Below are positions 1 through 64,000 of a DNA stretch of 64,000 nucleotides, in pieces; positions within the stretch are counted from its first letter, which is position 1; every line of letters begins with the position of its first letter. Where the stretch lies: the NCBI RefSeq assembly GCF_900100655.1, contig NZ_FNCE01000002.1, forward strand, positions 248,001-312,000, given 5' to 3'. Source of the stretch: Limimonas halophila (GTDB lineage: Bacteria; Pseudomonadota; Alphaproteobacteria; Kiloniellales; Rhodovibrionaceae). The translations under genes and the position numbers were made by a program. Under the pieces are notes generated by a model. It did no database searches. It was not told where the DNA came from and worked only from the letters and a program-made list of their open reading frames with translations.

Positions 1-1305
1 GTCGATGAAGGTGCGATCGTCGATGTCTTCGGAATCGGCCGACCCGTTCGCGAGCCGTTCCGCCGTGTCGCGGTTGGTTTCCTCGCCGTCGCCGAACGCG
101 ACCCCACCATCGACGATCTGCGAACCATTGCGCGTGAAGGCGCCCACGCCGTTCGGGCCGTGGCTGATGAGCACGAAGGCGGCGCCACCGCCTTGGACGG
201 GATCGAGACTGTACGGCCCGGTATCCGCCTCGTCTGTGCTCACGCGCAGGCCCACCGCCTCGTCGGGGTTTTGATTGCTATCCGTCAAATCGGCGTCTGC
301 CGTGAGCCATTTTTGCAGGAACGGCAAATAGTCCGTTTGCAGTGTTGGTGAACCAAGGCCGCTTTTCGTTAAGCTGGTATCTTTCTTGCCAGGGTCGCTA
401 TCTTCAGCCGCTACCGCCAAGCTGAGGTTCAAGCCATTCTGCCGTGTCATGCCCGCATCGCCGTCGAACACGACATAGGTGATCTGCCGGTTCCAGCCGT
501 CCAGTGCTGCGCTCTTTTGTATGCCGAGCTGGCGATAGGGAACACCGGCATACGCGCTGCCCCGCGTGCACGCAGCAGCGGCGTCGTTCCAATTCGGGTC
601 CGTGCCCGACGGGTCGCTACCATTTGCAATTGTCATACTGGTGCCTGTAGAGCCACCCCCACCGGGTCCGTCGCAGGTCACCGCGCCGTCGCCGCTGTCG
701 CAACTGGAGGAGCTAAGCGACCAGTTTCCCGTTGGATTTAGCGTAAGGGTGGTCCCATTTTCGTCAACGTCGTCGATTTTGGAGAAGGCGGAACCGCCCG
801 CACTTTCAATCGCATCTCCGATTTCACTCGCGATGCTCGATGCGTCACCGGTGCCATCAACTTGAAAAGTCTTCGTTCCAGTTTTCGGTTTGTTGTCCCC
901 CGGATTGGAAAGCGTGATGCTCATCTCCACAGAAACGGGGTCGCTGTTGTCCAGTGTTTCGCTGATGTCAATCGTGTTATCGCTTGTCTTACCTTCGGCA
1001 AGCTGGATTCGACCCGGATCACCACCACCAAAACCAGCCGAGACGATCCCGTCGTCAACCGACGCAACCGTCATCGCCGAGGCATCGCGCGGGCAGGGCA
1101 GGCGGCCGTGGCGGGAGGCGTAGCGCACCAGCGCCTGTTCCACGGCCTTCAGGCGCTGGCGCGTCACGTCCAGGCGCTGCTCGGCCGAAAACGCGGTGAC
1201 GAGTTGCATCGTCCCGCCGGCCAGCAGGCCGATGATGGCGAGCGCGATCGCCAGCTCCAGCAGGCTGAAGCCGCGCCGCGCGACATGGTCGGGGCGACGG
1301 GTCAT
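1..1305 (-). CDS. Large minor prepilin of the MSHA-like pilus (3' end beyond window)
   Basis: The frame is open from an ATG at 1305 to the left edge, so at least 435 residues are present and the C-terminus is missing. A basic 12-residue leader ends in Gly followed by FSLLE, with Glu at +5, then a hydrophobic helix; this is the type III (prepilin) signal cut by a prepilin peptidase. Around residues 58-72 it reads ALVRYASRHGRLPCP, and further on it has LDGWNRQITY and AFVLISHGPNGVGAF. All three blocks recur in the protein at 2681-3394, so the two are paralogues; this one has a large Asp/Ser/Gly-rich insertion between them. An SD-like GGAGAG lies just before the ATG. The size and neighbours (prepilin peptidase, secretin) suggest a minor or tip pilin. 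Family is firm; exact role is inferred. Confidence 0.85.
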   Translation of the reverse strand, partial: MTRRPDHVARRGFSLLELAIALAIIGLLAGGTMQLVTAFSAEQRLDVTRQRLKAVEQALVRYASRHGRLPCPRDASAMTVASVDDGIVSAGFGGGDPGRIQLAEGKTSDNTIDISETLDNSDPVSVEMSITLSNPGDNKPKTGTKTFQVDGTGDASSIASEIGDAIESAGGSAFSKIDDVDENGTTLTLNPTGNWSLSSSSCDSGDGAVTCDGPGGGGSTGTSMTIANGSDPSGTDPNWNDAAAACTRGSAYAGVPYRQLGIQKSAALDGWNRQITYVVFDGDAGMTRQNGLNLSLAVAAEDSDPGKKDTSLTKSGLGSPTLQTDYLPFLQKWLTADADLTDSNQNPDEAVGLRVSTDEADTGPYSLDPVQGGGAAFVLISHGPNGVGAFTRNGSQIVDGGVAFGDGEETNRDTAERLANGSADSEDIDDRTFID

Positions 1306-1340
1306 GCTCTCCAATCTACGCGCGACCATCCAAGAAAACG

Positions 1341-2111
1341 TTAAAATCCGTGCATCGCGGGCCAGGGCAAAAGCCCGGAACCCAAGGCCAAGAGAATACC
1401 GTAAAGCCCCACGGCGAGGCCGGGGCCGAAGGGAAACTGCGCCCCGCGCCCGGCCGCTCGCCACGCCAGCCCGAGCGCGATCCCGGCCACGCCAGCGGCC
1501 ACAAGGAAATGCGCCAACGCGCCGACCGGCAGCCACACGCCCGCCACGGCCATCAGCTTCACGTCGCCCAGCCCCAGCGCCTCCACGCCGCGCCACTTCG
1601 TGAAAACCCACCGCAGCGCCAGCGCCATCAGCCCCAGGCCGGCGGCGGCGAGGACGGCCGGCAGAAACGCGCCGTCGGTCACGCCGCGCCACGCCAGCCC
1701 CGTTCCGGCGGCGAGCGCCACCATCTCGTCCGGCACGATCAGCCAGTCCAGATCCACCGCCACGATCACCGCCAGCGCCGTCGCCAGCACCGCGAGGCAG
1801 AGCGTCGCCGCGTGCGGCCCGAAGGCGAGCCACGCCGCCAGCACGGCCGCGCCGGTCAGCACCTCGATCGCCAGATCGCGCACGGGAATGGCCGCGCCGC
1901 AGTGCCGGCAGCGCCCGCGCGCCAGCAGCCAGGAGACGATGGGGATCAGCTCGCGCGCCCGCAGCGTCCGCCCGCAGGCCGGGCACGCCGACCGGCCGGT
2001 CAGCCACGGCTCGTCGCGCGGCAGACGGTGCGCCACCAGCCCGGCGAAGCTGCCCAGGCACGCCCCGGCCGCGAAGACCACCAGCGCCTGGACGACAGCG
2101 GCCACGCTCAC
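1341..2111 (-). CDS. pilD: Prepilin peptidase / N-methyltransferase (A24 family)
   Basis: An inner-membrane aspartic protease that cleaves the prepilin leader after Gly and methylates the new N-terminus. The 256-residue product has the zinc-type tetracysteine loop (CPACG at about 43-47 and CRHCG at 68-72) around ELIPIVSWLLARGR. It also has the two acidic catalytic sites: a DLD/VPDE segment near residues 120-129 and GLGDVKLMA near 181-189. Multiple hydrophobic segments fit the usual eight-helix topology. I chose the GTG at 2111 because it overlaps the upstream stop as GTGA; longer versions only add residues from the preceding gene. It is translationally coupled to the small secreted protein and sits among at least four pilin-type genes, which are its likely substrates. 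Confidence 0.93.
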   Translation of the reverse strand: MSVAAVVQALVVFAAGACLGSFAGLVAHRLPRDEPWLTGRSACPACGRTLRARELIPIVSWLLARGRCRHCGAAIPVRDLAIEVLTGAAVLAAWLAFGPHAATLCLAVLATALAVIVAVDLDWLIVPDEMVALAAGTGLAWRGVTDGAFLPAVLAAAGLGLMALALRWVFTKWRGVEALGLGDVKLMAVAGVWLPVGALAHFLVAAGVAGIALGLAWRAAGRGAQFPFGPGLAVGLYGILLALGSGLLPWPAMHGF

Positions 2112-2554
2112 GGCGATTCGGACCCGCCGCCCTGGCCGGCGGCTTCGCGCAGGCTGTCCAGCGCGTTCTGGAGCGACTGCCCCGACTCCATCAGGCTGCG
2201 GAGCTGATCCGCGCGTTGCGCCGCCTTTTCCGCGACCGCCTCGGCCGGGTCGTTGGCCTGATTGCCGGTCTGGCCGGTTTGCGCCGACTCGGGCGACTCG
2301 ACGGTGGGCGAGTCCGGTTCGTTCGGCGCCGACACCGAGGCGGCTTGCGCGCTTCCGTTTCCACCCCCAGCCGAGCCGTTGCCGCCGGTCTTCAGCGTTT
2401 CGCTGCCCGCGTCCCAGGACGCGCCGCAGGTCTGCTGCTCGGCGGGCCGCCAGCACTGCCGCGTCACGTCCCAGACGCGCTCGCCGCTCTGCGCCAGGGC
2501 CGGGGAGGTGCTGACGGCCACGGCGGCGGCGAGGATCGCGCGTTTCCAGATCAT
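2108..2554 (-). CDS. Small secreted protein of the pilus locus, function unknown
   Basis: A 148-residue protein starting MIWKRAILAAAVAVS with a classical Sec signal peptide ending near PALAQ. The mature part has a short WDVTRQCWRPAEQQTC segment with two cysteines that could form a disulfide. A Gly/Ser/Asn- and Asp/Glu-rich middle follows, and then a C-terminal helical stretch (about 105-140) rich in Ala, Gln and Leu that could form a coiled coil. GGGAGG precedes the ATG. The stop overlaps the start of the prepilin peptidase, so the two are probably one transcript. I recognise no family; location implies a periplasmic or surface accessory protein of the pilus. Confidence 0.7.
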   Translation of the reverse strand: MIWKRAILAAAVAVSTSPALAQSGERVWDVTRQCWRPAEQQTCGASWDAGSETLKTGGNGSAGGGNGSAQAASVSAPNEPDSPTVESPESAQTGQTGNQANDPAEAVAEKAAQRADQLRSLMESGQSLQNALDSLREAAGQGGGSESP

Positions 2555-2680
2555 GGGGCGGCCTCCCGTTCGGCGCGCGTGTCGGCTCGACATCGCGCCC
2601 GTGCAGCTTACGCGTGTCGAGCGTGACCCACAAAAAAGGTACAATGGTCGGATAGCCCCGAATTGGGAGTGGATCGCCCC

Positions 2681-3394
2681 GTGACGACCCGCCGGGACCA
2701 ACAAAGCGGTGTGGCGCTGGTGGCGCTGGCGACGGTGATCGCGCTGTTCGGCAGCCTGAAGCTCGCCACCGAGGCCGTGCAGCGCCGCACCGCGGCCGAC
2801 ACCAGCGACCGCGCGGTGACCGCGGAGAGATTGGCGGCGGCGGAACGCGCCCTGGTGCGCTATGCCACCCGGAAGGGGAAGCTGCCGTGTCCGGCGGATG
2901 GGACGGTCGGTCTGCGTTCGGAAGACGGCTCTACGGAGCAGACCGCTGCCACTTCGGATAATTGCACCATCGATCCGGAAAACGCGGTTCTGCCATGGGC
3001 CGAGCTCGGCCTCCAACCCACCAAGGCACTGGATGGGTGGGATCGGCGCATTAGCTACTTTCCGAACCTGCCGGATCGCGATGCCGAAATCGCGAGCGTG
3101 ACCGGTGCGGATGATGCGGTCGCGTTTGTATTGGTGAGCCACGGCGCCAACGGTTTGGGCGCCCACACGATTAACGGGACGCACGTTCCGGGGGTTGGCG
3201 GAAGTTCGCAGGATGAGCAAGACAACGTGGACGGCGACGGCGGCACGCCGGCCACGTTCCACGCCAGTTCCTACAAGGCGGGACCGAGCGTGGATCGCGA
3301 GGATGAGTTCGACGATCAGGTGCGCTTTCTCCGCCGCGGCGCGTTGAACGATCGCTGCGGTAAATGCCTCGATGACGATGGCGGCGGCTCGTAG
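2681..3394 (+). CDS. Minor pilin-like protein lacking Glu5
   Basis: A 237-residue protein paralogous to the one encoded leftward at 1-1305. The two share ALVRYATRKGKLPCP, the ALDGWDRRISY block and AFVLVSHGANGLGAH. Its N-terminus is pilin-like (short basic leader, QQSG, then a hydrophobic helix), but after the putative cleavage Gly it reads VALVA instead of FSLLE. Neither Phe1 nor the conserved Glu5 is present. In type II secretion the tip pseudopilin GspK also lacks Glu5, so a tip or initiating subunit is a reasonable inference. I chose the GTG at 2681, which has GGGAG about ten bases upstream; an in-frame TTG at 2663 would add six residues. The C-terminus is Asp/Gly-rich with a CGKC pair. 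Confidence 0.75.
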   Translation: MTTRRDQQSGVALVALATVIALFGSLKLATEAVQRRTAADTSDRAVTAERLAAAERALVRYATRKGKLPCPADGTVGLRSEDGSTEQTAATSDNCTIDPENAVLPWAELGLQPTKALDGWDRRISYFPNLPDRDAEIASVTGADDAVAFVLVSHGANGLGAHTINGTHVPGVGGSSQDEQDNVDGDGGTPATFHASSYKAGPSVDREDEFDDQVRFLRRGALNDRCGKCLDDDGGGS

Positions 3395-3558
3395 GCTGTA
3401 CGCCCGCCGTATGCACACGTACACCCCTTAACCTGGACCAGATTTTTTGTGCGTTCCGCGAATTGAGGAGCGCGCACGCCCGCGAGGAACCACATTCGGG
3501 CTAGTGGTACATGCGCGGCAGGGTAACGGCCCGGCCGCGACGCGACAGGAGGGAGCGT

Positions 3559-4284
3559 ATGACTGTCCGCAAACGCACCAGCCAGGGCGGCTTCACGCTG
3601 GTGGAGCTGGCCGTGGTTCTTCTCATCATCGGTCTGATCGTCGGCGGCATCCTGCGCGGGCAGGAGCTGATCACGAGCGCCCAGTTGAACTCGGTCCAGA
3701 CCGAAACTAACCAAATTCGCACGGCAACCAATACCTTCCGCGACCGCTTCCAGGCGCTGCCAGGAGACTTCTCGGACGCGGGCCTGATCGATCAGAGCGG
3801 CCTCAACAACGCTCTCGACGATGGCAACGAAAATGGCCGGATCGATGGCAGCCGCGTGGGGACAGCGGGTGACGAAGGCAATCAGTTCTGGGCCCATCTC
3901 GGCGCGTCAGGCCTGTTGGATGGTGTCGACGCGGACGATATCGCCGGGAACGGCTTGTCTGGCGCCAATGCCTTCGAAGCCGCTGTCGGCGGGTTCTACA
4001 GCATCGGTCAGGGTGCCCCAGGTGCGTTCGCGGGCAACATCTCCAACCGCGATCCCTGGTTCGTGCTGGCGACTGGCGGGGCCAACGATGCCGGCAACGT
4101 GACATCCCACGATGTCGGCGTCTTGGACCCCGAAGGCGCCGCGCAGCTCGACCGCAAGATGGACGACGGCAACGCGGATGCCGGCAACGTGCGGGGCGGC
4201 GCGTCTGGCGGCAGCTGCGTCGGCGGCAACGGCGACTATGACGTAGATAGCAATGGGGACTGTGGCCTCGCGATGCGTCTGTAA
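3559..4284 (+). CDS. Type IV prepilin, first of two tandem paralogues
   Basis: A 241-residue prepilin. The leader MTVRKRTSQGG is cut before FTLVELAVVLLIIGLIVGG, a textbook N-terminal methylation and polymerisation helix with Glu5. The helix continues into LITSAQLNSVQTETNQIRTA and then a globular head with FQALPGDF, a DDGNENGRIDG acidic loop that resembles a Ca2+-binding turn, QFWAHLG, and a C-terminal disulfide-sized Cys pair. AGGAGGGAG lies directly upstream of the ATG at 3559. The gene at 4387 shares the N-terminal 50 or so residues almost exactly and the same order of head motifs, so the two arose by duplication. Likely major or alternative pilins processed by the peptidase encoded at 1341-2111. 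Confidence 0.88.
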   Translation: MTVRKRTSQGGFTLVELAVVLLIIGLIVGGILRGQELITSAQLNSVQTETNQIRTATNTFRDRFQALPGDFSDAGLIDQSGLNNALDDGNENGRIDGSRVGTAGDEGNQFWAHLGASGLLDGVDADDIAGNGLSGANAFEAAVGGFYSIGQGAPGAFAGNISNRDPWFVLATGGANDAGNVTSHDVGVLDPEGAAQLDRKMDDGNADAGNVRGGASGGSCVGGNGDYDVDSNGDCGLAMRL

Positions 4285-4386
4285 GGTCACCTTCCAAATG
4301 CTCGGAGCCACATCATCTAGCCGCCGAAGCGGTCGTTGATGGGGCTCCGAGCCCACAATACGTACGAGCGGCGGTGTATTGGTTCG

Positions 4387-5151
4387 ATGCCAACGATCAG
4401 CCTTTTCAACAGACAACGCGGGCTCGACCGTCAGCGCGGCTTTACGCTGGTGGAGTTGGCGGTCGTTCTCCTGATCATCGGGCTGATCGTCGGCGGCGTT
4501 TTGCGCGGCGAGGAATTGATCACCAGCGCCCAGCTGAACAGCATCCAAACCGACGCCAATCGGGTGCGCACGGCCACATTCACATTTCAGGAAAAGTTCC
4601 GCGCCTTGCCGGGCGATTTCGAAGAGGTTGGCATCCTCGACACCACCCCGCTCGACAACCCGCCGACCGGTGGAAACGGCGACGGCCGGATACGTTGCGC
4701 CGACGGTGCAGCGGGCGATTGCCGCCTCGGCTCTGCTAATGACGAGGCCGTACAGTTCTGGGTTCATCTGGGCACGCAGGGAATTCTGGAAACCCAGGCG
4801 AACGCTCTCAACGAAAATGGTATTACCGCCGATACAGCGTTTCGTACCTCGTTCGATGGTGTTTTTACGATCAAACACGGCATCGACACGCAAAATTTCC
4901 TCGATACCGAGCGGCCCAACGACCTCTTGATGATGGTCGGCACGGCCAACGATCTGAGCAGTCAGGCCAACGACAAGCCCATCCTGTCCTCTCGCGATGC
5001 AGCGAGCCTGGACGCAAAGGTCGACGATGGCCGCGCCACATCGGGCGACATGCTCGGCGGATCGAGCAGCTCGGATGGAGGATGCCGGGATGACGAAACC
5101 CAGAGCGGATACGCCAGCGACGGCCGGTGCGCTCTGGCGTTCTTGTTTTGA
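4387..5151 (+). CDS. Type IV prepilin, second tandem paralogue
   Basis: About 254 residues. A basic leader ending RQRG is followed by FTLVELAVVLLIIGLIVGG and RGEELITSAQLNSIQTD, nearly identical to the preceding pilin. The head then diverges but keeps FRALPGDF, a GGNGDGRIRC loop, QFWVHLG and an acidic Asp/Ser-rich tail with cysteines. The start is uncertain. ATG at 4387 gives an 18-residue leader, normal for this class; an upstream in-frame ATG at 4336 would give 35 and neither has a strong SD. It lies about 100 bases after the first pilin gene, possibly on the same transcript. Confidence 0.85.
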   Translation: MPTISLFNRQRGLDRQRGFTLVELAVVLLIIGLIVGGVLRGEELITSAQLNSIQTDANRVRTATFTFQEKFRALPGDFEEVGILDTTPLDNPPTGGNGDGRIRCADGAAGDCRLGSANDEAVQFWVHLGTQGILETQANALNENGITADTAFRTSFDGVFTIKHGIDTQNFLDTERPNDLLMMVGTANDLSSQANDKPILSSRDAASLDAKVDDGRATSGDMLGGSSSSDGGCRDDETQSGYASDGRCALAFLF

Positions 5152-5175
5152 GGTTCCCGGCGACCAGCAACCCCT

Positions 5176-6273
5176 TTATACAGTGACGCTAGCCGCCTGT
5201 GCCGCTGTTTGCCGATACGCCCGCGGCGTCATCCCGGTGCCCTCCTTAAAAGCCCGATTGAAGGTGGCGAGGCTGTTGAAGCCGACGCGGAAGGCGATCT
5301 CGGTGATCTGCAGGTCGCTGCCGGTCAGCAGCGTTTGTGCCTCGGCGATGCGGTAGCCGTTGACGAACTGCGTGAAGCTCTGCCCAAGGCCCACGTTGAG
5401 GATGCGCGTCACCTGGTGCTCCGGCACGCCCAGGTTCTCGGCCAGATCGCGGCGGCTCAGGCCGGGCGCGCGATACAGCGCCTCCTCGGCCATGCGCGTC
5501 CGGGCCTCACGCAGCAATTCTTCTTCGCAGCTCGACAGCGGTTCCGCCTGCGGTTCTGGCGTGGCGCCGGCGCCATTCCCGGCCGGCTCATCGGCTTCCG
5601 GCGCCTCCTCCACGGTCGAGACGGGCAGGCGGAACAGCGCCGAGCCGACGAGGTAGAGCATCGTCACCTGCACCAGCGCCGCCGCGAGATTGGCGCGGCC
5701 CTGCGGCACCAGCTCGCTCAGGGCCAGCAGGCCGACTCCGAGCGCCACCGCCTGCACGCCGAGGATGGCCACCGCGAGCGCATAGCGCGGGCGCTCAGCC
5801 CGTCTCGCAGCCAACGCACGAAGCTGCCGGCGAGCCGTGATCAGCACCAGCGCCAGCACGCCCGCGCCCGTGATCACGGCGTAAAGGTGCAGCGCCGGCT
5901 GAACCGGCACAGCCAGGTTCGCGAACGCGAACGCAGTGACCCCGTTTCCCCGCAGCACGACACCGGGCAGGGCCACCACGGGCACGACCAGGACCGCCAG
6001 ATGGCGCCGCTGCGGCGGCGCTTGCGTGACCACTTGCAGCACGAGCAGATAGGTCGCCGCCGGCAGCGCCAGCCACAACGCCGCCGCCAGCGCGCCCGCC
6101 GGCCCCGAGCCGAGAACGGGCACCAGCAGGGCCCCCAGCAGGCATGCGGCGTACACCGCCGGCACGACGGCACGCGCGCGCGGTCGCAGCGCTAGCACGG
6201 CGTATGCGCCCAGCAGCACCGCGTGGATGGCCCCCGCCAGCCGCACACCCGTCGCGATTGCGTCCCACGCCAT
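5176..6273 (-). CDS. AraC-family regulator with membrane-spanning N-terminal half
   Basis: A 365-residue protein. Residues about 10-215 form roughly six or seven hydrophobic segments. A charged Pro/Glu-rich linker (about 220-245) leads to a C-terminal AraC/XylS double helix-turn-helix (about 265-355) with the family signatures DLAENLGVPEHQVTRILN and ITEIAFRVGFNSLATFNRAF, then MTPRAYR. It is therefore a membrane-anchored transcription factor that may sense an envelope signal directly. It follows the small exported protein gene by ten bases in the run that begins with the secretin, so it is probably co-transcribed and may control pilus expression; that target is inference. Confidence 0.85.
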   Translation of the reverse strand: MAWDAIATGVRLAGAIHAVLLGAYAVLALRPRARAVVPAVYAACLLGALLVPVLGSGPAGALAAALWLALPAATYLLVLQVVTQAPPQRRHLAVLVVPVVALPGVVLRGNGVTAFAFANLAVPVQPALHLYAVITGAGVLALVLITARRQLRALAARRAERPRYALAVAILGVQAVALGVGLLALSELVPQGRANLAAALVQVTMLYLVGSALFRLPVSTVEEAPEADEPAGNGAGATPEPQAEPLSSCEEELLREARTRMAEEALYRAPGLSRRDLAENLGVPEHQVTRILNVGLGQSFTQFVNGYRIAEAQTLLTGSDLQITEIAFRVGFNSLATFNRAFKEGTGMTPRAYRQTAAQAASVTV

Positions 6274-6282
6274 GCCGTTCGC

Positions 6283-6978
6283 TCACCGCCGGAGGGGGCT
6301 CGTGTCCGCCTGGAGTTCGCGCTTCAGGTAGTAGCGCAGCCAGCGCCGCTCGGCCCGCGGCATCCCCTCCGCCTGGACGAGCTTGCGCACGAGCGCGCGG
6401 GCAGCCTCCGTCCGGCCCATGTCCGCCAGCACCAGGACGCGCAGGTTGCGCGCCCACGCCGGAATGCCCCCGGCCTCGAAGGCGGCCAGCTCCCGCGCCA
6501 GGTCCAGCGCCAGCTCGGAGTCCTCCAGCCGAAACCGGGCCAGATAGATGGCGTGCGTCATCCAGCGCCACTCGCGCCCCGGCGCGCGGCGCACGTGGTC
6601 GGCGAGATAGGCGACGATGTGGCGCACGTCGGGCGGCGTCTGCGTGCCGGAATAGAGCAGGGCGGCGCTCATGGGGACGACATCCGAGCGCGCGTCCAGC
6701 CGGTCGAGGGTGCGGAACCATTCCTCCAGGCGGCCGTAATCCATCGCCTTGTAGGGCACGACGCGCCCGCCGAGATTGCCCAGATGCTGCAGCTGAAGGC
6801 TGCGCGCGCGAAAGGCGAACTGGCCGTCCCCCAGCGCCTGTGCCCGCAGCGCCAACGGCGAGGGTGGCGCCGGAACGACGTCACCCCGGGGCTCGCGCTC
6901 ATCGAGGTGCGCGCCGAGCAGCGCCGAGGCGCCGAGTCCCAGCACCACCACGGCAAGCGCGGCCGCCCGCACCGTCAA
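6283..6978 (-). CDS. Exported helical-repeat protein, function unknown
   Basis: About 231 residues. A hydrophobic N-terminal segment (residues about 4-22, AAALAVVVLGLGASALLGA) acts as a signal or anchor. The rest is soluble, with alternating helices in the C-terminal half (ARFRLEDSELALDLARELA, NLRVLVLADMGRTEAARAL) resembling TPR-like repeats. The TTG at 6978 overlaps the stop of the permease gene as TTGA and has AGGGA seven bases upstream; a GTG at 6972 is the alternative. Tight coupling with the permease suggests a joint function. I do not recognise a named family. Confidence 0.65.
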   Translation of the reverse strand: MTVRAAALAVVVLGLGASALLGAHLDEREPRGDVVPAPPSPLALRAQALGDGQFAFRARSLQLQHLGNLGGRVVPYKAMDYGRLEEWFRTLDRLDARSDVVPMSAALLYSGTQTPPDVRHIVAYLADHVRRAPGREWRWMTHAIYLARFRLEDSELALDLARELAAFEAGGIPAWARNLRVLVLADMGRTEAARALVRKLVQAEGMPRAERRWLRYYLKRELQADTSPLRR

Positions 6979-7727
6979 AGCGACTGTCCCTGCGCGTCGA
7001 ATACCACGGCCGCGACCAACGCCGCCGTATAGACGGCGGCCTGTGCGGCGGCGATCCCAATGGTGTAAGGCGATTCCAGGCCGTGAACCAGCCACCGGCT
7101 CTGCGCCAACAGATCCAGCCGGGGCAGCAGCAGGCCCAGCACGTCGACCAACTGCCCCATCCAGCCGTCCGTCGGGGCGAACTTCGAGTTCGCAATGGCC
7201 AGCAGCACGCCCATCATGCGCGCCACGACGTACAGACCGAGCGCAACGAGCACGCCCGCGATCACGCCGCGCAGCCCGAGCGCCACGAACAACGCCAGCG
7301 CCGCCATCACGATGCCCTCGAGCGCCAGCGTGGCCGTCCAGACAGCCAGACCCGCGGGCTGGGCCGGCGGCCACCCCGCGACACCCGCGATCGCCCCGGC
7401 GGCCAGGGCGAAGCCAACCGCCAGCGTGGCGAATCCGGCCCACGCCTGGACCACGAAGCGCCCGCGCGAAACCGGCGTGGCCAGCAGCAGATGGAGTTCG
7501 CCGGACTCCGAGAGCCGCCGGACCTGCAGCGCCACGAACAGCACCAGCCCGCCGATCACCAGAAGCCGCGCACCAAAGGCGGCGAACACGCTCGCGGCGG
7601 CGCCCTCTTCGGCGATGGAGGTGCCGCCCGCGAACGCCGCCACGAGCCAGATCGCCACCAGCCCCATGGCCATCGCCGCCACCAGGCGATCCCGAAGCGC
7701 GCTCAGCAGGAGGTAGGGCAGGGTCAT
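6975..7727 (-). CDS. ABC-2-type permease-like membrane protein
   Basis: A 250-residue membrane protein with about six hydrophobic segments. It carries the ABC-2 permease feature near residues 65-90, LVLFVALQVRRLSESGELHLLLATPVSR (given here in parts: ALQVRRLSESGEL then LLLATPVSR), the cytoplasmic coupling region before the second helix pair. No ABC ATPase gene is adjacent, so it either borrows one or works without one. Its ATG overlaps the secretin stop as ATGA and its own stop overlaps the next start. Secretin, permease and exported protein thus form one translationally coupled unit. Involvement in pilus biogenesis is inferred from this arrangement only. Confidence 0.72.
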   Translation of the reverse strand: MTLPYLLLSALRDRLVAAMAMGLVAIWLVAAFAGGTSIAEEGAAASVFAAFGARLLVIGGLVLFVALQVRRLSESGELHLLLATPVSRGRFVVQAWAGFATLAVGFALAAGAIAGVAGWPPAQPAGLAVWTATLALEGIVMAALALFVALGLRGVIAGVLVALGLYVVARMMGVLLAIANSKFAPTDGWMGQLVDVLGLLLPRLDLLAQSRWLVHGLESPYTIGIAAAQAAVYTAALVAAVVFDAQGQSL

Positions 7728-9460
7728 TGCCGCGAACCGCTCCCCGAGCCCGGCATGGGGATGCGCCGGGGATCGCGCGTGTAGTCCTGATAAATCCGGC
7801 TGTCGGCGGCGTCCGGACGCGCGTTCCGCACGATCTGCGCGTTCAGCAGGATGACGAGTTCCACCATGTCGGTGTTTTCGTTTCGCTGCTTGAACGCGCG
7901 CCCGATCCAGGGGATCTGCGACAGGCCCGGAACGCCGGAATCCTCGTTCGAGGTGCGTTCCTGCATGAGCCCACCCATGATCGCCGTCTGGCCGGATCTC
8001 ATGTCGAGAACGCTGTCGATCTCGCGCGTCTCCACGACCGGGATCTGGGAGGTGATGTCAGTCCCGGTGCCGGTCAGGCGTTCGGAGATGATGGCGACCG
8101 CGGGATCCTCGACGAAGCGGTCCACGCGCGAAACCGTCGGCCGCAGCGTCAGCGTCACGCGGTTCTCCCGCAGATCGATGGCCGGGCGAACGTTCATGAC
8201 GAGGCCGACGGGCACCGTGCGGATTTCGCTGTCCACCTCCAGAGTGGTTTGGTTGGTTTCCTCGTCTTCTTCCTCCTCGGCGTCCAGCTCGAAGAAGACC
8301 TCGTTCTCGGCGACCTTGAGGATGGCGCTCTGGTTGTTGAGCACCGTCACACGCGGGCTGGAGAGCGTGCGTGTCGTGCCGAATTGGCCCAGCAGGTTGA
8401 GAACCGCGTTGAAGTTGTCACCGTTGAAGGTGAGCGTCGACAGGCCCGACGTGGCGGTGCCGGCGGCCGAGGTGGCGAGGTTGCTGAAGTTCACGCTCGC
8501 CGTGAGCTGGTCCGCCACGGCGTTCCAGTTGATCCCGCTCTGAAAGGTCCGGTTCAGGTCCACTTCGATGATCTTCGCCTGAATCAGCACCTGGGCGGAA
8601 ATGGCGCGGCGGACGCGGCGCAGATAGCTCTGCACCGCCTCGTGCTGCTTGGACGTGCCGAAGACGCTCAGCGTTCCGCTTTGCGGCGTGATGACGACGG
8701 GGCTGCCCTCGCCCTGTTGCTGCTGACGCAGCCCGCGCGGGGCCGTGTTCGCCAGCACGGTGCGCAGCCCGGTTTCCAGTTGCGCATAGACGTTCGACGA
8801 TGCCTCGCCGGATATCGTCGTGCTGGACGAGGTGTCCCCACCCTGGGCCCCGCCTTCGCCAACGGCGCCGGTGGACAGCTGCGTCGAGATCGACACCTGG
8901 CTCTGGGTTTCGCGCGTCTGCGTGATGTAGGAAATGTTGTAGGTTTTCATGTACGGCGTATCAACGCGCACACGAACCACGTTGTCCTTCACGCTGTAGC
9001 GCAGGCCCGCCTGCCGACTGATGCGCTCGACCACCTTCAGGAAGGGGGTGTCGTTGGCCGAAAAGATGATCCCGCCCGTGATCCGCGGGTCGATCTGAAT
9101 GTCCACGCCGGCCTGCTGTGCCAGCTGGAACAGCACGTCCTTGATGGGAACCTTTTCGGTTACGGACACGCTGACGCGCGGGTTGGGAAACAGCTCCGGC
9201 GTGTCCGCCTCTGGCTCGGCCGGGGAAAGCTCGGGCACCGCCGGGGCGCTGCGTTGCCGGCCGCGCTCGTCCGGGACCGGCGGGGGATTTTCGAGAAGCT
9301 GCTTGAACTGCTCGCGACTCTTGTCCACGCCTTTGTCGTGCTCGTCATCCGGAATCTGATTGCAGCCGGCGAGCGCGAGGCCCGCAGCGCACATCAGCGC
9401 GACCGCCGCTCGACGGGAGGCGCGCGGATCGCGGCGTCGGCGCGCGGAATCGCTGAGCAT
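7724..9460 (-). CDS. mshL: MSHA/type IV pilus secretin lipoprotein (MshL/PilQ-like)
   Basis: A 578-residue outer-membrane secretin forming the channel through which the pilus exits. A Sec/lipoprotein signal ends LALAGC (Cys33). A Pro/Glu linker is followed by an N0/STN-type domain (about 90-165, VPIKDVLFQLAQQAGVDIQ), an N1-type segment (about 250-330) and the secretin core with VLIQAKIIEVDLNRTFQSGI, SSPRVTVLNNQSA and the C-terminal signature SGVPGLSQIPWIGRAFK. A very acidic insertion (about 400-420, ELDAEEEEDEETNQT) is notable. It diverges from the TPR-protein gene across a 178-base intergenic region and heads the leftward run of permease, exported protein and AraC regulator. Confidence 0.92.
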   Translation of the reverse strand: MLSDSARRRRDPRASRRAAVALMCAAGLALAGCNQIPDDEHDKGVDKSREQFKQLLENPPPVPDERGRQRSAPAVPELSPAEPEADTPELFPNPRVSVSVTEKVPIKDVLFQLAQQAGVDIQIDPRITGGIIFSANDTPFLKVVERISRQAGLRYSVKDNVVRVRVDTPYMKTYNISYITQTRETQSQVSISTQLSTGAVGEGGAQGGDTSSSTTISGEASSNVYAQLETGLRTVLANTAPRGLRQQQQGEGSPVVITPQSGTLSVFGTSKQHEAVQSYLRRVRRAISAQVLIQAKIIEVDLNRTFQSGINWNAVADQLTASVNFSNLATSAAGTATSGLSTLTFNGDNFNAVLNLLGQFGTTRTLSSPRVTVLNNQSAILKVAENEVFFELDAEEEEDEETNQTTLEVDSEIRTVPVGLVMNVRPAIDLRENRVTLTLRPTVSRVDRFVEDPAVAIISERLTGTGTDITSQIPVVETREIDSVLDMRSGQTAIMGGLMQERTSNEDSGVPGLSQIPWIGRAFKQRNENTDMVELVILLNAQIVRNARPDAADSRIYQDYTRDPRRIPMPGSGSGSRQ

Positions 9461-9638
9461 CGTTCACGTCCTGTCGTGGTTCGGCCGCCACCAGGGGTAG
9501 GCTTCTTCGCGGCCGGATCGGGGTTGCATGCCTGTGGTTAGGCGGAAGTTAATCCCTTCGAATTTGGTATATACGGGTGACCCAGGGTAAGACCATTCCT
9601 CGCTTCGGTTGTGGGACAGCGATCGGTGAAGCGCAACG

Positions 9639-11264
9639 ATGAGCGTGATCCACGCAGCGCTGCGGAAATCGCGGCACAAGAAGGCTGCGCCCGGCGCAAG
9701 CGAAGTCGCCGCGTCCCACAGCCGGGGCAACGGCGAGGATGAGGCCGGTCCGGCCGTCGGCCCCGATATCAGCCAAGATCAGGTTCAGAGCTATCTGCGT
9801 GCGGCGGCGGACCACCGGGGCCACCGGCGGCTCGGCCCTTTCAAACTACTCGGCCTGACCCTTCTTGGCTCCGCTGCGGGGACCGGCCTGGCTTTGACCC
9901 AGACGAATGCGCCGCTGCCGCAACCGCGCGACGTGCGCGCTTGGCTGGCGCCCGTCGCCGAGGTGGTTCGTGACCAGACCGGCGTGGTCCTGGCGATTGC
10001 GCCCCGGCCGGACCCCCCGGCCATCGATTTCAGGGCTTTGGATCGCCCGGAACCGCGCCCGTTGCCGGACCACGTCCGCCGGGTCCTGGCGCGCCCCGGC
10101 GACAGCGAGGCATCCAAGTCCGCCGGCGTTGCCGGCGCCGTTCGGTCGGCCCTTGCGGATCAGGGGCAGGCAGGGGCCGAAGTTGCCGACGCCAGGGTGG
10201 TGCAGTCACCGGCGATCGCTCTGAACGTCGCTGGCAAAACGACGGTGACGCCCGCCCAACCCTCGGCGCGGCTGGTCGAGACCATCGAGGCCATGGCCAG
10301 CGACGGGCCGCCGGACGGCGGCACCCCGAGCAGCGGGACCGGGGAGGCGGCGGACACCACGGCGACGCGTGGTGACGACCGGAACGCCGACGCCATTCAG
10401 GTCACGGTCACGGACGGCGAGGCGAGCGGCCGCAACGCCGGCGACCGCGACACCGACGGCCCCGGCACCAGCAGCGATGCCAGGGAACCCACGCGGCTGG
10501 TCCCCGACGGGACGATGACGCTGCCCGGCAAGCAGGACGGCAGCAGCGACCGGAACACCTCGCCGGATCGCAGTGCAGGAGAAAGCCTGTCCGCGGACCG
10601 CGCCAAGGACACGGTGCCCGACGAAGCGGGCGCGGGCGAACCGAGATCAGGTGAACCGACAGTCAGCACGACGCGCCGCATCGACGCGCCGACGATCACC
10701 GCCACCCACCGCCAAGCAGCGCGCGCCCTGCGAACCGGCGCGCCCGGGGAAGCCGCCCGGCTGTTCCGCCGCGTACTGGGTGAGTCGCCGAACAGGCCGG
10801 ACGCGCTGCTCGGGCTGGCGCTCGCCCAGCAGCGCATGGGCGATACGGCCGAGGCCCGGACGACCTACCGCAAGCTACTGAAGGTGGAGCCCGGCAATCA
10901 GCGTGCCCTGCGCAACCTGATCAACCTTGCGGGCCTGGGACCGCCGGAGCAGGCCCTGAAGCGGCTGGAGCGGGTTCGGGAAGCGCATCCGAATGTTGCG
11001 CGCGTCCACGCCCGCATCGCCCGCACACACCTCCGCGCGGGCAAAGCAGCCGCTGCGGCGCAGGCGATGCAGCGGGCCGTGGCGCTGGCGCCGTCCAGCG
11101 TGCGCTACCGCTACGACCTGGCGGTGCTGCACGATCGAGCCGGCAACCGCCAGCGCGCCGCCAACGCCTATCGCCGGGTTCTTCAAGCCGGCGCGAGCGC
11201 CCTGCAGGATGCCGGCGTCGCGGCGAGCGCGGTGCGACGGCGTCTGCGGTACTTGAGCAGGTGA
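9639..11264 (+). CDS. mshN: Membrane-anchored TPR protein, MshN-like
   Basis: A 541-residue protein starting MSVIHAALRKSRHKK. It has a single transmembrane helix near residues 68-90 (LGLTLLGSAAGTGLALT), a long low-complexity Asp/Gly/Thr-rich linker (about 150-345) and a C-terminal array of tetratricopeptide repeats (about 350-540). The repeats include LGLALAQQRMGDTAEARTTY and YDLAVLHDRAGNRQRAANAY. This is the architecture of MshN in MSHA pilus loci, proposed to link the secretin to the inner-membrane machinery. It begins the rightward operon mshN-mshM-pilT; the next gene starts three bases after its stop. Confidence 0.8.
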   Translation: MSVIHAALRKSRHKKAAPGASEVAASHSRGNGEDEAGPAVGPDISQDQVQSYLRAAADHRGHRRLGPFKLLGLTLLGSAAGTGLALTQTNAPLPQPRDVRAWLAPVAEVVRDQTGVVLAIAPRPDPPAIDFRALDRPEPRPLPDHVRRVLARPGDSEASKSAGVAGAVRSALADQGQAGAEVADARVVQSPAIALNVAGKTTVTPAQPSARLVETIEAMASDGPPDGGTPSSGTGEAADTTATRGDDRNADAIQVTVTDGEASGRNAGDRDTDGPGTSSDAREPTRLVPDGTMTLPGKQDGSSDRNTSPDRSAGESLSADRAKDTVPDEAGAGEPRSGEPTVSTTRRIDAPTITATHRQAARALRTGAPGEAARLFRRVLGESPNRPDALLGLALAQQRMGDTAEARTTYRKLLKVEPGNQRALRNLINLAGLGPPEQALKRLERVREAHPNVARVHARIARTHLRAGKAAAAAQAMQRAVALAPSSVRYRYDLAVLHDRAGNRQRAANAYRRVLQAGASALQDAGVAASAVRRRLRYLSR

Positions 11265-11267
11265 TCC

Positions 11268-12122
11268 ATGCCCTATCTGGACCACTTCGGCTTCACGGGC
11301 TGGCCGTTCACGCTGACCCCGAACCGGGGGCTGTTCTTCCCCGACCAGCACCAGCACGTCCTGGAGTCCGCCCGGTTCGCGGTCCAGCGGGGCGAGCCGA
11401 TCGTGAAGGTGTCCGGGGAGGTCGGCACCGGGAAAACCCTGCTCTGCCGCCTGTTGATGACCAGCTTCAGCGAGGAGGGTGAATGCGTGGCCTTCCTGGC
11501 GCTGCCGCAGGCCGGCTACCACGCCACGATGCGCGGCGTCGCGCGCGAATTCGGGCTGAACCCGGCCACCGACGACGATATCTTTCCGCTGCTGTCCAAC
11601 CACCTGATGCAGGAGCACGCGGCGGGACGCCGGCCCATCCTCGTCGTGGATGAGGCGCAGGCACTGGGGCGCAAGGGGCTGGAGACGATCCGTCTGCTCT
11701 CGAACCTGGAAACCGACGAGGCCAAGCTGTTGCAAGTGGTCCTCTTCGGCCAGCCGGAACTCGACCGCCTCGTGGACGAGTACGGCATGCGCCAGATCCG
11801 CCAGCGCATCACCTTCAGCTTCACCACGAAGCCGTTCGATACCCGGGCCGGGGTTCGCTACATCCGCTACCGCGTGCAACAGCGCAGCCGTGTCGCCCCC
11901 AACGATGTCTTCACGCGCGGCGCGATGAAAGTGCTTGTTAAAGCGGCGGGTGGTATCCCGCGTGCCATCAATCTGGTTGCGGACCGCGCGCTCCTGGCTG
12001 CCTACGCGGCGGACAGCCCGCGGGTTACCCGCCGCCACGCCCGCCGGGCGGTACGCGACGCCGGGCTCGTGCCCGACGGCCCGGCCGGCTGGTTGCGACT
12101 GGGGCGCGGGCGCGCCGCCTGA
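11268..12122 (+). CDS. mshM: ExeA/MshM-type AAA ATPase
   Basis: A 284-residue AAA ATPase of the ExeA/GspA family, which uses ATP to help secretins assemble or insert through the cell wall. It opens MPYLDHFGFTGWPFTLTPN, the family's typical start. It has Walker A GEVGTGKT at about 50-57, Walker B RPILVVDEAQAL near 122-133, and the arginine/sensor region RQIRQRITFSF. The long periplasmic peptidoglycan-binding domain of ExeA is absent, as in MshM. It lies three bases after the TPR gene and 23 bases before the PilT gene. Confidence 0.88.
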   Translation: MPYLDHFGFTGWPFTLTPNRGLFFPDQHQHVLESARFAVQRGEPIVKVSGEVGTGKTLLCRLLMTSFSEEGECVAFLALPQAGYHATMRGVAREFGLNPATDDDIFPLLSNHLMQEHAAGRRPILVVDEAQALGRKGLETIRLLSNLETDEAKLLQVVLFGQPELDRLVDEYGMRQIRQRITFSFTTKPFDTRAGVRYIRYRVQQRSRVAPNDVFTRGAMKVLVKAAGGIPRAINLVADRALLAAYAADSPRVTRRHARRAVRDAGLVPDGPAGWLRLGRGRAA

Positions 12123-12145
12123 ACGGGCACGGTGGAGGAAAGGCG

Positions 12146-13288
12146 ATGAGCACCGGCAACAACGTCCTGGACCTCCTGCTGGAACGGGCGCGGACCAGCG
12201 GCGTCAGCGACATCCACATCGCCGCCGGCCACCGGCCCCTGATGCGCCTCGAGGGCCGCCTGGAGCCGATGGACCATCCGGCGCTCGACGAGTCGGCGGT
12301 GCGCGGTGTGCGCGAAAGCCTGCTCGCCGCGGGAAGCGGCAACGTGCTGGGCGAGGACACCGACATGGACTTCGCCCGAACGCTCAACGACGGCGAGCGC
12401 TACCGCATCAACGCATATCAAACCCTCAACGGCTCGGCGCTGGCGATCCGGCGCCTGCCCACGGCGCCGCCACCCCTGGAGGACCTGCCGGCGCCGGCCG
12501 TGGTGCGCGACCTGGGCGAGCGGGAAAGCGGGCTGATCCTGGTGACGGGGCCGACCGGTTCGGGCAAGTCGACGACGCTCGCGGCGCTCATCGATCGCAT
12601 CAACACCTCCCGCCGCCAGCACATCATCACCATCGAAGACCCCATCGAATACGTGCACCCGCATAAGGAAAGCCTCATCAATCAGCGCGAGGTCGGCCGA
12701 CACACGGCCTCCTTCCATACGGCGCTGCGCGGGGCTTTGCGCGAGGACCCCGACGTCGTGCTGGTTGGGGAGATGCGCGATCTTGAAACGATCTCGCTGG
12801 CGCTGACGGCGGCCGAAACAGGGCAGCTGGTGCTGGCGTCGATGCACACGCCCACGGCGCCGCAGGCAATCGACCGTATCCTCGACGTCTTCCCAGGTCA
12901 GGAGAAGGAGCTGATCCGCTCCATGCTCTCCACGGCGCTGACGGCCGTGGTGACCCAGCGCCTCCTGCCCGCGCAGGGAGGCGGCCGCGCGGCCGCGATG
13001 GAGGTGATGCTGGGGACCTCGGCCGTGCGCAACCAGATCCGCGAGGGCAAGATCCCGCAGCTGCATCAGAGCATGGAGCTGGGCCAGCAAGCTGGCATGC
13101 GCACGATGAGTCAGGCGATTCAGGCGCTTGCCGACACAAATTATATCGATGGCCAAACGGCCTCCGACTGGAGTGCGGCCTTTGACGGCACGCGGGGGCA
13201 AGACGGGCAGGCAACCAAGCCCCAGTCCGATGCGGCGAACGCCGAACCCGCGAGCCGCCGGCGGGGCAGCGTGTCGCGCAGCTTCTGA
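12146..13288 (+). CDS. pilT: PilT-like pilus retraction ATPase
   Basis: A 380-residue secretion NTPase. The N-terminal domain carries SDIHIAAGHRPLMRLEGRL. The catalytic domain has Walker A VTGPTGSGKSTT (about 132-143), the Asp box IITIEDPIEYVH, Walker B DPDVVLVGEMRD, and the His box LVLASMHTPTAPQAIDRI. The PilT C-terminal helix AVRNQIREGK is present, where classic PilT reads AIRNLIREGK. The length and that motif favour a retraction ATPase over a PilB/MshE extension ATPase. The last 45 residues are a hydrophilic tail not usual in PilT. Classical MSHA loci do carry pilT-like genes elsewhere; here it is in the same operon as mshM. Confidence 0.9.
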   Translation: MSTGNNVLDLLLERARTSGVSDIHIAAGHRPLMRLEGRLEPMDHPALDESAVRGVRESLLAAGSGNVLGEDTDMDFARTLNDGERYRINAYQTLNGSALAIRRLPTAPPPLEDLPAPAVVRDLGERESGLILVTGPTGSGKSTTLAALIDRINTSRRQHIITIEDPIEYVHPHKESLINQREVGRHTASFHTALRGALREDPDVVLVGEMRDLETISLALTAAETGQLVLASMHTPTAPQAIDRILDVFPGQEKELIRSMLSTALTAVVTQRLLPAQGGGRAAAMEVMLGTSAVRNQIREGKIPQLHQSMELGQQAGMRTMSQAIQALADTNYIDGQTASDWSAAFDGTRGQDGQATKPQSDAANAEPASRRRGSVSRSF

Positions 13289-13420
13289 TCCGCTGGCCGC
13301 CGGCCTGTCCTTACCCATTCGACCGCCGAGCGGTCCAATGGAGTACCTTCCAGGCGGCGTTGTGAACCGCGCTCTCGCTGTGGCAAGACCGGATCGAAGA
13401 AGCCATCAGGGAGAGCGCGC

Positions 13421-14308
13421 ATGGCTCGGGTACGCACCGCCGTCATCCCCGTCGCGGGGTTGGGAACCCGCATGCTTCCGGCCGCCAAAGCGATTCCGAA
13501 GGAAATGCTGCCGGTCGTGGACCGGCCGCTGATCGAGCACACCGTGGCCGAAGCGCGTGCCGCCGGCATGGAGCGCATCGTCCTCGTGACGGGGCAGGGC
13601 GGGTCCGCCGTGGTTGACCACTTCGATCGCGCGCCGGAACTCGAAGACGCGCTCTCAAAGGCGGGCAAAACGGAGACCCTTGAGCAAACGAACCGGCACG
13701 CCGATCGCGGCGGCGAAATCATCAGCGTCCGCCAGGCGAGAAAGCTGGGGCTCGGCCACGCCGTGTGGTGCGCGCATCGCGTTGTCGGCGACGAGCCCTT
13801 CGCGGTGATGCTCCCCGACGACCTCATCCTGGGCGAGCCGCCGTGCCTCAGTGAGCTTGTCGCCGTCCACGACCGGCTGGGCGGCAACGTGGTCAGCGTT
13901 GAGGAGGTGGCTGCCGAGGCCACAAGCCGGTACGGGATCCTCGACGTCACCGCCGACGACGGCACGGTGGCAGCCTCCCAGGGCGTCGTGGAAAAGCCGG
14001 CCCCCGAGGTCGCGCCGTCCCGGCTGGGGGTGGTCGGGCGCTACGTGCTCGATCCGGGTGTCATGCGCGCGCTGGCCGACCAGCCGGCCGGCGCGGGCGG
14101 TGAAATCCAGTTGACCGATGCCATCGCGCGCACCTTGCCACAAACACCACTCCACGGCGTGCGTTTCAGCGGACACCGCTACGACTGCGGCAGCAAGGCC
14201 GGCTTCGTCCAGGCGTTCCTGGCCGTGGCACTTGAACATCCCGACACGGCCGCCGCGGCCCGCGCCGAAATGGCCCGCCACGCGCTCAAGCAAACGGTGT
14301 CGGCATGA
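13421..14308 (+). CDS. galU: UTP-glucose-1-phosphate uridylyltransferase
   Basis: Makes UDP-glucose from UTP and glucose-1-phosphate for polysaccharide synthesis in the cytoplasm. At 295 residues it is full length. The nucleotidyltransferase signature GLGTRMLPAAKAIPKEMLPV at residues about 10-29 is exact, followed by VDRPLIEHTVAEA, and the sugar-binding region VVEKP is present. GGGAGAG precedes the ATG. Its stop overlaps the start of the next gene (ATGA), so UDP-glucose synthesis is coupled to hexose-phosphate isomerisation. Both genes lie just downstream of the pilus operon with a 130-base gap. Confidence 0.95.
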   Translation: MARVRTAVIPVAGLGTRMLPAAKAIPKEMLPVVDRPLIEHTVAEARAAGMERIVLVTGQGGSAVVDHFDRAPELEDALSKAGKTETLEQTNRHADRGGEIISVRQARKLGLGHAVWCAHRVVGDEPFAVMLPDDLILGEPPCLSELVAVHDRLGGNVVSVEEVAAEATSRYGILDVTADDGTVAASQGVVEKPAPEVAPSRLGVVGRYVLDPGVMRALADQPAGAGGEIQLTDAIARTLPQTPLHGVRFSGHRYDCGSKAGFVQAFLAVALEHPDTAAAARAEMARHALKQTVSA

Positions 14309-15714
14309 ACGACGTGAACGAGATGGGCACCGCCCACCGGCTGGACCCGAGCATCCTGCGTGCCTATGACGTGCGCGGAATCGTGGGCGAGACGCTGACC
14401 ACGGGGGATGCTCGCGCGCTCGGCCGCGCCTTCGCCACCACGATCCGCCGCGAGGGCGGCGCGCGCGTGGCGCTGGGTTACGACGGTCGCCTGTCGTCGC
14501 CGGACCTCGCGGCGGCGGTCGCGGACGGGCTGTGCGCCGGCGGCGTCGACGTGCTCGACATTGGGCGCGGCCCGACGCCGATGCTCTACTTCGCCGTACA
14601 CGAGACCGAGGCGGACGGCGGCATCCAGGTCACCGGGTCCCACAACCCGCCCGAGCACAACGGCTTCAAGCTCATGCGCGGGCTGGAAACCCTGCACGGC
14701 GACGCCATCCAGGAACTCGGCCGCATCGCGGCGGAAGGCGCGTACACCGACGGTAGCGGCCAGCGGCACGCAATGCCGGTTCACGATCGCTACGTGGCGC
14801 GCGTGCTTGCCGATGCGCCCGGACGGGGCGGGCTCCGCGTCGCGTGGGATCCCGGCAATGGCGCCACAGGGGCTGTCCTCGCCGAGGTGCTCGCGGGCTT
14901 GCCGGGGGAGCACCATGTCATCAACGGGGAAGTAGACGGCCGCTTTCCGGCGCATCACCCGGACCCGACCGTCCCCGAGAACCTGGAGCAGCTGCGCGCC
15001 ACGGTGCAGGAGCGCGGGTGCGATCTCGGCTTCGCCTTCGACGGCGACGGAGACCGGCTCGGCGTGGTCGACCGGCAGGGCCGCGTGCTCTGGGGCGACG
15101 AGATCATGCTGCTGATCGCCCGCGATATCCTGGCCGACCGGCCGGGCGCCCCCATTATCGCGGACGTAAAAGCCAGTCGGGTGCTGTTCGACGGAATCGC
15201 GGAAGCCGGCGGTGAGCCCGTGATGGGCCGGACCGGCCATTCGCTGGTGAAGGCGGAGATGCGCCGTCGGTCCGCACCGTTCGCGGGCGAGATGAGCGCG
15301 CATCTCTTCTTCGCCGACCGCTGGTACGGCTTCGACGACGGCCTCTATGCAGCTGTGCGCGTGCTGGACATCCTCGCCCGAACGGACCAGGACCTTGCCG
15401 CCTTCAAGGACAGCCTTCCGGCCGTGGCCAACACCCCGGAAATCCGCATCCCCTGCGACGGGTCGCGGAAGTGGGCGGCCATCGCCGAGGCGGAACAGCG
15501 CCTGGCGGAAGCCGGCGCGCAGGTCACAGCCATCGACGGGGTGCGCGTGGACACGGCCGATGGCTGGTGGTTGCTGCGCGCATCCAACACGCAGGACGTT
15601 CTCGTGGCGCGCTGCGAGGGCTGGGATGCTGATGCGCTGGAGCGGCTCAAAGCTGCGGTGAGCGATCAGCTGACACGCAGCGGTGTCGCCGTGCCAGCGG
15701 AGCTCGCGGCCTGA
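14305..15714 (+). CDS. Phosphomannomutase/phosphoglucomutase (AlgC/ManB type)
   Basis: Interconverts hexose-6- and hexose-1-phosphates through a phosphoserine intermediate. The 469-residue protein keeps the four mutase loops. The catalytic serine loop is GIQVTGSHNPPEHNGFKL, the Mg2+ loop FAFDGDGDRLGVV, the sugar loop GEMSAHLFF (Ala where SGH is usual) and the phosphate-binding loop LLRASNTQDVLV. The third loop's SAH and the fourth loop's QD in place of TP/EP are conservative oddities. The RAYDVRGIVGETLT start is typical of the AlgC group. Coupled by a 4-base overlap to galU; it probably supplies glucose-1-phosphate (and mannose-1-phosphate) to the nucleotide-sugar enzymes here and near 44-55 kb. 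Confidence 0.92.
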   Translation: MNDVNEMGTAHRLDPSILRAYDVRGIVGETLTTGDARALGRAFATTIRREGGARVALGYDGRLSSPDLAAAVADGLCAGGVDVLDIGRGPTPMLYFAVHETEADGGIQVTGSHNPPEHNGFKLMRGLETLHGDAIQELGRIAAEGAYTDGSGQRHAMPVHDRYVARVLADAPGRGGLRVAWDPGNGATGAVLAEVLAGLPGEHHVINGEVDGRFPAHHPDPTVPENLEQLRATVQERGCDLGFAFDGDGDRLGVVDRQGRVLWGDEIMLLIARDILADRPGAPIIADVKASRVLFDGIAEAGGEPVMGRTGHSLVKAEMRRRSAPFAGEMSAHLFFADRWYGFDDGLYAAVRVLDILARTDQDLAAFKDSLPAVANTPEIRIPCDGSRKWAAIAEAEQRLAEAGAQVTAIDGVRVDTADGWWLLRASNTQDVLVARCEGWDADALERLKAAVSDQLTRSGVAVPAELAA

Positions 15715-15717
15715 CGG

Positions 15718-18237
15718 TCAGGCGGCCGGATCGTCCTGCTGGTCGGCAAGCGCGGGCAGCTTGGCTCCGTGCGCCTCGGTGCAGCCGGCTTCCGTGGGGA
15801 AGAGGTCGGGCGGGAATCGCACGTCCACCGTCGTGCCCACGTCCGGCCGGCTGTCGATCTCGAGGTTGGCGCCCAGCGCCGTGGCCAGGCGGTGCGAAAG
15901 GGACAAGCCGAGCCCCGTGCTTTCGGAATCCTCGCGGCGCACGCGGCTGTCCTGCTGGACGAAGGGCTCGAACAGCCGACCTTTCAATTCCTCCGGAATG
16001 CCCGGTCCCGTGTCGCTGATGCGGATGTAGGCGCCGCCGCGGTCCGTGTGGACATCCAGCGACACGCTGCCGCGATCCGTGTACTTCACGGCGTTGGCGA
16101 GGAGATTGAGCACGATCTGCCGGATCGCCCGGGCATCGGCACAGATCGACACCGCCTCTTCGGTATCTACTTTCAGTTGCAACCCCTTTTCGCGCGCACG
16201 CATCTCCAGCATGGTGGCCGCTTCCTGGGCCACGGTGCTGAGATCGACCTCCTCGATGGTGGGCTCGTAATTGCCGGACTCGATGCGCGACAGGTCGATC
16301 AGGTCCTGGAGCAGATCTCGCAGGTGAACGCCGCTGCGCCGGATATCTTCCGCGTACTCGGCATAGCGCTCGTTGCCCAGCGGCCCGAGCACCCCCATCG
16401 ACATCATCTCGGCGTAGCCGATCACGGCGTTCAACGGTGTGCGAAGCTCGTGACTGATGGTGGCGAGAAACTGGGACTTGGCCCGGCTGGCTTCTTCGGC
16501 GCGGTCCTTGGCGTCCAGCCCCTCCCGGAACGTTGCGAGTGCATCCGCCATCTCGCCGATCTCGTCGTCGCCGCCCACGTCGATCACGGCGTTGCGCCGC
16601 CCCCAGGCGATCGAGCGCGTGGCGCGCGCCAACCGCTTCAGGCGCGCACACAGGTTTCGGTTCACGTAGAAGTAGCCGACGGCGGCGACCGTCAACAGAC
16701 TGGCCGCCGCAACGAGCGCCAGCGCGACGCGACCCTGGTAGAACGCGGAACTGACGGAGCGGACATCCTCGCGCACGTCCGCCCGGTTGGCGGCGACGAC
16801 CGCATCGACGCGCTCGGAGAGCGTTCCCGTCACCTCGCGTGCCTGGTCCAGTGCCCGGTTCGCCTTCGCCGCCGCATCGAGCTGCTCGCGCCGGAGATCG
16901 AAGAGGTTCCGGCCGCCCGTCCCCATGCCGATCAGCGCGTCGACGCGTTGCTTGATGGCCGCTTGCGACGCCCCGTCCTCCAACGCGCCCATGTTTTCCC
17001 GCAAGGTCGCAACCGCGCTCGAAAAACGCATGTTGAGCGTTTTGAGCGCGCCGACCGAGTCCACGTTGGCGGCCGTGGCCAACAGACCGGCCGCGCGATT
17101 GCCCGCGGAATGGATGCGCAGCACGGCACCGAGCCGCGCCATCTCCTGATCGACGAGCTTGGAGATGCGGTCGGCGTTGCCCGTGGCCAGGCGTTGCGCC
17201 TTGGTCTTGAAGGTGTTTTCGGCCGCGTCGGCCAGGGTGTTCACGTTGTTCAACAACGTGGAATGCATGCGCCGCGCGGTGTTCAGCTTCTGTTTGAGCT
17301 TGTCGTCGGCGCCCTCGGCCCCGTCCAGCGCCTGTTTCTTCAGCGCGACGACGTTGTTGTCACCCACCGACGCGCCCACGAGCATGTCCGCGGCCACGCG
17401 GATCATGCGGGTGTCGCCGCCGCGCGGCACGACGTCGAGTTGCTCGCGCATCTGCTTGGCGGCGACAGCCAGATCCCGCTTGACGGGGTTGAGCGCGGCC
17501 GGAAACTCGGCGCCCTGGACGAGCCCGAGCAGCGCCATCACACGGTTGGCGTCGGCGATCAGGACCAGGAGATCCCGCAATTCGCCGAGATTTTCCTGAA
17601 CGAGGGCCTGCAGCGCCTCGGAGCTCTTGCGGCTGGCGCGCCCAGACCCCTCCAGCAGGGCCGACTTGGCTTGCTTCGCGCGCGGTTCCAGCGCCGTGAG
17701 CAGCTCTCGATGCCGCGTGCGGATGGTGTCGACGGCCTCGTCGACCTCGTCGCGGGCCTCAAGACGGTGCTCAACGGCCGTGTTCAGTGTTGCGACCGTG
17801 GAACTCAGCCGCTCCACTTGGCTGCGAACCGCGGCCGTGGCTTCCGCGTCCGCGTGCAGATGCGAAAGCTGGCTCTTGATTTCGTCCGTCCGGGTGTTGA
17901 GCCGCTCCAGCGCCTTGCGCCGCTCGGTCTGGCTATCCGCGCCGGCCAGAACCGGGGCAGCGGCCGACAGCGCTGCGCTGTGCCGCGCTACCTGCGAGGC
18001 GGCCTGCATACGCGGGATGTGAGTCTGGGCAACCGTGTCCACGGAATCGCCAACGCGCGTGTACGACCACCAACCGATCCCGCCCGCCAGAACCGTGAGG
18101 CCGGCAACGAGGCCAAACGCCAGCAGCAGTCGGGCCTGGACGCCCATCATGCCGCGCCGGTCCGGCCCGGTTGCGCGCGCGCCCGGATTCGCGGACGGCG
18201 AGGGGTCCTCCGCCTGGTCGCCCCGATCCGCTTCCAT
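15718..18237 (-). CDS. Orphan sensor histidine kinase with large N-terminal sensor region
   Basis: An 839-residue inner-membrane kinase. A first transmembrane helix (about 37-57, LLLAFGLVAGLTVLAGGIGWW) is followed by about 450 residues of helical, coiled-coil-like sensor sequence similar in style to TorS-type sensors. A second helix (ALALVAAASLLTVAAVGYFY) and a HAMP domain follow. Next come HisKA with FLATISHELRTPLNAVIGYA and HATPase with NLLANAVKYT, DTGPGIPEE and STGLGLSLSHRLA. There is no receiver or HPt domain and no response-regulator gene next to it. It converges on the mutase gene with three bases between stops. An internal ATG pair at 18147-18150 is an alternative start just before the first membrane helix. 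Confidence 0.9.
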   Translation of the reverse strand: MEADRGDQAEDPSPSANPGARATGPDRRGMMGVQARLLLAFGLVAGLTVLAGGIGWWSYTRVGDSVDTVAQTHIPRMQAASQVARHSAALSAAAPVLAGADSQTERRKALERLNTRTDEIKSQLSHLHADAEATAAVRSQVERLSSTVATLNTAVEHRLEARDEVDEAVDTIRTRHRELLTALEPRAKQAKSALLEGSGRASRKSSEALQALVQENLGELRDLLVLIADANRVMALLGLVQGAEFPAALNPVKRDLAVAAKQMREQLDVVPRGGDTRMIRVAADMLVGASVGDNNVVALKKQALDGAEGADDKLKQKLNTARRMHSTLLNNVNTLADAAENTFKTKAQRLATGNADRISKLVDQEMARLGAVLRIHSAGNRAAGLLATAANVDSVGALKTLNMRFSSAVATLRENMGALEDGASQAAIKQRVDALIGMGTGGRNLFDLRREQLDAAAKANRALDQAREVTGTLSERVDAVVAANRADVREDVRSVSSAFYQGRVALALVAAASLLTVAAVGYFYVNRNLCARLKRLARATRSIAWGRRNAVIDVGGDDEIGEMADALATFREGLDAKDRAEEASRAKSQFLATISHELRTPLNAVIGYAEMMSMGVLGPLGNERYAEYAEDIRRSGVHLRDLLQDLIDLSRIESGNYEPTIEEVDLSTVAQEAATMLEMRAREKGLQLKVDTEEAVSICADARAIRQIVLNLLANAVKYTDRGSVSLDVHTDRGGAYIRISDTGPGIPEELKGRLFEPFVQQDSRVRREDSESTGLGLSLSHRLATALGANLEIDSRPDVGTTVDVRFPPDLFPTEAGCTEAHGAKLPALADQQDDPAA

Positions 18238-18537
18238 GTTGGTTCCGTTACGCTGATCGACACGGCTTCCGGCTTATGTCTTGTCTGTAAAGATTCTACA
18301 AAGAATCGGTCACATGCTGCTGCATGTTCGTTCGCAGTGAAAAAGTCCTTGGTCGCGGCAGGATACGGCAATCACCACGAACGAACAATACTTGCTGCGT
18401 GTCTTTGCTTCGAAACTTCGCGCATGTGGTGCATCGCGGTCGACGATGCGCCGCGCTTCGGGCAGGCACGCAAGGCAAGCCGTCCGCACATGAGGCGCCC
18501 TTAAGCCGCCGGAGACACCAACACGACGGAGGAACCG
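18238..18537. other. 300-base intergenic region before cutA
   Basis: The space between the divergent kinase and cutA genes. No credible gene is seen. It contains a short inverted repeat, GATTCT-ACAA-AGAATC, at 18292-18307 and otherwise only the likely leader and ribosome site (GGAGGAACCG) of cutA at its right end. Promoters for both genes should lie here, but I could not identify convincing boxes. Confidence 0.5.
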
Positions 18538-18861
18538 ATGAGCTACAGTCTTGTCTACGTCACGGCCGGTGACGCCGAGGAAGCCAAGCGTCTCGGCCGC
18601 GGCCTCGTGGAAGCCCATCTCGCCGCCTGCGCCAACGTCTTCCCGAGCATGGTCCCGATCTTCTGGTGGGACGGCGAGGTTCAGGAGGACGCCGAGGCGG
18701 TCCTGATCGCCAAGACGCGCGACGACCTCGTCGACCAGGTCATCGCGTTCGTAAAAGACCGGCACACCTACGACTGCCCCGCGGTCCTGGCGATCCCGGT
18801 GCGCGCGGGCAACGCCCAGTTCCTGGACTGGATCGACAGCGAAACCAGGACGGAAGGGTGA
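18538..18861 (+). CDS. cutA: CutA-type divalent-cation tolerance protein
   Basis: A 107-residue homologue of CutA, a small trimeric ferredoxin-like-fold protein linked to copper tolerance. It keeps the family blocks LVYVTAGDAEEAKRLGRGLV, HLAACANVFP (with the characteristic ACAN), FWWDGEVQEDAEAVLIAKT and HTYDCPAVLAIPV. GGAGGAACCG upstream fixes the ATG. It is monocistronic as far as can be seen. The molecular role of CutA is not well settled. Confidence 0.93.
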   Translation: MSYSLVYVTAGDAEEAKRLGRGLVEAHLAACANVFPSMVPIFWWDGEVQEDAEAVLIAKTRDDLVDQVIAFVKDRHTYDCPAVLAIPVRAGNAQFLDWIDSETRTEG

Positions 18862-18947
18862 ACATCTCCCGTGGCACGATCAAGCGGTAAAATAATACCC
18901 CACTGTTAAGGCGCTCATCTTACGGCGTTTTTTCGGGCCGGTAGCTG

Positions 18948-18976
18948 TTGACACGGTCCGCGGGATGCCATAGATA
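18948..18976 (+). promoter_or_regulatory. Near-consensus sigma-70 promoter for rplM-rpsI
   Basis: TTGACA at 18948-18953 is a perfect -35 hexamer. After exactly 17 bases, TAGATA at 18971-18976 is a near-perfect -10. It points toward rplM, whose ATG is 145 bases downstream, a strong promoter as expected for ribosomal proteins. Confidence 0.75.
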
Positions 18977-19120
18977 GGCGCCTACTTCGCGGGCGGCGGT
19001 CGCTTGGGCCGCCGCTGTGTCCGAGGGCAGGCGTCGTCAGCTTCACGGCGGCAGGCGCTGTCCAGCGGCCACGTACGCGATCCCAAAACGATCCCATCAG
19101 TCAGGACCGGACGGCTGCAG

Positions 19121-19585
19121 ATGAAGACCTATTCCGCCAAACCGGCCGATGTCGAGAAGACGTGGTACGTTGTCGACGCCGAGGACGTTGTCCTTGGGCG
19201 GCTGGCGGCGAAGGTGGCGAGTGTCCTTCGCGGCAAGCACAAGCCGACCTTCACCCCGCACATCGACTGCGGCGACAACGTCATCGTCGTCAACGCCGAC
19301 AAGGTCAAGCTGACCGGAAAGAAGCGCACCAACAAGATCTACTATTGGCACACCGGCCATCCCGGCGGGATCAAGGACCGGTCGGCCGATGAGATCCTGA
19401 GCGGCCGCTACCCCGAGCGCGTGGTCAAGAAGGCCATCCAGCGCATGATCCCCAAGGGGCCGCTGGGCGAGACGCAGATGCGCAATCTGCGCGTCTACGC
19501 GGGGCCGGAGCACCCCCACCACGCGCAGCAGCCGGAGCCCCTCGACGTCGGGGCGATGAACCGCAAGAACCGCCGGAGCGCGTAA
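19121..19585 (+). CDS. rplM: 50S ribosomal protein L13
   Basis: The 154-residue product begins [20 protein letters not shown] and carries the L13 signatures [27 protein letters not shown] and [12 protein letters not shown]13 is an early-binding protein of the large subunit. The ATG at 19121 is the start that gives the canonical N-terminus. It is followed four bases later by rpsI; the rplM-rpsI pair is almost universal in bacteria. Confidence 0.97.
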
Positions 19586-19589
19586 CCCC

Positions 19590-20081
19590 ATGGCGCAGGA
19601 CGAGCAGACCCTTTCCGATCTCTCCGAGCTCGGCGGCGCCGCCGAAGCCCAGGAGCCCGAGGCCGGCGCGCTGCCCGAGCCGCAAATCGACGACTTCGGC
19701 CGGTCTTACGCCACGGGCAAGCGCAAGCAGGCCGTGGCCCGCGTCTGGATCAAGCCCGGCTCCGGGCAGATGCAGGTGAACGGCAAGACGCTGGAGAACT
19801 ACTTCGTCCGCCCGGTGCTGCGGATGATGATCGGCCAGCCGTTTCGTGCCGCGGGCCGCGACAACGAGTTCGACGTCTACTGCACCGTGACGGGCGGCGG
19901 CCTGTCCGGGCAGGCCGGCGCCATCCGGCACGGCGTGGCGAAGGCGCTGTCGCGCTACGAGCCGAGCCTGCGGCCGGTGCTCAAGCAGGGTGGTTATCTC
20001 ACGCGCGATGCCCGCCGCGTGGAGCGCAAGAAGTACGGCCGCACCAAGGCGCGCCGCAGCTTCCAGTTCTCCAAGCGCTGA
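19590..20081 (+). CDS. rpsI: 30S ribosomal protein S9
   Basis: 163 residues. The conserved S9 domain starts near residue 39 ([20 protein letters not shown]) and ends with the diagnostic [22 protein letters not shown] region, whose C-terminal basic tail reaches the P-site tRNA. The first 35 or so residues form an acidic N-terminal extension ([16 protein letters not shown]), usual for alphaproteobacterial S9 and absent in E. coli. Co-transcribed with rplM and followed by an intrinsic terminator. Confidence 0.97.
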
Positions 20082-20112
20082 TAGCCGGGCAAGACGAAGC
20101 TGGACTCTCCAG

Positions 20113-20145
20113 GGGGCTCGCTCGGCCGGGGCGAGCCCCGTTTTT
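20113..20145 (+). terminator. Intrinsic terminator after rpsI
   Basis: A perfect 9-base stem (GGGGCTCGC at 20113-20121 and GCGAGCCCC at 20131-20139) with a 9-base loop, followed after one G by TTTTT. It lies 32 bases after the rpsI stop and before argC. Confidence 0.85.
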
Positions 20146-20183
20146 ATGAGACCATCGGCGTGCAGCCGACGAGGGAGGCGAGC

Positions 20184-21227
20184 ATGAGCGATCCCATCCG
20201 CATCGGCATCCTGGGAGCAAGCGGCTACACGGGCGCCGAGCTGGTGCGCCTGCTCGCCGGGCACCCGGACGCACAGATTCGCGTGCTCACTGCCAATCAG
20301 CAGGCCGGCCAGCCCATGCACGCGGTGTATCCGCACCTGCGCAGCATGGACCTGCCGGACCTGGTGACCTGGGAGGAAGCCGACTGGTCCGCGCTGGATG
20401 TCGCGTTTTGCGCCCTACCGCACGGGACGAGTCAGGCAATCGTCGCGCAGATGCCGGCGGGGCTGAAGGTCGTGGACCTCTCCGCGGACTTCCGGCTGCG
20501 CGATGTCGACACGTACGCCGCCTGGTACGGCAAGGCGCACCAAGCGCCGGAGCGTCAGCGCGACGCGGTCTACGGCCTGACGGAACTGAACCGTACCGCG
20601 ATCGGGCACGCCGGTCTGGTCGCGTGCCCCGGCTGCTACCCCACGGCTGCGCTGCTCGCGCTTTCGCCACTGCTCGACGCGGGCACGGTCGAGCCGGGTG
20701 ATCTCATCATCGATGCCAAGTCGGGGGTCACGGGCGCGGGCCGCAAGGTGACCCAAGGGCTGCTGTTTGCCGAGGTGGGCGAGGGCATCCACCCCTACGG
20801 CGTCGGCAAGCACCGTCACGCGCCGGAAATGGAGCAGGAACTCAGCCTGGCCGCGGGCGCGGACGTGCGCGTAAACTTCACGCCGCATCTCATCCCCATG
20901 AACCGCGGCGAGCTGGTGACCTGTCACGTCCGGCTGGCGGGCGATGCGACGGCCGGCGATGTGCGCCGCGTGCTCGGCGAGCGCTACGATGCCGAGCCCT
21001 TCGTGCGCGTGCTGCCCGAAGGGGCCACGCCGGCGACGCGCAACGTCCGCGGCTCCAACATGGCCGAGATCGGCGTGTTCCCCGACCGGCTGCCGGGCCG
21101 CGCGGTCGTGGTCGCGGCCATCGACAACCTCGCCAAGGGCTCCAGCGGGCAGGCGATCCAGAACATGAACGTCATGCTCGCACTGCACGAAACCCGTGGC
21201 CTCGAGCTTCAGCCGATGTTCCCCTGA
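20184..21227 (+). CDS. argC: N-acetyl-gamma-glutamyl-phosphate reductase
   Basis: Catalyses the NADPH-dependent reduction of N-acetylglutamyl phosphate to the semialdehyde in arginine synthesis. The 347-residue protein has the Rossmann start IGILGASGYTGAELVRLL, the catalytic cysteine in LVACPGCYPTAA, GVTGAGRK and the C-terminal NLAKGSSGQAIQNMNVM. GAGGGAGGCG before the ATG at 20184 supports this start; an upstream in-frame GTG at 20160 lacks support. It is separated from rpsI by a terminator. The rpsI-argC neighbourhood is common in alphaproteobacteria. Confidence 0.96.
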   Translation: MSDPIRIGILGASGYTGAELVRLLAGHPDAQIRVLTANQQAGQPMHAVYPHLRSMDLPDLVTWEEADWSALDVAFCALPHGTSQAIVAQMPAGLKVVDLSADFRLRDVDTYAAWYGKAHQAPERQRDAVYGLTELNRTAIGHAGLVACPGCYPTAALLALSPLLDAGTVEPGDLIIDAKSGVTGAGRKVTQGLLFAEVGEGIHPYGVGKHRHAPEMEQELSLAAGADVRVNFTPHLIPMNRGELVTCHVRLAGDATAGDVRRVLGERYDAEPFVRVLPEGATPATRNVRGSNMAEIGVFPDRLPGRAVVVAAIDNLAKGSSGQAIQNMNVMLALHETRGLELQPMFP

Positions 21228-21281
21228 TCCCCGTCGAACGCCGAAACGGCTCGGCCGGCCACACGGATCGCGGAGCGCGCC

Positions 21282-21836
21282 ATGAGCGGTTATGTGCTGC
21301 CTTTCAAGGGCATGGCCCCGAAGGTGGCGACGGATGCGTTCATCGCCGAGAATGCCGTCGTCATCGGCGATGTGGAAATCGGTGAGCAAGGCTCGGTCTG
21401 GTACGGCTGCGTCATCCGCGGCGACGTCAACCGCATCCGGATCGGCGCGCGCACGAACGTGCAGGACGGCACCGTCATCCACGTGAACCACGACCCCCAC
21501 GGCGATTACCGGGAAACCGGGGGCGGGGAGCCGACCTGGATCGGCAATGACGTCACCATCGGGCACATGGCGCTTATCCACGCCTGCACGATCGAAAGCG
21601 GCGGCTTTGTCGGCATGCGCGCGACGGTCATGGACGGCGCGGTGGTGGAAGGCGGCGCCATGGTTGCCGCGGGCGCGCTCGTCACGCCGAACAAGCGCGT
21701 TCCCGCCGGCGAATTGTGGGGCGGTAGCCCCGCCAAGAAGATGCGCGACCTCACGGCCGAGGAGCGCGCCAACATGCCCTACCAAGCCCGGCACTACGCG
21801 CACTTGGCGGATGCCTACCTGACGGAAGGGCTGTAA
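21282..21836 (+). CDS. Gamma-carbonic-anhydrase-like hexapeptide-repeat protein
   Basis: 184 residues forming a left-handed beta-helix. Hexapeptide repeats run from about 10 to 150 (IGDVEIGEQGSVWYGCVIRG, IGARTNVQDGTVIHVNHD, IGNDVTIGHMALIHACTI). The metal-ligand histidines of the gamma class are present in IHVNHD and in IGHMALIHAC. Relatives include YrdA, PaaY and CaiE, some of which are active carbonic anhydrases and some not. Fifty-four bases separate it from argC, so co-transcription is possible. Function beyond the fold is uncertain. Confidence 0.88.
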   Translation: MSGYVLPFKGMAPKVATDAFIAENAVVIGDVEIGEQGSVWYGCVIRGDVNRIRIGARTNVQDGTVIHVNHDPHGDYRETGGGEPTWIGNDVTIGHMALIHACTIESGGFVGMRATVMDGAVVEGGAMVAAGALVTPNKRVPAGELWGGSPAKKMRDLTAEERANMPYQARHYAHLADAYLTEGL

Positions 21837-21850
21837 GCCCCCTCGGCAAG

Positions 21851-21882
21851 AAAAAGCCGCCGACAGCCGGGCTGTCGGCGGC
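21851..21882 (-). terminator. Intrinsic terminator for phaC
   Basis: A perfect 12-base stem, GCCGCCGACAGC at 21856-21867 and its complement at 21871-21882, with a three-base loop. On the minus strand it is followed by TTTTT (21855-21851). It lies 31 bases past the phaC stop and close to the convergent hexapeptide gene, so it may act in both directions, though only the minus side has a T-tract. Confidence 0.85.
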
Positions 21883-21912
21883 CGACGCGACCGGTCGTGC
21901 CGCGTGAAGTCG

Positions 21913-23715
21913 TCAGGACTGGCCCTTCATCTTCACGTACGAACCCGGTGCATCCTCGATCGGCGTGTAAACGCCGCCGCCGGGCTGGCGCGCGGTAACC
22001 GTCTCGGTCCCGACCGTCTTGGTGCACCAACTGTGCCACTCCGGCCACCAGGAGCCCTTGTGCTCCGTGGCGTTCTTCAGCCAGGTGTCCGGGTCCTTCG
22101 GGTTCTTCGCGTTGGTCCAGTAGCAGTATTTCTGCTTGGCCGGCGGGTTCACGACGCCCGCGATATGCCCCGATGCCGCCAACACGAAGCGCACCGAGCC
22201 CTTGAGGTGCTGGGTCAGGGCGTAGCCCGACTTCCACGGCGCGATGTGGTCTTCCTTCGTGGCAAGGACGAAGGACGGCTGGTTGATCGCGCGCAGGTCG
22301 ATCGGCGTATCAAGCAGCTCGATTCCGCCCGGCTCGATCAGCTTGTTCTCCAGGTACATCTTGCGGAGATAGAAGCTGTGCATCGCCGCGGGCATGCGCG
22401 TGGAATCGGAGTTCCAGTATAGCAGGTCGAAGGGGAAGGGCTCCTTGCCGAGCAGGTAGTTGTTCACCACGAACGACCAGATCAGGTCGTTGGCGCGCAG
22501 CATGTTGAAGGTCGTCGCCATCGCGGAGCCTTCCAGATAGCCCTGTTCCGCCATTTTGTTTTCCAGGGCCTGGATCTGCTCTTCGTCGATGAAGACCTCC
22601 AGCTCGCCGGCCTCGCTAAAGTCCACCATCGTCGTGAAGAAGGTGGACGCCTTCACGCGGTCACTCTGCCCGTGCTGGTCCAGGTAAGAGAGGGTGCAGG
22701 CCAACAGCGTGCCGCCCAGGCAGTAGCCGATCACGTTGGTCTGCTTTTCGCCCGTGACCTCTTCGACCACGTCGAGCGCCGCCAGCGGCCCCTCGCGCAT
22801 GTAGTCCTCGAAGGATTTCTGGGCAAGTTTTTCGTCCGGATTGACCCAGGAAATCATGAAGACGGTATAGCCCTGGTCGACGCACCACTTCACATAGGAG
22901 TTCTTCTCCCGCAGATCGAGAATATAATACTTGTTGATCCACGGCGGGATAATCAGCAGCGGCGTCTTGTAGACTTCCTCGGTGCTCGGCGAATACTGGA
23001 TGAGCTGCATCAGCTCGTTCTGGTAGATCACCTTACCCGGCGTGACGGCCAAGTTGGTGCCGACCTCGAAGGCATCGTAGTCGGTCTGGCTGATGCGGCC
23101 CTGCTCCATGTCCTGGAGCAGATTCTCCAGCCCGTCGAGGAGGTTCTGGCCGCCGGTTTCCACGGTCGTGCGCAGGACCTCAGGGTTGGTCATCATGAAG
23201 TTGGAGGGCGAGAGCGCGTCGACGAACTGCCGCGTGTAGAAATCGACTTTCTTGGCGGTCTGCTGGTCGAGCCCTTCGATGTCGTTGACTGTGTCCAACA
23301 GCCACTGCGCCGAGAGCAGGTAGGACTGCTTGATATGGTCAAACATCGGGTTCTCGGCCCAGGACTCGTCCTTGAAGCGGCGGTCGCTGGGATCGGGTTC
23401 CACCACCGACTCGCGCTCACCGCCCAGCATGCGCTTCGCGGTCACGCCCCAGAGGTTGACGGCCTGCTGCCAGAACTGGAACTGGGCCTCGACCACCTTT
23501 TCCGGGTTTTGCGCCGCCTGGCGGCCGAGTTCGGCGTAGGCGTTCGCGATCGTGAACGGATCGACGCCTTCAAGCGGTGAACTCAGCTTTTCGCGCGAAA
23601 GAAAGTTCCGCGCCAGTTCCTGGCTCTTGGTAGCGATGTTGGCCATTGTCCGGGCCAACTCGGCGGCATCGGGCATCTCCGGGCTCTCGTTCGATCCGCC
23701 CTGTTGCTCTGCCAT
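21913..23715 (-). CDS. phaC: Class I poly(3-hydroxyalkanoate) synthase
   Basis: Polymerises short-chain hydroxyacyl-CoAs into PHA granules. The 600-residue length fits class I (PhaC alone, no PhaE/PhaR). The lipase-like box is GYCLGGTLLA with the catalytic cysteine. The catalytic Asp lies in ATKEDHIAPWKSGY and the His in LAASGHIAGVVNPP. PPWINKYYILDLREKNSYV is also diagnostic. No phaA, phaB, phasin or depolymerase gene is adjacent. A sigma-70-like promoter lies about 90 bases upstream and a strong terminator just after. Confidence 0.97.
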   Translation of the reverse strand: MAEQQGGSNESPEMPDAAELARTMANIATKSQELARNFLSREKLSSPLEGVDPFTIANAYAELGRQAAQNPEKVVEAQFQFWQQAVNLWGVTAKRMLGGERESVVEPDPSDRRFKDESWAENPMFDHIKQSYLLSAQWLLDTVNDIEGLDQQTAKKVDFYTRQFVDALSPSNFMMTNPEVLRTTVETGGQNLLDGLENLLQDMEQGRISQTDYDAFEVGTNLAVTPGKVIYQNELMQLIQYSPSTEEVYKTPLLIIPPWINKYYILDLREKNSYVKWCVDQGYTVFMISWVNPDEKLAQKSFEDYMREGPLAALDVVEEVTGEKQTNVIGYCLGGTLLACTLSYLDQHGQSDRVKASTFFTTMVDFSEAGELEVFIDEEQIQALENKMAEQGYLEGSAMATTFNMLRANDLIWSFVVNNYLLGKEPFPFDLLYWNSDSTRMPAAMHSFYLRKMYLENKLIEPGGIELLDTPIDLRAINQPSFVLATKEDHIAPWKSGYALTQHLKGSVRFVLAASGHIAGVVNPPAKQKYCYWTNAKNPKDPDTWLKNATEHKGSWWPEWHSWCTKTVGTETVTARQPGGGVYTPIEDAPGSYVKMKGQS

Positions 23716-23804
23716 GATCCCATCCTTATGGTTTCAACTCGGACTGCATCAGCCGGGCTGCCGGTCCCGTGGCGGGCGCGTATCCCGCGAATTGTGCGGT
23801 GCAC

Positions 23805-23832
23805 ATAATACGGGTCGGCACCTTTGGTGCAA
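23805..23832 (-). promoter_or_regulatory. Sigma-70-like promoter for phaC
   Basis: On the minus strand TTGCAC (23832-23827) and TATTAT (23810-23805) are separated by 16 bases. The -10 ends about 90 bases before the phaC start at 23715. Both hexamers are one base from consensus. Confidence 0.55.
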
Positions 23833-23905
23833 GCCCGTCAGCGCGAGCGGGGCAGGCCGCTCCACATCAGGTCGTTGAACACCTTGGGATCGAAACCGTA
23901 GCACG

Positions 23906-24799
23906 GTGGTTGAGCACACGCCCATATCTGCGTCCGAACGCCCGCGACCGGCTCACGGCTGGCGCGTCCCGGGCGGTGTTGCGGCGGTCGTTTTGCCGCT
24001 GGGGCTGCTTCTGACCGGCTGCACGAACGCCCTGGTGGGCGACGACGTCACGCCCGAGCGTGTACAGCTCGAGGGCGATGCGGCCGAGGCGGCGTACCCG
24101 CGTTTGTCGACGGTGCCCGACGGCCCGCCGCGCCGGCCCAGCCGCCGCGCCGAGCGCCAGCGCCTGATCGACGAGCTGCAAGGCAAACCGGCCGGCGATG
24201 AGAAGACCGGCGCAGCCGGGCAGGGCGCGCGTCGCGCGCCCGCCGGCGATACGCCGGGCGCGGTGCAGCTTGCACAGGCTCAAGGTGGCGACCCGGCGGA
24301 CGAGCGCATCGAGATCAACCGGGACGAAATCCCCCAGATGGCGCCCAGCCGGGAGGGGCAGCCGGTTCAGGTCCCCGCCGGGACAGCGGACGATGCCGGC
24401 GACGACCAGCCGAGCGGCGATGCCACGGGCCGGGGCGAGGTGCGGCGCATCGCCGTCATCCAGTTCGGCCACGGCCAAGCGGGGCTCGACGGCCGCGACC
24501 GGCGCGTGCTGCGAAAGGTCGCCACGATCCAGGAGCGCACCGGGCGCCGTCTGCGCGTGGTCGGGCACTCCAGCAGCTTCACGCGCACGCTCAGCCCGAT
24601 CGACCACCGGATCGCCAACTTCGACATGTCGATCAAACGGGCGGAAACCGTGGCGAACGCGCTCGTGGCCATGGGGGTGGGCGCGGACGCCATCCGCGTC
24701 CAGGCGCGCGGCGACCGCGATCCGCTGTATCACGAGTTCATGCCGAGCGGGCAGGCGGGCAACCGGCGCGCTGAGATCTATCTCCGAGCGTCGCGCTGA
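23906..24799 (+). CDS. OmpA-domain lipoprotein
   Basis: A 297-residue envelope protein. A hydrophobic signal (about 22-38) ends LLLTGC, a lipobox with Cys39. A long charged linker (about 45-180, Ala/Gly/Asp-rich) leads to a C-terminal OmpA-like peptidoglycan-binding domain (about 183-297). That domain shows IAVIQFGHGQAGLDGRDRRV, VVGHSSSF, NFDMSIKRAETVANALV and GQAGNRRAEIYL. The usual GHTD is GHSS here. Start is a GTG at 23906. Lipid anchoring plus wall binding suggests a Pal-like tether or stator-type role; no tol genes are near. Confidence 0.85.
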   Translation: MVEHTPISASERPRPAHGWRVPGGVAAVVLPLGLLLTGCTNALVGDDVTPERVQLEGDAAEAAYPRLSTVPDGPPRRPSRRAERQRLIDELQGKPAGDEKTGAAGQGARRAPAGDTPGAVQLAQAQGGDPADERIEINRDEIPQMAPSREGQPVQVPAGTADDAGDDQPSGDATGRGEVRRIAVIQFGHGQAGLDGRDRRVLRKVATIQERTGRRLRVVGHSSSFTRTLSPIDHRIANFDMSIKRAETVANALVAMGVGADAIRVQARGDRDPLYHEFMPSGQAGNRRAEIYLRASR

Positions 24800-24866
24800 T
24801 TCGCGTGCCCCCGCGATCGCGGCTTGAGCGCCCCCGGTCCCATTCGCAGACAACGATGCGGCAGCC

Positions 24867-26126
24867 ATGGAAAACGAGTTTCACCGGATCAAGCGCCTTC
24901 CGCCCTATGTGTTCGCCGAGGTGAACGCGCTGAAAGCGAACGCACGCCGGCGCGGCGAGGACGTTGTCGACTTCGGGATGGGCAATCCCGACCAACCGCC
25001 GCCCCAGCACATCATCGACAAACTGACGGAGTCGGTGCAGAACCCGAACGTTCACGGGTATTCCAACTCGCGCGGCATCCCCGGCCTGCGCCGGGCCCAA
25101 GCGGCGTATTACCAACGCCGGTTCGGGGTCGAGCTGGACCCGGAGCGCGAGATCATCGTCAACATCGGCTCCAAGGAAGGGTTGGCGAACCTGGCCCAGG
25201 CGATCACCAGCCCGGGCGACGTCCTGCTGGTGCCGAACCCAAGCTATCCCATTCACGCCTTCGGCTTCATCATCGCCGGAGCGGCCGTGCGGGCGCTGCC
25301 GGTCGCCGGGTTCGACGACGACGAGGCGGCCTTCCGCCGCGCGTTCATGGAGCAGATGAAGCGCGCCGTGCGGCATTCCGTGCCCAAGCCGTTGGCGGTG
25401 GTGCTCAACTTCCCGAACAACCCGACGGCGCGCACGGTCGATCTGGACTTCTACGGCGAGGTGGTGGAGTTCTGCCGCCACCACGGCATCTACATCATTT
25501 CCGACGTCGCCTACGCCGAGGTCTACTTCGACGTGGACCCGCCGCCGTCGATCCTGCAGATCCCTGGCGCGCGCGAGGTGGCCGTCGAGTTCTCCTCGCT
25601 GTCGAAGAGCTACTCCATGCCCGGCTGGCGCGTCGGCTTCTGCGCCGGCAACGAGAAGTTGATCAACGCGCTGGGCCGCGTGAAGTCGTACGTGGACTAC
25701 GGCGCCTTCACACCCATCCAGGTCGCGGCGACGGCGGCGCTGAACGGTCCGCAGGACTGCCTGGACGAGATGCGCGAGCGCTATCGCGCCCGCCGCGACC
25801 TGCTGATCAATGGGCTCAACGCCGCGGGCTGGCCGGTCAAGGCACCGCCGGCATCGATGTTCGCCTGGGCGCCCATTCCCGAGCCGTTCCGCCACATGGG
25901 CTCGCTGGCCTTTTCGAAGTACCTGCTGGAGCAGGCGAACGTCGCGGTCAGCCCGGGCGTCGGCTTCGGCGAGTACGGCGACAACTACGTCCGCCTCGCC
26001 CTCGTGGAGAACAAGCACCGCACGCGCCAGGCCGTCCGCAACATCAAACTTTTCATGCGCCGTGAACTGGGCTACCAGACACGGGCCGACGGCCAGTCCC
26101 AGAAAGACAGGAAGGTGGCCCTGTGA
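24867..26126 (+). CDS. PLP-dependent aminotransferase, alanine-type (AlaC-like)
   Basis: A 419-residue class I/II aminotransferase. It has VVDFGMGNPDQPPP, SRGIPGLRRA, NFPNNPTA and the pyridoxal lysine in SSLSKSYSMPGWRVGF. This branch (AlaC/YfdZ) makes alanine from pyruvate and glutamate; related sequences include LL-diaminopimelate aminotransferases. The stop overlaps the start of hom, and in many alphaproteobacteria this enzyme sits directly before hom, so it may serve aspartate-family amino acid metabolism. Fold certain, substrate probable. Confidence 0.9.
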   Translation: MENEFHRIKRLPPYVFAEVNALKANARRRGEDVVDFGMGNPDQPPPQHIIDKLTESVQNPNVHGYSNSRGIPGLRRAQAAYYQRRFGVELDPEREIIVNIGSKEGLANLAQAITSPGDVLLVPNPSYPIHAFGFIIAGAAVRALPVAGFDDDEAAFRRAFMEQMKRAVRHSVPKPLAVVLNFPNNPTARTVDLDFYGEVVEFCRHHGIYIISDVAYAEVYFDVDPPPSILQIPGAREVAVEFSSLSKSYSMPGWRVGFCAGNEKLINALGRVKSYVDYGAFTPIQVAATAALNGPQDCLDEMRERYRARRDLLINGLNAAGWPVKAPPASMFAWAPIPEPFRHMGSLAFSKYLLEQANVAVSPGVGFGEYGDNYVRLALVENKHRTRQAVRNIKLFMRRELGYQTRADGQSQKDRKVAL

Positions 26127-27418
26127 GTGAACCGCTGCGCATCGGCGTGGCCGGTCTCGGCGTGGTGGGAACCGGCACGCTGACGGTCCTGGAGCGCCAT
26201 CACGAACTCATCGCCGACCGCTGCGGCCGGCCCGCGATGGTTACGGCCGTGTCCGCGCGCGACCGGCGCAAGGAGCGGGGAGTCGACCTCTCCGCCGTGC
26301 GCTGGTTCGACGACCCGACCGCCATGGCCAGCGACCCCGAGATCGACGTCGTCGTCGAGTTGATCGGCGGCGAGGCCGGTGTGGCGAAGGATGTCGTGGA
26401 AACCGCGCTCGCCCACGGCAAGCACGTCGTCACCGCCAACAAGGCCATGCTCGCCCATGCGGGCACGGAGCTGGCCGGCCGCGCCGAGGAATCGGGCGCC
26501 GTGCTGGCGTGCGAGGCAGCCGTGTGCGGCGGCATTCCCGCCATCAAGACGGTGCGCGAGGGCCTCGCCGGCAATGCCGTCGAGGCGATCTACGGCATCC
26601 TCAACGGCAGCTCCAACTACATCCTGACGACGATGCGCGAGACGGGCCGGGAATTCGGCGAGGTGCTCGCCGACACCCAGAAGCTCGGCTACGCCGAGGC
26701 CGATCCCAGCCTGGACGTCGACGGGATCGACGCCGCGCACAAGCTCGCGATCCTCACCGCGCTCGCCTTCAACACCCGGGTCGACTACGAGGGCATCCAC
26801 GTCGAGGGCATCCGCGAGGTGAGCGCGCTCGACATCAACTACGCCGAAGAGCTGGGCTACCGCATCAAACTGCTCGGCATCGCGCGCCGGGCCGACGGCG
26901 GCATCGAGCAGCGCGTCCACCCCTGCATGGTGCCCAAGAGCGCGCCCATCGCGAACGTCGAGGGCGTGAACAACGCCGTCGTCGCCGAAGGCGACTTCGT
27001 CGGCAACATCCTCACCGAGGGCGCGGGCGCCGGCGCCGGGCCGACAGCGTCGGCCGTGGTCGCGGACATCATGGACATCGCGCGCGGCACGAACCTGCCG
27101 ACCTTCGCCGTGCCCGCCTCGAACCTGCATCCGTTGGCCTCGCGCGGCATGCACGAGCACCAGGGTGGCTACTATCTCCGCCTGATGTGCCTGGACCGGC
27201 CCGGTGTGCTAACGGAGATCACAGCGGCACTGCGCGACGAGGCGATCTCGGTGGAATCCATGGTTCAGCGCGGCCGCGGCCCCTCGGGCGAGCCGGTGCC
27301 GATCGTCATCACCACGCACGAAACCCGCGAGGCGGGCATGATGCGGGCGCTGAAGGCGATTGAGCAACTCGATGCCGTGCTGGAGGCGCCGCGCCTGATC
27401 CGGATCGAGAATCCCTGA
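26123..27418 (+). CDS. hom: Homoserine dehydrogenase
   Basis: Reduces aspartate semialdehyde to homoserine, the branch point to threonine and methionine. 431 residues: N-terminal NAD(P)-binding GVAGLGVVGTGTL, the catalytic core with VVELIGGEAG, TANKAMLAHAG, GILNGSSNYILTTM and EADPSLDVDGIDAAHKLAIL, then a C-terminal ACT domain (about 350-425, YYLRLMCLDRPGVLTEITAAL) for feedback control, probably by threonine. Start is the GTG at 26123, overlapping the aminotransferase stop as GTGA. Confidence 0.96.
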   Translation: MSEPLRIGVAGLGVVGTGTLTVLERHHELIADRCGRPAMVTAVSARDRRKERGVDLSAVRWFDDPTAMASDPEIDVVVELIGGEAGVAKDVVETALAHGKHVVTANKAMLAHAGTELAGRAEESGAVLACEAAVCGGIPAIKTVREGLAGNAVEAIYGILNGSSNYILTTMRETGREFGEVLADTQKLGYAEADPSLDVDGIDAAHKLAILTALAFNTRVDYEGIHVEGIREVSALDINYAEELGYRIKLLGIARRADGGIEQRVHPCMVPKSAPIANVEGVNNAVVAEGDFVGNILTEGAGAGAGPTASAVVADIMDIARGTNLPTFAVPASNLHPLASRGMHEHQGGYYLRLMCLDRPGVLTEITAALRDEAISVESMVQRGRGPSGEPVPIVITTHETREAGMMRALKAIEQLDAVLEAPRLIRIENP

Positions 27419-27473
27419 CAGCCGTCACGGCTCCCGCACACACGACCGCGCGTTCAACAGAGGACTGCCAGCC

Positions 27474-28457
27474 ATGGCCGACAGCGCGACGCTCGACCGC
27501 AACCTTGCTCTCGATGCCGTTCGCGTGTGCGAGCACGCCGCCCTCGCCACCTCGCGCCTGACCGGGCGCGGCGACGAGAAGGCCGCGGACCAGATGGCCG
27601 TGAACGCCATGCGCGACGCGCTCAACGAGGTCGCCATCGACGGCACGGTGGTGATCGGCGAGGGCGAGCGCGACAAGGCGCCCATGCTCTACATCGGCGA
27701 GCAGGTGGGCGCCGGCGGCCCCGGCGTGGACATCGCCCTGGATCCGCTCGAAGGCACCACGATCACGGCCAAGGGCGGCGCGAACGCGCTCGCTGTCCTG
27801 GCGCTGGCGCCGCAGGGCACGATCCTGAACGCGCCCGACACCTACATGCAGAAGATCGCCGTGGGCGGCGACCTACCGGCCGGCGTGGTCGATCTGGACG
27901 CCGACCTGGAAGCCAACCTGAAGGCGCTGGCCGAGGCCAAGGGCAAGCGGGTGGAAGACCTGAGCGTCTGCGTGCTCGACCGGCCGCGGCACAGCGAGAT
28001 CATCGACACCATCCGCCGTGTCGGCGCCCGCGCCATGTTGATCAAGGACGGCGACGTCGCCGGCGTCATCGCCACGACGCGCTTTGCCGGCTCGGTGGAC
28101 ATGTACATCGGCACCGGCGGCGCGCCGGAGGGCGTGCTGGCGGCCTCGGCGCTCGCCTGCATCGGGGGGCAGATGCAGGGCCGGCTGGTGTTCCGCGACG
28201 ACGACGAGCGCGCGCGGGCCGAGCGCTGGGGCATCACCGACTTCGACCGCAAGTACGAGCTGCCGGACATGGTCAGCGGCGACGTCATCTTCACGGCGAC
28301 CGGCGTTACCGACGGCAATATGGTGCACGGCGTGCATTGGGACGGCCAGCGCGCCAGCACGGAGTCCGTGGTCATGCGCGCGGCCACCGGCACGGTGCGC
28401 CACATCCGGGCCGAACACGATCTGCGCCGCAAGATCTGGTCGCACGTGAACGCCTGA
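27474..28457 (+). CDS. glpX: Class II fructose-1,6-bisphosphatase
   Basis: A gluconeogenic phosphatase, 327 residues. GlpX features are VIGEGERDKAPMLYIGE (metal-binding Glu/Asp), DIALDPLEGTT (the lithium-sensitive phosphatase DPLEGT motif), DRPRHSEII, GTGGAPEGVLAASAL and RAATGTVRHI. The gene lies 55 bases after hom and 5 bases before recJ. The hom-glpX-recJ order recurs in alphaproteobacteria, so they may share a transcript. Confidence 0.96.
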   Translation: MADSATLDRNLALDAVRVCEHAALATSRLTGRGDEKAADQMAVNAMRDALNEVAIDGTVVIGEGERDKAPMLYIGEQVGAGGPGVDIALDPLEGTTITAKGGANALAVLALAPQGTILNAPDTYMQKIAVGGDLPAGVVDLDADLEANLKALAEAKGKRVEDLSVCVLDRPRHSEIIDTIRRVGARAMLIKDGDVAGVIATTRFAGSVDMYIGTGGAPEGVLAASALACIGGQMQGRLVFRDDDERARAERWGITDFDRKYELPDMVSGDVIFTATGVTDGNMVHGVHWDGQRASTESVVMRAATGTVRHIRAEHDLRRKIWSHVNA

Positions 28458-28462
28458 CCGGC

Positions 28463-30262
28463 ATGTCGGAAGCGGTCGCGTCTGAGCGCCCCGCGGTTCT
28501 GGGGGTCGAACGCTCGGTTTCTGGCAAGCGCTGGTATGCGCGCGGCGACGACGACCGGCTCGCCCGTGCCCTGGCGCAGCGCCTCGGGGTGTCCGAGCTG
28601 GTCGGGCGCGTCATGGCGGGCCGGGGCGTCGGGCTCGCGGAGGCCGAGAATTTCCTGAACCCCTCGCTGCGCAGCGACCTGCCCGATCCCGCCGGCTTTC
28701 AGGACATGGATCGCGCCGCCGCGCGGCTGGTCGAGGCCGCACAGCGCGGCGAGTCCGTGGCGCTCTTCGCCGACTACGACGTGGACGGTGCCACCTCCGC
28801 GGCACTGCTGAACCGCTTCCTGCGCCATGTCGGGCTCACGCCCCGCATCTACGTGCCCGACCGCATCGCCGAAGGCTACGGTCCCAACGAAGCCGCCGTC
28901 GAAACGCTGCACAATGAGGGGCACAGCCTGATCGTCTGCCTCGACTGCGGCATCACGGCGTTCGAACCCCTCCAGCACGCCCAGCGGCTCGGCGTCGACA
29001 CGATCGTCGTGGATCACCACCAGGCCGAGCCGCACCTGCCGCCGGCCGTTGCGGTTGTGAACCCGAACCGGCTCGACGAGTCCGGCGCACACGGCCAGCT
29101 CGCAGCCGTCGGTGTGACCTTCCTCACGGTGGTCGCGCTCAACCGCGCGCTGCGACAGGCCGGGTTCTACGGGGCGAGCCGGCCGGAACCGGATCTGCGC
29201 CGCTGGTTGGATCTGGTGGCGCTTGGCACCGTCGCCGACGTCGTGCCGCTCACAGGGGTCAACCGGGCGCTCGTGGCGCGCGGGCTGGACGTGGCGGCGC
29301 GCCGCGGCAATCCCGGACTGGCGGCGCTGGGCGATCTGGCGCGGCTGGACGAGCGGCCCACGCCGTTTCACTGCGGCTTCGTGCTGGGTCCGCGCATCAA
29401 CGCGGGGGGCCGCATCGGGCGCGCGGACATGGGCGCTCGACTGCTGTCCACGGACCGTCCCGGCGAGGCAGCCGAGATCGCGGGCGAGCTGGACCGCCTG
29501 AACACCGAGCGCAAGGAGATGGAGTCCGCCGTCCTCGACGCCGCGATGGCGCAGGTCGATCAGGCGGACGCGCTGCCGCCGGGCCTGGTGCTCGTCGCCG
29601 GCTCGGGCTGGCACCCGGGGGTCATCGGCATCGTCGCCAGCCGGCTGGTGGAACGCTATCAGCGCCCGGCCATTGTGGTGGCGTTCGACGAGGAGGGACG
29701 CGGGCAGGGGTCCGGCCGCTCGGTACCGGGCGTGGACCTCGGCGCAGCGGTCATCGCGGCCCGGCAGGCCGGTGTGCTGGACGCCGGCGGCGGCCACCCC
29801 ATGGCGGCCGGACTATCGGTTTCCGCCGACAAGCTCCGGGCCGCCCAGGATTTCCTGACGGAGCGACTCAGCAGCGCGCTCGCGGCCAGCGGCTATGTGC
29901 CCTCGATGTCGCTGGACGGCACGGTGCGCCCGCGGGGCGCCACGCTCGACACCGTGCGCGCGCTCGAGGACCTCGGCCCGTACGGCACGGGCAACCCGGA
30001 GCCGCGATTCGCCGTCGCCGACGCGCGCGTGGTGGGAGCCGACGTGGTGGGCGGCAACCACGTGCGCTGCACGCTCACGGACGAGACGGGGGCGCGCCTG
30101 AAGGCCATCGCGTTCCGCGCCGTCGACGAGCCGGTCGGGCAGGCGCTTCTGAACACACGCGGCGGCACGGTTCACGTCGCGGGAAAGTTGCGTTTGGACC
30201 GGTGGGCGGGCCGCAACGGCGTGCAGCTGATCGTCGACGACGTCGCGACGTCGGGAAGCTAG
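28463..30262 (+). CDS. recJ: Single-stranded-DNA-specific exonuclease RecJ
   Basis: A 5'-3' ssDNA exonuclease in recombination and repair. At 599 residues it is of usual size. DHH-superfamily motifs: ALFADYDVDGATSAALL, LIVCLDCGI, DTIVVDHHQAEPHLPP, LDLVALGTVADVVPL, GPRINAGGRIG. The DHHA1 part has DAGGGHPMAAGLSV. A C-terminal OB-like domain (GNHVRCTLTDETGARLKAIAF) is present. The ATG at 28463 lies in the spacer after glpX; the open frame extends upstream through glpX but in the wrong frame for it. Confidence 0.96.
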   Translation: MSEAVASERPAVLGVERSVSGKRWYARGDDDRLARALAQRLGVSELVGRVMAGRGVGLAEAENFLNPSLRSDLPDPAGFQDMDRAAARLVEAAQRGESVALFADYDVDGATSAALLNRFLRHVGLTPRIYVPDRIAEGYGPNEAAVETLHNEGHSLIVCLDCGITAFEPLQHAQRLGVDTIVVDHHQAEPHLPPAVAVVNPNRLDESGAHGQLAAVGVTFLTVVALNRALRQAGFYGASRPEPDLRRWLDLVALGTVADVVPLTGVNRALVARGLDVAARRGNPGLAALGDLARLDERPTPFHCGFVLGPRINAGGRIGRADMGARLLSTDRPGEAAEIAGELDRLNTERKEMESAVLDAAMAQVDQADALPPGLVLVAGSGWHPGVIGIVASRLVERYQRPAIVVAFDEEGRGQGSGRSVPGVDLGAAVIAARQAGVLDAGGGHPMAAGLSVSADKLRAAQDFLTERLSSALAASGYVPSMSLDGTVRPRGATLDTVRALEDLGPYGTGNPEPRFAVADARVVGADVVGGNHVRCTLTDETGARLKAIAFRAVDEPVGQALLNTRGGTVHVAGKLRLDRWAGRNGVQLIVDDVATSGS

Positions 30263-30321
30263 GCCGCTCCCCTTGAAACACGCCGCCGTCTCCGTTAGTT
30301 CCCGTCATGGCGACAGCCGGT

Positions 30322-30397
30322 GTCCCCATCGTCTAGTGGCCTAGGACTCCGCTCTTTCAAGGCGGCGACGCGGGTTCGAATCCCGCTGGGGACACCA
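30322..30397 (+). tRNA. tRNA-Glu (anticodon UUC)
   Basis: 76 bases with CCA encoded. The acceptor GTCCCCA (30322-30328) pairs with TGGGGAC (30387-30393). The anticodon loop is CTTTCAA (anticodon TTC) and the T-loop is GGTTCGAATCCC. It lies 59 bases after recJ. Confidence 0.96.
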
Positions 30398-30566
30398 CTT
30401 TCTTTGCTCCGGGCGCTCGCTGGACCAAGGGTGCGCCTTGCTGCTCCGGGGCGAGACGGCAAATACCACGGCTGCGACACCCCCAGAAAAACGTTGCCCT
30501 GCTTTCCGGGATCAGTGGATCTTGGCCGGTGGGCGAGGTGTCGTCAGATTGCGGGAAGGGATCGTC
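30398..30566. other. Spacer after tRNA-Glu with no gene
   Basis: No convincing coding sequence, repeat or intrinsic terminator. Open frames here start inside the tRNA and are not credible. It forms the boundary between the housekeeping block and the nitrate-reduction region. Confidence 0.4.
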
Positions 30567-30793
30567 CTATTCGGCACCCGCCGTCACCAGCACGGGCATG
30601 TAGATCAGGGCGTATCCACCAAATGCGGCGATCGACGCACCTGGCGAGAGGGCCAGTAAAGCTGGGCTCGGGTCCAACCCGTGGCCATCGCCATCACGAG
30701 GCCGAACGCTGCCGCGGCCGCCGGACAGAGCGCACCGAGTCGGAACAACGACGGGACGCCGTGCTCAAACGGCACCAACGCAGGCCGCGACAT
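30567..30793 (-). pseudogene. Frameshifted small two-helix membrane protein gene
   Basis: An ATG at 30793 has a strong SD (GGAGG, eight bases upstream). It reads [20 protein letters not shown] and a hydrophobic segment (AAAAAFGLVMAMATG), then degenerates to a stop at about 30612. Shifting frame near 30660 continues as LLALSPGASIAAFGGYALIY and MPVLVTAGAE to a stop at 30567, which would make a second membrane helix and a sensible ending of a protein of about 75 residues. This looks like one small membrane-protein gene broken by a single indel, or a sequencing error. It follows the nar operon on the same strand. I do not recognise the family with confidence. Confidence 0.45.
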
Positions 30794-31048
30794 ACGCAGA
30801 CCCTCCGGATAGAGCAGCTCGCCGTAGAGCAGAATCACCTTTTCCCTATGCCCACGCCGCCGTGGCCGTCCCGGGGGTGATTCTGCTTGCTCGTGCGTGG
30901 ACAGCCGGAAGGCTCGCGTGCTGGCAGCACGCAAGCGGCCGACAGGCCACTGAGCGCCGCAGGCGCTGAAACTGCTCGCACCGGAAAAACACGAACCTAT
31001 GCTGAGGTTTCCGGCTTTCTCCGCCAACACGATTTCACGCACGGTGCT
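30794..31048. repeat. Intergenic region with inverted repeats
   Basis: No gene is seen in these 255 bases. They hold a 10-base perfect inverted repeat (CAGAATCACC at 30830-30839 and GGTGATTCTG at 30876-30885), a near-continuous palindrome GCGTGCTG-G-CAGCACGC at 30916-30932, and AGCGCC-GCA-GGCGCT at 30953-30967. None is followed by a T-tract, so I do not call a terminator. They may mark the end of the nar transcript or a remnant of rearrangement. Confidence 0.4.
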
Positions 31049-31321
31049 CTAGCCGTCCAGCCGGTGGCGCAGCATGGCCTCCAGGCAGGCGCCTTCGGGC
31101 GACTCGCCGTCCTGCATGCGGCCGACCACCTGGGCCCAGGCTTCCTCGTCCGCGCTCACAACGAACTGGCGCACGGCGAGCTGGGCGTAGGCGGGCAGGC
31201 TCTCCCCCGCGGCGTCGGCGGCGTGGCGCGCCCGCGCCACGGTGACGAGGTCGAAGCGCTCGCCAAGCAGCTCGATGGGGTCGGCGCACTCCACGGAATC
31301 CAGCAGTCGTCCCAGATGCAT
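31049..31321 (-). CDS. Small protein at the end of the nar operon, function unknown
   Basis: A 90-residue, mildly acidic, soluble and mostly helical protein (MHLGRLLDSVECADPIELLG at the start, LEAMLRHRLDG at the end) with no signal peptide. GGGGAGG five bases before the ATG and a gap of only 14 bases after the parvulin gene show it is a real gene of the nar transcript. I know no family. A role with the parvulin or in nitrate-reductase maturation is only suggested by position. Confidence 0.65.
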   Translation of the reverse strand: MHLGRLLDSVECADPIELLGERFDLVTVARARHAADAAGESLPAYAQLAVRQFVVSADEEAWAQVVGRMQDGESPEGACLEAMLRHRLDG

Positions 31322-31335
31322 GACGGCCTCCCCGA

Positions 31336-32127
31336 TTACTGCACCAGCGGACTGGACGCGGCGGCAATGTCCAGGCCGCGGATGTCCGCGCGGCCGGCCA
31401 GGATGGAGATGTACTGTGCGACGGCCCGGTTCCACGACTGGCTGCGCAGGTAGTGGGCGATGCGCTCACGCACCGCCTCGAAGGCCAGATCCTCGCCGCT
31501 GCGCCGGTCGTCCAGGCGCACGACATGGATGCCGTAGCGGGTCGGCACGGGGGCGGGGCAGAGCTGCCCCGGCTCCAAGGCGTCCAGGAAGCTCTCGAAC
31601 TCGCTGACCGTCTGCCCGCGCGCGACCCATCCCAGGTCGCCGCCGTCCGAAGCAGACGTACAGTGCGAGCGCGCCCGTGCCAGCTCGGCGAAGCGATCCG
31701 GCTCGGTTTGCAGCTCGGCGATCGCTTCGTTGGCCTGGATTTCGGCCTGGGTCCGGACTTCGGTGTCGCCGGGCGGCGCCGGGAAGAAGATGTGCGCCGC
31801 GCGGTAGGTGTCCGGCGTGCGGAATTTGCCGCGGTTGTTGTCGTAGTAGCGCCGCAGCATCGTCTCATCCAGCTCCGGCACGGCGATCTCGCGCGCGAGA
31901 AGCTGGCGGATCAGGGCGTCCTCGTCGGTCTCGCGCTTGCCGTCCGCCAGCGGCTGCGGCTCGGGCACGAGACCCTGGCGCTCGGCTTCGGCGAGCAGCA
32001 GTTCGCGCACGACCAGGGCCTCGGCCGCCTGCGCCCGCGCGTCCGAGAGCGTCTCCGCCGGGTGGTTCTGGGTTTCGGTCGCGATCGCCTCTTCGCTGAT
32101 CTCGCGGCCCTCGACGGTGATCGACAT
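31336..32127 (-). CDS. Parvulin-type peptidyl-prolyl isomerase
   Basis: A 263-residue protein with no signal peptide, so cytoplasmic. The N-terminal half (about 1-110) is a helical SurA/NifM-like chaperone region. The parvulin domain (about 115-225) shows YRAAHIFFPAP, FAELARARSHCTSASDGGDL, GWVARGQTVSEFESFL, and PVPTRYGIHVVRLDDR. It lies 12 bases after narI. A parvulin gene is often the last member of nar operons, where it is thought to help fold or mature the nitrate reductase; that role is inferred. Confidence 0.9.
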   Translation of the reverse strand: MSITVEGREISEEAIATETQNHPAETLSDARAQAAEALVVRELLLAEAERQGLVPEPQPLADGKRETDEDALIRQLLAREIAVPELDETMLRRYYDNNRGKFRTPDTYRAAHIFFPAPPGDTEVRTQAEIQANEAIAELQTEPDRFAELARARSHCTSASDGGDLGWVARGQTVSEFESFLDALEPGQLCPAPVPTRYGIHVVRLDDRRSGEDLAFEAVRERIAHYLRSQSWNRAVAQYISILAGRADIRGLDIAAASSPLVQ

Positions 32128-32139
32128 GGCAGCCTCCGT

Positions 32140-32874
32140 TCAGCTCATGGGCCGGGCCGTGCGCGTGGCGGTGCCGCGGCGGCCCTTGGGGTGCCGGCTT
32201 CGCACGATCTGATAGCCGGTGCGCCCCAGGAACCAGACAGGCGCCGAAATGGCGTGCACCAGGCGCGTGAAGGGGAAGACCAGGAAAATCAGCAGCCCCA
32301 GCGTCAGGTGGATTTTGAACACCAGCGGCGCCGGCACGATCATCTGCCCCAGGCCGTCCTGGAAGGTGAGGATGCCCTGCGCCCACTCCATGAAGACGAC
32401 CATCATGGCGCCGTCGAGGTGCTGGGCGGAGAAGGGGATGGTGAGCATGCCCAGCAAAAGCTGGACGTAGAGCAGCACCAGGATCGCCAGGTCCGCCCAC
32501 TGCGTCTGGCGGCGGATGCGCGGGTCGGTCAGGCGCCGGTTGAGCAGCAGCGTCGCGCCGACCAGCGCCATCAGCCCGGCGATGCCGCCGAGCGTCATCG
32601 CGAAGAGCTGCTTGAAGGTGTGGCCGATCCCGAGGAAGTCGTAGACCTCGATGGGCACGAGCAACCCGAAGAGGTGGCCGAGGAAGATGATGAGGATGCC
32701 CACGTGGAAGAGGTTGCTGCCCCAGCGCAGCTGCTTGCGCCGCAGGAGCTGGCTGGAGCCGCTGCGCCAGGCGAACTGGTCCGTGTTGAAGCGCATAATG
32801 CTGCCGACCACCAGCACCGCCACGGCGATGTAGGGGAAGTAGCCGAACAGCAGGGTGTGGATGTCGCTCGTCAT
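32140..32874 (-). CDS. narI: Respiratory nitrate reductase gamma subunit, cytochrome b
   Basis: 244 residues with five transmembrane helices. NarI oxidises quinol at the membrane and passes electrons through two b hemes to NarH. The heme-ligand histidines are visible in FHVGILIIFLGHLFG and in KIHLTLGLLIFLVFPFTRLVH (given in parts: IHLTLGLL and FTRLVH). The ATG at 32874 overlaps the narJ stop (ATGA), so the two are translationally coupled. Confidence 0.95.
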   Translation of the reverse strand: MTSDIHTLLFGYFPYIAVAVLVVGSIMRFNTDQFAWRSGSSQLLRRKQLRWGSNLFHVGILIIFLGHLFGLLVPIEVYDFLGIGHTFKQLFAMTLGGIAGLMALVGATLLLNRRLTDPRIRRQTQWADLAILVLLYVQLLLGMLTIPFSAQHLDGAMMVVFMEWAQGILTFQDGLGQMIVPAPLVFKIHLTLGLLIFLVFPFTRLVHAISAPVWFLGRTGYQIVRSRHPKGRRGTATRTARPMS

Positions 32875-33605
32875 TGCGGCGTCTCCCGATCGGCGTGGTG
32901 GGCCTGTTTGCCGGTGGTGGCGGCGGCCACGCGCTCGGCGATCTGCTTGATGCGCCCGCAGCTGTTGCCGCCCGTGCCGGGTGCGTCGGGACCGAAGGAC
33001 ACGGGGTCCTCGGCCCACTCGCGGTCCAGGCGTTCGGTGTCGTCCGGCTCGTCGTCGCCTTCCTTGAGGATCTGCTCCAGGGACGCGGCGTCCGCCGGCT
33101 GCGCGGACAACGCCTCAAGCGCCTCGAACACGGGCGCGTAGCTGGAGCCGCGTTCCTTCAGCCGCGAGCGGATGCCGGCGATGACGTGGATGGGCTGGCT
33201 CAGGCGCTGACACGCCTCCTCGGGCGCGAGGACGGAGCAATACTCCAGGTACAGCGGCAGGTAGTCGGGCAGCTCCTTGGCGGCGAGTTCGAGGCCCGCC
33301 TGCGCGTACATCTGCTGGAGCTGGACCATCGCCTCGCCGCGGTCGCGGGACTCGCCGTGGACGTGCTCGAAAAGATGCAGCGAGCGCGCCCGGCTGCGGT
33401 CGAAGAGCGCGACGTAGCGCGATTGCAGGTCGAGCAGGTCCCAGGTGGCCAGTTCGTCCAGCAGCGGCTTCAGGGCCTCGCGCTGGCGGCGGGGCACCAG
33501 CCCCTCCCGCCGCAGGGCGCGGGCGATTTCGCCGTCCCGCACGGCCTGCTGTAGCTCGGCCGTGGGGTAGTTCAAAAGCGCGGCGAGCGCGGCACAGGTG
33601 TACAT
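32871..33605 (-). CDS. narJ: Nitrate reductase molybdenum cofactor assembly chaperone
   Basis: A 244-residue TorD-family chaperone that holds apo-NarG and promotes Mo-cofactor insertion before membrane attachment. It has the typical LNYPTAELQQAV start, RSLHLFEHVHGESRDRGEAM (signature HxFEHVHGxSRDRG) and LPDYLPLYLEYCS. The C-terminal 60 residues are charged and less conserved. The ATG at 33605 follows narH by 11 bases. Confidence 0.95.
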   Translation of the reverse strand: MYTCAALAALLNYPTAELQQAVRDGEIARALRREGLVPRRQREALKPLLDELATWDLLDLQSRYVALFDRSRARSLHLFEHVHGESRDRGEAMVQLQQMYAQAGLELAAKELPDYLPLYLEYCSVLAPEEACQRLSQPIHVIAGIRSRLKERGSSYAPVFEALEALSAQPADAASLEQILKEGDDEPDDTERLDREWAEDPVSFGPDAPGTGGNSCGRIKQIAERVAAATTGKQAHHADRETPQ

Positions 33606-33616
33606 GACGCGCCCCC

Positions 33617-35134
33617 TCAGGTGCCCGGACTCTTCGCCATGGCGAAGAGGTTGACGCTCTCCTTCGGGCTGGAGGGCGTGCCCGAACAGCCGTGGCCGAA
33701 GGAGAAGCCGCAGCCGCCGCGCAGCTGCTCCGCGTCCTCGTCGGTTTCGCGGTGGCTGGTGGGGATGACGAAGCGGTCCTCGTAGTTGGCGATGGCCATG
33801 ATCCGGTACATCTCTTCGATCTCGTTCCCGGTCAGGCCGACGCGCTCCGCCGCGCCCTCGTCGATCACGCCCTCCACCGTCTGGCTGCGCATGTACTGGC
33901 GCATGGCAAGCATGCGCTCCAGGGCGGTGACGATGGGCTCGTCCCAGCCGGCGGTGAGCATGTTGGAGAGGTAGCGCACGGGGATGCGGAGCTGGCGCAC
34001 GTCCGGCATGCCCTCGTCCAGCGGCAGGTCGCCGTCCTCCGCGGCCTGCTGCACCGGCGAAAGCGGCGGCACGTACCAGACCATGGGCAGCGTCCGGTAC
34101 TCGGGGTGGAGCGGGAAGGCGACCTTCCACTCCATTGCCATCTTCCACACCGGGGAGTGCTTGGCCGCCTCGATCCAGGACTCGGAAATCCCGTCGCGCT
34201 TGGCGGCGGCCTGGACGTCGGGATCGAAGGGGTCGAGGAAGACGTCGAGCTGGGCCTGGTAGAGGTCCTGCTCATCGGCCTTGCTCGCGGCCTCCTCGAT
34301 CTTGTCGGCGTCGTAGAGCATCACGCCCAGGTAGCGGATGCGCCCGACGCAGGTCTCCGAGCACACCGTGGGCTGGCCCGCCTCGATGCGCGGATAGCAG
34401 AAGGTGCACTTCTCGGATTTGCCCGTGGACCAGTTGTAATAGATTTTCTTGTACGGGCAGCCGGAAATGCACATCCGCCAGCCGCGGCACTTGTCCTGGT
34501 CGATGAGGACGATGCCGTCCTCCTCGCGCTTGTAGATCGCGCCGGACGGGCAGACGGCGACGCAGGACGGATTGAGGCAGTGCTCGCACAGCCGGGGCAG
34601 GTACATCATGAAGGTGTTTTCGAACTGCCCGTAGATGTCCTTTTCGACGTCCTGGAAGTTGTAGTCCTGCGAGCGCTTGGCGAATTCACCGCCCAGGATT
34701 TCCTCCCAGTTCGGCCCCCATTCGATGTCGTTCATGCGCTGGCCGGAGATGAGCGAGCGCGGGCGCGCGGTGGGCGGCGCCTGCATGTCCGGGGCGGTGT
34801 GCAGGTGCTCGTAGTCGAAGGTGAAGGGCTCGTAGTAGTCGTCGATCTCCGGCAGGTCGGGGTTGGCAAAGATCTTGGCGAGGATGCGCCACTTCGCGCC
34901 CAGACGCGGCTCCAGCTTGCCGTTCTTCTTGCGCCGCCAGCCGCCCTTCCAGCGGTCCTGGTTCTCCCAGTCCTTGGGATAGCCGATGCCGGGCTTGGTC
35001 TCGACGTTGTTGAACCACGCGTATTCCATGCCCTCGCGGCTGGTCCACACGTTCTTGCAGGTCACCGAGCAGGTGTGACAGCCGATGCACTTGTCCAGAT
35101 TGAGGACCTTGCCGATTTGCGCGCGCACACGCAT
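33617..35134 (-). CDS. narH: Respiratory nitrate reductase beta subunit
   Basis: A 505-residue iron-sulfur protein that carries electrons from NarI to NarG on the cytoplasmic side. Its cysteine groups are CIGCHTCSVTCKNVW near the N-terminus, CEHCLNPSCVAVCPSG, CRGWRMCISGCPYKK and CTFCYPRIEAGQPTVCSETC. In the third group Trp replaces a cysteine (CRGWRMC), which is the normal NarH feature that gives one [3Fe-4S] beside three [4Fe-4S] clusters. Full length, 13 bases after narG. Confidence 0.97.
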   Translation of the reverse strand: MRVRAQIGKVLNLDKCIGCHTCSVTCKNVWTSREGMEYAWFNNVETKPGIGYPKDWENQDRWKGGWRRKKNGKLEPRLGAKWRILAKIFANPDLPEIDDYYEPFTFDYEHLHTAPDMQAPPTARPRSLISGQRMNDIEWGPNWEEILGGEFAKRSQDYNFQDVEKDIYGQFENTFMMYLPRLCEHCLNPSCVAVCPSGAIYKREEDGIVLIDQDKCRGWRMCISGCPYKKIYYNWSTGKSEKCTFCYPRIEAGQPTVCSETCVGRIRYLGVMLYDADKIEEAASKADEQDLYQAQLDVFLDPFDPDVQAAAKRDGISESWIEAAKHSPVWKMAMEWKVAFPLHPEYRTLPMVWYVPPLSPVQQAAEDGDLPLDEGMPDVRQLRIPVRYLSNMLTAGWDEPIVTALERMLAMRQYMRSQTVEGVIDEGAAERVGLTGNEIEEMYRIMAIANYEDRFVIPTSHRETDEDAEQLRGGCGFSFGHGCSGTPSSPKESVNLFAMAKSPGT

Positions 35135-35147
35135 CGATACTCTCCCT

Positions 35148-38100
35148 TCACGCGCCCGATTGGACGTGGCCGGCGGACTGGTATTGTTTCGTGCTTTCCG
35201 GATCTTCCAGCCAGTCCACGGTCGCCATCTTGCGCACGACGATGAATTCGTCGCGGTTGGAGCCCACCGTGCCGTAATAGTTGAAGAAGTAGCTGAGCTG
35301 GGCGTAGCCGCCGATCATGTGCGTCGGCTTCACGACCGCACGCGTAACGGAGTTGTGGATGCCGCCGCGCGTGCCCGTAAGCTCGGAGCCCGGCACGTTC
35401 ACGATCTTCTCCTGGGCGTGGTACATGAGCACCATGCCCTCCTTGACGCGCTGGGAGACCACCGCGCGCGCCGTCAGCGCCCCGTTGGCGTTGTAGGCCT
35501 CGATCCAGTCGTTGTCCTCGATGCCCACCTTCTGGGCGTCGCGCTCGGAAATCCACACGATGGGCCCGCCGCGCGAGAGCGTGAGCATCAAGAGGTTGTC
35601 GGTGTAGGTTGAGTGGATGCCCCACTTCTGGTGCGGCGTGATGAAGTTGAGCACGATTTCGCCGTGCCCGTTGTCGTGCGTGCCCTGGACCGGCGCGATC
35701 GTCTTGGTGTCCACCGGCGGCTTATAGACGCACAGGGCTTCGCCGAACGCCCGCATCCAGGGATGATCCTGGTAGAGCTGTTGCCGCCCGCTGAGCGTGC
35801 GCCACGGGATCATCTCGTGGACGTTCGTGTAGCTGCCGTTGTAGCTGACCTTCTCGCTTTCAACGCCGGACCAGATGGGCGAGGAGATGATTTTGCGCGG
35901 CTGCGCCGTGATGTCGTGGAGCTGGATATGCTCCTCCTCGCGCCCGTCGGCGAGGTGGGCGTGCTCGCGGCCCGTGCGCTTTTCCAGGTCGTGCCACGCT
36001 TTCGCCGCGACCCCGCCGTTTGTCTCCGGGGCCAGCGAGAGCACGGTGTCGCAGGCCTGCCGGTCGGTTTCCATCACCGGCCGGCCCGCCGTGGGCCCCT
36101 TGCGCACGCTGCCGTTGAGCTTGCGCAGGTAGTCGATCTCCTCGTTCGTGTCCCAGGACAGGCCCTTGCCGCCGTTGCCGAGCTGGTCCATCAGCGGCCC
36201 GACGGAGGTGAAGCGCGCGTAGACGTTGGGATAGTCGCGCTCGACGACCTTGATGGCGGGCATCGTCACGCCCGGCTGGGCCTCGCACTCGCCCTTGTGC
36301 CACTCCTTCACGTCCTTGGGCTGGCCCAGTTCGGCGGGGGAATCGTGCTGGAGCGGGCTGAGGACGATGTCCTGCTCCTTGCCCAGCACCTCCGGCGCCA
36401 CCTCGGAGAACTTGGCGGCGATCGACTTGTAGATGTCCCAGTCCGTGCGGCTTTCCCACACCGGGTCCACTGCCGGGTTCAGCGGATGGACGAAGGGGTG
36501 CATGTCGGAGGTGTTGAGGTCCGACTTCTCGTACCACGTGGCCGTGGGCAGCACGACGTCGGAATAGAGGCAGGTCGTGCACATGCGGAAGTCGAGCGTG
36601 CACAGCAGATCCAGCTTGCCTTCCGGCGCCTCCTCGTGCCAGGCGACCTCGCGCGGTTTCTGCTCGCCCGTATGGCCCAGATCCTTGCCCTGAAGCCCGT
36701 GCGTCGTGCCCAGCAGGTGCTTGAGGAAGTATTCGTGGCCCTTGCCGCTGGAGCCCAGCAGGTTGGAGCGCCAGACGAAGAGATTGCGCGGGAAGTTGTT
36801 GGGGTGGTCCGGGTCCTCGCAGGCGAAGCCCAGGTCGCCGCGCGTCAGCTTGTCCACGACGTGGGAGACGGGATCGGTACCCGCGTCCCTGGCCTCGCGC
36901 GCCACGTTCAGCGGGTTGCGGTTGAGCTGCGGCGCCGACGGCAGCCAGCCCATGCGCTCGGCGCGGACGTTGTAGTCGATCAGGCTGTCGCGGTTCCACT
37001 CGCCCTCGGGCGCGGTGGGTGACAGCAGCTCGGACACCGGCAGCTTCTCGTACCGCCACTGATTGGTATGGGCGTAGAAGAAGCTGGTGCCGTTCATGTG
37101 CCGCGGCGGGCGGTGCCAGTCCAGCGCGAAGGCCACGGCCGCCCAACCCGTCTGCGGGCGCACCTTTTCCTGGCCGACGTAGTGCGACCAGCCGCCGCCC
37201 GACTTGCCGACCGTGCCGCACATCACCAACAGATTGATGATGCTGCGGTAGATCATGTCCTGGTGGTACCAGTGGTTCAGGCCCGCCCCGAGGATGACCA
37301 TCGAGCGGCCCTCGGTGCGGTCGGCGTTCTTGGCGAAGGCGCGCGCCACCTCGATCACGCGCTTGCGCGGCACGCCCGTGACCTGTTCCTGCCACGCCGG
37401 GGTGTAGGGCACGTCGTCGTCATAGGAGGTCGCGGCGTTCTCGCCGCCCAGGCCGCGGTCCACGCCGTAGTTGGCGGCGAAGAGGTCGAAGACGGTGGTG
37501 ACGAGCGTTTCCGTGCCGTCGGCCAGGGTGACGCGCTTCACCGGCACCTGGCGCGTGAGCACCTCGTCGTGATCCGTGCCGGTGAAGTAATCGTGGTGGC
37601 GGTCGCCGAAGTAGGGGAAGCGCACGGGCGCGCTGTGGTCGCGGTCGTGCAGCGTGGTCAGGCGCAGCTCGACGTCGCGGTCCCGGCCGTCCTTCTCCTC
37701 CAGGTTCCAGTGGCCGTCCGAACTCCAGCGGAAGCCGATGGAGCCGCGCGGAACCACGATCTCGCCCGTCTTGCGGTCGTACGCGACCGTCTTCCAGTCG
37801 GCATTCTCCTGCTCGCCCAGCGCATCGGCGAAGTCGCTCGCGCGAAGCAGGCGCCCGCCCGTGTAGCCGTCGCCCTGCGGGTCCAGGCGCACCAGCTTGG
37901 GGAAGTCGGTGTAGCGCCGGCAGTAGTCCTGGAAGTAGTCGGACTGCCGATCCAGGTGGAATTCGCGCAGGATGACGTGGCCCATCGCCATGCCCAGCGC
38001 GGCGTCCGTGCCCTGCTTGGGCGAGAGCCAGAGGTCGCCGAACTTCGAGGCTTCCGAGTAGTCCGGCGTGATGACGACGCTCTTGGCGCCCTTGTAGCGC

Positions 38101-38909
38101 GCTTCGGTGTAGAAGTGCGCGTCGGGCGTGCGCGTCTGCGGCACGTTGGAGCCCCAGATCAGCAGGAAGCCCGCGTTGTACCAGTCCGCGCTCTCGGGCA
38201 CGTCGGTCTGCTCGCCCCAGGTCTGCGGCGAGGACGGCGGCAGGTCGCAGTACCAGTCGTAGAAGGACAGGCACGTCCCGCCGAGCAGCGAGAGGTAGCG
38301 CGTGCCCGCCGCGTAGGAGAGCATCGACATCGCCGGGATGGGCGAGAAGCCCGCCACGCGGTCCGGCCCGTAAGACCGGACGGTGTAAGCGTTGGCTGCC
38401 GCCACCAGCTCGGTCGCCTCGTCCCAGTCCACGCGCACGAAGCCGCCAAGGCCGCGGCGCTGTTTGTAGGACTGCGCCTTTTCCGGGTCCTCGACGATCG
38501 ACTTCCACGCAGCTACGGGGCTGTGCGTCTTGCGCGCCTCGCGCCACAGCGCCACGAGCTGCTGGCGCATCATGGGGTACTTCAGGCGGTTGCCCGAGTA
38601 GATGTACCAGGAATAGCTCGCCCCGCGGGAGCAACCGCGCGGTTCGTGGTTGGGCATGTCCGGGCGCGTGCGTGGGTAGTCCGTCTGCTGCGTCTCCCAG
38701 GTAACGATCCCGCCCTTCACGTGGATCTTCCACGAGCACGATCCGGTGCAGTTTACACCGTGGGTGGAACGCACGACCTTGTCGTGCTGCCAACGGTTGC
38801 GGTATCCGTCCTCCCACGAGCGGTCCTCGTTGGTGACGATCCCGTGGCCGTCGGAAAACTGGCCCACGTTCTTGCGGAAGAAGGTCAGCCGGTCGAGAAA
38901 GTGGCTCAT
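35148..38909 (-). CDS. narG: Respiratory nitrate reductase alpha subunit, catalytic
   Basis: The 1253-residue catalytic subunit reduces nitrate to nitrite at a Mo-bis-MGD centre facing the cytoplasm. Near the N-terminus HGVNCTGSCSWKIHVKGG and, later, GCSRGASYSWYIYS supply the His/Cys ligands of the FS0 [4Fe-4S] cluster. The Asp Mo-ligand region FYDWYCDLPPSSPQTWGEQT is intact. No twin-arginine signal is cleaved in this class, and none is needed. It is membrane-attached through NarHI. Follows the second narK by 22 bases. Confidence 0.98.
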   Translation of the reverse strand: MSHFLDRLTFFRKNVGQFSDGHGIVTNEDRSWEDGYRNRWQHDKVVRSTHGVNCTGSCSWKIHVKGGIVTWETQQTDYPRTRPDMPNHEPRGCSRGASYSWYIYSGNRLKYPMMRQQLVALWREARKTHSPVAAWKSIVEDPEKAQSYKQRRGLGGFVRVDWDEATELVAAANAYTVRSYGPDRVAGFSPIPAMSMLSYAAGTRYLSLLGGTCLSFYDWYCDLPPSSPQTWGEQTDVPESADWYNAGFLLIWGSNVPQTRTPDAHFYTEARYKGAKSVVITPDYSEASKFGDLWLSPKQGTDAALGMAMGHVILREFHLDRQSDYFQDYCRRYTDFPKLVRLDPQGDGYTGGRLLRASDFADALGEQENADWKTVAYDRKTGEIVVPRGSIGFRWSSDGHWNLEEKDGRDRDVELRLTTLHDRDHSAPVRFPYFGDRHHDYFTGTDHDEVLTRQVPVKRVTLADGTETLVTTVFDLFAANYGVDRGLGGENAATSYDDDVPYTPAWQEQVTGVPRKRVIEVARAFAKNADRTEGRSMVILGAGLNHWYHQDMIYRSIINLLVMCGTVGKSGGGWSHYVGQEKVRPQTGWAAVAFALDWHRPPRHMNGTSFFYAHTNQWRYEKLPVSELLSPTAPEGEWNRDSLIDYNVRAERMGWLPSAPQLNRNPLNVAREARDAGTDPVSHVVDKLTRGDLGFACEDPDHPNNFPRNLFVWRSNLLGSSGKGHEYFLKHLLGTTHGLQGKDLGHTGEQKPREVAWHEEAPEGKLDLLCTLDFRMCTTCLYSDVVLPTATWYEKSDLNTSDMHPFVHPLNPAVDPVWESRTDWDIYKSIAAKFSEVAPEVLGKEQDIVLSPLQHDSPAELGQPKDVKEWHKGECEAQPGVTMPAIKVVERDYPNVYARFTSVGPLMDQLGNGGKGLSWDTNEEIDYLRKLNGSVRKGPTAGRPVMETDRQACDTVLSLAPETNGGVAAKAWHDLEKRTGREHAHLADGREEEHIQLHDITAQPRKIISSPIWSGVESEKVSYNGSYTNVHEMIPWRTLSGRQQLYQDHPWMRAFGEALCVYKPPVDTKTIAPVQGTHDNGHGEIVLNFITPHQKWGIHSTYTDNLLMLTLSRGGPIVWISERDAQKVGIEDNDWIEAYNANGALTARAVVSQRVKEGMVLMYHAQEKIVNVPGSELTGTRGGIHNSVTRAVVKPTHMIGGYAQLSYFFNYYGTVGSNRDEFIVVRKMATVDWLEDPESTKQYQSAGHVQSGA

Positions 38910-38931
38910 CAGGAGTCTCCAGGTCGCGGGC

Positions 38932-40329
38932 TCAGCAGCGGATCTCGGCGTTGCGGCGGGTGTAGAACCACCACGTCAGGGCCGTGCACACCGCGTAAAA
39001 GGCGATGAAGAGGTAGAGCGCCGGCTCGGCGCCGCCCGTGTACTCGATCGACGTGCCGTAGGCCTTGGGGATGACGAAGGCACCGTAGGCAGCGATCGCG
39101 GAGGTGAAGCCGATCGTGGCGGCGCTTTCCCGCTCCGCCTCGCGCGTCTGCTCCGCCGCGCTCGTGTCGGGCATCAGCCGTGGCACTTCCTTGCGGAAGA
39201 TCACGGGGATCATCTGAAAGGTGGAGGCGTTGCCCACGCCCGTGGCGAAGAAGAGGATCATGAACATCGCGAAGAAGCCCCAGAAGGCGCCGGGCTGCTC
39301 GCGGATGCCCAGGAAGAAGAGCACACCCAGGACGGCGGCGATCATCACCACGAAGGTCCAAAGCGTGACGCGCCCGCCGCCGAACTTGTCGGAGATCCAG
39401 CCCGTCGCCGCGCGGCTGAGTGCGCCCACCAGCGGGCCCAGGAAGACGTACTGCAGCGCACCCACGTCGGGGAACTGGTTGGTCGCCAGCAGTGGGAAGC
39501 CGGCCGAATAGCCGATGAAGGAGCCGAACGTGCCGGTGTAGAGCACGCACATGATCCAGTTGTGCTTGCGCCGGAAGATCACCGCCTGATCCGAGAAGGA
39601 CGCGCGCGCGCTGGCGATGTCGTTCATGCCGAACCAGGCGGCGATCGTGGCGATCACCAGAAAGGGCACCCAGATGAAGCCGGCGTTCTGCAGCCAGATC
39701 TTGCCGCCCTCGGACACCTCCTGCGGTGGGCCGCCAAGGCTGCCGAAAACCGAGAAGGTGATGACGATGGGCACGATCAGCTGCATGACGCTGACGCCCG
39801 CGTTGCCCAGGCCGGCGTTGAGGGCGAGGGCGTTGCCCTTCGACTTGCGCGGGAAGAAAAAGGAGATGTTGGCCATCGACGAGGCGAAGTTCCCGCCGCC
39901 GAAGCCGCACAACAGTGCCAGCACCAGGAACACCCAGTAGGGCGTGTCCGGGTTCTGGACGGCGATCCCGATCCCCACGGCCGGGATCAGCAGCGAGGCC
40001 GTGGAAATCGCCGTCCAGCGCCGGCCGCCGAAGATGGGCACCATGAAGCTGTAGAAGATGCGCAGCGTGGCCCCGGAGAGCCCCGGCAGCGAGCTGAGCC
40101 AGAAGAGCTGGTTGGTGGTGTAGTTGAAGCCGATCGCGCCGAGCTTGGCGACCACGACGCTCCACACCAGCCAGACACAGAACGCCAGCAACAGGCAGGG
40201 AATGGAGATCCAGAGGTTGCGCTGGGCGACCTTGTAGCCGGCGTCCTCCCAGAACTGCTCGTCGTCCGGCCGCCAGTCGGTGAGCACCTGGCCGCCCTTG
40301 GGAACCGCGTGGCTCGTTGCGTTGGTCAT
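38932..40329 (-). CDS. Nitrate/nitrite transporter, NarK2 type (MFS)
   Basis: A 465-residue transporter with 12 predicted helices. The nitrate signature in helix 5 is seen as GFGGGNFASSMANISFFFP followed by GNALALNAGLGNAGVSVMQL. It starts with about 45 hydrophilic residues including DWRPDDEQFWE. This type is usually the nitrate/nitrite antiporter. In Paracoccus relatives the NarK1 and NarK2 halves are fused; here they are two genes 30 bases apart. Confidence 0.92.
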   Translation of the reverse strand: MTNATSHAVPKGGQVLTDWRPDDEQFWEDAGYKVAQRNLWISIPCLLLAFCVWLVWSVVVAKLGAIGFNYTTNQLFWLSSLPGLSGATLRIFYSFMVPIFGGRRWTAISTASLLIPAVGIGIAVQNPDTPYWVFLVLALLCGFGGGNFASSMANISFFFPRKSKGNALALNAGLGNAGVSVMQLIVPIVITFSVFGSLGGPPQEVSEGGKIWLQNAGFIWVPFLVIATIAAWFGMNDIASARASFSDQAVIFRRKHNWIMCVLYTGTFGSFIGYSAGFPLLATNQFPDVGALQYVFLGPLVGALSRAATGWISDKFGGGRVTLWTFVVMIAAVLGVLFFLGIREQPGAFWGFFAMFMILFFATGVGNASTFQMIPVIFRKEVPRLMPDTSAAEQTREAERESAATIGFTSAIAAYGAFVIPKAYGTSIEYTGGAEPALYLFIAFYAVCTALTWWFYTRRNAEIRC

Positions 40330-40359
40330 GATGGACGTCTTTCCGTTCTCGTGGCGCCG

Positions 40360-41736
40360 TCAGCGGGCGGGTTGGGTGGTGTTGGAGCCGGTCTTACCGC
40401 TCGTGCCGCGCTCTCCGGCCCGGCGCACGCGCACGGGCTGGTCCGGCAGGTCGGAGAGCTGCGTTTCCTTGGCGAGCTGCGGGTACTTGCGCCGCTCCAT
40501 GAGGCGGATGGCGACGTGCATCCACACGAAGCTGACGGCGACGATGATGAACATCAGCTGGAAGGCGGAGGTCCAAACGCCCGTCACGTCGATCAGGCCG
40601 CCGAAGGCGATGGGGAGGACGAAGCCGCCCAGGCCGCCGATCATGCCCACGAGGCCGCCCACGGACCCGACGTGGTCCGGGTAGTAGACGGGGATGTGCT
40701 TGTAGACGGCCGCCTTGCCGAGCGACATCACGAAGCCGAGCACCACACTCAGCGCGACGAACATCCACAGCGGCACGCCGAAGCTGAAGCGGATCGGCCC
40801 GTCCACGCCCTGCACGACGTACTGCGTCTGCGGATAGCTCATGAGGAAGAGACAGACGAGCGAGACGATGAAGGTGAGGTACATCACCGCCCGCGCGCCC
40901 CAGCGGTCGGACATCCACCCGCCCAGAGCGCGGAAAACCGAGGCGGGGAGCGAATACACGGCGGCGAGCGTGCCCGCCAGCGCCAGCGAGGTGTCGTACG
41001 CGCCCGTGTAGTAGCGCGGCAGGTAGGAGGCGAGCGCGACGAAGCCGCCGAAGACGAAGAAGTAGTACGTGGCGAAGCGCCACACCTGGATGTACTTCAA
41101 CGGCTCCAGCTGCATCATCGTCGAGGCCGTGGAACCTTCTCCCCTTCGCCGCGCGATGGTCGTCGGGTCCTCTTTGGCGAAGATAAAGAAGGCAACGCCC
41201 ATAATGGCGAGCACCACGGCGTAGACCTGCGCCGTCTGCTCCCAGCCCAGCGCGACCACGAGGAAGGGCGCGCCGAAGTTGGTTACGGCGGCGCCGACGT
41301 TGCCCGCGCCGAAGATGCCCAGCGCCGTGCCCTGGCGTCCCTTCTCAAACCATTTCGAGGTGTAGGCGATGCCGACAATGAAGGAGCCGCCGGCCAGCCC
41401 AACGCCCAGGGCCGCGACGAGGAAGACCAAGTAGGTCTCCACCATCGACAGGAGCCAAGTGCACACAGCCGTCGTGAGCATTTGGATGGTGAAGACGAGG
41501 CGGCCGCCGAACTGCTCCGTCCACACACCCAGGAAGATACGACTGATCGACCCCGTCAGCACCGGCGTGGCGACCAGGATGCCAAACTGGGTTTCCGACA
41601 GGCCCAGGTCTTCCTTGATTTGCACGCCGATGATGGAAAAGATCGTCCAGACTGCGAAACAGATCGTGAACCCCAGCGTGCTCAACCCAAGTGCCCGATA
41701 TTGTTGCTTGGGGGTGACCCCGTCCAAGGTGTTCAT
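40360..41736 (-). CDS. Nitrate/nitrite transporter, NarK1 type (MFS)
   Basis: A 458-residue major-facilitator protein with 12 helices. It carries GLSETQFGILVATPVLTGS, the GGSFIVGIAYTSKWFEKGRQ block and GTALGIFGAGNVGAAVT, the nitrate-transporter signature of the NarK1 class, usually proton-coupled nitrate uptake. AGGA eight bases before the ATG at 41736 supports this start over one 16 codons earlier. First gene of the nar operon; an FNR-like box lies about 92 bases upstream. Confidence 0.92.
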   Translation of the reverse strand: MNTLDGVTPKQQYRALGLSTLGFTICFAVWTIFSIIGVQIKEDLGLSETQFGILVATPVLTGSISRIFLGVWTEQFGGRLVFTIQMLTTAVCTWLLSMVETYLVFLVAALGVGLAGGSFIVGIAYTSKWFEKGRQGTALGIFGAGNVGAAVTNFGAPFLVVALGWEQTAQVYAVVLAIMGVAFFIFAKEDPTTIARRRGEGSTASTMMQLEPLKYIQVWRFATYYFFVFGGFVALASYLPRYYTGAYDTSLALAGTLAAVYSLPASVFRALGGWMSDRWGARAVMYLTFIVSLVCLFLMSYPQTQYVVQGVDGPIRFSFGVPLWMFVALSVVLGFVMSLGKAAVYKHIPVYYPDHVGSVGGLVGMIGGLGGFVLPIAFGGLIDVTGVWTSAFQLMFIIVAVSFVWMHVAIRLMERRKYPQLAKETQLSDLPDQPVRVRRAGERGTSGKTGSNTTQPAR

Positions 41737-41827
41737 CGGTGCGGTCCTTGCGCCGTTCCCAGGAATGAACCGGGGTGCGCGCACCCCTTATCGCCACGAG
41801 CGCTACGGAGAATTGGGGCGCAAGCGT

Positions 41828-41841
41828 ATGATCTGAGTCAA
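41828..41841 (-). promoter_or_regulatory. FNR/Dnr-like box upstream of the nar operon
   Basis: On the minus strand it reads TTGAC-TCAG-ATCAT, eight of ten matches to TTGAT-N4-ATCAA. Placed at the usual -41.5 it would put transcription start near 41793, leaving a leader of about 57 bases to narK1. This is consistent with anaerobic or nitrogen-oxide control. Confidence 0.6.
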
Positions 41842-41942
41842 ACGGAATTGAAATTTCATAAATACCACAAATGTATAGGATTTTCTTTATTCGGATAATA
41901 CACAGGAATCATTTTCATATATGACTTTTTTTACTTATCCGA

Positions 41943-41956
41943 TTGACATATATCAC
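41943..41956 (+). promoter_or_regulatory. Second FNR/Dnr-like box, near the Crp/Fnr regulator gene
   Basis: TTGAC-ATAT-ATCAC, eight of ten matches to the FNR-type consensus. It is centred about 48 bases before the regulator ATG at 41998 and 213 bases before narK1. Autoregulation of the regulator is the simplest reading; the spacing leaves little room for activation of that gene, so repression is possible. Confidence 0.5.
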
Positions 41957-41997
41957 AAACCTGAACAGTTTGGCTGTTAAGGAAATGGGGCGGCGCC

Positions 41998-42699
41998 ATG
42001 ATTCGAACCGACGACATTGAGGCGGTCCGGCGCCTGCCGGTCTTCGCCACGATGGCATCCGACAGTTTCGACACGCTGGTGACAGCCAGCTTCATGCAGC
42101 GATTTCCGCGCGAAACGGTGCTGCTGGAAGAGGGGCAGCCGGCCGATACGCTCTGCGTGATCGTCGAGGGGCGCGTGGAAATGAGCAGCACCCATGCCGG
42201 CCGGCGGACGACGGTGGCCGTCTTCGAACCGGTCACGGCGTTCATCCTGGCCGCGGTCGTGCGCGACCAGGTCAACCTGATGTCCGCGCGCACCCTGGAA
42301 ACCTCGCGCGTGCTCATCATTCCGGCCACCGTGATCCAGGACCTCATCGGCGCGGACGCCGCGTTTGCGAGCGCGATGATCGACGAACTGGCGCGCGGCT
42401 TCCGCACGATGGTCAAGACGGTGAAGGACCAGAAGCTGCGCCCTGCCAACGAGCGAATTGCCAACTATCTCCTGCGCTTACGTGCGGAGCACGGGGACGC
42501 CGACCGTTTTCACTTGACTCTCGACAAGGCCACCCTGGCCTCACTGCTCGGCATGACCCGCGAGAACCTGTCCCGCAGTCTGTCGACCATCCGAGATCAC
42601 GGTGCCGTGGTTCGCGGCAAGGAAGTGGCGATCACCGATCTCGACGCGCTGCACGCGCTCGCCCAACCGAACGTGCTGATCGACGACCCTCGTTCGTGA
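41998..42699 (+). CDS. Crp/Fnr-family regulator of nitrate respiration (NarR/Dnr-like)
   Basis: A 233-residue regulator with an N-terminal cyclic-nucleotide-type beta-barrel (about 15-125), a dimer helix, and a C-terminal helix-turn-helix with LASLLGMTRENLSRSLSTI, whose E..SR recognition pattern suits TTGAT-type half-sites. Only one cysteine is visible (DTLCVIV), so there is no FNR iron-sulfur cluster. That places it with Dnr, Nnr or NarR proteins that respond to nitrogen oxides. It is divergent from the narK1 operon, just as narR is in Paracoccus, and is the likely activator of that operon. Confidence 0.88.
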   Translation: MIRTDDIEAVRRLPVFATMASDSFDTLVTASFMQRFPRETVLLEEGQPADTLCVIVEGRVEMSSTHAGRRTTVAVFEPVTAFILAAVVRDQVNLMSARTLETSRVLIIPATVIQDLIGADAAFASAMIDELARGFRTMVKTVKDQKLRPANERIANYLLRLRAEHGDADRFHLTLDKATLASLLGMTRENLSRSLSTIRDHGAVVRGKEVAITDLDALHALAQPNVLIDDPRS

Positions 42700-42770
42700 C
42701 ACCTCGCAACGCGTGCGGCGGATCGCAGCAACGCGGCCGTAGCGTCTTGGCGTGAATCGCCCCACGTCCT

Positions 42771-42792
42771 CACGCCCACTCCGCTGGGCGTG
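42771..42792. other. Hairpin between convergent genes
   Basis: CACGCCCA (42771-42778) and TGGGCGTG (42785-42792) form a perfect 8-base stem with a 6-base loop, between the ends of the convergent regulator and glycosyltransferase genes. There is no T-tract on either side, so it is at best a weak or factor-assisted bidirectional terminator. Confidence 0.35.
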
Positions 42793-42811
42793 TGCCCGTT
42801 CGGGGACAAGG

Positions 42812-44029
42812 TCACGTCTTGGCGGGTGTGACACTGTGGTTCGATCCGATGACGGTCTGGAGGCCGTTCGGCCGCGTGGGCGCGCCGGCCGTGGACACGA
42901 TGCGCTGCTTGAGGCGCTCCAGCTCGCGCTCCCGCAAGGCCATCTGACGCGTCTCGGGTAGGCCGGCGTGCTCAAGGATCCTTCGCCAGCGATACAGCCA
43001 GTCGTGCCTGCGCAGAATGCCCGTCAGGTTGTCACGGCGGATCCGCGTCAAGCGCTCCGGCTGCCGGTCGAGCTCGGCAAGCGTTTCGCCAATACCGGAA
43101 TGATGGAACGGGATCTCGATCACCGCATCCGGCCAATCGAACAGCTCGTCGAAAACCGGCGTTTTCGGCGGCGTTCCCAACAGGACAGCCCCGCCGGCCA
43201 TGCCTTCGAAGAAGCGGAATCCAACTTCGGCCTGATGCTGGGTTTCGTGGGCCTGATCGATCTTCGCGGTGTTCGCCAGAAAATAGCGGCTGTGTTTGAT
43301 CGTGTTCGCCAGCAGCCGCCGGTGCTCGCTCGGCTCACGCGCCGTGAACGGGCCGACCAGGGTGTCGTGGTGATAATAAAGCCCGGCTTCGCGGGATAGC
43401 TGAACCAGCGCCCGATGGGTTTCGCGTGATTGGCGCCCGATCGCGCACACGTCAATGGCGCGAAGGTTGTCGTCGCGGTTTGGCGCGAATTTCAGCGCGT
43501 CCACCCCCGGCGGCAAGTAATGCACGGGCCGCCCGATCGCCGCAGACAGACGCGCCACGCTTCCAGCGCAGCCACAAAAAACATGATCGAACGCCTGAAG
43601 CCTTTTCAGCTTGTGCCGAAAACGTTCAATATCCGCAGCCCAGAGTTCTTCGATCACGCACACCGCGATCCGCGTACGCTGGCGCCATCGGCGGATCATG
43701 TCGAAGCTTACGAGATCGCGGGCGAACTGCACGAGGAAAAACCCGATCTCGTAATTGCGCTCGATTTCAATCGCCGTTCCCGTCGGAACGAGACGGTAGG
43801 CGGCGGTACCATCCGCCAAGCGATTGCGCAGCTTCTCCAGGAAGCGGGACGAGCGCGTGTGGACAGGCGTGTAAAGATCAGCGTCCTCCATCGCGGCAAC
43901 CGCGTCTTCGAACTCATAGCTGCAGCAGCGCGACAACTGATGGGTCAATCCGCGCGGGGACACGATGACCGCACGGGGCTTTCCGCAGCTGCGTTCCATC
44001 CGAGACCCAAATCGCATGCCCGACCCCAT
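42812..44029 (-). CDS. Glycosyltransferase, family 1-like
   Basis: About 405 residues, cytoplasmic, no membrane segment. The N-terminal half binds an acceptor (VIVSPRGLTHQLSRCCSYEF, VCVIEELWAADIERF). The C-terminal half has the GT-B donor-site pattern: HYLPPGVDALKFAP, then EVGFRFFEGMAGGAVLLGTP with an EGMA..AVLL block, and DNLTGILRRHDWLYRW at the end. It begins the polysaccharide region, pointing away from the sugar-nucleotide genes. The start is ambiguous between ATGs at 44029, 44017 and 43999, of which the last (MERSCGKPRAV) is close to the first fold strand. Confidence 0.8.
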   Translation of the reverse strand: MGSGMRFGSRMERSCGKPRAVIVSPRGLTHQLSRCCSYEFEDAVAAMEDADLYTPVHTRSSRFLEKLRNRLADGTAAYRLVPTGTAIEIERNYEIGFFLVQFARDLVSFDMIRRWRQRTRIAVCVIEELWAADIERFRHKLKRLQAFDHVFCGCAGSVARLSAAIGRPVHYLPPGVDALKFAPNRDDNLRAIDVCAIGRQSRETHRALVQLSREAGLYYHHDTLVGPFTAREPSEHRRLLANTIKHSRYFLANTAKIDQAHETQHQAEVGFRFFEGMAGGAVLLGTPPKTPVFDELFDWPDAVIEIPFHHSGIGETLAELDRQPERLTRIRRDNLTGILRRHDWLYRWRRILEHAGLPETRQMALRERELERLKQRIVSTAGAPTRPNGLQTVIGSNHSVTPAKT

Positions 44030-44265
44030 ATCGCCCGGTTAATCGCAATTTTTACAAACGGAAATGTATACAAAAACAGTCACGCCCATAACGGGTCCAA
44101 ACGACGTAGGAGGTTTTCTTTTGACATAATTCAATAGAGGCTAATCACCGCCTGATGCCTCGGGATTACAGCCATTTTGCCCCGGCCATTCACCGCTCGT
44201 GCAGTTCAGCATTTGCGGCAATGAGCATACACCGGATTTAGAGACGTCAGCGATAGGGTAGGGCC

Positions 44266-45036
44266 ATGAAGGTTGTGATCCTGGCAGGCGGTGCGGGTAC
44301 ACGCCTGGCGGAAGAGACGAAGGTGAAGCCGAAGCCGATGGTGGAGATCGGCGGCCACCCCATTCTTTGGCACATCATGCGCCATTACTATCACTACAAT
44401 TTCAAGGAATTCATCGTCGCTCTTGGCTACAAGGGTGACTATATAAAAGAATACATGGAACATTATTGCAAAAACAACGCAAACGTTAAATTGGATTTCG
44501 AGACGGGATCGATCGAACACACGCGCCGAAGCACATTCGATTGGGTCGTGGAACTCGTCGACACGGGCCAAAAGACCCTGACGGGCGGGCGAATCAAGCG
44601 TCTGGCACCGTATCTTGGCAATGAAACCTTCATGCTGACGTGGGGGGACGGGGTGGCCGATGTCGATCTGGACAAGCTGTTGGCCTTCCACCGGTCCCAC
44701 GGTCGGCTCGCGACGGTGACGGCGGTTCGTCCGCCGGCACGCTACGGCTACATGGAATTCAACGGCAACGAGGTGACAGCATTCGAGGAGAAGACGCAGG
44801 CGCGCGAAGGCTGGATCAACGGCGCCTTCTTCGTCCTCGAACCAGGGGTGCTGGAGTACATCCCCGGCGACTACACGATGTTCGAACACGAGCCGCTGCA
44901 AAACCTGGCTCGTGACGGGCAACTGATGGCGTACAAGCACGACTCGTTTTGGCAGTGCATGGATACGCTTCGGGAAAAACACATCCTCGAGCGCTTGTGG
45001 GAAAGCAATCAGGCGCCGTGGAAGATTTGGGAATGA
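44266..45036 (+). CDS. rfbF: Glucose-1-phosphate cytidylyltransferase
   Basis: Makes CDP-glucose, the entry to CDP-linked deoxysugars. 256 residues, canonical length, with [70 protein letters not shown] and [15 protein letters not shown]. No CDP-glucose 4,6-dehydratase (rfbG) follows, which is unusual. It is four bases upstream of an SDR epimerase gene and leads a run with the three methyltransferases. Confidence 0.95.
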
Positions 45037-45040
45037 TGCC

Positions 45041-46084
45041 ATGCGGATCTTGGTGACGGGGCACGAAGGCTATATCGGCGGCGTCCTGGTTCCGATGCTG
45101 CTGGAGCGGGGACACAGCGTCGTCGGGCTGGATTGCGGCTTGTTCCGGGATTGCACATACCTGGAGCCGGCGGTCAGCGTCCCCACCATCGACCGGGACA
45201 TCCGGGATGTTTGCCCGCAGGACGTCGACGGCTTCGACGCCGTCATCCACTTGGCGGGACTGTCGAACGACCCCCTCGGCGATCTCGACCCCACGTTGAC
45301 CGCGGCTATTAACCACGCGGCTTCGGTGCGGCTGGCGCGCATCGCCAAGACCGCCGGGGTGCCGCGTTTCGTGTTCTCGTCGTCCTGCAGCACCTACGGC
45401 GCCAGCGGCGCAGATCTTCTGGACGAGACGAGCCCCTTCAATCCGGTGACCCCCTACGGCAGCTCCAAGGTGGCGGTCGAGCGCGACGTGGGCGCGATGG
45501 CGGACGAGTCCTTCAGTCCCACGTTCCTGCGCAACGCCACGGTGTACGGCGTGGCGCCGCGGATCCGCTTCGACCTGGTGGTGAACAACCTCACGGCCTG
45601 GGCCTTCACCACGGGTGACGTGCATCTGAAGAGCGACGGCACGCCATGGCGGCCGGTGGTCCACGTCCGCGACGTTGCCACCGCGTTCGCGCGCGTCGTC
45701 GAAGAGCGTCGCGAAGTGGTTCACAATGAAGCGTTCAACGTGGCGCGCGCCGCAGACAATCTGCAAATCCGCGACATCGCCCAGGCGGTCGCCGAGATCG
45801 TCCCGAACGCGCAGGTCACCCTGGCCGAGGGCGCGCAGGCGGATGCCCGCTGTTACCGTGTCGATCCCGGCAAGCTGACCCGCACCACGGGTTTCGAGCC
45901 CGTCTGGAGCGTGCGCGACGGCATTGCCGAACTGTACGAAACCTATCGCCGCGTGGGCCTAAAGCTCGAAGAGTTCGAAGGCGAGCGCTACAGCCGGATC
46001 CACTACCTGAAAAAGCTCATGCGGGACGGGCGGGTCGACCCGAGCCTGCGGCTCCAGCGCGGGTACGCCGAAGCTTTGCAATGA
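45041..46084 (+). CDS. NAD-dependent sugar epimerase/dehydratase (extended SDR)
   Basis: A 347-residue extended short-chain dehydrogenase acting on a nucleotide sugar. It has the Rossmann motif [28 protein letters not shown], the catalytic Ser/Thr region [13 protein letters not shown] and YGSSK (Tyr-x-x-x-Lys). Its closest general resemblance is to UDP-glucose 4-epimerase-like and GDP/CDP-hexose SDRs. By position after rfbF it may act on a CDP-sugar, perhaps in place of the missing dehydratase. Substrate not determinable from sequence alone. Confidence 0.88.
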
Positions 46085-46158
46085 CCCTGCCATGGGCGGC
46101 CGGCTAAGGCGCCGGGTCGCAGGGCCCTGCGCATGGATTGTTCAAAAAGGGGTTGGGA

Positions 46159-47409
46159 ATGGCGACAACGGAGGTGACGTGCCGGTCGTGCGGGACAGGC
46201 CCGCTGCACGAAATCCTGTCGCTGGGAGACAGCCCGCTGGCTGATCGCCTGCTGACGCCGGAACAGTGCCACGAGCCCGAGCCCACGGCGCCGCTGGACG
46301 TCGTGCTCTGTTCCGCCTGCTCACTGATGCAGCTGACTCATTCGGTGCCCCCCGAAGAACTTTTCTGCCGCGACTACCCCTACTACTCCTCCGTGTCGCC
46401 CACGCTGCTCGCGCATTTTCAAGCCAGCGCCGAGGCGATCATCGAGGACCGGCGGCTCGACGCCAATTCGCTCGTCGTCGAGCTGGCCAGCAACGACGGC
46501 TACATGCTTCGCCACTTCCACCGGGCCGGCATCCCGGTGCTGGGCATCGACCCGGCCGACGGCCCCGCCAGGGCAGCTCAGGGGGCGGGCATCCCCACGC
46601 GCACCACGTTTTTTACTCAGGGCTTGGCCAAGAGCCTGCGCGACGAGGAAGGTCTTCGGGCCGACATCATCCTCGCCAACAACGTGTTGGCCCATGTGCC
46701 GGACCTGAACGGCTTCGTGGCCGGAATCCGAACTCTGCTGAAGCCGGACGGGCAGGCCGTCATCGAGGTTCCCTACGCCGTCGACCTGGTCGACAAGCTG
46801 GAATTCGACACGATCTACCACCAGCATTTGTGCTACTTCACGGTCACGGCGCTCGACCAACTGTTCCGTCGGCACGGCCTGTACCTGAACCATGTCGACC
46901 GCACCGAGATCCACGGCGGTTCGCTCCGGCTCTTCGTGGAACACACCGAACGCCCCGACACCTCTGTCACCGATCTCCTGCGGTGGGAGCGGACGCGCGG
47001 CATCACCACGCTGGCGTACTTCACCGATTTCGCCGCGCGCACAGAAAACCTGCGCCGGCAGCTCATGACGCTGCTCGACGGCATCAAGGCGGAAGGGCGC
47101 CGGATCGTCGGCTACGGGGCGGCTGCCAAGGCCACGACCTTGATGAATTTCTGCGGCATCGACGGCCGCCATCTCGACTACATCGTGGACCTCAGTCCGC
47201 ACAAACAGGGCCTGTACACGGGCGGCAATCATCTGCCGATCCGGAAACCGGACTGCCTGGTGACGGACCGCCCGGACTACACGCTGATCCTGGCGTGGAA
47301 CTTCGCGGACGAGATCATCGCCCAGCAACGACAGTACCTCGACGTAGGCGGTCAGTTCATCGTGCCGCTGCCGGAGCCGCGCCTCGTCAACGCGCCGGCG
47401 ATCGCCTGA
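46159..47409 (+). CDS. Sugar C-methyltransferase, first of three paralogues
   Basis: A 416-residue SAM-dependent methyltransferase with the three-part build of NDP-hexose C-methyltransferases. An N-terminal zinc-type domain has CRSCG (about 8-12) and CSACSLMQL (about 51-59). The Rossmann core has VVELASNDGYMLRHF and GIDPADGPA. A C-terminal domain has IVGYGAAAKATTLMNFCGID and IVDLSPHKQGLYTGG. The catalytic-type motif IYHQHLCYF is intact, as in TylC3/TcaB9 enzymes. The ATG at 46159 follows AAGGGG; a TTG 21 bases earlier is less likely. It lies 74 bases after the epimerase gene. Confidence 0.88.
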   Translation: MATTEVTCRSCGTGPLHEILSLGDSPLADRLLTPEQCHEPEPTAPLDVVLCSACSLMQLTHSVPPEELFCRDYPYYSSVSPTLLAHFQASAEAIIEDRRLDANSLVVELASNDGYMLRHFHRAGIPVLGIDPADGPARAAQGAGIPTRTTFFTQGLAKSLRDEEGLRADIILANNVLAHVPDLNGFVAGIRTLLKPDGQAVIEVPYAVDLVDKLEFDTIYHQHLCYFTVTALDQLFRRHGLYLNHVDRTEIHGGSLRLFVEHTERPDTSVTDLLRWERTRGITTLAYFTDFAARTENLRRQLMTLLDGIKAEGRRIVGYGAAAKATTLMNFCGIDGRHLDYIVDLSPHKQGLYTGGNHLPIRKPDCLVTDRPDYTLILAWNFADEIIAQQRQYLDVGGQFIVPLPEPRLVNAPAIA

Positions 47410-47477
47410 CGCACCGGGACGTTCCCGCGCGTGATGCAAAAAGCTGCTCGCGTGCCATGATCGAAGGGTTTGTTGGC

Positions 47478-48737
47478 ATGGGGATGGAGACGGTGGACCA
47501 CAACCCGGACGTGTACGGCGGGCGCCAGGACGGGCATGCGAAAAACCGGCCGGATTCCTGTCCGAACTGCGGCGACAGCGGCATGACGCCGATCTACGAG
47601 TTGCGGGATGTACCGATCCACAGCATGATCCTGTTGCGCGATCCGGTGGAAGCGCAGGCCTTTCCCACGGGGACCATACGCCTTGCGGCCTGCGGCACCT
47701 GCGGTTTCGTCACCAACACGGCCTTCGATCCGGCACTCGAACGCTACGGCGCGGACTACGAAGCAAGCCAGAGCTTTTCGCCGACGTTCAACACCTTCCA
47801 CGAGCGTCTGGCGGAGGATTTGGTTTCACGCCACGATCTGGCCGGTCGCAGCGTGCTCGAAATCGGGTGCGGGCAGGGGGAATTCCTCCACATCCTGGCG
47901 CACCACGGGGCCAACCCGGTCTACGGCTTCGACCCCGCCTATCGCGGTCCGGCGACACAGGTGGTGGCGGGAAATACGGTCCACGCCGTCGCCGACTTCT
48001 TCACCGAAGCAAGCGGCACCATCGGTGCCGACTTCGTGTGCTGCAAGCAGACTCTGGAACACATCCCGGATACCTTCGATTTCGTGCACATGGTACGGCG
48101 GGCGATCGGCGACAGGCCGGACACGGGCGTTTTCTTCCAAGTCCCTGATTTTCAACGGATTGTCGACGAAGGAGCGTTCTGGGACGTCTATTACGAGCAT
48201 TGCTCGTACTTCACACAGCCGGCGCTCGTGCGCCTGTTCGAGGCGGCCGGCTTCGAGGTTCAGGCCAGCCGGGTCGAATACGATGGCCAGTACCTCATGA
48301 TTGAAGCACGGCCGACGCCAAGTCCATCCAGCGACGCAACGACGCCGGCATCCGCGAGCGACCAACTTCCCGACCTGCGCGGCTTTGCGGAGCGGTGTGC
48401 GCGCCAGATCGCGGCGTGGCGGACTTGGTTCGACGCGTCGGGCGCGCAAGGGCTGCGCACGGCGCTCTGGGGCGGCGGGTCGAAGGCCGTCGCCTTCCTC
48501 ACCAGCATCGGCGCCCACCAAGACGTGACGTGTGCGTTCGACGTCAACCCGCGAAAGGCCGGCACATATCTTCCCCAGTCCGCGTGCCCCGTCATGACCC
48601 CGGAAGCACTGGACCGAATCCGGCCCGACCAGATCGTCGTCATGAACCCGATCTACATGCCGGAGATCCGCGACGAACTGGCACATCGCGGCCACACAGC
48701 GGAACTGATCCCAGTGACGCACTTCGCGCCAACGTGA
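47478..48737 (+). CDS. Sugar methyltransferase, second paralogue
   Basis: About 419 residues with the same three-domain order: CPNCGDSG and CGTCGFVTNTAF at the N-terminus, SAM core VLEIGCGQGEFLHIL and YGFDPAYRGP, a catalytic-type YYEHCSYFTQPAL, and C-terminal ALWGGGSKAVAFLTSIG with FDVNPRKAGTYLP. Identity with its neighbours is low, so these are old paralogues. Start is uncertain: ATG 47478 has GAAGGG nine bases upstream; ATGs at 47457 and 47484 are alternatives. Confidence 0.85.
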   Translation: MGMETVDHNPDVYGGRQDGHAKNRPDSCPNCGDSGMTPIYELRDVPIHSMILLRDPVEAQAFPTGTIRLAACGTCGFVTNTAFDPALERYGADYEASQSFSPTFNTFHERLAEDLVSRHDLAGRSVLEIGCGQGEFLHILAHHGANPVYGFDPAYRGPATQVVAGNTVHAVADFFTEASGTIGADFVCCKQTLEHIPDTFDFVHMVRRAIGDRPDTGVFFQVPDFQRIVDEGAFWDVYYEHCSYFTQPALVRLFEAAGFEVQASRVEYDGQYLMIEARPTPSPSSDATTPASASDQLPDLRGFAERCARQIAAWRTWFDASGAQGLRTALWGGGSKAVAFLTSIGAHQDVTCAFDVNPRKAGTYLPQSACPVMTPEALDRIRPDQIVVMNPIYMPEIRDELAHRGHTAELIPVTHFAPT

Positions 48738-48759
48738 AGAAATGGCGGAGTTGTGGATT

Positions 48760-49926
48760 ATGGAGTCGTGCCCAATTTGTTCTTCGCAAACCATTCAGGG
48801 CATGGCAACGATCACCGGCGTGCCCACGCACTGCAATGTCCTGCTCGAGAGCCAACGCGAAGCCCTCGAAAGCCCGACCGGGACTCTGGAGCTGGTCGCG
48901 TGCGGCGACTGCGGCCACGTTTTCAACCGGGCGTTCGACGCCCGCCGCATGACCTATGAAGGGGTCTACGAGAATTCGCTTCACTGGTCACCGCGCTTTC
49001 AAGACTACGCCACCCGCTTGGCCGAACGGCTGATTGCGGACTGCGATCTGCGGGGTAAAGACGTCCTCGAGGTCGGCTGCGGGCGCGGCGATTTTTTGCA
49101 AGAGATCTGCAAGGCCGGCGCCAATACCGGGCTGGGCTTCGATCCAAGTGCGCCCCTGGCCGACGACCCCGGTGCAACGGATCGGGTCACGTTCGTTCGC
49201 GACTACTTCAGCCCGGAGAGCTACCCGCGCAGCCGAGGCGATCTCGTGATCTGCCAGCACGTGCTGGAGCACGTCGACGACCCCGCGGCATTTGTCGACC
49301 TCCTCGCGGATGCGCTGAAGACTCCCCGATCGTGCTTGTACATCGAGGTTCCGAACGGGCTTGTGACAGTTCGCCACGGGGCCATCTGGGACCTGATCTA
49401 CGAGCACGTCTGGTACTTTTGTGAACGCTCGCTCCGGATGCTGCTGGCCCGACGTGGCCTGTCGACATACTGGGTCGAGGCGACCTTCGGCGGGCAGTTC
49501 CTGTCGGCTCTGGTCGGGCCGGCCGAGGACGCGGCCCCGGGGCTGGTCCGTGGGGAAGCGCCGACACGGGCGGACGTGGCAGCTTTTCAAGGCCATCTGG
49601 ACCGGATGATCGCTAGCTGGCGCGAGAGCCTCGAACTCGCGAGCGCGTCCGGCACTGTGGTCGTCTGGGGTGCAGGGTCCAAGAGCGTGACCTTCCTGAA
49701 TTTAACGCGCCCGGAAAGCCGCAGCATCCGCGCCGTGGTGGACGTCAACCCGCACAAGCAGGGCAAATACATCCCGGAAAGCGGCCACGAAATCGTCGCG
49801 CCGGACCAGCTTCAACGCCTCGATCCGGACGTTGTGCTGGTCATGAACCCGCTCTACCTCGACGAGGTGCGCCGTACGCTCGCGGATTTGGACCTTCACC
49901 CCCAGGTTCGCAGCGTCGTCAGCTGA
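48760..49926 (+). CDS. Sugar methyltransferase, third paralogue
   Basis: About 388 residues, again three-domain: MESCPICSSQ and CGDCGHVFNRAF, SAM core VLEVGCGRGDFLQEI and GLGFDPSAPL, HVLEHVDDP, the YEHVWYF motif, and C-terminal VWGAGSKSVTFLNL with VVDVNPHKQGKYIPESG. I chose ATG 48760 (GGAG nine bases upstream); ATG 48742, four bases after the previous stop, is the alternative. Each of the three could methylate a different position or an O rather than C atom; sequence does not decide. Confidence 0.85.
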   Translation: MESCPICSSQTIQGMATITGVPTHCNVLLESQREALESPTGTLELVACGDCGHVFNRAFDARRMTYEGVYENSLHWSPRFQDYATRLAERLIADCDLRGKDVLEVGCGRGDFLQEICKAGANTGLGFDPSAPLADDPGATDRVTFVRDYFSPESYPRSRGDLVICQHVLEHVDDPAAFVDLLADALKTPRSCLYIEVPNGLVTVRHGAIWDLIYEHVWYFCERSLRMLLARRGLSTYWVEATFGGQFLSALVGPAEDAAPGLVRGEAPTRADVAAFQGHLDRMIASWRESLELASASGTVVVWGAGSKSVTFLNLTRPESRSIRAVVDVNPHKQGKYIPESGHEIVAPDQLQRLDPDVVLVMNPLYLDEVRRTLADLDLHPQVRSVVS

Positions 49927-49933
49927 GGCGTGC

Positions 49934-51310
49934 TCACCGCAACGCCGGGTTCGGCGGCTTGGCCCTGTCCCGGCCCATCGCGCTGCGCAGGCCCGCCACA
50001 AGCTGTGAGATCAGCGCATCCACGCGGCCCCCGTCGTCGGCCTCAATGACGACGCGCACGTGACTGTTGGCCAAGGCGGGGGCGACGAGCAGCCGGCCGC
50101 TGGCTCCCAGTGCCGCGCGGACACGGGCAATTACGCCACGCGTCGCGTCCAGTTCCAGCACGGCGGGGTCCGCCGGAACGTAAACCTCGTGTTGGGGCAC
50201 CATTTCGAAGGGGTGGAGCAGGGTGCTCGCCGGACACCGCGCTTCGGCCAGCCGGGCGAGCGCCACCAGAGCGGCCATCAGCCCGTCCGCGACCGGAACG
50301 TGGTCGCGCAGAATGTAGTGACCCGAGGTGCTGGCCGCCAGGCCGCAGTCGCTCGTCCAGAGCGTATGCGGCAGGTGGGGTGGCTCCGCCGAAGTGCGGA
50401 TCAACCCGAGGCCATTGGCTTGCAACCAGCGCTCCAGGCCGATGTTGGCCTTGTCGCAACCGACGGCGGCCGGACGGGTCAAATGGCCGTGATCACGCGC
50501 GAACGCTGCGATCACGGCGAACAGTTCATCGGGTTCGGCGAGCTCGCCCGTTTCGTCAACCACAAGCGCCCGCTGTCCGTCGCCACCGATGGCCACGCCT
50601 ACGTCCGCCCGGTGCGCGGTTACGGCATCCTGGAGGGTCCACGGGGCTTCCACGCCAACGCCGCGATTGATGTTCCTGCCGTTGGGCTGACAGCCGAGTT
50701 CGACAACCTCGGCGCCGAGGCTGCGCAGCAGGGTCGGGGCAATGGCACAGGCCGCGCCGTGCGCTCCATCCAGGACCACGCGCATGCCGTCCAGCCCGAT
50801 CCCGGGTGGCAGGAGGGCGCGAAGCGCCGCGTCGTACGCGGCGGTCGGCGCGGGATGGACGTCGATGCTGCCCAACTCGGCAGACGAAATGCCCATCTCG
50901 TGATCGCCATCGGCCAAGCCGGCCTCGATCGCGGCCTGTTCGGCAGCACGGATGGGCCGCCCCTCCGCATTCACGAAGGCAAGCCCGTTGATGGAGTACA
51001 TCTCGTCGCCACCCGAAACCATCACGCCAAGGCTGGCGCAGGACACACGCGTCTCCAGCGCAACAGCGCCGTAGGGCACCGGCCCCAACAGCTTCACGCG
51101 CGCCCCGACAGCCATGAAGCCGGCCGCCAGTGCCTGTTCGAGCATGCCGCCCGACAGTCGCGTGTCGCGACCGACAACGACCGTCACGCCGTCATGGTCG
51201 CGGACCATGTGAGCGATCGCAGCCATGGCCAGTTTGACGACACCCGAGGCGGTGAGCGGGTCACGGTTCGCTGTGCCCCGCACACCTTCCGGTGAAAAGA
51301 TGCTGTTCAC
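49934..51310 (-). CDS. Degenerate phosphoglucosamine/phosphohexomutase homologue, probable pseudoenzyme
   Basis: 458 residues clearly of the alpha-D-phosphohexomutase fold, closest in layout to GlmM: start NSIFSPEGVRGTANRDPLTA, then VVVGRDTRLSGGMLEQALAAG. But the active-site loops are altered. Where GlmM has SASHNP with the phosphoserine, this has SGGDEM with Gly at the Ser position. The DGDGDR metal loop reads GGDGQR. The sugar loop keeps SGH but loses the Glu (ASTSGHYI). The phosphate loop RxSGTEPxIRV is ALANSHVRV. The frame is intact and codon use normal, so it is not simple decay. GTG at 51310, with GGAG upstream, gives the canonical N-terminus. A regulatory or binding role is inferred. 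Confidence 0.82.
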   Translation of the reverse strand: MNSIFSPEGVRGTANRDPLTASGVVKLAMAAIAHMVRDHDGVTVVVGRDTRLSGGMLEQALAAGFMAVGARVKLLGPVPYGAVALETRVSCASLGVMVSGGDEMYSINGLAFVNAEGRPIRAAEQAAIEAGLADGDHEMGISSAELGSIDVHPAPTAAYDAALRALLPPGIGLDGMRVVLDGAHGAACAIAPTLLRSLGAEVVELGCQPNGRNINRGVGVEAPWTLQDAVTAHRADVGVAIGGDGQRALVVDETGELAEPDELFAVIAAFARDHGHLTRPAAVGCDKANIGLERWLQANGLGLIRTSAEPPHLPHTLWTSDCGLAASTSGHYILRDHVPVADGLMAALVALARLAEARCPASTLLHPFEMVPQHEVYVPADPAVLELDATRGVIARVRAALGASGRLLVAPALANSHVRVVIEADDGGRVDALISQLVAGLRSAMGRDRAKPPNPALR

Positions 51311-51716
51311 CTTGCTGACTCCACCGCCCAATCCGTCGCATCGATTGATCAGATGTTCCGGAGATTTGGATTTTTGAAACAACGACCCTCGGCAGACACC
51401 CTGTAACAACGAGACGCGATCGCTTTTGAAGCGCCTCATATTGCAAATTTTTTCCTATTGAACCCAGCAATCATCGTCTTTCTTTAAGAACACTAAAGCA
51501 ACAGTAAAAATGGAATGAACTTCCGTCTCGGTCGGGTCATGAATACGTCATAGAGGGTAGGCTTTTTTTGTTTTCACCGAACACACAAGGGCGATGGATG
51601 ATTTGCCGGTGATCGCGTACCACGAAATCCGGAATCGTGGACCGGGACTCGGCGGATCACGTGACCATGACGAGGTGCGAGTGCTTCCTTCCGCACGAAG
51701 TCAAAGGGGCTTGCAT
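51311..51716. other. AT-rich divergent intergenic region
   Basis: 406 bases between the mutase homologue (leftward) and rmlB (rightward). It is visibly richer in A and T than the flanking genes, especially 51430-51570. No credible gene is seen; the open frame starting near 51594 is an upstream extension of rmlB with no family match. Promoters for both operons probably lie here, but I found no convincing -35/-10 pair. Confidence 0.45.
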
Positions 51717-52775
51717 ATGCGCATCCTGGTAACTGGCGGCATGGGGTTCATCGGTTCGGCGCTGGTCAGGCACCTCATCACGGATACTTCTCACGCCGTG
51801 GTAAACGTCGACAAGCTGACCTACGCCGCGAACCCGGACGCCGTGGAAGCGGTTACCGCATCGCCCAGGTATGTGTTCGCGCGTGGCGACATCGCGGACG
51901 CGGAGCGGATGCGCGAGATTTTCCGGCGGCATCCCCCCGATATCGTCATCAACCTGGCAGCGGAAAGCCACGTCGATCGCTCGATCGACGCGCCGATGGC
52001 GTTCTCGCGAACGAACATTCTTGGGACTCAGACCCTTTTGGACGTGGCGTTGACCCACTGGCACCACCTGCCGGCCGCGTCGCGGGCCGCGTTCCGCTTC
52101 CACCAGGTGTCCACGGATGAGGTCTACGGCTCCATGCCGGCGGGGTACCTCGCGAGCGAGGACACGCCGTACGCGCCCAATTCCCCGTACGCCGCGAGCA
52201 AGGCAGCCGCCGACCACCTCGTGCGGGCGTGGAATCGCACCTACGGGCTGCCCACCGTGATCACGAACTGCTCGAACTGCTACGGACCGTGGCAGTTCCC
52301 GGAAAAGCTGATCCCGCTGATGGTCACCAAGGCGCTGTCCGGCGAGGCGCTACCCGTTTATGGGACGGGCGAGAACCGGCGGGACTGGCTGCACGTCGAC
52401 GACCACGTGCGCGCGCTTGTGCTCGCCGCGACGCGCGCCGAGCCCGGATCGCACTACAATATCGGGGCCTCGGGGCCGCTGCGCAATCTCGACGTGGTTC
52501 GGGCGATCTGCAGCAGCTTGGACGAGCTCGAACCCCGAGCGGACGGCCACGGCTACGCGAACCAAATCACCTTCGTGGTGGACCGGCCCGGCCACGATCT
52601 CCGCTACGCGGTGGATCCCGCGCGCATCCGGACAGACCTCGGCTGGCAGCCGGAACACGGCTTCGACGCTGGCCTCCACGAGACCGTGCGCTGGTACCTG
52701 GGGCAGGGAACCTGGTGGCGGGACATCCGCACGAACCGCTACGCGGGCGAACGCCTCGGGCAGGCCGCAAGCTGA
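51717..52775 (+). CDS. rmlB: dTDP-glucose 4,6-dehydratase
   Basis: Second enzyme of dTDP-L-rhamnose synthesis. 352 residues, extended SDR: ILVTGGMGFIGSALVRHLI, VNVDKLTYAAN, NLAAESHVDRSID, FHQVSTDEVYGSM, YAASKAAADHLVRAW (catalytic Tyr and Lys) and NCSNCYGPWQFPEKLIPL. The ATG at 51717 follows AAGGGG and gives the family's usual N-terminus. It lies 19 bases before rmlA. Confidence 0.97.
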   Translation: MRILVTGGMGFIGSALVRHLITDTSHAVVNVDKLTYAANPDAVEAVTASPRYVFARGDIADAERMREIFRRHPPDIVINLAAESHVDRSIDAPMAFSRTNILGTQTLLDVALTHWHHLPAASRAAFRFHQVSTDEVYGSMPAGYLASEDTPYAPNSPYAASKAAADHLVRAWNRTYGLPTVITNCSNCYGPWQFPEKLIPLMVTKALSGEALPVYGTGENRRDWLHVDDHVRALVLAATRAEPGSHYNIGASGPLRNLDVVRAICSSLDELEPRADGHGYANQITFVVDRPGHDLRYAVDPARIRTDLGWQPEHGFDAGLHETVRWYLGQGTWWRDIRTNRYAGERLGQAAS

Positions 52776-52794
52776 ACGATCGAGGGAGCGTGGC

Positions 52795-53733
52795 ATGAAG
52801 GGCGTCATCGTCGCCGGCGGGAGCGGCACGCGGCTGTATCCGGCCACCCTTGCGGTGAACAAGCAGTTGCTGCCCGTCTACGACAAGCCGCTCATCTATT
52901 ATCCGCTCAGCACCCTCATTGCCGCCGGGATCGACGACATCCTACTGGTCGTGCGGCCGGAGGATCAGGCGCGGTTCGAGCAGCTGCTCGGCGACGGCCG
53001 CCATCTCGGCATCAGAATCCGCTTCGCCGTGCAGGCGGAACCCAAAGGCATCGCCCACGCCCTTATCGTTGCGCGGCCGCATCTGAACGGCGAGGGCGCG
53101 ACCGTGATGTTGGGGGACAACATCTTCCTCGACCCCGATCTTCCGGCACACCTTCGCGCCGCCGCCGGCAAGCCCGGCGGCCACGTGGTGGCCACGTGGG
53201 TGCGGTCCCCCGAACGTTACGGGGTGGTCACGCTCGATGCCCAGGGTCGGCCGCTGGAACTCGTGGAAAAACCTGATCCGGCGCCTTCGAATTGGGCCGT
53301 GACGGGCGTTTACGTCTACGACTCTCGCGCGAGCGAGGTAGCGGCGAACCTGACGCCGTCGGGCCGCGGCGAGCTGGAAATCACGGACCTGAACGCGTGG
53401 TATCTGGACCGCGGGGAACTGACGGTCCATCGGCTCGAAACGCCGGACAGCTGGATCGACGCCGGCACGCACGACGCGATGTTGGCTGCGGCCTCGCACA
53501 TCCGGGCCCTGGAACGGGAAGACGGCGGAAAAATCGGCTGCGTCGAGGAAGCCGCGTACCGTGCTGACCGCATCAGCGCCGACGCATTGCGCGACCTCGG
53601 CGCTCGGCAGGCGAAATCCGGCTACGGCGCCCATCTGTTGAAAATCGCTGAAACTGCAGGCGATCGTGTCGGAACTGGGGCCGGCAACCGGGCCGATATC
53701 GGGCGGAATCACGCAGTCAGCCCGTCCGCTTGA
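52795..53733 (+). CDS. rmlA: Glucose-1-phosphate thymidylyltransferase
   Basis: Makes dTDP-glucose, the first step to dTDP-rhamnose. 312 residues with IVAGGSGTRLYPATLAVNKQ, LLPVYDKPLIYYPLSTL, VMLGDNIFLDPDL, RSPERYGVVTLD and SWIDAGTHDAML. About 20 residues longer at the C-terminus than E. coli RmlA, with a low-complexity end. It converges on rmlD with 27 bases between stops. Confidence 0.96.
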   Translation: MKGVIVAGGSGTRLYPATLAVNKQLLPVYDKPLIYYPLSTLIAAGIDDILLVVRPEDQARFEQLLGDGRHLGIRIRFAVQAEPKGIAHALIVARPHLNGEGATVMLGDNIFLDPDLPAHLRAAAGKPGGHVVATWVRSPERYGVVTLDAQGRPLELVEKPDPAPSNWAVTGVYVYDSRASEVAANLTPSGRGELEITDLNAWYLDRGELTVHRLETPDSWIDAGTHDAMLAAASHIRALEREDGGKIGCVEEAAYRADRISADALRDLGARQAKSGYGAHLLKIAETAGDRVGTGAGNRADIGRNHAVSPSA

Positions 53734-53760
53734 TACGAGATCCCGCCAAGTCGGGCTGGA

Positions 53761-54666
53761 TCACCAGCCGCTGTCGAGGAGCTCCGTGACGACACGGGCG
53801 AGGCTGTCCTGCCATGGCGGCACCGTGATGCCGTACATGGCGGAGAGGCGGTCGCACGAGAGACGGGCGAATTGCGGCCGCGCCGCGGCCGTCGGCCATT
53901 GGTCGGTCGTCACGGGTTCCAGCGTCGGGATGGCGCGCCCGGGTTGCGTCCGTTCCGCGACCGCAAAGACGTGTTCTGCCAAGCCGTACCACGACGTCCA
54001 GCCGCTGCCGGTGCAGTGAAACGTGCCGTACAGGGTGTTGTTCGGCCCATTCATTAGACGGTCCGCAATGTCGAGGCAGGCGGCCGCGAGATCGTGCGCG
54101 GCCGTCGGGTTCCCATATTGATCGGTGACGATTCGGAGCTCACGGCGCTCCGCACCGACCCGCAGCATCGTCTTCACGAAGTTGTGGCCGAACGCGCTGT
54201 ACAGCCACGAGGTGCGCAGGATCACATGCTGCGCCAGGATGCTGCGCAGCGCTGCTTCGCCGGCCGCCTTGCTTTGGCCGTAGACGTTAATTGGCGAAAC
54301 TTCGTCCTGTTCCGTGTAAGGTGCGCGTTTCCGACCGTCGAAGACATAGTCCGTGGAAACGTGGATCAAGGCAGCATTCACGTCGCGGCACGCGTTTGCG
54401 AGATGAACCACGCCATCGTCGTTGAGCCGGAACGCGGCCGTCGGCTCGCTCTCGGCCTGATCCACGGCCGTGTACGCCGCGGCGTTGATCACCACCTTCG
54501 GATTGATGGCGGCGACCACTTCGGAAATTGCTGTGGCGTCCGTCACGTCCGCCTGGTCCCGGCCGAGGATGGCGAGCGCACGCCCCCGATATCGCGCCGT
54601 GCGCTCGAGTTCCCGGGCGAGCTGACCGTTGCGACCCACGACGAGGATGGCGGATGTCGAGGTCAT
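53761..54666 (-). CDS. rmlD: dTDP-4-dehydrorhamnose reductase
   Basis: Last step to dTDP-L-rhamnose. 301 residues: ILVVGRNGQLARELERTA, VVINAAAYTAVDQAE, HVSTDYVFDGRK, PYTEQDEVSPINVYGQSKAAG (Tyr-x-x-x-Lys in YGQSK), RTSWLYSAFGHNFVKTML, VTDQYGNPTAAHDLA. The ATG at 54666 is preferred to a GTG four codons earlier. It follows rmlC by 24 bases. Confidence 0.95.
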   Translation of the reverse strand: MTSTSAILVVGRNGQLARELERTARYRGRALAILGRDQADVTDATAISEVVAAINPKVVINAAAYTAVDQAESEPTAAFRLNDDGVVHLANACRDVNAALIHVSTDYVFDGRKRAPYTEQDEVSPINVYGQSKAAGEAALRSILAQHVILRTSWLYSAFGHNFVKTMLRVGAERRELRIVTDQYGNPTAAHDLAAACLDIADRLMNGPNNTLYGTFHCTGSGWTSWYGLAEHVFAVAERTQPGRAIPTLEPVTTDQWPTAAARPQFARLSCDRLSAMYGITVPPWQDSLARVVTELLDSGW

Positions 54667-54690
54667 GGTCGGGACCACCGTGTCCGTGGC

Positions 54691-55248
54691 TCAGGTGAAG
54701 AAATGTGGCAGATCCCGCAAACGCGGATAGCTGCGGTCCTTGTCCGACAGAACCGCATTGTCGCCGCGAACGGGCCAATTGATCGCGAGGTCCGGGTCGT
54801 CCCAGCGCACGCCGCGCTCGTGCTCCGGCGCGTATCCGGCGGTAACGAGGTACACGACTTCGGTATCGTCGGTCAGCGTGCAGAACCCGTGCGCGAAGCC
54901 TTCCGGGATGAAGAGCTGATTCCAGGCGTCGGTGCTCAGGGTATGGCTTACGTGCTGGCCGAACGTGGGTGCGCCGGACCGCAGATCGACGGCAACATCC
55001 AAAAGCCGGCCACGCACCACGCGGACCAGTTTCGCCTGCGCGTAAGGTGGGATCTGGAAGTGGAGCCCGCGGACCGTGCCGGCCGTTCGGGACAGCGAGT
55101 GATTTTCCTGCACGAATCCGGCCTCGATGCCGTGTGCTTCCAGCCTGGCGGCGTTGAACACTTCCGAGAAGAAGCCGCGGCTATCCGCGAAAATCCGTGG
55201 AACAACCTCTTTGATCTCAGGGATCGCCAGCGACGTAACGGATACCAT
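54691..55248 (-). CDS. rmlC: dTDP-4-dehydrorhamnose 3,5-epimerase
   Basis: A 185-residue cupin enzyme: FADSRGFFSEVFN, QENHSLSRTAGTVRGLHFQI (catalytic His in RGLHFQ), VAVDLRSGAPTFGQH, QLFIPEGFAHGFCTL, TDDTEVVYLVTAGYAPEHER and RWDDPDLAINWPV are all present. It starts the leftward rmlC-rmlD pair. With rmlB-rmlA facing it, the four-gene dTDP-rhamnose pathway is complete in 3.5 kb. Confidence 0.97.
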   Translation of the reverse strand: MVSVTSLAIPEIKEVVPRIFADSRGFFSEVFNAARLEAHGIEAGFVQENHSLSRTAGTVRGLHFQIPPYAQAKLVRVVRGRLLDVAVDLRSGAPTFGQHVSHTLSTDAWNQLFIPEGFAHGFCTLTDDTEVVYLVTAGYAPEHERGVRWDDPDLAINWPVRGDNAVLSDKDRSYPRLRDLPHFFT

Positions 55249-55492
55249 CCGGCTTGCTCCTGGTGCCGAACCGAATGGCCGTCAACCTAGCCACAGTCGC
55301 ATCGCCGCGCATATAGCTCTTCGGCGCAACGGCCGTCGACCAAAACCGCCTGCGGCCGGTGCAATCCGCCACCCTCAGCGACCAAAGTTTTAGCATAATA
55401 TGGATTATGCGCGCGTCTTGGCTGCACTTTTCAGCGATCCTCTCGGCGCCCTGGCATCGCGTGACACGGCCGCCATTCGTCAGCGATGGCCT

Positions 55493-55726
55493 TTAACGGT
55501 ACTGGCGGATATGTCCGGTTATTCGGTCCACCGTGAGCCACAGCGCCGTTGCGCCAGACTGGCCGACGAGATGCACGCGAGCCACCTGGTCGTCGACGAG
55601 TTCGATTTCCTTAATGCGGAAGTATGGGAGCTTCGCGGCCCGGAAGCGCTGCTTCACGCTTTCCCGAATGGCGCTCTCCGTGAGCGATCGGCAGGCCGGC
55701 GCGGCGTCGGCATCCTGGGCGTGCAT
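55493..55726 (-). CDS. Small hypothetical protein
   Basis: A 77-residue protein with no signal peptide. After a short variable start it reads LTESAIRESVKQRFRAAKLP and YFRIKEIELVDDQVARVHLV, ending LTVDRITGHIRQYR. The pattern of one helix then beta strands is reminiscent of small PepSY-like folds, but I would not assign it. GGGGAGG eight bases before the ATG supports the start. The opposite-strand open frame over the same bases shows no family features. It stands alone between rmlC and the Crp/Fnr gene. Confidence 0.55.
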   Translation of the reverse strand: MHAQDADAAPACRSLTESAIRESVKQRFRAAKLPYFRIKEIELVDDQVARVHLVGQSGATALWLTVDRITGHIRQYR

Positions 55727-55940
55727 CTGGACAACCTCCCCGTTGCGCACCGCCTGTCACGGCGACGTCGTGCGGATGACCGGCGCCCCGTTTGCCGCCC
55801 ATTCAGACGGACCCCTGTCTTGTGTTTGGTCGGTCGACAGGTTCCTGACCGCTTGTGGTTTTTGATATCGGTCAGCAGTCCCTCGTTATGTCGGTGATGC
55901 ACCAATTTCGAGGGAAACGAAACCTGTCTTTCGGCGTACT

Positions 55941-55971
55941 GCGGGCGGCCTACCCGAAACGCGCCGCCCGC
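55941..55971. other. Hairpin after the second Crp/Fnr gene
   Basis: GCGGGCGGC (55941-55949) and GCCGCCCGC (55963-55971) pair perfectly over 9 bases with a 13-base loop, 13 bases beyond the stop of the leftward Crp/Fnr gene. There is no T-tract, so terminator function is only possible. Confidence 0.35.
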
Positions 55972-55983
55972 GGGTCAAAGGGG

Positions 55984-56709
55984 TCAGCTGTTGTACAGGG
56001 CGTGCAGCCGGGGGCGATCCAGGAGATGCAGCGTCCCGTTCGCCACCCGGGCAATGCCCGCCTGACGCAAGCGCGTGAGCGTGCGGCTGACATGGACATT
56101 GCTCAGGCCCAGGGCGTCACCGATGTCTGTTTGTGTCAGCGGACACGGGCACACGGGCCCATCGGTCAGTCCGGCGCGCTGGGAGCGGTCGAAGAGCTCC
56201 AGGAGGAACGCGGCAACCCGCTCGATCGCCGTGCGCCGGCCGATGTTGACGAGGTGTTCGCTCAGCGCGGCATTGTGGCCGGCGAAGAGCGAGAGGGCGT
56301 GGCGGCTCATGCGCGGTGACGCTGTCAGGCACGTCAAGAGGCGTGCGTGGTCGAAGACCCACACGGACACCGGCGTCACCGCTTCCGCGGCACACGGCAT
56401 CGTGGCCCGTGCGTGCGGGAAAAGCCCGAGTACGTCCCCGGGCAAGAAGATGTCGATCACCTGGCGCCGCCCATCGGCCAGCAGTCGCGAGGTCAGCGCC
56501 CATCCCTCACGGACCTGAAAGATCTCGGTGCAGGGTTCGTTCTCGCTGAAGAGGAGCGCCCCTGCCCCATACCCCCGGGCGGGCTTCCGGCTCGGGTCCA
56601 GGGCGGCCCGTTCCGTCTCCGACATCCCGGGAAATGGGGGCCGGTCAACCGCGGCACAGGTCCCGCACGCGTCGGCGGCAGCGTGTGTACGCGAGAATGC
56701 CCGTGTCAT
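55984..56709 (-). CDS. Crp/Fnr-family regulator with N-terminal CxxC
   Basis: 241 residues. An N-terminal extension with CGTC at 15-18 is followed by a cyclic-nucleotide-type barrel (GAGALLFSENEPCTEIFQVR, RRQVIDIFLPGDVLGLF). The helix-turn-helix is LTQTDIGDALGLSNVHVSRT. The CxxC plus a cysteine in NEPCTE recalls the iron-sulfur FNR group, but the full four-cysteine pattern is not clear, so oxygen sensing is only a possibility; FixK-like is the alternative. The ATG at 56709 was chosen for its position just before the CGTC segment; the longer frame upstream has no family features. Confidence 0.85.
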   Translation of the reverse strand: MTRAFSRTHAAADACGTCAAVDRPPFPGMSETERAALDPSRKPARGYGAGALLFSENEPCTEIFQVREGWALTSRLLADGRRQVIDIFLPGDVLGLFPHARATMPCAAEAVTPVSVWVFDHARLLTCLTASPRMSRHALSLFAGHNAALSEHLVNIGRRTAIERVAAFLLELFDRSQRAGLTDGPVCPCPLTQTDIGDALGLSNVHVSRTLTRLRQAGIARVANGTLHLLDRPRLHALYNS

Positions 56710-57041
56710 TGGCCCACCCAGGTCGGCGGCATCCCGAGCGGGAGCCGGAACAAGGCTGTGTTCATCGGACTGCCGGCACTCACCTTGGGCGGAACGGCCG
56801 TTGGCCCGGCCGTCCAAAACCTCCCGCGATGGTTCGAACCGGGAGAGCACCCCGATGGCCCGCGATTGCGGGGGGAGATTATTGCAGACGCCGCCGTGTT
56901 TCGGAGCTACACATCGGAATAAGCGCGTACGCCCGGTTCGCGACCGAAACACCTACCCGGGTCGGTCCCGCACAACATGGCCCGGCTGCGCGACTCCGCG
57001 ACCGGTCCGCAGGCACGCAAACACCCTGCGCTCATTAGCGC
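56710..57041. other. Intergenic region upstream of the Crp/Fnr gene
   Basis: 332 bases with no credible gene on either strand and no obvious repeat. It should contain the promoter of the leftward Crp/Fnr gene, but no clear boxes are visible. Confidence 0.4.
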
Positions 57042-57410
57042 TTAACGGCCTTGTTCCCCGGCAGTGCGAGCGCGCGCCGCGTCGATCCATCCCCGGACAC
57101 GCTTTTCGGAGATGCCCGGTTGGTCCTTTCGCAGTTGAGCGGTCAACTGCCCGGGATCGGCCGCCGCCAGGTCGGCGAAACGCGAGACACCGTGCGCTTG
57201 CAGCTTTTCCTGCGTGGCGGGGCCGATTCCTTTGATGGCTGTCAAGTCATCACCCGCCTCGGTCGCGGGTGCAGCGGGTTCCGCCTCGTGCGCCTGGCCG
57301 GGCGCTTGCGATTCCGTTCGCGCGCTGTGCTGTTCGCCCGGCGCGTCCGGTGTTTTCGGCAGCCACCAGAAAAGCAGATCCAACCAGTTCTTGAACCACT
57401 TCGTCATCAT
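57042..57410 (-). CDS. Helix-hairpin-helix protein (DUF4332-like)
   Basis: A 122-residue protein. The N-terminus MMTKWFKNWLDLLFWWLP is amphipathic and aromatic and may touch the membrane. A Glu/Ala/Pro linker (about 20-52) follows, then a helix-hairpin-helix domain (about 54-115): LTAIKGIGPATQEKLQAHGV, FADLAAADPGQL, ISEKRVRGWIDAA. Such domains occur in proteins that bind DNA non-specifically and are often appended to ribosomal protein L21-like or channel proteins; the specific role here is unknown. GAGGTG precedes the ATG. Confidence 0.75.
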   Translation of the reverse strand: MMTKWFKNWLDLLFWWLPKTPDAPGEQHSARTESQAPGQAHEAEPAAPATEAGDDLTAIKGIGPATQEKLQAHGVSRFADLAAADPGQLTAQLRKDQPGISEKRVRGWIDAARARTAGEQGR

Positions 57411-57901
57411 CGCGCACCTCTCCTTCGTCAGGCTCGCCGCAGATGGCGGGATGCCTGCATGACCTTGATACGGATAACTCTTTCCAAACGAAAGGCACTC
57501 AGGTCGAAAAAGGGGGCGATACCATCGTCGTTAGGCCGCCATGCGGACAAAAGCTGTCCATTCATACCACCTCCGGGCTGCGTTTGGCTGAGACACCGAA
57601 GCTGCTTTTGTTTGGAAGGCTCCAAATGAGCCTTCTAATCTTAGCCAGACAGGTCCGAACACAAAGAATGACAGGATGTTCCCAAAAATACCTATTCTGG
57701 TCATCGTTCACGGAGCGCATTTCTCGAAAACGTCATCCCGTTTTCGGAAAAAACGCATTACCCAAATTTTATGCTCGTATCATTGGTGGAACCCGCAGTA
57801 TGCTCATAAACCACCAGGGGCGTGACGCGTGCGGGCTCAACGTTAGCCGCGGCACTTAACTGGCATCAGATGACCATGCTCCAACGCGAGGATCAAAAAC
57901 G
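57411..57901. other. Long AT-richer spacer with two inverted repeats
   Basis: 491 bases between the divergent HHH-protein and LuxR-type genes. Two perfect 8-base inverted repeats are present: GAAGGCTC-CAAAT-GAGCCTTC (57615-57635) and CGAAAACG-TCATCC-CGTTTTCG (57725-57746). The second is followed by GAAAAAA rather than T, so it is not a rightward terminator; an operator for the LuxR-type gene is possible. An open frame at 57443-57859 has no family features, no SD and unusual composition; I do not call it. Confidence 0.45.
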
Positions 57902-58612
57902 ATGCACATGGTCCAGCTTCCGCAGGATGCCCAGATCGAAACGACAATACACACGCATATCATCGATGCCGACCGCCTCTCACGGGACGGGACAGCGCGA
58001 ATTCTCGCCGGCTCACGGTTTTTTGTGGCTGGGGAACACTCAGACTTGGAGTCCTTTTACCGTGCCACCAAAGACGGTCAGAATCCCAAATCGCTGCTCA
58101 TGATCGATGCGAACGCCCTTCCCGAGGATGTCGCGGAGACCTTCAGCGCGTTGCGCCAGGTCACGGGCGGTGCGTTCCTGGTTGTGCTGGCCACAGCTCG
58201 GCAAGGCGAGCTTCTCTATCCGTGTTTCAATGCCGGCGCCGACGGCTGCATTCTGAAGACGATCTCGGGGGCAGCGCTGATTCCGAGCCTCAATCTGGCC
58301 ACGCTGGGTCAGCGGATCTTCCCGACCCAGTTGCTGGCGTCCGTGATGCACACGGCCACGGCTGGTCCGCGGCCCCATACCGGGCCAACCCCCGCCGCTG
58401 CGCGGCTATCGAATCGGGAGCAAGACATCCTGCGATGCCTGTCGGCAGGTTGGTCCAATAAGCAAATCGCCAACCGTCTGGACCTCACCGAGTCCACGGT
58501 CAAAGTCCATCTCAAGAGCATCATGCGCAAAATCGATGCCCGCAACCGGACGCAAGCAGCGATCTGGGCCCTGCACTACGGCGTTTCGCCTGAAGACGAG
58601 CGGCAGCCATGA
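57902..58612 (+). CDS. LuxR/NarL-type response-regulator-like protein
   Basis: 236 residues. A receiver-like N-terminal domain (about 15-130) keeps one of the two acidic pocket residues (HIIDADRLSRDG, where the second Asp is Ala), a candidate phospho-acceptor in LLMIDANALP and the Lys in GCILKTISGA. The C-terminal LuxR helix-turn-helix (about 165-225) is complete: LSNREQDILRCLSAGWSNKQ then TESTVKVHLKSIMRKI. No kinase gene is adjacent. It converges on the similar leftward gene with 14 bases between stops. Confidence 0.85.
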   Translation: MHMVQLPQDAQIETTIHTHIIDADRLSRDGTARILAGSRFFVAGEHSDLESFYRATKDGQNPKSLLMIDANALPEDVAETFSALRQVTGGAFLVVLATARQGELLYPCFNAGADGCILKTISGAALIPSLNLATLGQRIFPTQLLASVMHTATAGPRPHTGPTPAAARLSNREQDILRCLSAGWSNKQIANRLDLTESTVKVHLKSIMRKIDARNRTQAAIWALHYGVSPEDERQP

Positions 58613-58626
58613 TCGGGCCCAACGCC

Positions 58627-59295
58627 TCAACGCTCGTACCGGGGCACCTTGTCGGCCATGTGTGTGTAGAGAATCGCAGCCTCCGTCCGATTGCGAACGT
58701 GGAGCTTTCGGAAGAGTGAGCGCAGATGCCCCTTCACGCTGGCCTCTGAAATCCCGAGCATGGAAGAAATCGTCCGGTTGTCGGCCCCCTGCCCCAGCAG
58801 CGCCAGGATCGCCATTTCGCGCGATGTCAGATGATGGATCAGGCGCAGACGCAGGGCGTCGGCAACCGGCACGGCCGACGCGCCGCGCGGCATCACGGCG
58901 TAGCCATGGTGAGCCAGATAGATCACCGCCCCGGCCACCTCGAGCTGCCGGTCCCGCACGAGGATTGCGTCCACCTGCTCGATCAGCCGGGGAACCCGCG
59001 CGATGTCCGCTTCCGGAACCATGAGAACGACCGTGTGGCCGCGGCTCAGCCACTGGAACTTTTCTTCGGAGAGACTTCGCAAACTCTCCGGATCCGCGAG
59101 CACGACATCGTAGCTTCCGCCGCTGCGCTCGAAGAACGCAGAAATGCCATCGTAGCTTTCAGCAGTACACTGCGGCCCGCGTTCCACGGCGAAGGCAACC
59201 TCTTTCGCCAAGTCGGGATCAGCGCTGATGACCGCCGCGCGCAGTTGCGGTGCCGTTCCCTGGGTGCTCGCGGGCACTGTTACCTCCGCTTGCAT
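58627..59295 (-). CDS. LuxR-type regulator with degenerate receiver domain
   Basis: 222 residues. The N-terminal receiver-like domain (AAVISADPDLAKEVAF, YDVVLADPESL) lacks the conserved Lys (ILVRDRQ), and only single acidic residues remain, so phosphorylation control is doubtful. The C-terminal LuxR domain is good: LTSREMAILALLGQGADNRT and SEASVKGHLRSLFRKLHVRN. It is a distant paralogue of the convergent gene at 57902. The start at 59295 is tentative because no clear SD is visible; a GTG/ATG further upstream adds residues without family features. Confidence 0.82.
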   Translation of the reverse strand: MQAEVTVPASTQGTAPQLRAAVISADPDLAKEVAFAVERGPQCTAESYDGISAFFERSGGSYDVVLADPESLRSLSEEKFQWLSRGHTVVLMVPEADIARVPRLIEQVDAILVRDRQLEVAGAVIYLAHHGYAVMPRGASAVPVADALRLRLIHHLTSREMAILALLGQGADNRTISSMLGISEASVKGHLRSLFRKLHVRNRTEAAILYTHMADKVPRYER

Positions 59296-59810
59296 CGCGA
59301 ACGTGCGATGCCATTGGCGGCGGACCTGGAGCCACTGGACCGCACGGTGTCGCCGCATCCGGCGAGCGCGCCAACTTCACCGCCCAGATGAGCAGCATAG
59401 AGAATGTGCGGCAAATATGGTTGTTCTCATTGGCAGCAATTTTTGGATTTTCCGAACGACATTCCTCGCCTTTTTAGGCTTAATTCGATCAACATAGCGC
59501 TCTTCCGGTAATATAGGGAAGGGATCAGGATTGGCCGTATCCCACAAAGGGATGGATCACAGAGAAACGGGAATGGCGTTTTTAACTTATTCGATTTAAA
59601 ATTTTTCGTGTAATAAATGCTATAGCAATTCGTTTGTTCCGATAAAAAAACCAAACGCGCGCCGTCCAGCAAGGTGGCGATTCGTGGCGGCTTGACCGCG
59701 CGACGTTGACTGCTCCGCCTCACCAAGCGCCATCGCGCCCAATCGACCGGATACCGCGAATTTGGCGAATAAGCCAAATAAGAAGGCCGCTTGAAATGAC
59801 CCAGCGGAGG
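59296..59810. other. AT-rich intergenic region between the LuxR-type gene and tRNA-Arg
   Basis: 515 bases with no credible gene. The stretch 59480-59660 is strikingly AT-rich for this genome, with runs of A and T. A 7-base inverted repeat, ATTTGGC-GAATAA-GCCAAAT, at 59760-59779 lies about 30 bases beyond the tRNA-Arg 3' end and could help end its transcript, though no T-tract follows. The region may carry the promoter of the leftward regulator or be acquired DNA next to a tRNA. Confidence 0.45.
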
Positions 59811-59887
59811 TGGTGCGCCCAGGAGGACTTGAACCTCCAACCCCGGGATTAGAAGTCCCGCGCTCTATCCTGTTGAGCTATGGGCGC
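59811..59887 (-). tRNA. tRNA-Arg (anticodon UCU)
   Basis: 77 bases with CCA encoded (59813-59811). The acceptor stem pairs GCGCCCA (59887-59881) with TGGGCGC (59821-59815). The anticodon loop is CTTCTAA with anticodon TCT, and the T-arm carries GGTTCAAGTCC. Confidence 0.95.
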
Positions 59888-59903
59888 ACAATCGCAGCGG
59901 GCG

Positions 59904-60209
59904 TTAGTGGGTCCACATCCCCAAACGGCCGTAGGTGAAATTGTCCCCGTACCACTTGGGTTTCACCGTGCGGCGGCGTTCCGGTTCCACGGAGTACATG
60001 TAGCCCTCGCGCTCGCAGTGACGGATCGCGTCTTCCTTGCTCGGGAAAAACAGCCGCACCTGCGTCTGCGTATCGGAACTGGTCGTCCAGCCCATGAGCG
60101 GCTCGACCTCGCGTTTGTGCTCGGGCTCGAACTCGAGAACCCAGTGGTCGGTGCGGGCCTTGCCGGACTGTGTCGCGGACTTCGGCAGCTGATAGATGCG
60201 GGCCTGCAT
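59904..60209 (-). CDS. NDUFS4-like complex I accessory subunit
   Basis: A 101-residue ETC complex I subunit domain protein, the bacterial counterpart of mitochondrial NDUFS4 (18 kDa subunit), which stabilises NADH:ubiquinone oxidoreductase. It reads ARIYQLPKSATQSGKARTDHW, WVLEFEPEHKREVEPLMGWT, QVRLFFPSKEDAIRHCEREG, and ends KPKWYGDNFTYGRLGMWTH (conserved blocks of the family). Such genes are typical of alphaproteobacteria and are usually away from the nuo operon, as here. It sits between two tRNA genes on the same strand. Confidence 0.93.
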   Translation of the reverse strand: MQARIYQLPKSATQSGKARTDHWVLEFEPEHKREVEPLMGWTTSSDTQTQVRLFFPSKEDAIRHCEREGYMYSVEPERRRTVKPKWYGDNFTYGRLGMWTH

Positions 60210-60244
60210 GGCGGCGCCATTCCCGTGCTGTGGAGCGCATGTGC

Positions 60245-60321
60245 TGGTCGGGGCGGCAGGATTCGAACCTGCGGCCTCCTGCTCCCAAAGCAGGTGCTCT
60301 GCCAGACTGAGCTACGCCCCG
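60245..60321 (-). tRNA. tRNA-Pro (anticodon UGG)
   Basis: 77 bases with CCA encoded. The acceptor CGGGGCG (60321-60315) pairs with CGCCCCG (60255-60249). The anticodon loop CTTTGGG gives anticodon TGG, and the T-arm has GGTTCGAATCC. Confidence 0.95.
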
Positions 60322-60428
60322 CGCTGGCTCCGTGCATACTAAACCGGCACGGTGCCCGGCAAGATGTGGCGCTTGCGGCTTCAGCGCGCGCGTTTCTAGG
60401 CTGCCTCCCACAGCACACGGAGGATAGC

Positions 60429-61091
60429 ATGTCGACGCGCTCCATCGGGCTCGACGACGCGCTCACGGCGTATGTCCACCGGGTCGGCTCGCGCGAGACG
60501 GAGGTTCTGGCACGGCTACGCGAAGAGACGGCGGCGCGGTCCGACGCGCACATGCAGATCGCGCCCGAACAGGGTCAGGTCATGCACCTCCTTGTCGAAC
60601 TGATGGGCGCGCGCAGCGTCATCGAGATCGGTACGTTCACGGGTTATTCGACACTCTGGATGGCGCTGGCGATGCCGTCGGATGGGCAAATCCTGGCCTG
60701 CGACGTCGATCCCGAGGCGACGGCGATTGGCCAGCGCGCGTGGCGGCAAGCGGGCGTCGACGACCGCGTCGAGCTGCGCATCGCGCCGGCCCTGGAAACC
60801 CTCGACGCGCTGCTGGACGACGGCCAGGCCGGCGCCCACGATCTCGCCTTCATCGATGCCGACAAGGAAAGGTACCAAGCCTACTACGAGCGCTGCCTAC
60901 AGCTGCTGCGTCCCGGCGGCCTGATCCTGGCGGACAACACCCTCTGGGGCGGCTCGGTGGTCGATCCGGCCAAAACCGATACGGCCACCGAAGCCATCCG
61001 CGCGTTCAATGCCAAGCTCGGGGAGGACGACCGCGTCACCCTCGCCATGACGCCGATCGGCGACGGCCTGACGCTGGCGCGCAAACGCTAA
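60429..61091 (+). CDS. O-methyltransferase, CCoAOMT-like
   Basis: A 220-residue class I SAM-dependent O-methyltransferase. Motifs: VIEIGTFTGYSTLWMALAMP (SAM-binding), ILACDVDPEATAIG, DLAFIDADKERYQAYYE (metal/SAM Asp), LRPGGLILADNTLWGGSVVD. Members methylate catechol-like substrates with a divalent metal, but bacterial ones have varied targets. Start ATG at 60429 with GGAGGAT upstream. Its stop overlaps the convergent DUF192 gene. Confidence 0.9.
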   Translation: MSTRSIGLDDALTAYVHRVGSRETEVLARLREETAARSDAHMQIAPEQGQVMHLLVELMGARSVIEIGTFTGYSTLWMALAMPSDGQILACDVDPEATAIGQRAWRQAGVDDRVELRIAPALETLDALLDDGQAGAHDLAFIDADKERYQAYYERCLQLLRPGGLILADNTLWGGSVVDPAKTDTATEAIRAFNAKLGEDDRVTLAMTPIGDGLTLARKR

Positions 61092-61582
61092 CCGCCGCCA
61101 CCGAAAACCGGGTGCCGCACACGGTCCCCGGGCTCGAGGCCGAGGCGAGCGGCCGTTCCGGCGCGCACTTCCAGGACCGCCTTCACGGGCTTGCCGGAGC
61201 GGATGCTGGCCCGCGATTCCGGCTCGGCGTCGCGGTGAATGCGGCGGATGCGCCCATCCGGCCCAATGAACAGCATATCGAGCGAAATGAAGGTGTTCTT
61301 CATCCACATGGCCACGCGGCGCACCCGCGGGTAGACGAAGAGCATCCCGTGGTCGCGCGCCAGCTCGCGCCGGTACATCAGCCCCCACGCTCGCTGATCC
61401 TCGGTGCGCGCAACCTCGACCGTGAAGGTGTGACGCTCGTCCGGGGCCGCGACGATGGTGAGGCTGTCCGTCGGAAACTTGGGCGCACCCTGCGCCTGAA
61501 GCGGTTGCGGGGTCGAGACGGCGAGCAAGAGGCCGCCAACAACGCTGAGCATCGCAGCAAGAACGGCCGACCCGCCCGTCAC
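61088..61582 (-). CDS. Exported DUF192 family protein
   Basis: 164 residues. A signal peptide (about 1-31, ending LQAQG) precedes a DUF192 domain: FTVEVARTEDQRAWGLMYR, GMLFVYPRVRRVAMWMKNTF, ISLDMLFIGPDGRIRRIHR and VLEVRAGTAARLGLEPGD are the family blocks. Function in bacteria is not established. The GTG at 61582 overlaps the stop of the deacetylase-family gene (GTGA), so the pair is co-translated. Confidence 0.9.
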   Translation of the reverse strand: MTGGSAVLAAMLSVVGGLLLAVSTPQPLQAQGAPKFPTDSLTIVAAPDERHTFTVEVARTEDQRAWGLMYRRELARDHGMLFVYPRVRRVAMWMKNTFISLDMLFIGPDGRIRRIHRDAEPESRASIRSGKPVKAVLEVRAGTAARLGLEPGDRVRHPVFGGGG

Positions 61583-62712
61583 GGCGCCATTGCGGCCCGC
61601 ACCGCGGCACGAACGTCCTCGCGCACGGGCCCATGGCGCGGCGCGTCCGCCAGCGTGGTGAACCAGCCAGCATCCGCCCGGCGCACCCAGCTGTGGCGCC
61701 ATTCCAGCCCCCGCAACAGCCGTTCGCTCTCCGGCGGCAGGCGGCGCGGCACCTCCAGATCGTTCAGCACAGCCCACATCCCCGTCCAGCAGCGTGCCAC
61801 GGACCACGGATTGTAGCCGCCGCCACCCAGGCACAACAGCCGCGGCGCCAAGCGTTTCACGGCTGCGACCACGCTCCACAGCGCGGTGTTCGACAGCATC
61901 AGGCCGGACAGCGGGTCCTCGGCGACGGCGTCGCTGCCGCCCTGCACCACCACGGCCTCCGGCTCGAACCATTCCACCAACGGAATGAGTCCAGCTTCAC
62001 ACACGTAGGCCATCTCGCTGTCGTTAAACCCCGCCGGGACCGGGATGTTCCGCGCCATGCCGCCGGCCCGGTCGGCAGGACCGCCGCTGGCGGCGGGATC
62101 GCGGCTGTTCCGCGTCATTGGCCAGCGCCCGACCTCGTGGACAGAAACCGTGAGCACACGGTCGTCCTCGGCGAACGCATCCTGGACGCCGTCGCCGTGA
62201 TGCGCGTCGATGTCCAGGTAGACGATCTGCGTCAGCCCGCCGTCCAACAGCGCCTGCAGCGCCAAAACGGGATCGTTGAAATAACAGAAGCCGCTTGCCC
62301 GGTCGGGCCTCCCGTGGTGTGTGCCGCCGGCCGGGCTGTAGACGCATCGCACACCGGCCAGCAGCAGCGACGCGGCATGCAACGATCCGCCGCAGGCAGT
62401 GGCGGGCCGCCGGAAGATCTCGGGAAAAACGGGGTTGCCACGCGCGCCCAGGTGATGGCGCATCTTCACGGCGTCCGAGACCTGTTGCGTACGTTCCGCC
62501 GCCTGCACGGCAGCGATGTAGGCGGGATCGTGGAAGCGGGCCAGTTCGGCAGGCGTGGCCCGCGGACTGTCGTGATAGACCGCATCCGGCAGCCAGCCGA
62601 GGCTGCGGCACAGGTCGAGGCAGCTCGATACGCGCGGAATGGCCAGCGGGTGCTTCCGGCCGTAGCTGGAATGCCGGTAAATCTCGCTGGCGATGAACTG
62701 CGGCGCGCTCAC
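61579..62712 (-). CDS. Histone-deacetylase-family protein (AcuC/HdaH-like)
   Basis: A 377-residue zinc-dependent deacylase-fold enzyme. It shows SPAGGTHHGRPDRASGFCYF (His-His/Gly-Phe block), YLDIDAHHGDGVQDAF (metal Asp and His), QGGSDAVAEDPLSG (second metal Asp) and LGGGGYNPWSVARCW (Gly-Gly-Gly-Tyr). Bacterial relatives remove acyl groups from polyamines, acetoin-pathway enzymes or other small substrates; the target here cannot be told. Coupled to the downstream DUF192 gene. Confidence 0.93.
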   Translation of the reverse strand: MSAPQFIASEIYRHSSYGRKHPLAIPRVSSCLDLCRSLGWLPDAVYHDSPRATPAELARFHDPAYIAAVQAAERTQQVSDAVKMRHHLGARGNPVFPEIFRRPATACGGSLHAASLLLAGVRCVYSPAGGTHHGRPDRASGFCYFNDPVLALQALLDGGLTQIVYLDIDAHHGDGVQDAFAEDDRVLTVSVHEVGRWPMTRNSRDPAASGGPADRAGGMARNIPVPAGFNDSEMAYVCEAGLIPLVEWFEPEAVVVQGGSDAVAEDPLSGLMLSNTALWSVVAAVKRLAPRLLCLGGGGYNPWSVARCWTGMWAVLNDLEVPRRLPPESERLLRGLEWRHSWVRRADAGWFTTLADAPRHGPVREDVRAAVRAAMAP

Positions 62713-62769
62713 CGTCCCTCGCGTTTTCCCTCAGCTGCAACCTTCGGCCTGGCCCAGCGCCCGGCCCGC

Positions 62770-63153
62770 TCACGCGTCGTCGTTGTCGCGCGGCCGCGAG
62801 CGCAGCCGGTGCTCCGACCCTTGATATCGGCCGCGCAGCTCGTCGATCGAGGTGCCGCGCCACAGCGGTACGCCGGAAATGTACGCGGCCCGGCCGAGCA
62901 GGTGCGCGGCCACCGGCGCCGTCATGATCAGGAAGAGGATGGCGGCCAGCGCGCGCAGGACCACCCCCGGTTCGCCGGACCAGACGGCGACGCCCACGAG
63001 CACGAGGCCGGAGCCGAGCGTTCCCGCCTTCGTCGCCGCGTGCATGCGCAGGTAGACGTCGGGCATGCGCACGAGGCCCAGCGCGGCACTGAAGACGAAA
63101 ACCGCGCCGGTCATCGCGGCCAACCCGGCCAGGATCTCCGCGATCAGGCTCAT
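62770..63153 (-). CDS. mnhG: Mrp-type Na+/H+ antiporter subunit G
   Basis: 127 residues, three membrane helices: MSLIAEILAGLAAMTGAVFV, ALGLVRMPDVYLRMHAATKAG (the conserved R-x-PDxYxRxHAATK block) and LAAILFLIMTAPVAAHLLGR. The C-terminus is charged. Last gene of the Mrp/Mnh operon in view; ATG overlaps the mnhF stop (ATGA). Confidence 0.95.
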   Translation of the reverse strand: MSLIAEILAGLAAMTGAVFVFSAALGLVRMPDVYLRMHAATKAGTLGSGLVLVGVAVWSGEPGVVLRALAAILFLIMTAPVAAHLLGRAAYISGVPLWRGTSIDELRGRYQGSEHRLRSRPRDNDDA

Positions 63154-63494
63154 CCCTCGCGCCCTCCGTCGCGGCCACCGAGGCTGTCGTAGCCGTGGTC
63201 CAGCTCACCGCCGCGCCGCTCGATCAGGCGCGCGAAGAAGACGGTCGCCAGGAATGCCACCAGTCCCAAGGCGATGGCGATTTCGAGATAAAGCGTCTCG
63301 CCGGTGGCCAGGACGCGCAGCGCGATGAAGCCGATGGCCAGGATCGCCAGCATGTCCAGCGCCACGACGCGGTCCGCCAGGCTCGGTCCACGCACGAGAC
63401 GGACCAGGGTCAGCAACAGGGCCGCGACCACGAGGACCAGGGAGATCGCGACCGCGATGCCCAGAAAGCCGTTGCTGCCGAAGAATGGGCTCAT
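63150..63494 (-). CDS. mnhF: Mrp-type Na+/H+ antiporter subunit F
   Basis: 114 residues with three helices. The family block LTLVRLVRGPSLADRVVALD, then MLAILAIGFIALRV and YLEIAIALGLVAFLATVFFA, identify MrpF/MnhF. It forms part of the membrane complex that exports Na+ in exchange for protons. Overlaps both neighbours by four bases. Confidence 0.95.
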   Translation of the reverse strand: MSPFFGSNGFLGIAVAISLVLVVAALLLTLVRLVRGPSLADRVVALDMLAILAIGFIALRVLATGETLYLEIAIALGLVAFLATVFFARLIERRGGELDHGYDSLGGRDGGREG

Positions 63495-64000
63495 TCGAAC
63501 GCCTCGCGGATCCGGTCCTCGAAGGTGCGTTTGAGGTCGTGCTTGTCCGCTTCGGGATCTTCGATGGCCATGGAGTGGACGTAAAGCGTCTCGCGGTCGT
63601 CCGAGACGTCCATGCTCAAGGTGCCGGGCGTCAGCGAGATCAGGTTGGCGAAGACCATGATCTCCAGATCGTCACGCGCATCCAGCGGCACGGCGATGAT
63701 TCCCGACTGGAATTGCAGGCGCGGCGTGTAAACGAGCTGCAGAACCTGGATCGCAGAGACCACCAGTTCGTAGATGAAGGTCCCGGCCAGCGACAGCACG
63801 CGCCGGAAGCGCGCGAAGTACAAGGTGTCCCCCCACAGCCCGCGCGGAATCCACAGCGCAATGCCCGCCAGGACATAGCCGATCACGAGGTTCAGCCCGC
63901 TCAGCGTGCCGGTCACCAGCACCCACGCCAGGGTCAGGATTGCGTGCAGGACAAACAGGTTGACGGGCTGCCTGCGCAGGGGCGGCTGTTCGATCCGGCT
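63491..64000 (-). CDS. mnhE: Mrp-type Na+/H+ antiporter subunit E (5' end beyond window)
   Basis: The frame runs from the right edge to a stop at 63491; 169 residues are visible and the start lies outside. It shows LVYTPRLQFQSGIIAVPLDA, VFANLISLTPGTLSMDVSDD (MnhE signature TPGT) and LYVHSMAIEDPEADK, after two or three membrane helices. Upstream genes mnhA-D should follow to the right. The GTG at 63922 is internal, because the frame upstream of it (VNLFVLHAILTLAWV) is still membrane-like. Confidence 0.93.
   Translation of the reverse strand, partial: SRIEQPPLRRQPVNLFVLHAILTLAWVLVTGTLSGLNLVIGYVLAGIALWIPRGLWGDTLYFARFRRVLSLAGTFIYELVVSAIQVLQLVYTPRLQFQSGIIAVPLDARDDLEIMVFANLISLTPGTLSMDVSDDRETLYVHSMAIEDPEADKHDLKRTFEDRIREAFE

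Follow-up and report, generated by a model that had tools for sequence, protein, structure and literature searches.

To our knowledge, the textbook MSHA pilus has no ABC transporter, and most model type IV pilus systems that we know of have no ABC-2 permease. The passages cited here place the genes of the Myxococcus xanthus ABC transporter PilGHI at the pil locus or in one operon with pilA. They call the transporter indispensable for assembling the pilus or translocating pilin (PMC3724824, PMC3546991, PMC6060248, PMC3924187) and required for pilus assembly and PilA export (PMC3924187, PMC3724824). Deletion of the pilGHI cluster is described in the cited part of PMC5544727 as causing loss of social motility and exopolysaccharide. 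According to the cited part of PMC6060248, experimental data supporting a transport role for PilGHI are lacking, and the passages cited from these papers document its role in a single organism and leave the mechanism unexplained. A second ABC system, NosDFY, is described in the passage cited from PMC7660919 as needed to mature a periplasmic copper centre.

We analysed a stretch of 64,000 nucleotides from Limimonas halophila (contig NZ_FNCE01000002.1, positions 248,001 to 312,000; hereafter the window), in which a preliminary description had noted an ABC-2 permease without an ATPase, translationally coupled to a pilus secretin. Its statement that ABC-2 permeases are not standard type IV pilus components holds for most known model systems but overlooks PilGHI of M. 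xanthus. The genes at this end of the window are as follows.

1341-2108, minus strand: prepilin peptidase-like membrane protein with an unfixed start (open reading frame read by eye)
3511-4284, plus strand: type IV pilin-like protein with an N-methylation motif (PF07963, 25.1 bits)
4336-5151, plus strand: type IV pilin-like protein with an N-methylation motif (PF07963, 31.4 bits)
5176-6273, minus strand: putative membrane-embedded AraC-type regulator (several hydrophobic segments and HTH_18), next after the exported-protein gene
6283-6978, minus strand: exported protein in PilG-like position, 231 aa, TTG start; N-terminal membrane helix and alpha-helical repeat domain
6975-7727, minus strand: ABC-2 type permease in PilI-like position, 250 aa (AF2 model and structure matches)
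7724-9460, minus strand: MshL-type secretin with lipobox, 578 aa (best-scoring model TIGR02519 pilus_MshL, 226.4 bits, below its cut-off of 250.2 bits; Pfam Secretin, 5.2e-35)
9639-11264, plus strand: TPR protein in MshN position (TPR matches; phmmer relatives in pilus loci L062, L073, L074 and L078)
11268-12122, plus strand: AAA ATPase in MshM position (AAA_22; TIGR03015, 182.1 bits, under the cut-off)
12146-13288, plus strand: PilT-family ATPase (TIGR01420, 415.3 bits, above the cut-off)

The three-gene minus-strand block is real: in the translated open reading frames, the secretin and permease genes overlap by ATGA at the junction CAATGACC, and the permease and exported-protein genes overlap by TTGA at the junction CTTTGACG. 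The span originally given for the pair, 6975-9460, contains the secretin and the permease and leaves the exported protein outside. The pilin-like genes (3511-5151) adjoin the block on the opposite strand, and the MshN-, MshM- and PilT-like genes (9639-13288) lie on the other side of the block from them. HTH_18 was found in 7/7 members of an alignment of the AraC-type regulator (A4), and a crude count gave its relatives 5 to 7 hydrophobic segments.

The absence of an ATPase proved to be an artefact of the window edge. A whole-genome search located an ABC ATPase at G000:C2:246657-247445 (plus strand), which ends 555 bp before window position 1. It belongs to the MSHA-like pilus cluster that also contains the permease, 7.5 kb away. 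This cluster extends past the window start, and the ATPase gene comes directly after PilB, PilC, PilMN, PilO and PilP. In the upstream region (L081, G000:C2:228001-248000), the genes, with Pil labels drawn from gene order, the general anatomy of pilus systems and phmmer relations among pilus loci rather than from a family scan, are as follows (positions within that region).

12516-14288: PilB
14375-15676: PilC
15692-17374: PilMN
17371-18015: PilO
18008-18565: PilP
18657-19445: ABC ATPase

The ATPase is 41 to 43% identical to ATPases in pilus operons L062, L073 and L074, and in a profile search of its own genome it scored 392.8 bits compared to 126 for the next ABC ATPase. Its orthologs carry Walker A (45/46), the signature (46/46), Walker B (45/46) and the H-loop pattern (35/46).

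The window permease matched no family in Pfam or NCBIfam, and thus its ABC-2 label is not derivable from a family match; its relatives gave weak matches to ABC2_membrane_4 (3/10, best E 0.0041) and ABC2_membrane_2 (1/10, best E 0.00029). The closest solved fold to its AF2 model (10 sequences; pLDDT 85.2, pTM 0.84) was NosY (7o12_E; Z 18.7, rmsd 4.1, 235 residues aligned, 17% identity). PmtCD scored Z 18.1 and CcmB Z 16.4, and the NosY, PmtCD, CcmB and ABCG matches together spanned Z 15 to 19, with a Foldseek TM of ~0.70. By its predicted structure, the permease is a protein of the ABC-2 exporter fold.

The AF2 model of the exported protein (pLDDT 85.3; alignment A3, 10 sequences) consists of an N-terminal helix followed by helical repeats, with weak TPR/SNAP-like structure matches (best Z 12.0) that may reflect merely a common helical arrangement. 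Pfam and NCBIfam scans of this protein gave nothing useful, and its profile gave only chance-level rows against solved structures. Assignment to the TPR proteins was rejected: the profile probability was 10% against MshN-type TPR proteins, which served as a control, and 92.8% against a pilA-linked family of exported proteins, which itself showed at most a weak TPR match (2/10 sequences) against NCBIfam and Pfam. A lipobox-like motif was present in 0/80 relatives of the exported protein. Known pilotins carry a lipobox, and a pilotin role was put low because the exported protein has none and the secretin is self-lipidated.

In line with the dedicated pilus accessory proposed in the preliminary description, the order of secretin, permease and exported protein is conserved in other alphaproteobacteria. 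Among 39 regions taken around MshL-model secretins of other genomes, best matches first, nine contained both the permease and the exported protein; the permease module is optional among MshL-type loci. A permease profile (A1) found 14 copies in 13/385 class genomes, with the secretin directly upstream of 11, the exported protein beside 13 and the AraC-type regulator at eight. Three copies had no adjoining secretin, and one (G312, L146) had no exported partner; where the secretin sits elsewhere, the permease keeps the exported protein as its neighbour. Because the three-gene order recurs across families, it exceeds what chance would produce. Single-sequence scans had returned no module relatives in genome contigs or plasmids and only the source genome among 58 genomes, and viral contigs contained no relatives detectable with the exported-protein alignment; the single-sequence misses reflect sensitivity and sampling, as profile searches then found relatives. 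For the secretin, 0/289 class genomes exceeded the TIGR02519 cut-off and 72/289 had a match at E 1e-40, the weaker of which are probably GspD-like. Within the order of the source organism, secretin matches were only ~23 to 36% identical and none was full length, and the pilus cluster is therefore not common to the sampled near relatives.

The co-occurring ATPase that the preliminary description proposed looking for was found. In the 385 genomes, with at most seven first-look candidates scored per genome, an ortholog of at least 224 bits was present in 12, and the best other ABC ATPase scored 193.5 bits. Permease and ATPase occurred together in 11 genomes compared to ~0.4 expected by chance (12 x 13 / 385). 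In 11/11 of these genomes, the ATPase gene directly follows PilO/PilP, even when it is unlinked from the permease, as in G150 (~70 kb apart) and in G312, G248, G342 and G096 (separate contigs). An adjacent ATPase in relatives had been expected to count against the idea if it belonged to an unrelated transporter; the opposite was seen, as this ATPase is itself a pilus-cluster gene. It was not found in 2/13 permease genomes, G339 (99% complete, 260 contigs) and G380 (80% complete). One genome (G319) has the ATPase and no permease; there the ATPase is truncated and lies beside a 106-aa PilO fragment, in what is probably a decayed cluster.

Searching named genomes with the alignment of the exported protein yielded 91 relatives, and the analysis used the best 80 loci; the presence of the exported protein in these loci is by selection, and some of the named genomes are class-sample genomes again (e.g. 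L219 and G150). Within the stretch taken, these best 80 of 91 loci contained the permease in 80/80, the secretin in 78/80, nearly always directly upstream, the AraC-type regulator in 60/80 and the ATPase in 47/80. For the 33 loci without a nearby ATPase, 20 genomes were searched whole; the ATPase lay elsewhere in 19, at 288 to 350 bits, and was not found in 1/20. The hosts include Rhodospirillaceae bacterium LM-1 (L178) and Micavibrio species, such as Micavibrio aeruginosavorus (CP066681.1, L221); predatory bacteria are known in this genus. When each junction was placed at the in-frame start nearest a 4-base overlap, a choice that favours short gaps, the permease and exported-protein genes overlapped in 43/78 loci and otherwise abutted closely, and the secretin and permease genes overlapped in 3/77, with a usual gap of about 10 to 45 nt. 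Gene order is conserved but the secretin-permease overlap is not.

Relatives also occur beyond the class. At E 1e-6, a permease match was present in 43 genomes of a phylum sample of 398; three of the 43 belong to the class. Twenty regions were mapped in other classes; in 12, an exported-protein match was next to the permease, whose position came from the phylum-sample search in two cases (L291 and L301), and an ATPase match of at least 150 bits was found in nine. These relatives adjoin pilin, PilB, PilC and PilMN genes, with the pilin gene directly adjacent on the same strand; two regions (L293 and L298) had neither an exported-protein nor an ATPase match and lay away from pilus genes. Profile comparison of class with non-class sequences gave 99.9% for the permeases and 99.9% for the exported proteins, which supports the homology of the two sets at the level of sequence profiles. 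In one further family (f194), the order pilA, ATPase, permease, exported protein occurred in 7/8 additional regions, with profile probabilities of 97.6% for the permease and 92.8% for the exported protein; controls gave 10, 0.8 and 0.2%, the last being the permease against the AraC-regulator alignment.

Gene anatomy, predicted fold, linkage and co-occurrence were thus obtained directly, and we are highly confident that the permease is linked both to the pilus and to the post-PilP ATPase. The association of the pump with pilus genes across many alphaproteobacteria suggests a part in building the pilus. We consider it likely that the permease, the exported protein and the post-PilP ATPase constitute one PilGHI-like ABC transporter dedicated to the MSHA-like pilus and acting on pilin handling or assembly. 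The three proteins would form one complex in which ATP hydrolysis would serve pilus assembly: a permease dimer with a NosY-like fold would be powered by two ATPases, and the resulting change in permease conformation would act at the periplasmic face on the anchored helical-repeat exported protein. The target of the latter would be pilins, whose handling in the inner membrane it would promote, or the PilMNOP-secretin axis, where it would promote pilus assembly. The AraC-type membrane regulator may respond to the state of the inner membrane by adjusting how strongly pilin is expressed. That the mechanism involves no transport at all is a tentative proposal, to which we give somewhat less than an even chance.

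The module could instead be a true exporter. Its substrate, carried through the inner membrane for use in decorating or assembling the pilus, might be a pilin-derived peptide, a lipid, a sugar precursor or a small protein, and the exported protein would be a receptor or acceptor. Judging from the titles of structure entries, ABC-2 proteins of similar fold (PmtCD, ABCG, ABCA) transport lipids or amphipathic peptides. PmtD was the only solved relative in the permease profile search (E 3e-5), and PilGHI is named in the passage cited from PMC3924187 as necessary for exporting pilin. However, no polymer or lipid biosynthesis gene was constantly linked in the mapped loci, which were read by eye rather than by family scans, and the closest fold match belongs to NosDFY, which serves periplasmic enzyme maturation (cited part of PMC7660919). 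We regard export as possible but on the unlikely side.

The preliminary description had suggested lipid or lipoprotein handling during secretin assembly, in which the ABC unit would assist the transfer of a lipoprotein secretin to the outer membrane or its assembly there. The frequency of the secretin gene in the best 80 of 91 named loci and its position upstream of 11/14 class permeases are consistent with this idea, but the window secretin has its own lipobox (LAGC), as do 54/73 of its relatives in the form of a lipobox-like motif, the permease keeps its place next to the exported protein when the secretin lies apart, and the exported protein lacks the lipobox of known pilotins. Pairwise distances across 46 loci, which also contain species-tree signal, likewise tie the permease more closely to the ATPase and exported protein, these three being mutually correlated at r 0.80 to 0.81, than to the secretin: the permease-ATPase correlation was r 0.81, or 0.69 with the secretin removed, whereas the permease-secretin correlation was r 0.63, or 0.31 with the ATPase removed (ATPase-secretin, r 0.60; exported protein-secretin, r 0.75). 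Secretin handling is therefore improbable. Finally, an unrelated ABC transporter might merely hitch-hike in the pilus locus, given that ABC ATPases are abundant and that the module is absent from 30/39 MshL-type regions of other genomes, but two observations make this very improbable: the module accompanies pilus genes in many families, also beyond the class and in differing gene orders, and the ATPase stays at PilO/PilP when unlinked from the permease.

Returning to the PilGHI-like transporter that we favour, a broader and more doubtful proposal is that type IV pili of many bacteria receive an energy input beyond the extension and retraction motors, with a non-transporting ABC unit using its anchored periplasmic helical-repeat protein to push against pilins or against the PilMNOP-secretin axis, and the membrane-embedded AraC-type regulator reading the state of the ABC unit and setting pilin expression. 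If so, the splitting of the genes, which puts the ATPase at PilP and the permease at the secretin, would correspond to the two ends of the PilMNOP-secretin axis. A version with conserved gene order in alphaproteobacterial MSHA-like pili, including those of Micavibrio, would make the ABC transporter a recurrent pilus part. Sequence families are now given for the permease, the ATPase and the exported protein and offer a route to testing ABC energy in pilin handling.

The closest known system is PilGHI of M. xanthus (MXAN_5782-5780; TC 3.A.1.144.5), in which, as here, an ATPase, a permease and an extracytoplasmic protein are encoded with type IV pilus genes; the likeness described here is one of gene content. 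In the non-class relatives, the set adjoins a pilA-like pilin, and the order resembles M. xanthus pilAGHI. Unlike PilGHI, the system described here accompanies an MSHA-like pilus, has its ATPase gene split off behind PilP with the permease and exported-protein genes behind the secretin, and has an AraC-type membrane regulator beside the module. NosDFY provides the closest solved fold, NosY, and also has a further component, NosD, a protein different from the exported protein here; its client is NosZ rather than a pilus. The MSHA pilus (MshL, MshM, MshN, MshE, MshG) shares with this locus proteins in the MshM and MshN positions and a secretin that scores best with MshL, although under the cut-off of that model. 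A literature search that covered sources other than subscription journals found no paper joining an ABC transporter to MSHA pili in alphaproteobacteria.

An AraC-type regulator adjoins the module of ABC-2 type permease and exported protein in 60 of 80 loci, which are the best 80 of the 91 relatives found for the exported protein. In the window, this regulator is encoded as follows.

5176–6273: AraC-type regulator carrying several membrane segments at its N-terminus

The N-terminal membrane part had no Pfam match, and the protein may be a one-component sensor acting on pilin expression. At one locus, L220, gene order is permuted, with the exported gene first, followed by the secretin and permease.

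Near the window start, two minus-strand genes read by eye lie inside the pilus cluster: one (1–1306) encodes a large pilin-like protein and continues beyond the first base of the window, and the other (2108–2554) encodes a small exported protein. Genome G312 carries a second permease copy (L146:9143–9961) without an exported partner, and two PilT-like genes lie ~5.5 kb from this copy. In genome G319, a truncated ABC ATPase (L318:4185–4841) adjoins a PilO fragment without a permease; this locus is probably a decayed pilus cluster.

Near pilB–pilC genes at L306 (G810) and L317 (G795), whose hosts belong to another family of the same phylum, we observed an ABC ATPase and a weak permease match, a possible further set resembling PilGHI, the pilus-linked ABC transporter of Myxococcus xanthus.

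Follow-up and report, generated by a model that had tools for sequence, protein, structure and literature searches.

Can a phosphohexomutase in which every active-site loop has changed still be kept by its host as a protein? This question is raised by a GlmM-like gene in the 64,000-nucleotide stretch of the Limimonas halophila genome analysed here (the window). An initial annotation had described the gene as a full-length, intact paralogue; that description and its coordinates were right, and the strand is minus (Table 1). The open reading frame spans 49934..51439 (-) and stops at 49934. The start codon is most likely the GTG at 51310..51308, which has a GGAG upstream at a gap of 8 nt. Codon periodicity is normal, with a GC content of 0.76, 0.51 and 0.81 at the three codon positions. 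Consensus scans for a promoter or terminator of the paralogue gave no match, and no sigma-70-type site was found by such a scan in the intergenic region 51311..51593. The protein contains six cysteines and four lysines, the genome's true GlmM none and eight.

Table 1. Features of the window discussed in the text, with positions in the window and replacements given relative to active GlmM proteins.
Feature	Position	Strand	Remarks
PgmG-type phosphoglucomutase/phosphomannomutase, normal	14305..15714	+	676 bits vs cut-off 600; comparison gene
Sugar nucleotidyltransferase	44266..45036	+	RfbF-like glucose-1-phosphate cytidylyltransferase by resemblance
NAD-dependent epimerase/dehydratase-like SDR	45041..46084	+	context
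C-methyltransferase MT1	46138..47409	+	PF08421 + PF13489 + PF08484
Methyltransferase MT2	47457..48737	+	context
Methyltransferase MT3	48742..49926	+	convergent with paralogue, 7 bp between stops
GlmM-family paralogue	49934..51310	-	458 aa, GTG start (most likely), TGA stop, frame intact
Phosphate-binding loop	50054..50083	-	APALANSHVR replaces RxSGTEPxxR; last Arg kept
Sugar-binding loop	50318..50338	-	AASTSGH replaces GGEQSGH; Glu327 to Ser, SGH kept
Hinge	50375..50386	-	EPPH replaces GDRY (GDRYV to EPPHL)
Metal loop	50570..50587	-	GGDGQR replaces DGDADR; 2/3 Asp lost, one Asp + Arg kept
Residue 111	50978..50980	-	Ala replaces invariant Lys (K111A; DNGIK to INGLA)
Phosphoserine loop	50999..51016	-	SGGDEM replaces SASHNP; catalytic Ser101 is Gly (S101G)
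N-terminal active-site loop	51284..51295	-	SPEG replaces GTDG; R11 and G12 kept
Intergenic region, paralogue to rmlB ORF	51311..51593		divergent, AT-rich, 46% GC
rmlB, dTDP-glucose 4,6-dehydratase	51594..52775	+	TIGR01181 443 bits vs cut-off 365; divergent from paralogue

The genome has three members of the phosphohexomutase family: glmM on contig C1, which is normal, the paralogue, and the gene at 14305, which the annotation had called a normal mutase and which indeed scores as PgmG. With a normal GlmM and PgmG present, the housekeeping activity is covered. The paralogue shares 40% identity with the genome's own GlmM and about 30% with that of B. anthracis. The superfamily fold has four domains (PF02878, PF02879, PF02880 and PF00408). 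Pfam recognised domains I-III of the paralogue above their cut-offs; domain IV had no Pfam match and is covered by the structural alignment of the predicted structure (residues 3..446), so that the protein counts as a member of the superfamily. The glmM model TIGR01455 (NCBIfam) was the top-scoring of all models at 317.8 bits, below its cut-off of 447.55, and the GEQSGH and SGTEP loops that mark the GlmM equivalog are absent.

Alignment with GlmM proteins bears out that every active-site loop is altered. The protein has neither a phosphoserine loop of the SASHNP/TASHNP type nor a DGDxDR metal loop, the signatures of the superfamily enzymes, and its catalytic residues are lost, as expected of a pseudoenzyme. 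At six catalytic positions the paralogue reads G/G/D/Q/S/A and other GlmM proteins read S/D/D/D/E/S, a set kept in all but one of about 138 other distinct GlmM proteins aligned; the changes in the paralogue are therefore far beyond chance. The exception, a GlmM from a Novosphingobium MAG (L091:8001-9323), reads SAGHNP, with the catalytic Ser changed to Gly and the other checked positions intact; this single change is possibly a sequencing or assembly error. In this family, phosphoryl transfer depends on the phosphate loop together with the Ser, the Lys and the metal Asp, and Lys111 is the general acid/base Lys of the superfamily. Judged from the sequence, loss of mutase chemistry appears near certain.

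The losses are not spread evenly. Among 97 invariant columns, defined on the first 61 relatives, the paralogue keeps 9 of the 29 in the loops (20/29 lost) and 45 of the 68 elsewhere. With columns of 97% conservation, the loops keep 11/31 against 59/92 elsewhere (Fisher p = 0.007), and the retention of scaffold residues is twice that of loop residues. Of the 32 conserved residues of domain II outside the loops, 26 are kept. Ligand-site residues that are left are R11, D244, R247, S329-G330-H331 and R419.

An AlphaFold2 model of the paralogue, built on an alignment of 52 sequences, shows the whole GlmM fold with four domains (pLDDT 85.5, pTM 0.86). Using Foldseek and VIA-align 2, the top PDB matches were the GlmM structures of B. 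anthracis, S. aureus and B. subtilis (3pdk, 6gyz and 7ojr), with a TM score of about 0.9 (best 0.91) and Z of about 50 over about 440 residues, and with numbering in register. This register argues against a relocated catalytic serine, a check proposed in the annotation, and the alignment of the predicted structure reveals none elsewhere in the protein. Because the model leans on active relatives, it speaks for compatibility of the sequence with the fold rather than for production of the protein, and a decaying copy might give a prediction that looks the same.

We searched for orthologues that share the loop changes and found none in over 700 genomes plus contig scans. The overlapping sets comprised 58 relatives, 61 genomes of the order, 3 of the family (one per genus, a thin sampling), 385 of the class and 398 of the phylum. 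Exact-word scans of genome and viral contigs, a method insensitive at moderate identity, gave no relative with these loops. An alignment-based scan of genome contigs returned at least 80 GlmM proteins, and the matches listed included none with these loops; in tblastn searches of plasmids and phages the best matches were mostly annotated GlmM with at most 40% identity, as judged by annotation and identity. The annotation had counted the absence of any such conserved orthologue against its own reading, and none was found among more than 700 genomes, only three of them from the family. As a consequence, neither conservation across species nor a proper dN/dS is available for the paralogue.

In phylogenetic trees the branch of the paralogue is extremely long. 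In an LG tree it joins a second GlmM of the related genome G002 (support 87/90, not significant), and in a mixture tree it stays at the root. None of the four alternative placements tested is rejected by AU tests (p 0.29-0.42), so that local duplication and import with an island are both compatible with the data. The G002 protein resembles the paralogue in being an extra GlmM copy within the same family and its nearest neighbour in one, non-significant, tree; it differs in retaining all catalytic residues and in its neighbourhood. This second GlmM (G002:C1:4075442-4076803; L034:8898-10304), from a related genus, is apparently active and has the sugar loop GESCGH instead of GEQSGH. Its setting is exopolysaccharide-like, with genes resembling galE, polysaccharide deacetylase and asparagine synthase.

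The paralogue does lie between a trio of methyltransferases and rmlB, as the annotation had noted, but a functional link to these genes is weak. Being transcribed in the opposite direction to both neighbours, it shares no operon with either; the rmlB protein probably starts near 51711. The order SDR-MT1-MT2-MT3 recurs in three other genomes (G239, G282 and G179), of which G239 has the cytidylyltransferase as well; no such mutase-like gene accompanies that cassette within the roughly 20 kb examined. Since the cassette occurs elsewhere without it, the paralogue is not a fixed part of the cassette. The order to which G239 belongs was represented by only 2 genomes in the orthologue search, which is thus uninformative for it. 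A CDP-glucose 4,6-dehydratase was not recognised among the neighbouring genes examined. MT1 is missing from both other genomes of the family, and for this reason the polysaccharide cluster was probably imported. Codon-bias scores are 0.07-0.35 in this cluster, 0.35-0.59 in core genes and 0.20 in the paralogue. The genome-like composition claimed for the gene thus holds for codon periodicity, whereas its codon bias is weaker than that of core genes and matches the surrounding cluster.

Whether the paralogue is kept or decaying can be judged against the genome's own GlmM. The two align over 453 residues with one gap of one residue, and no stop is present. The pS between them is 0.57, higher than the 0.49 found for GlmM between two genera of the family, and the paralogue is therefore old. 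The dN/dS is about 0.6, an upper bound because dS is saturated, against about 0.3 for pairs of true GlmM; this doubling indicates relaxed or accelerated evolution. In neutral simulations with substitutions only, run to the observed retention (about 389 neutral substitutions), the frame stayed open in 6/100 runs at genome GC and in 0/100 at 46% GC.

These values bear first on the main rival explanation, a redundant GlmM copy, perhaps island-borne, that has lost its function and drifts without having yet acquired a stop or frameshift. The missing orthologues, the dN/dS against the genome's own GlmM, the weak, island-like codon bias and the absence of MT1 from both other family genomes would all suit such a copy, and so would the slow gain of stops in GC-rich DNA, in which 6-16% of neutral runs keep an open frame. 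On the other hand, hundreds of neutral substitutions, here some 389, are expected to bring many indels, and only the one-residue gap is found. Drift would also not be expected to cluster the losses in the active-site loops, nor to spare the conserved non-loop residues of domain II. We regard drift as less likely but give it a considerable chance. The claim that the gene is kept rather than decaying therefore stands in part: near-zero indels, no stop and a preserved scaffold would fit purifying selection after catalytic loss, yet a dN/dS of about 0.6, the lack of an orthologue and the 6% of neutral frames that stay open weaken it. Because of the single one-residue indel, the absence of stops and the intact predicted fold, retention as a folded protein is the more likely reading, although unproven.

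A second explanation is that the pocket was rebuilt to bind, or act on, a different ligand such as a nucleotide sugar from one of the neighbouring dTDP- or CDP-sugar pathways, by way of new and leftover residues (D102, E103, D244, R247, H331 and R419). The loops are replaced extensively rather than by single knock-outs, some ligand-site residues remain, and rml genes and the methyltransferase cassette adjoin the gene. However, there is no set of relatives with a conserved new motif, and the transcription opposite to both neighbours and the occurrence of the cassette without the paralogue in other genomes also speak against it; we consider a new ligand improbable. Mutase activity appears very unlikely, and a sugar-phosphate mutase carrying its phosphate on S99 or S106 deserves hardly any weight, since S99, one metal-loop Asp, H331 and R419 remain but the protein no longer has the catalytic Ser, two metal Asp, Lys111, the sugar Glu or the phosphate loop, and the structural alignment is in register.

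We give about an even chance to the reading that the paralogue, an orphan within the GlmM family, is dead as a catalyst and is retained as a folded protein that performs no mutase chemistry. All loops that the reaction requires have changed, with the greater part of the scaffold residues and, in the prediction, all four domains of the fold preserved. In this family, a protein that lacks the phosphoserine, the metal site and the phosphate loop cannot convert sugar 1-phosphates and sugar 6-phosphates into one another. The rarity of indels, the lack of stops and the preference for keeping scaffold residues suggest that, for most of the paralogue's history, selection acted on it as a protein. Because the phosphate loop, the sugar-loop Glu and the metal site are gone as well, classical hexose-phosphate binding also looks unlikely on sequence grounds. 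With the chemistry and probably ligand binding lost, what remains, if the protein is functional, is protein contact, and the protein might bind or regulate the true GlmM, or else the sugar-nucleotide enzymes encoded next to it. The GlmM dimer contact is carried by domain 1, and this domain is not specially conserved in the paralogue. A tentative and rather unlikely proposal is that the protein, by pairing with the true GlmM or the adjacent nucleotide-sugar enzymes or by controlling them, steers the supply of amino sugars or deoxysugars for surface polysaccharide, without binding a sugar phosphate.

Compared with GlmM proteins of known structure (TIGR01455; 3pdk, 6gyz, 7ojr), the paralogue shares the fold, the length and many scaffold residues, and differs in the catalytic Ser, metal Asp, Lys, sugar Glu, phosphate loop and hinge. 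Another parallel is vertebrate PGM5 (aciculin), which is enzymatically inactive and kept by its host (PMC7761743). The bacterial protein would likewise be an inactive paralogue of an active phosphohexomutase, and it shares the superfamily fold (6y8x, Z 38.2 against the paralogue model). However, PGM5 is an animal PGM1 paralogue, is conserved across species and keeps its ligand loops, whereas the bacterial paralogue has no ligand loops left. Herring PGM5 retains the Ser and the metal loop and binds glucose-1-phosphate (PMC7761743). The annotation's suggestion that the paralogue binds a sugar phosphate is disfavoured, since its phosphate loop, sugar-loop Glu and metal site are gone.

A precedent for GlmM acting through protein contact is found in B. 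subtilis and S. aureus, where GlmM inhibits the c-di-AMP cyclase CdaA by contact, independent of domain 4 (PMC8573169); that GlmM, in contrast, is an active enzyme. Regulation of the CdaA type by the paralogue is ruled against by the absence of a diadenylate-cyclase domain (PF02457) from the genome. The annotation's claim of a role of a new kind is thus overstated, given the non-enzymatic PGM5 and the control of CdaA by GlmM at the protein level. In the open-access literature we found no paper that pairs 'phosphoglucosamine mutase' with 'pseudoenzyme'. If made and functional, the paralogue would be a bacterial GlmM scaffold used without chemistry and, unlike PGM5, without ligand loops; as an orphan, it could just as well be a gene nearing its loss.

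Two further observations concern other parts of the window. Positions 33617-41784 contain the respiratory nitrate reductase genes narG and narH beside genes for two MFS transporters; the next gene noted, at 41998, encodes a Crp-family regulator. Between 57501 and 60000, the GC content falls locally to 58%, compared with 67% for the window.
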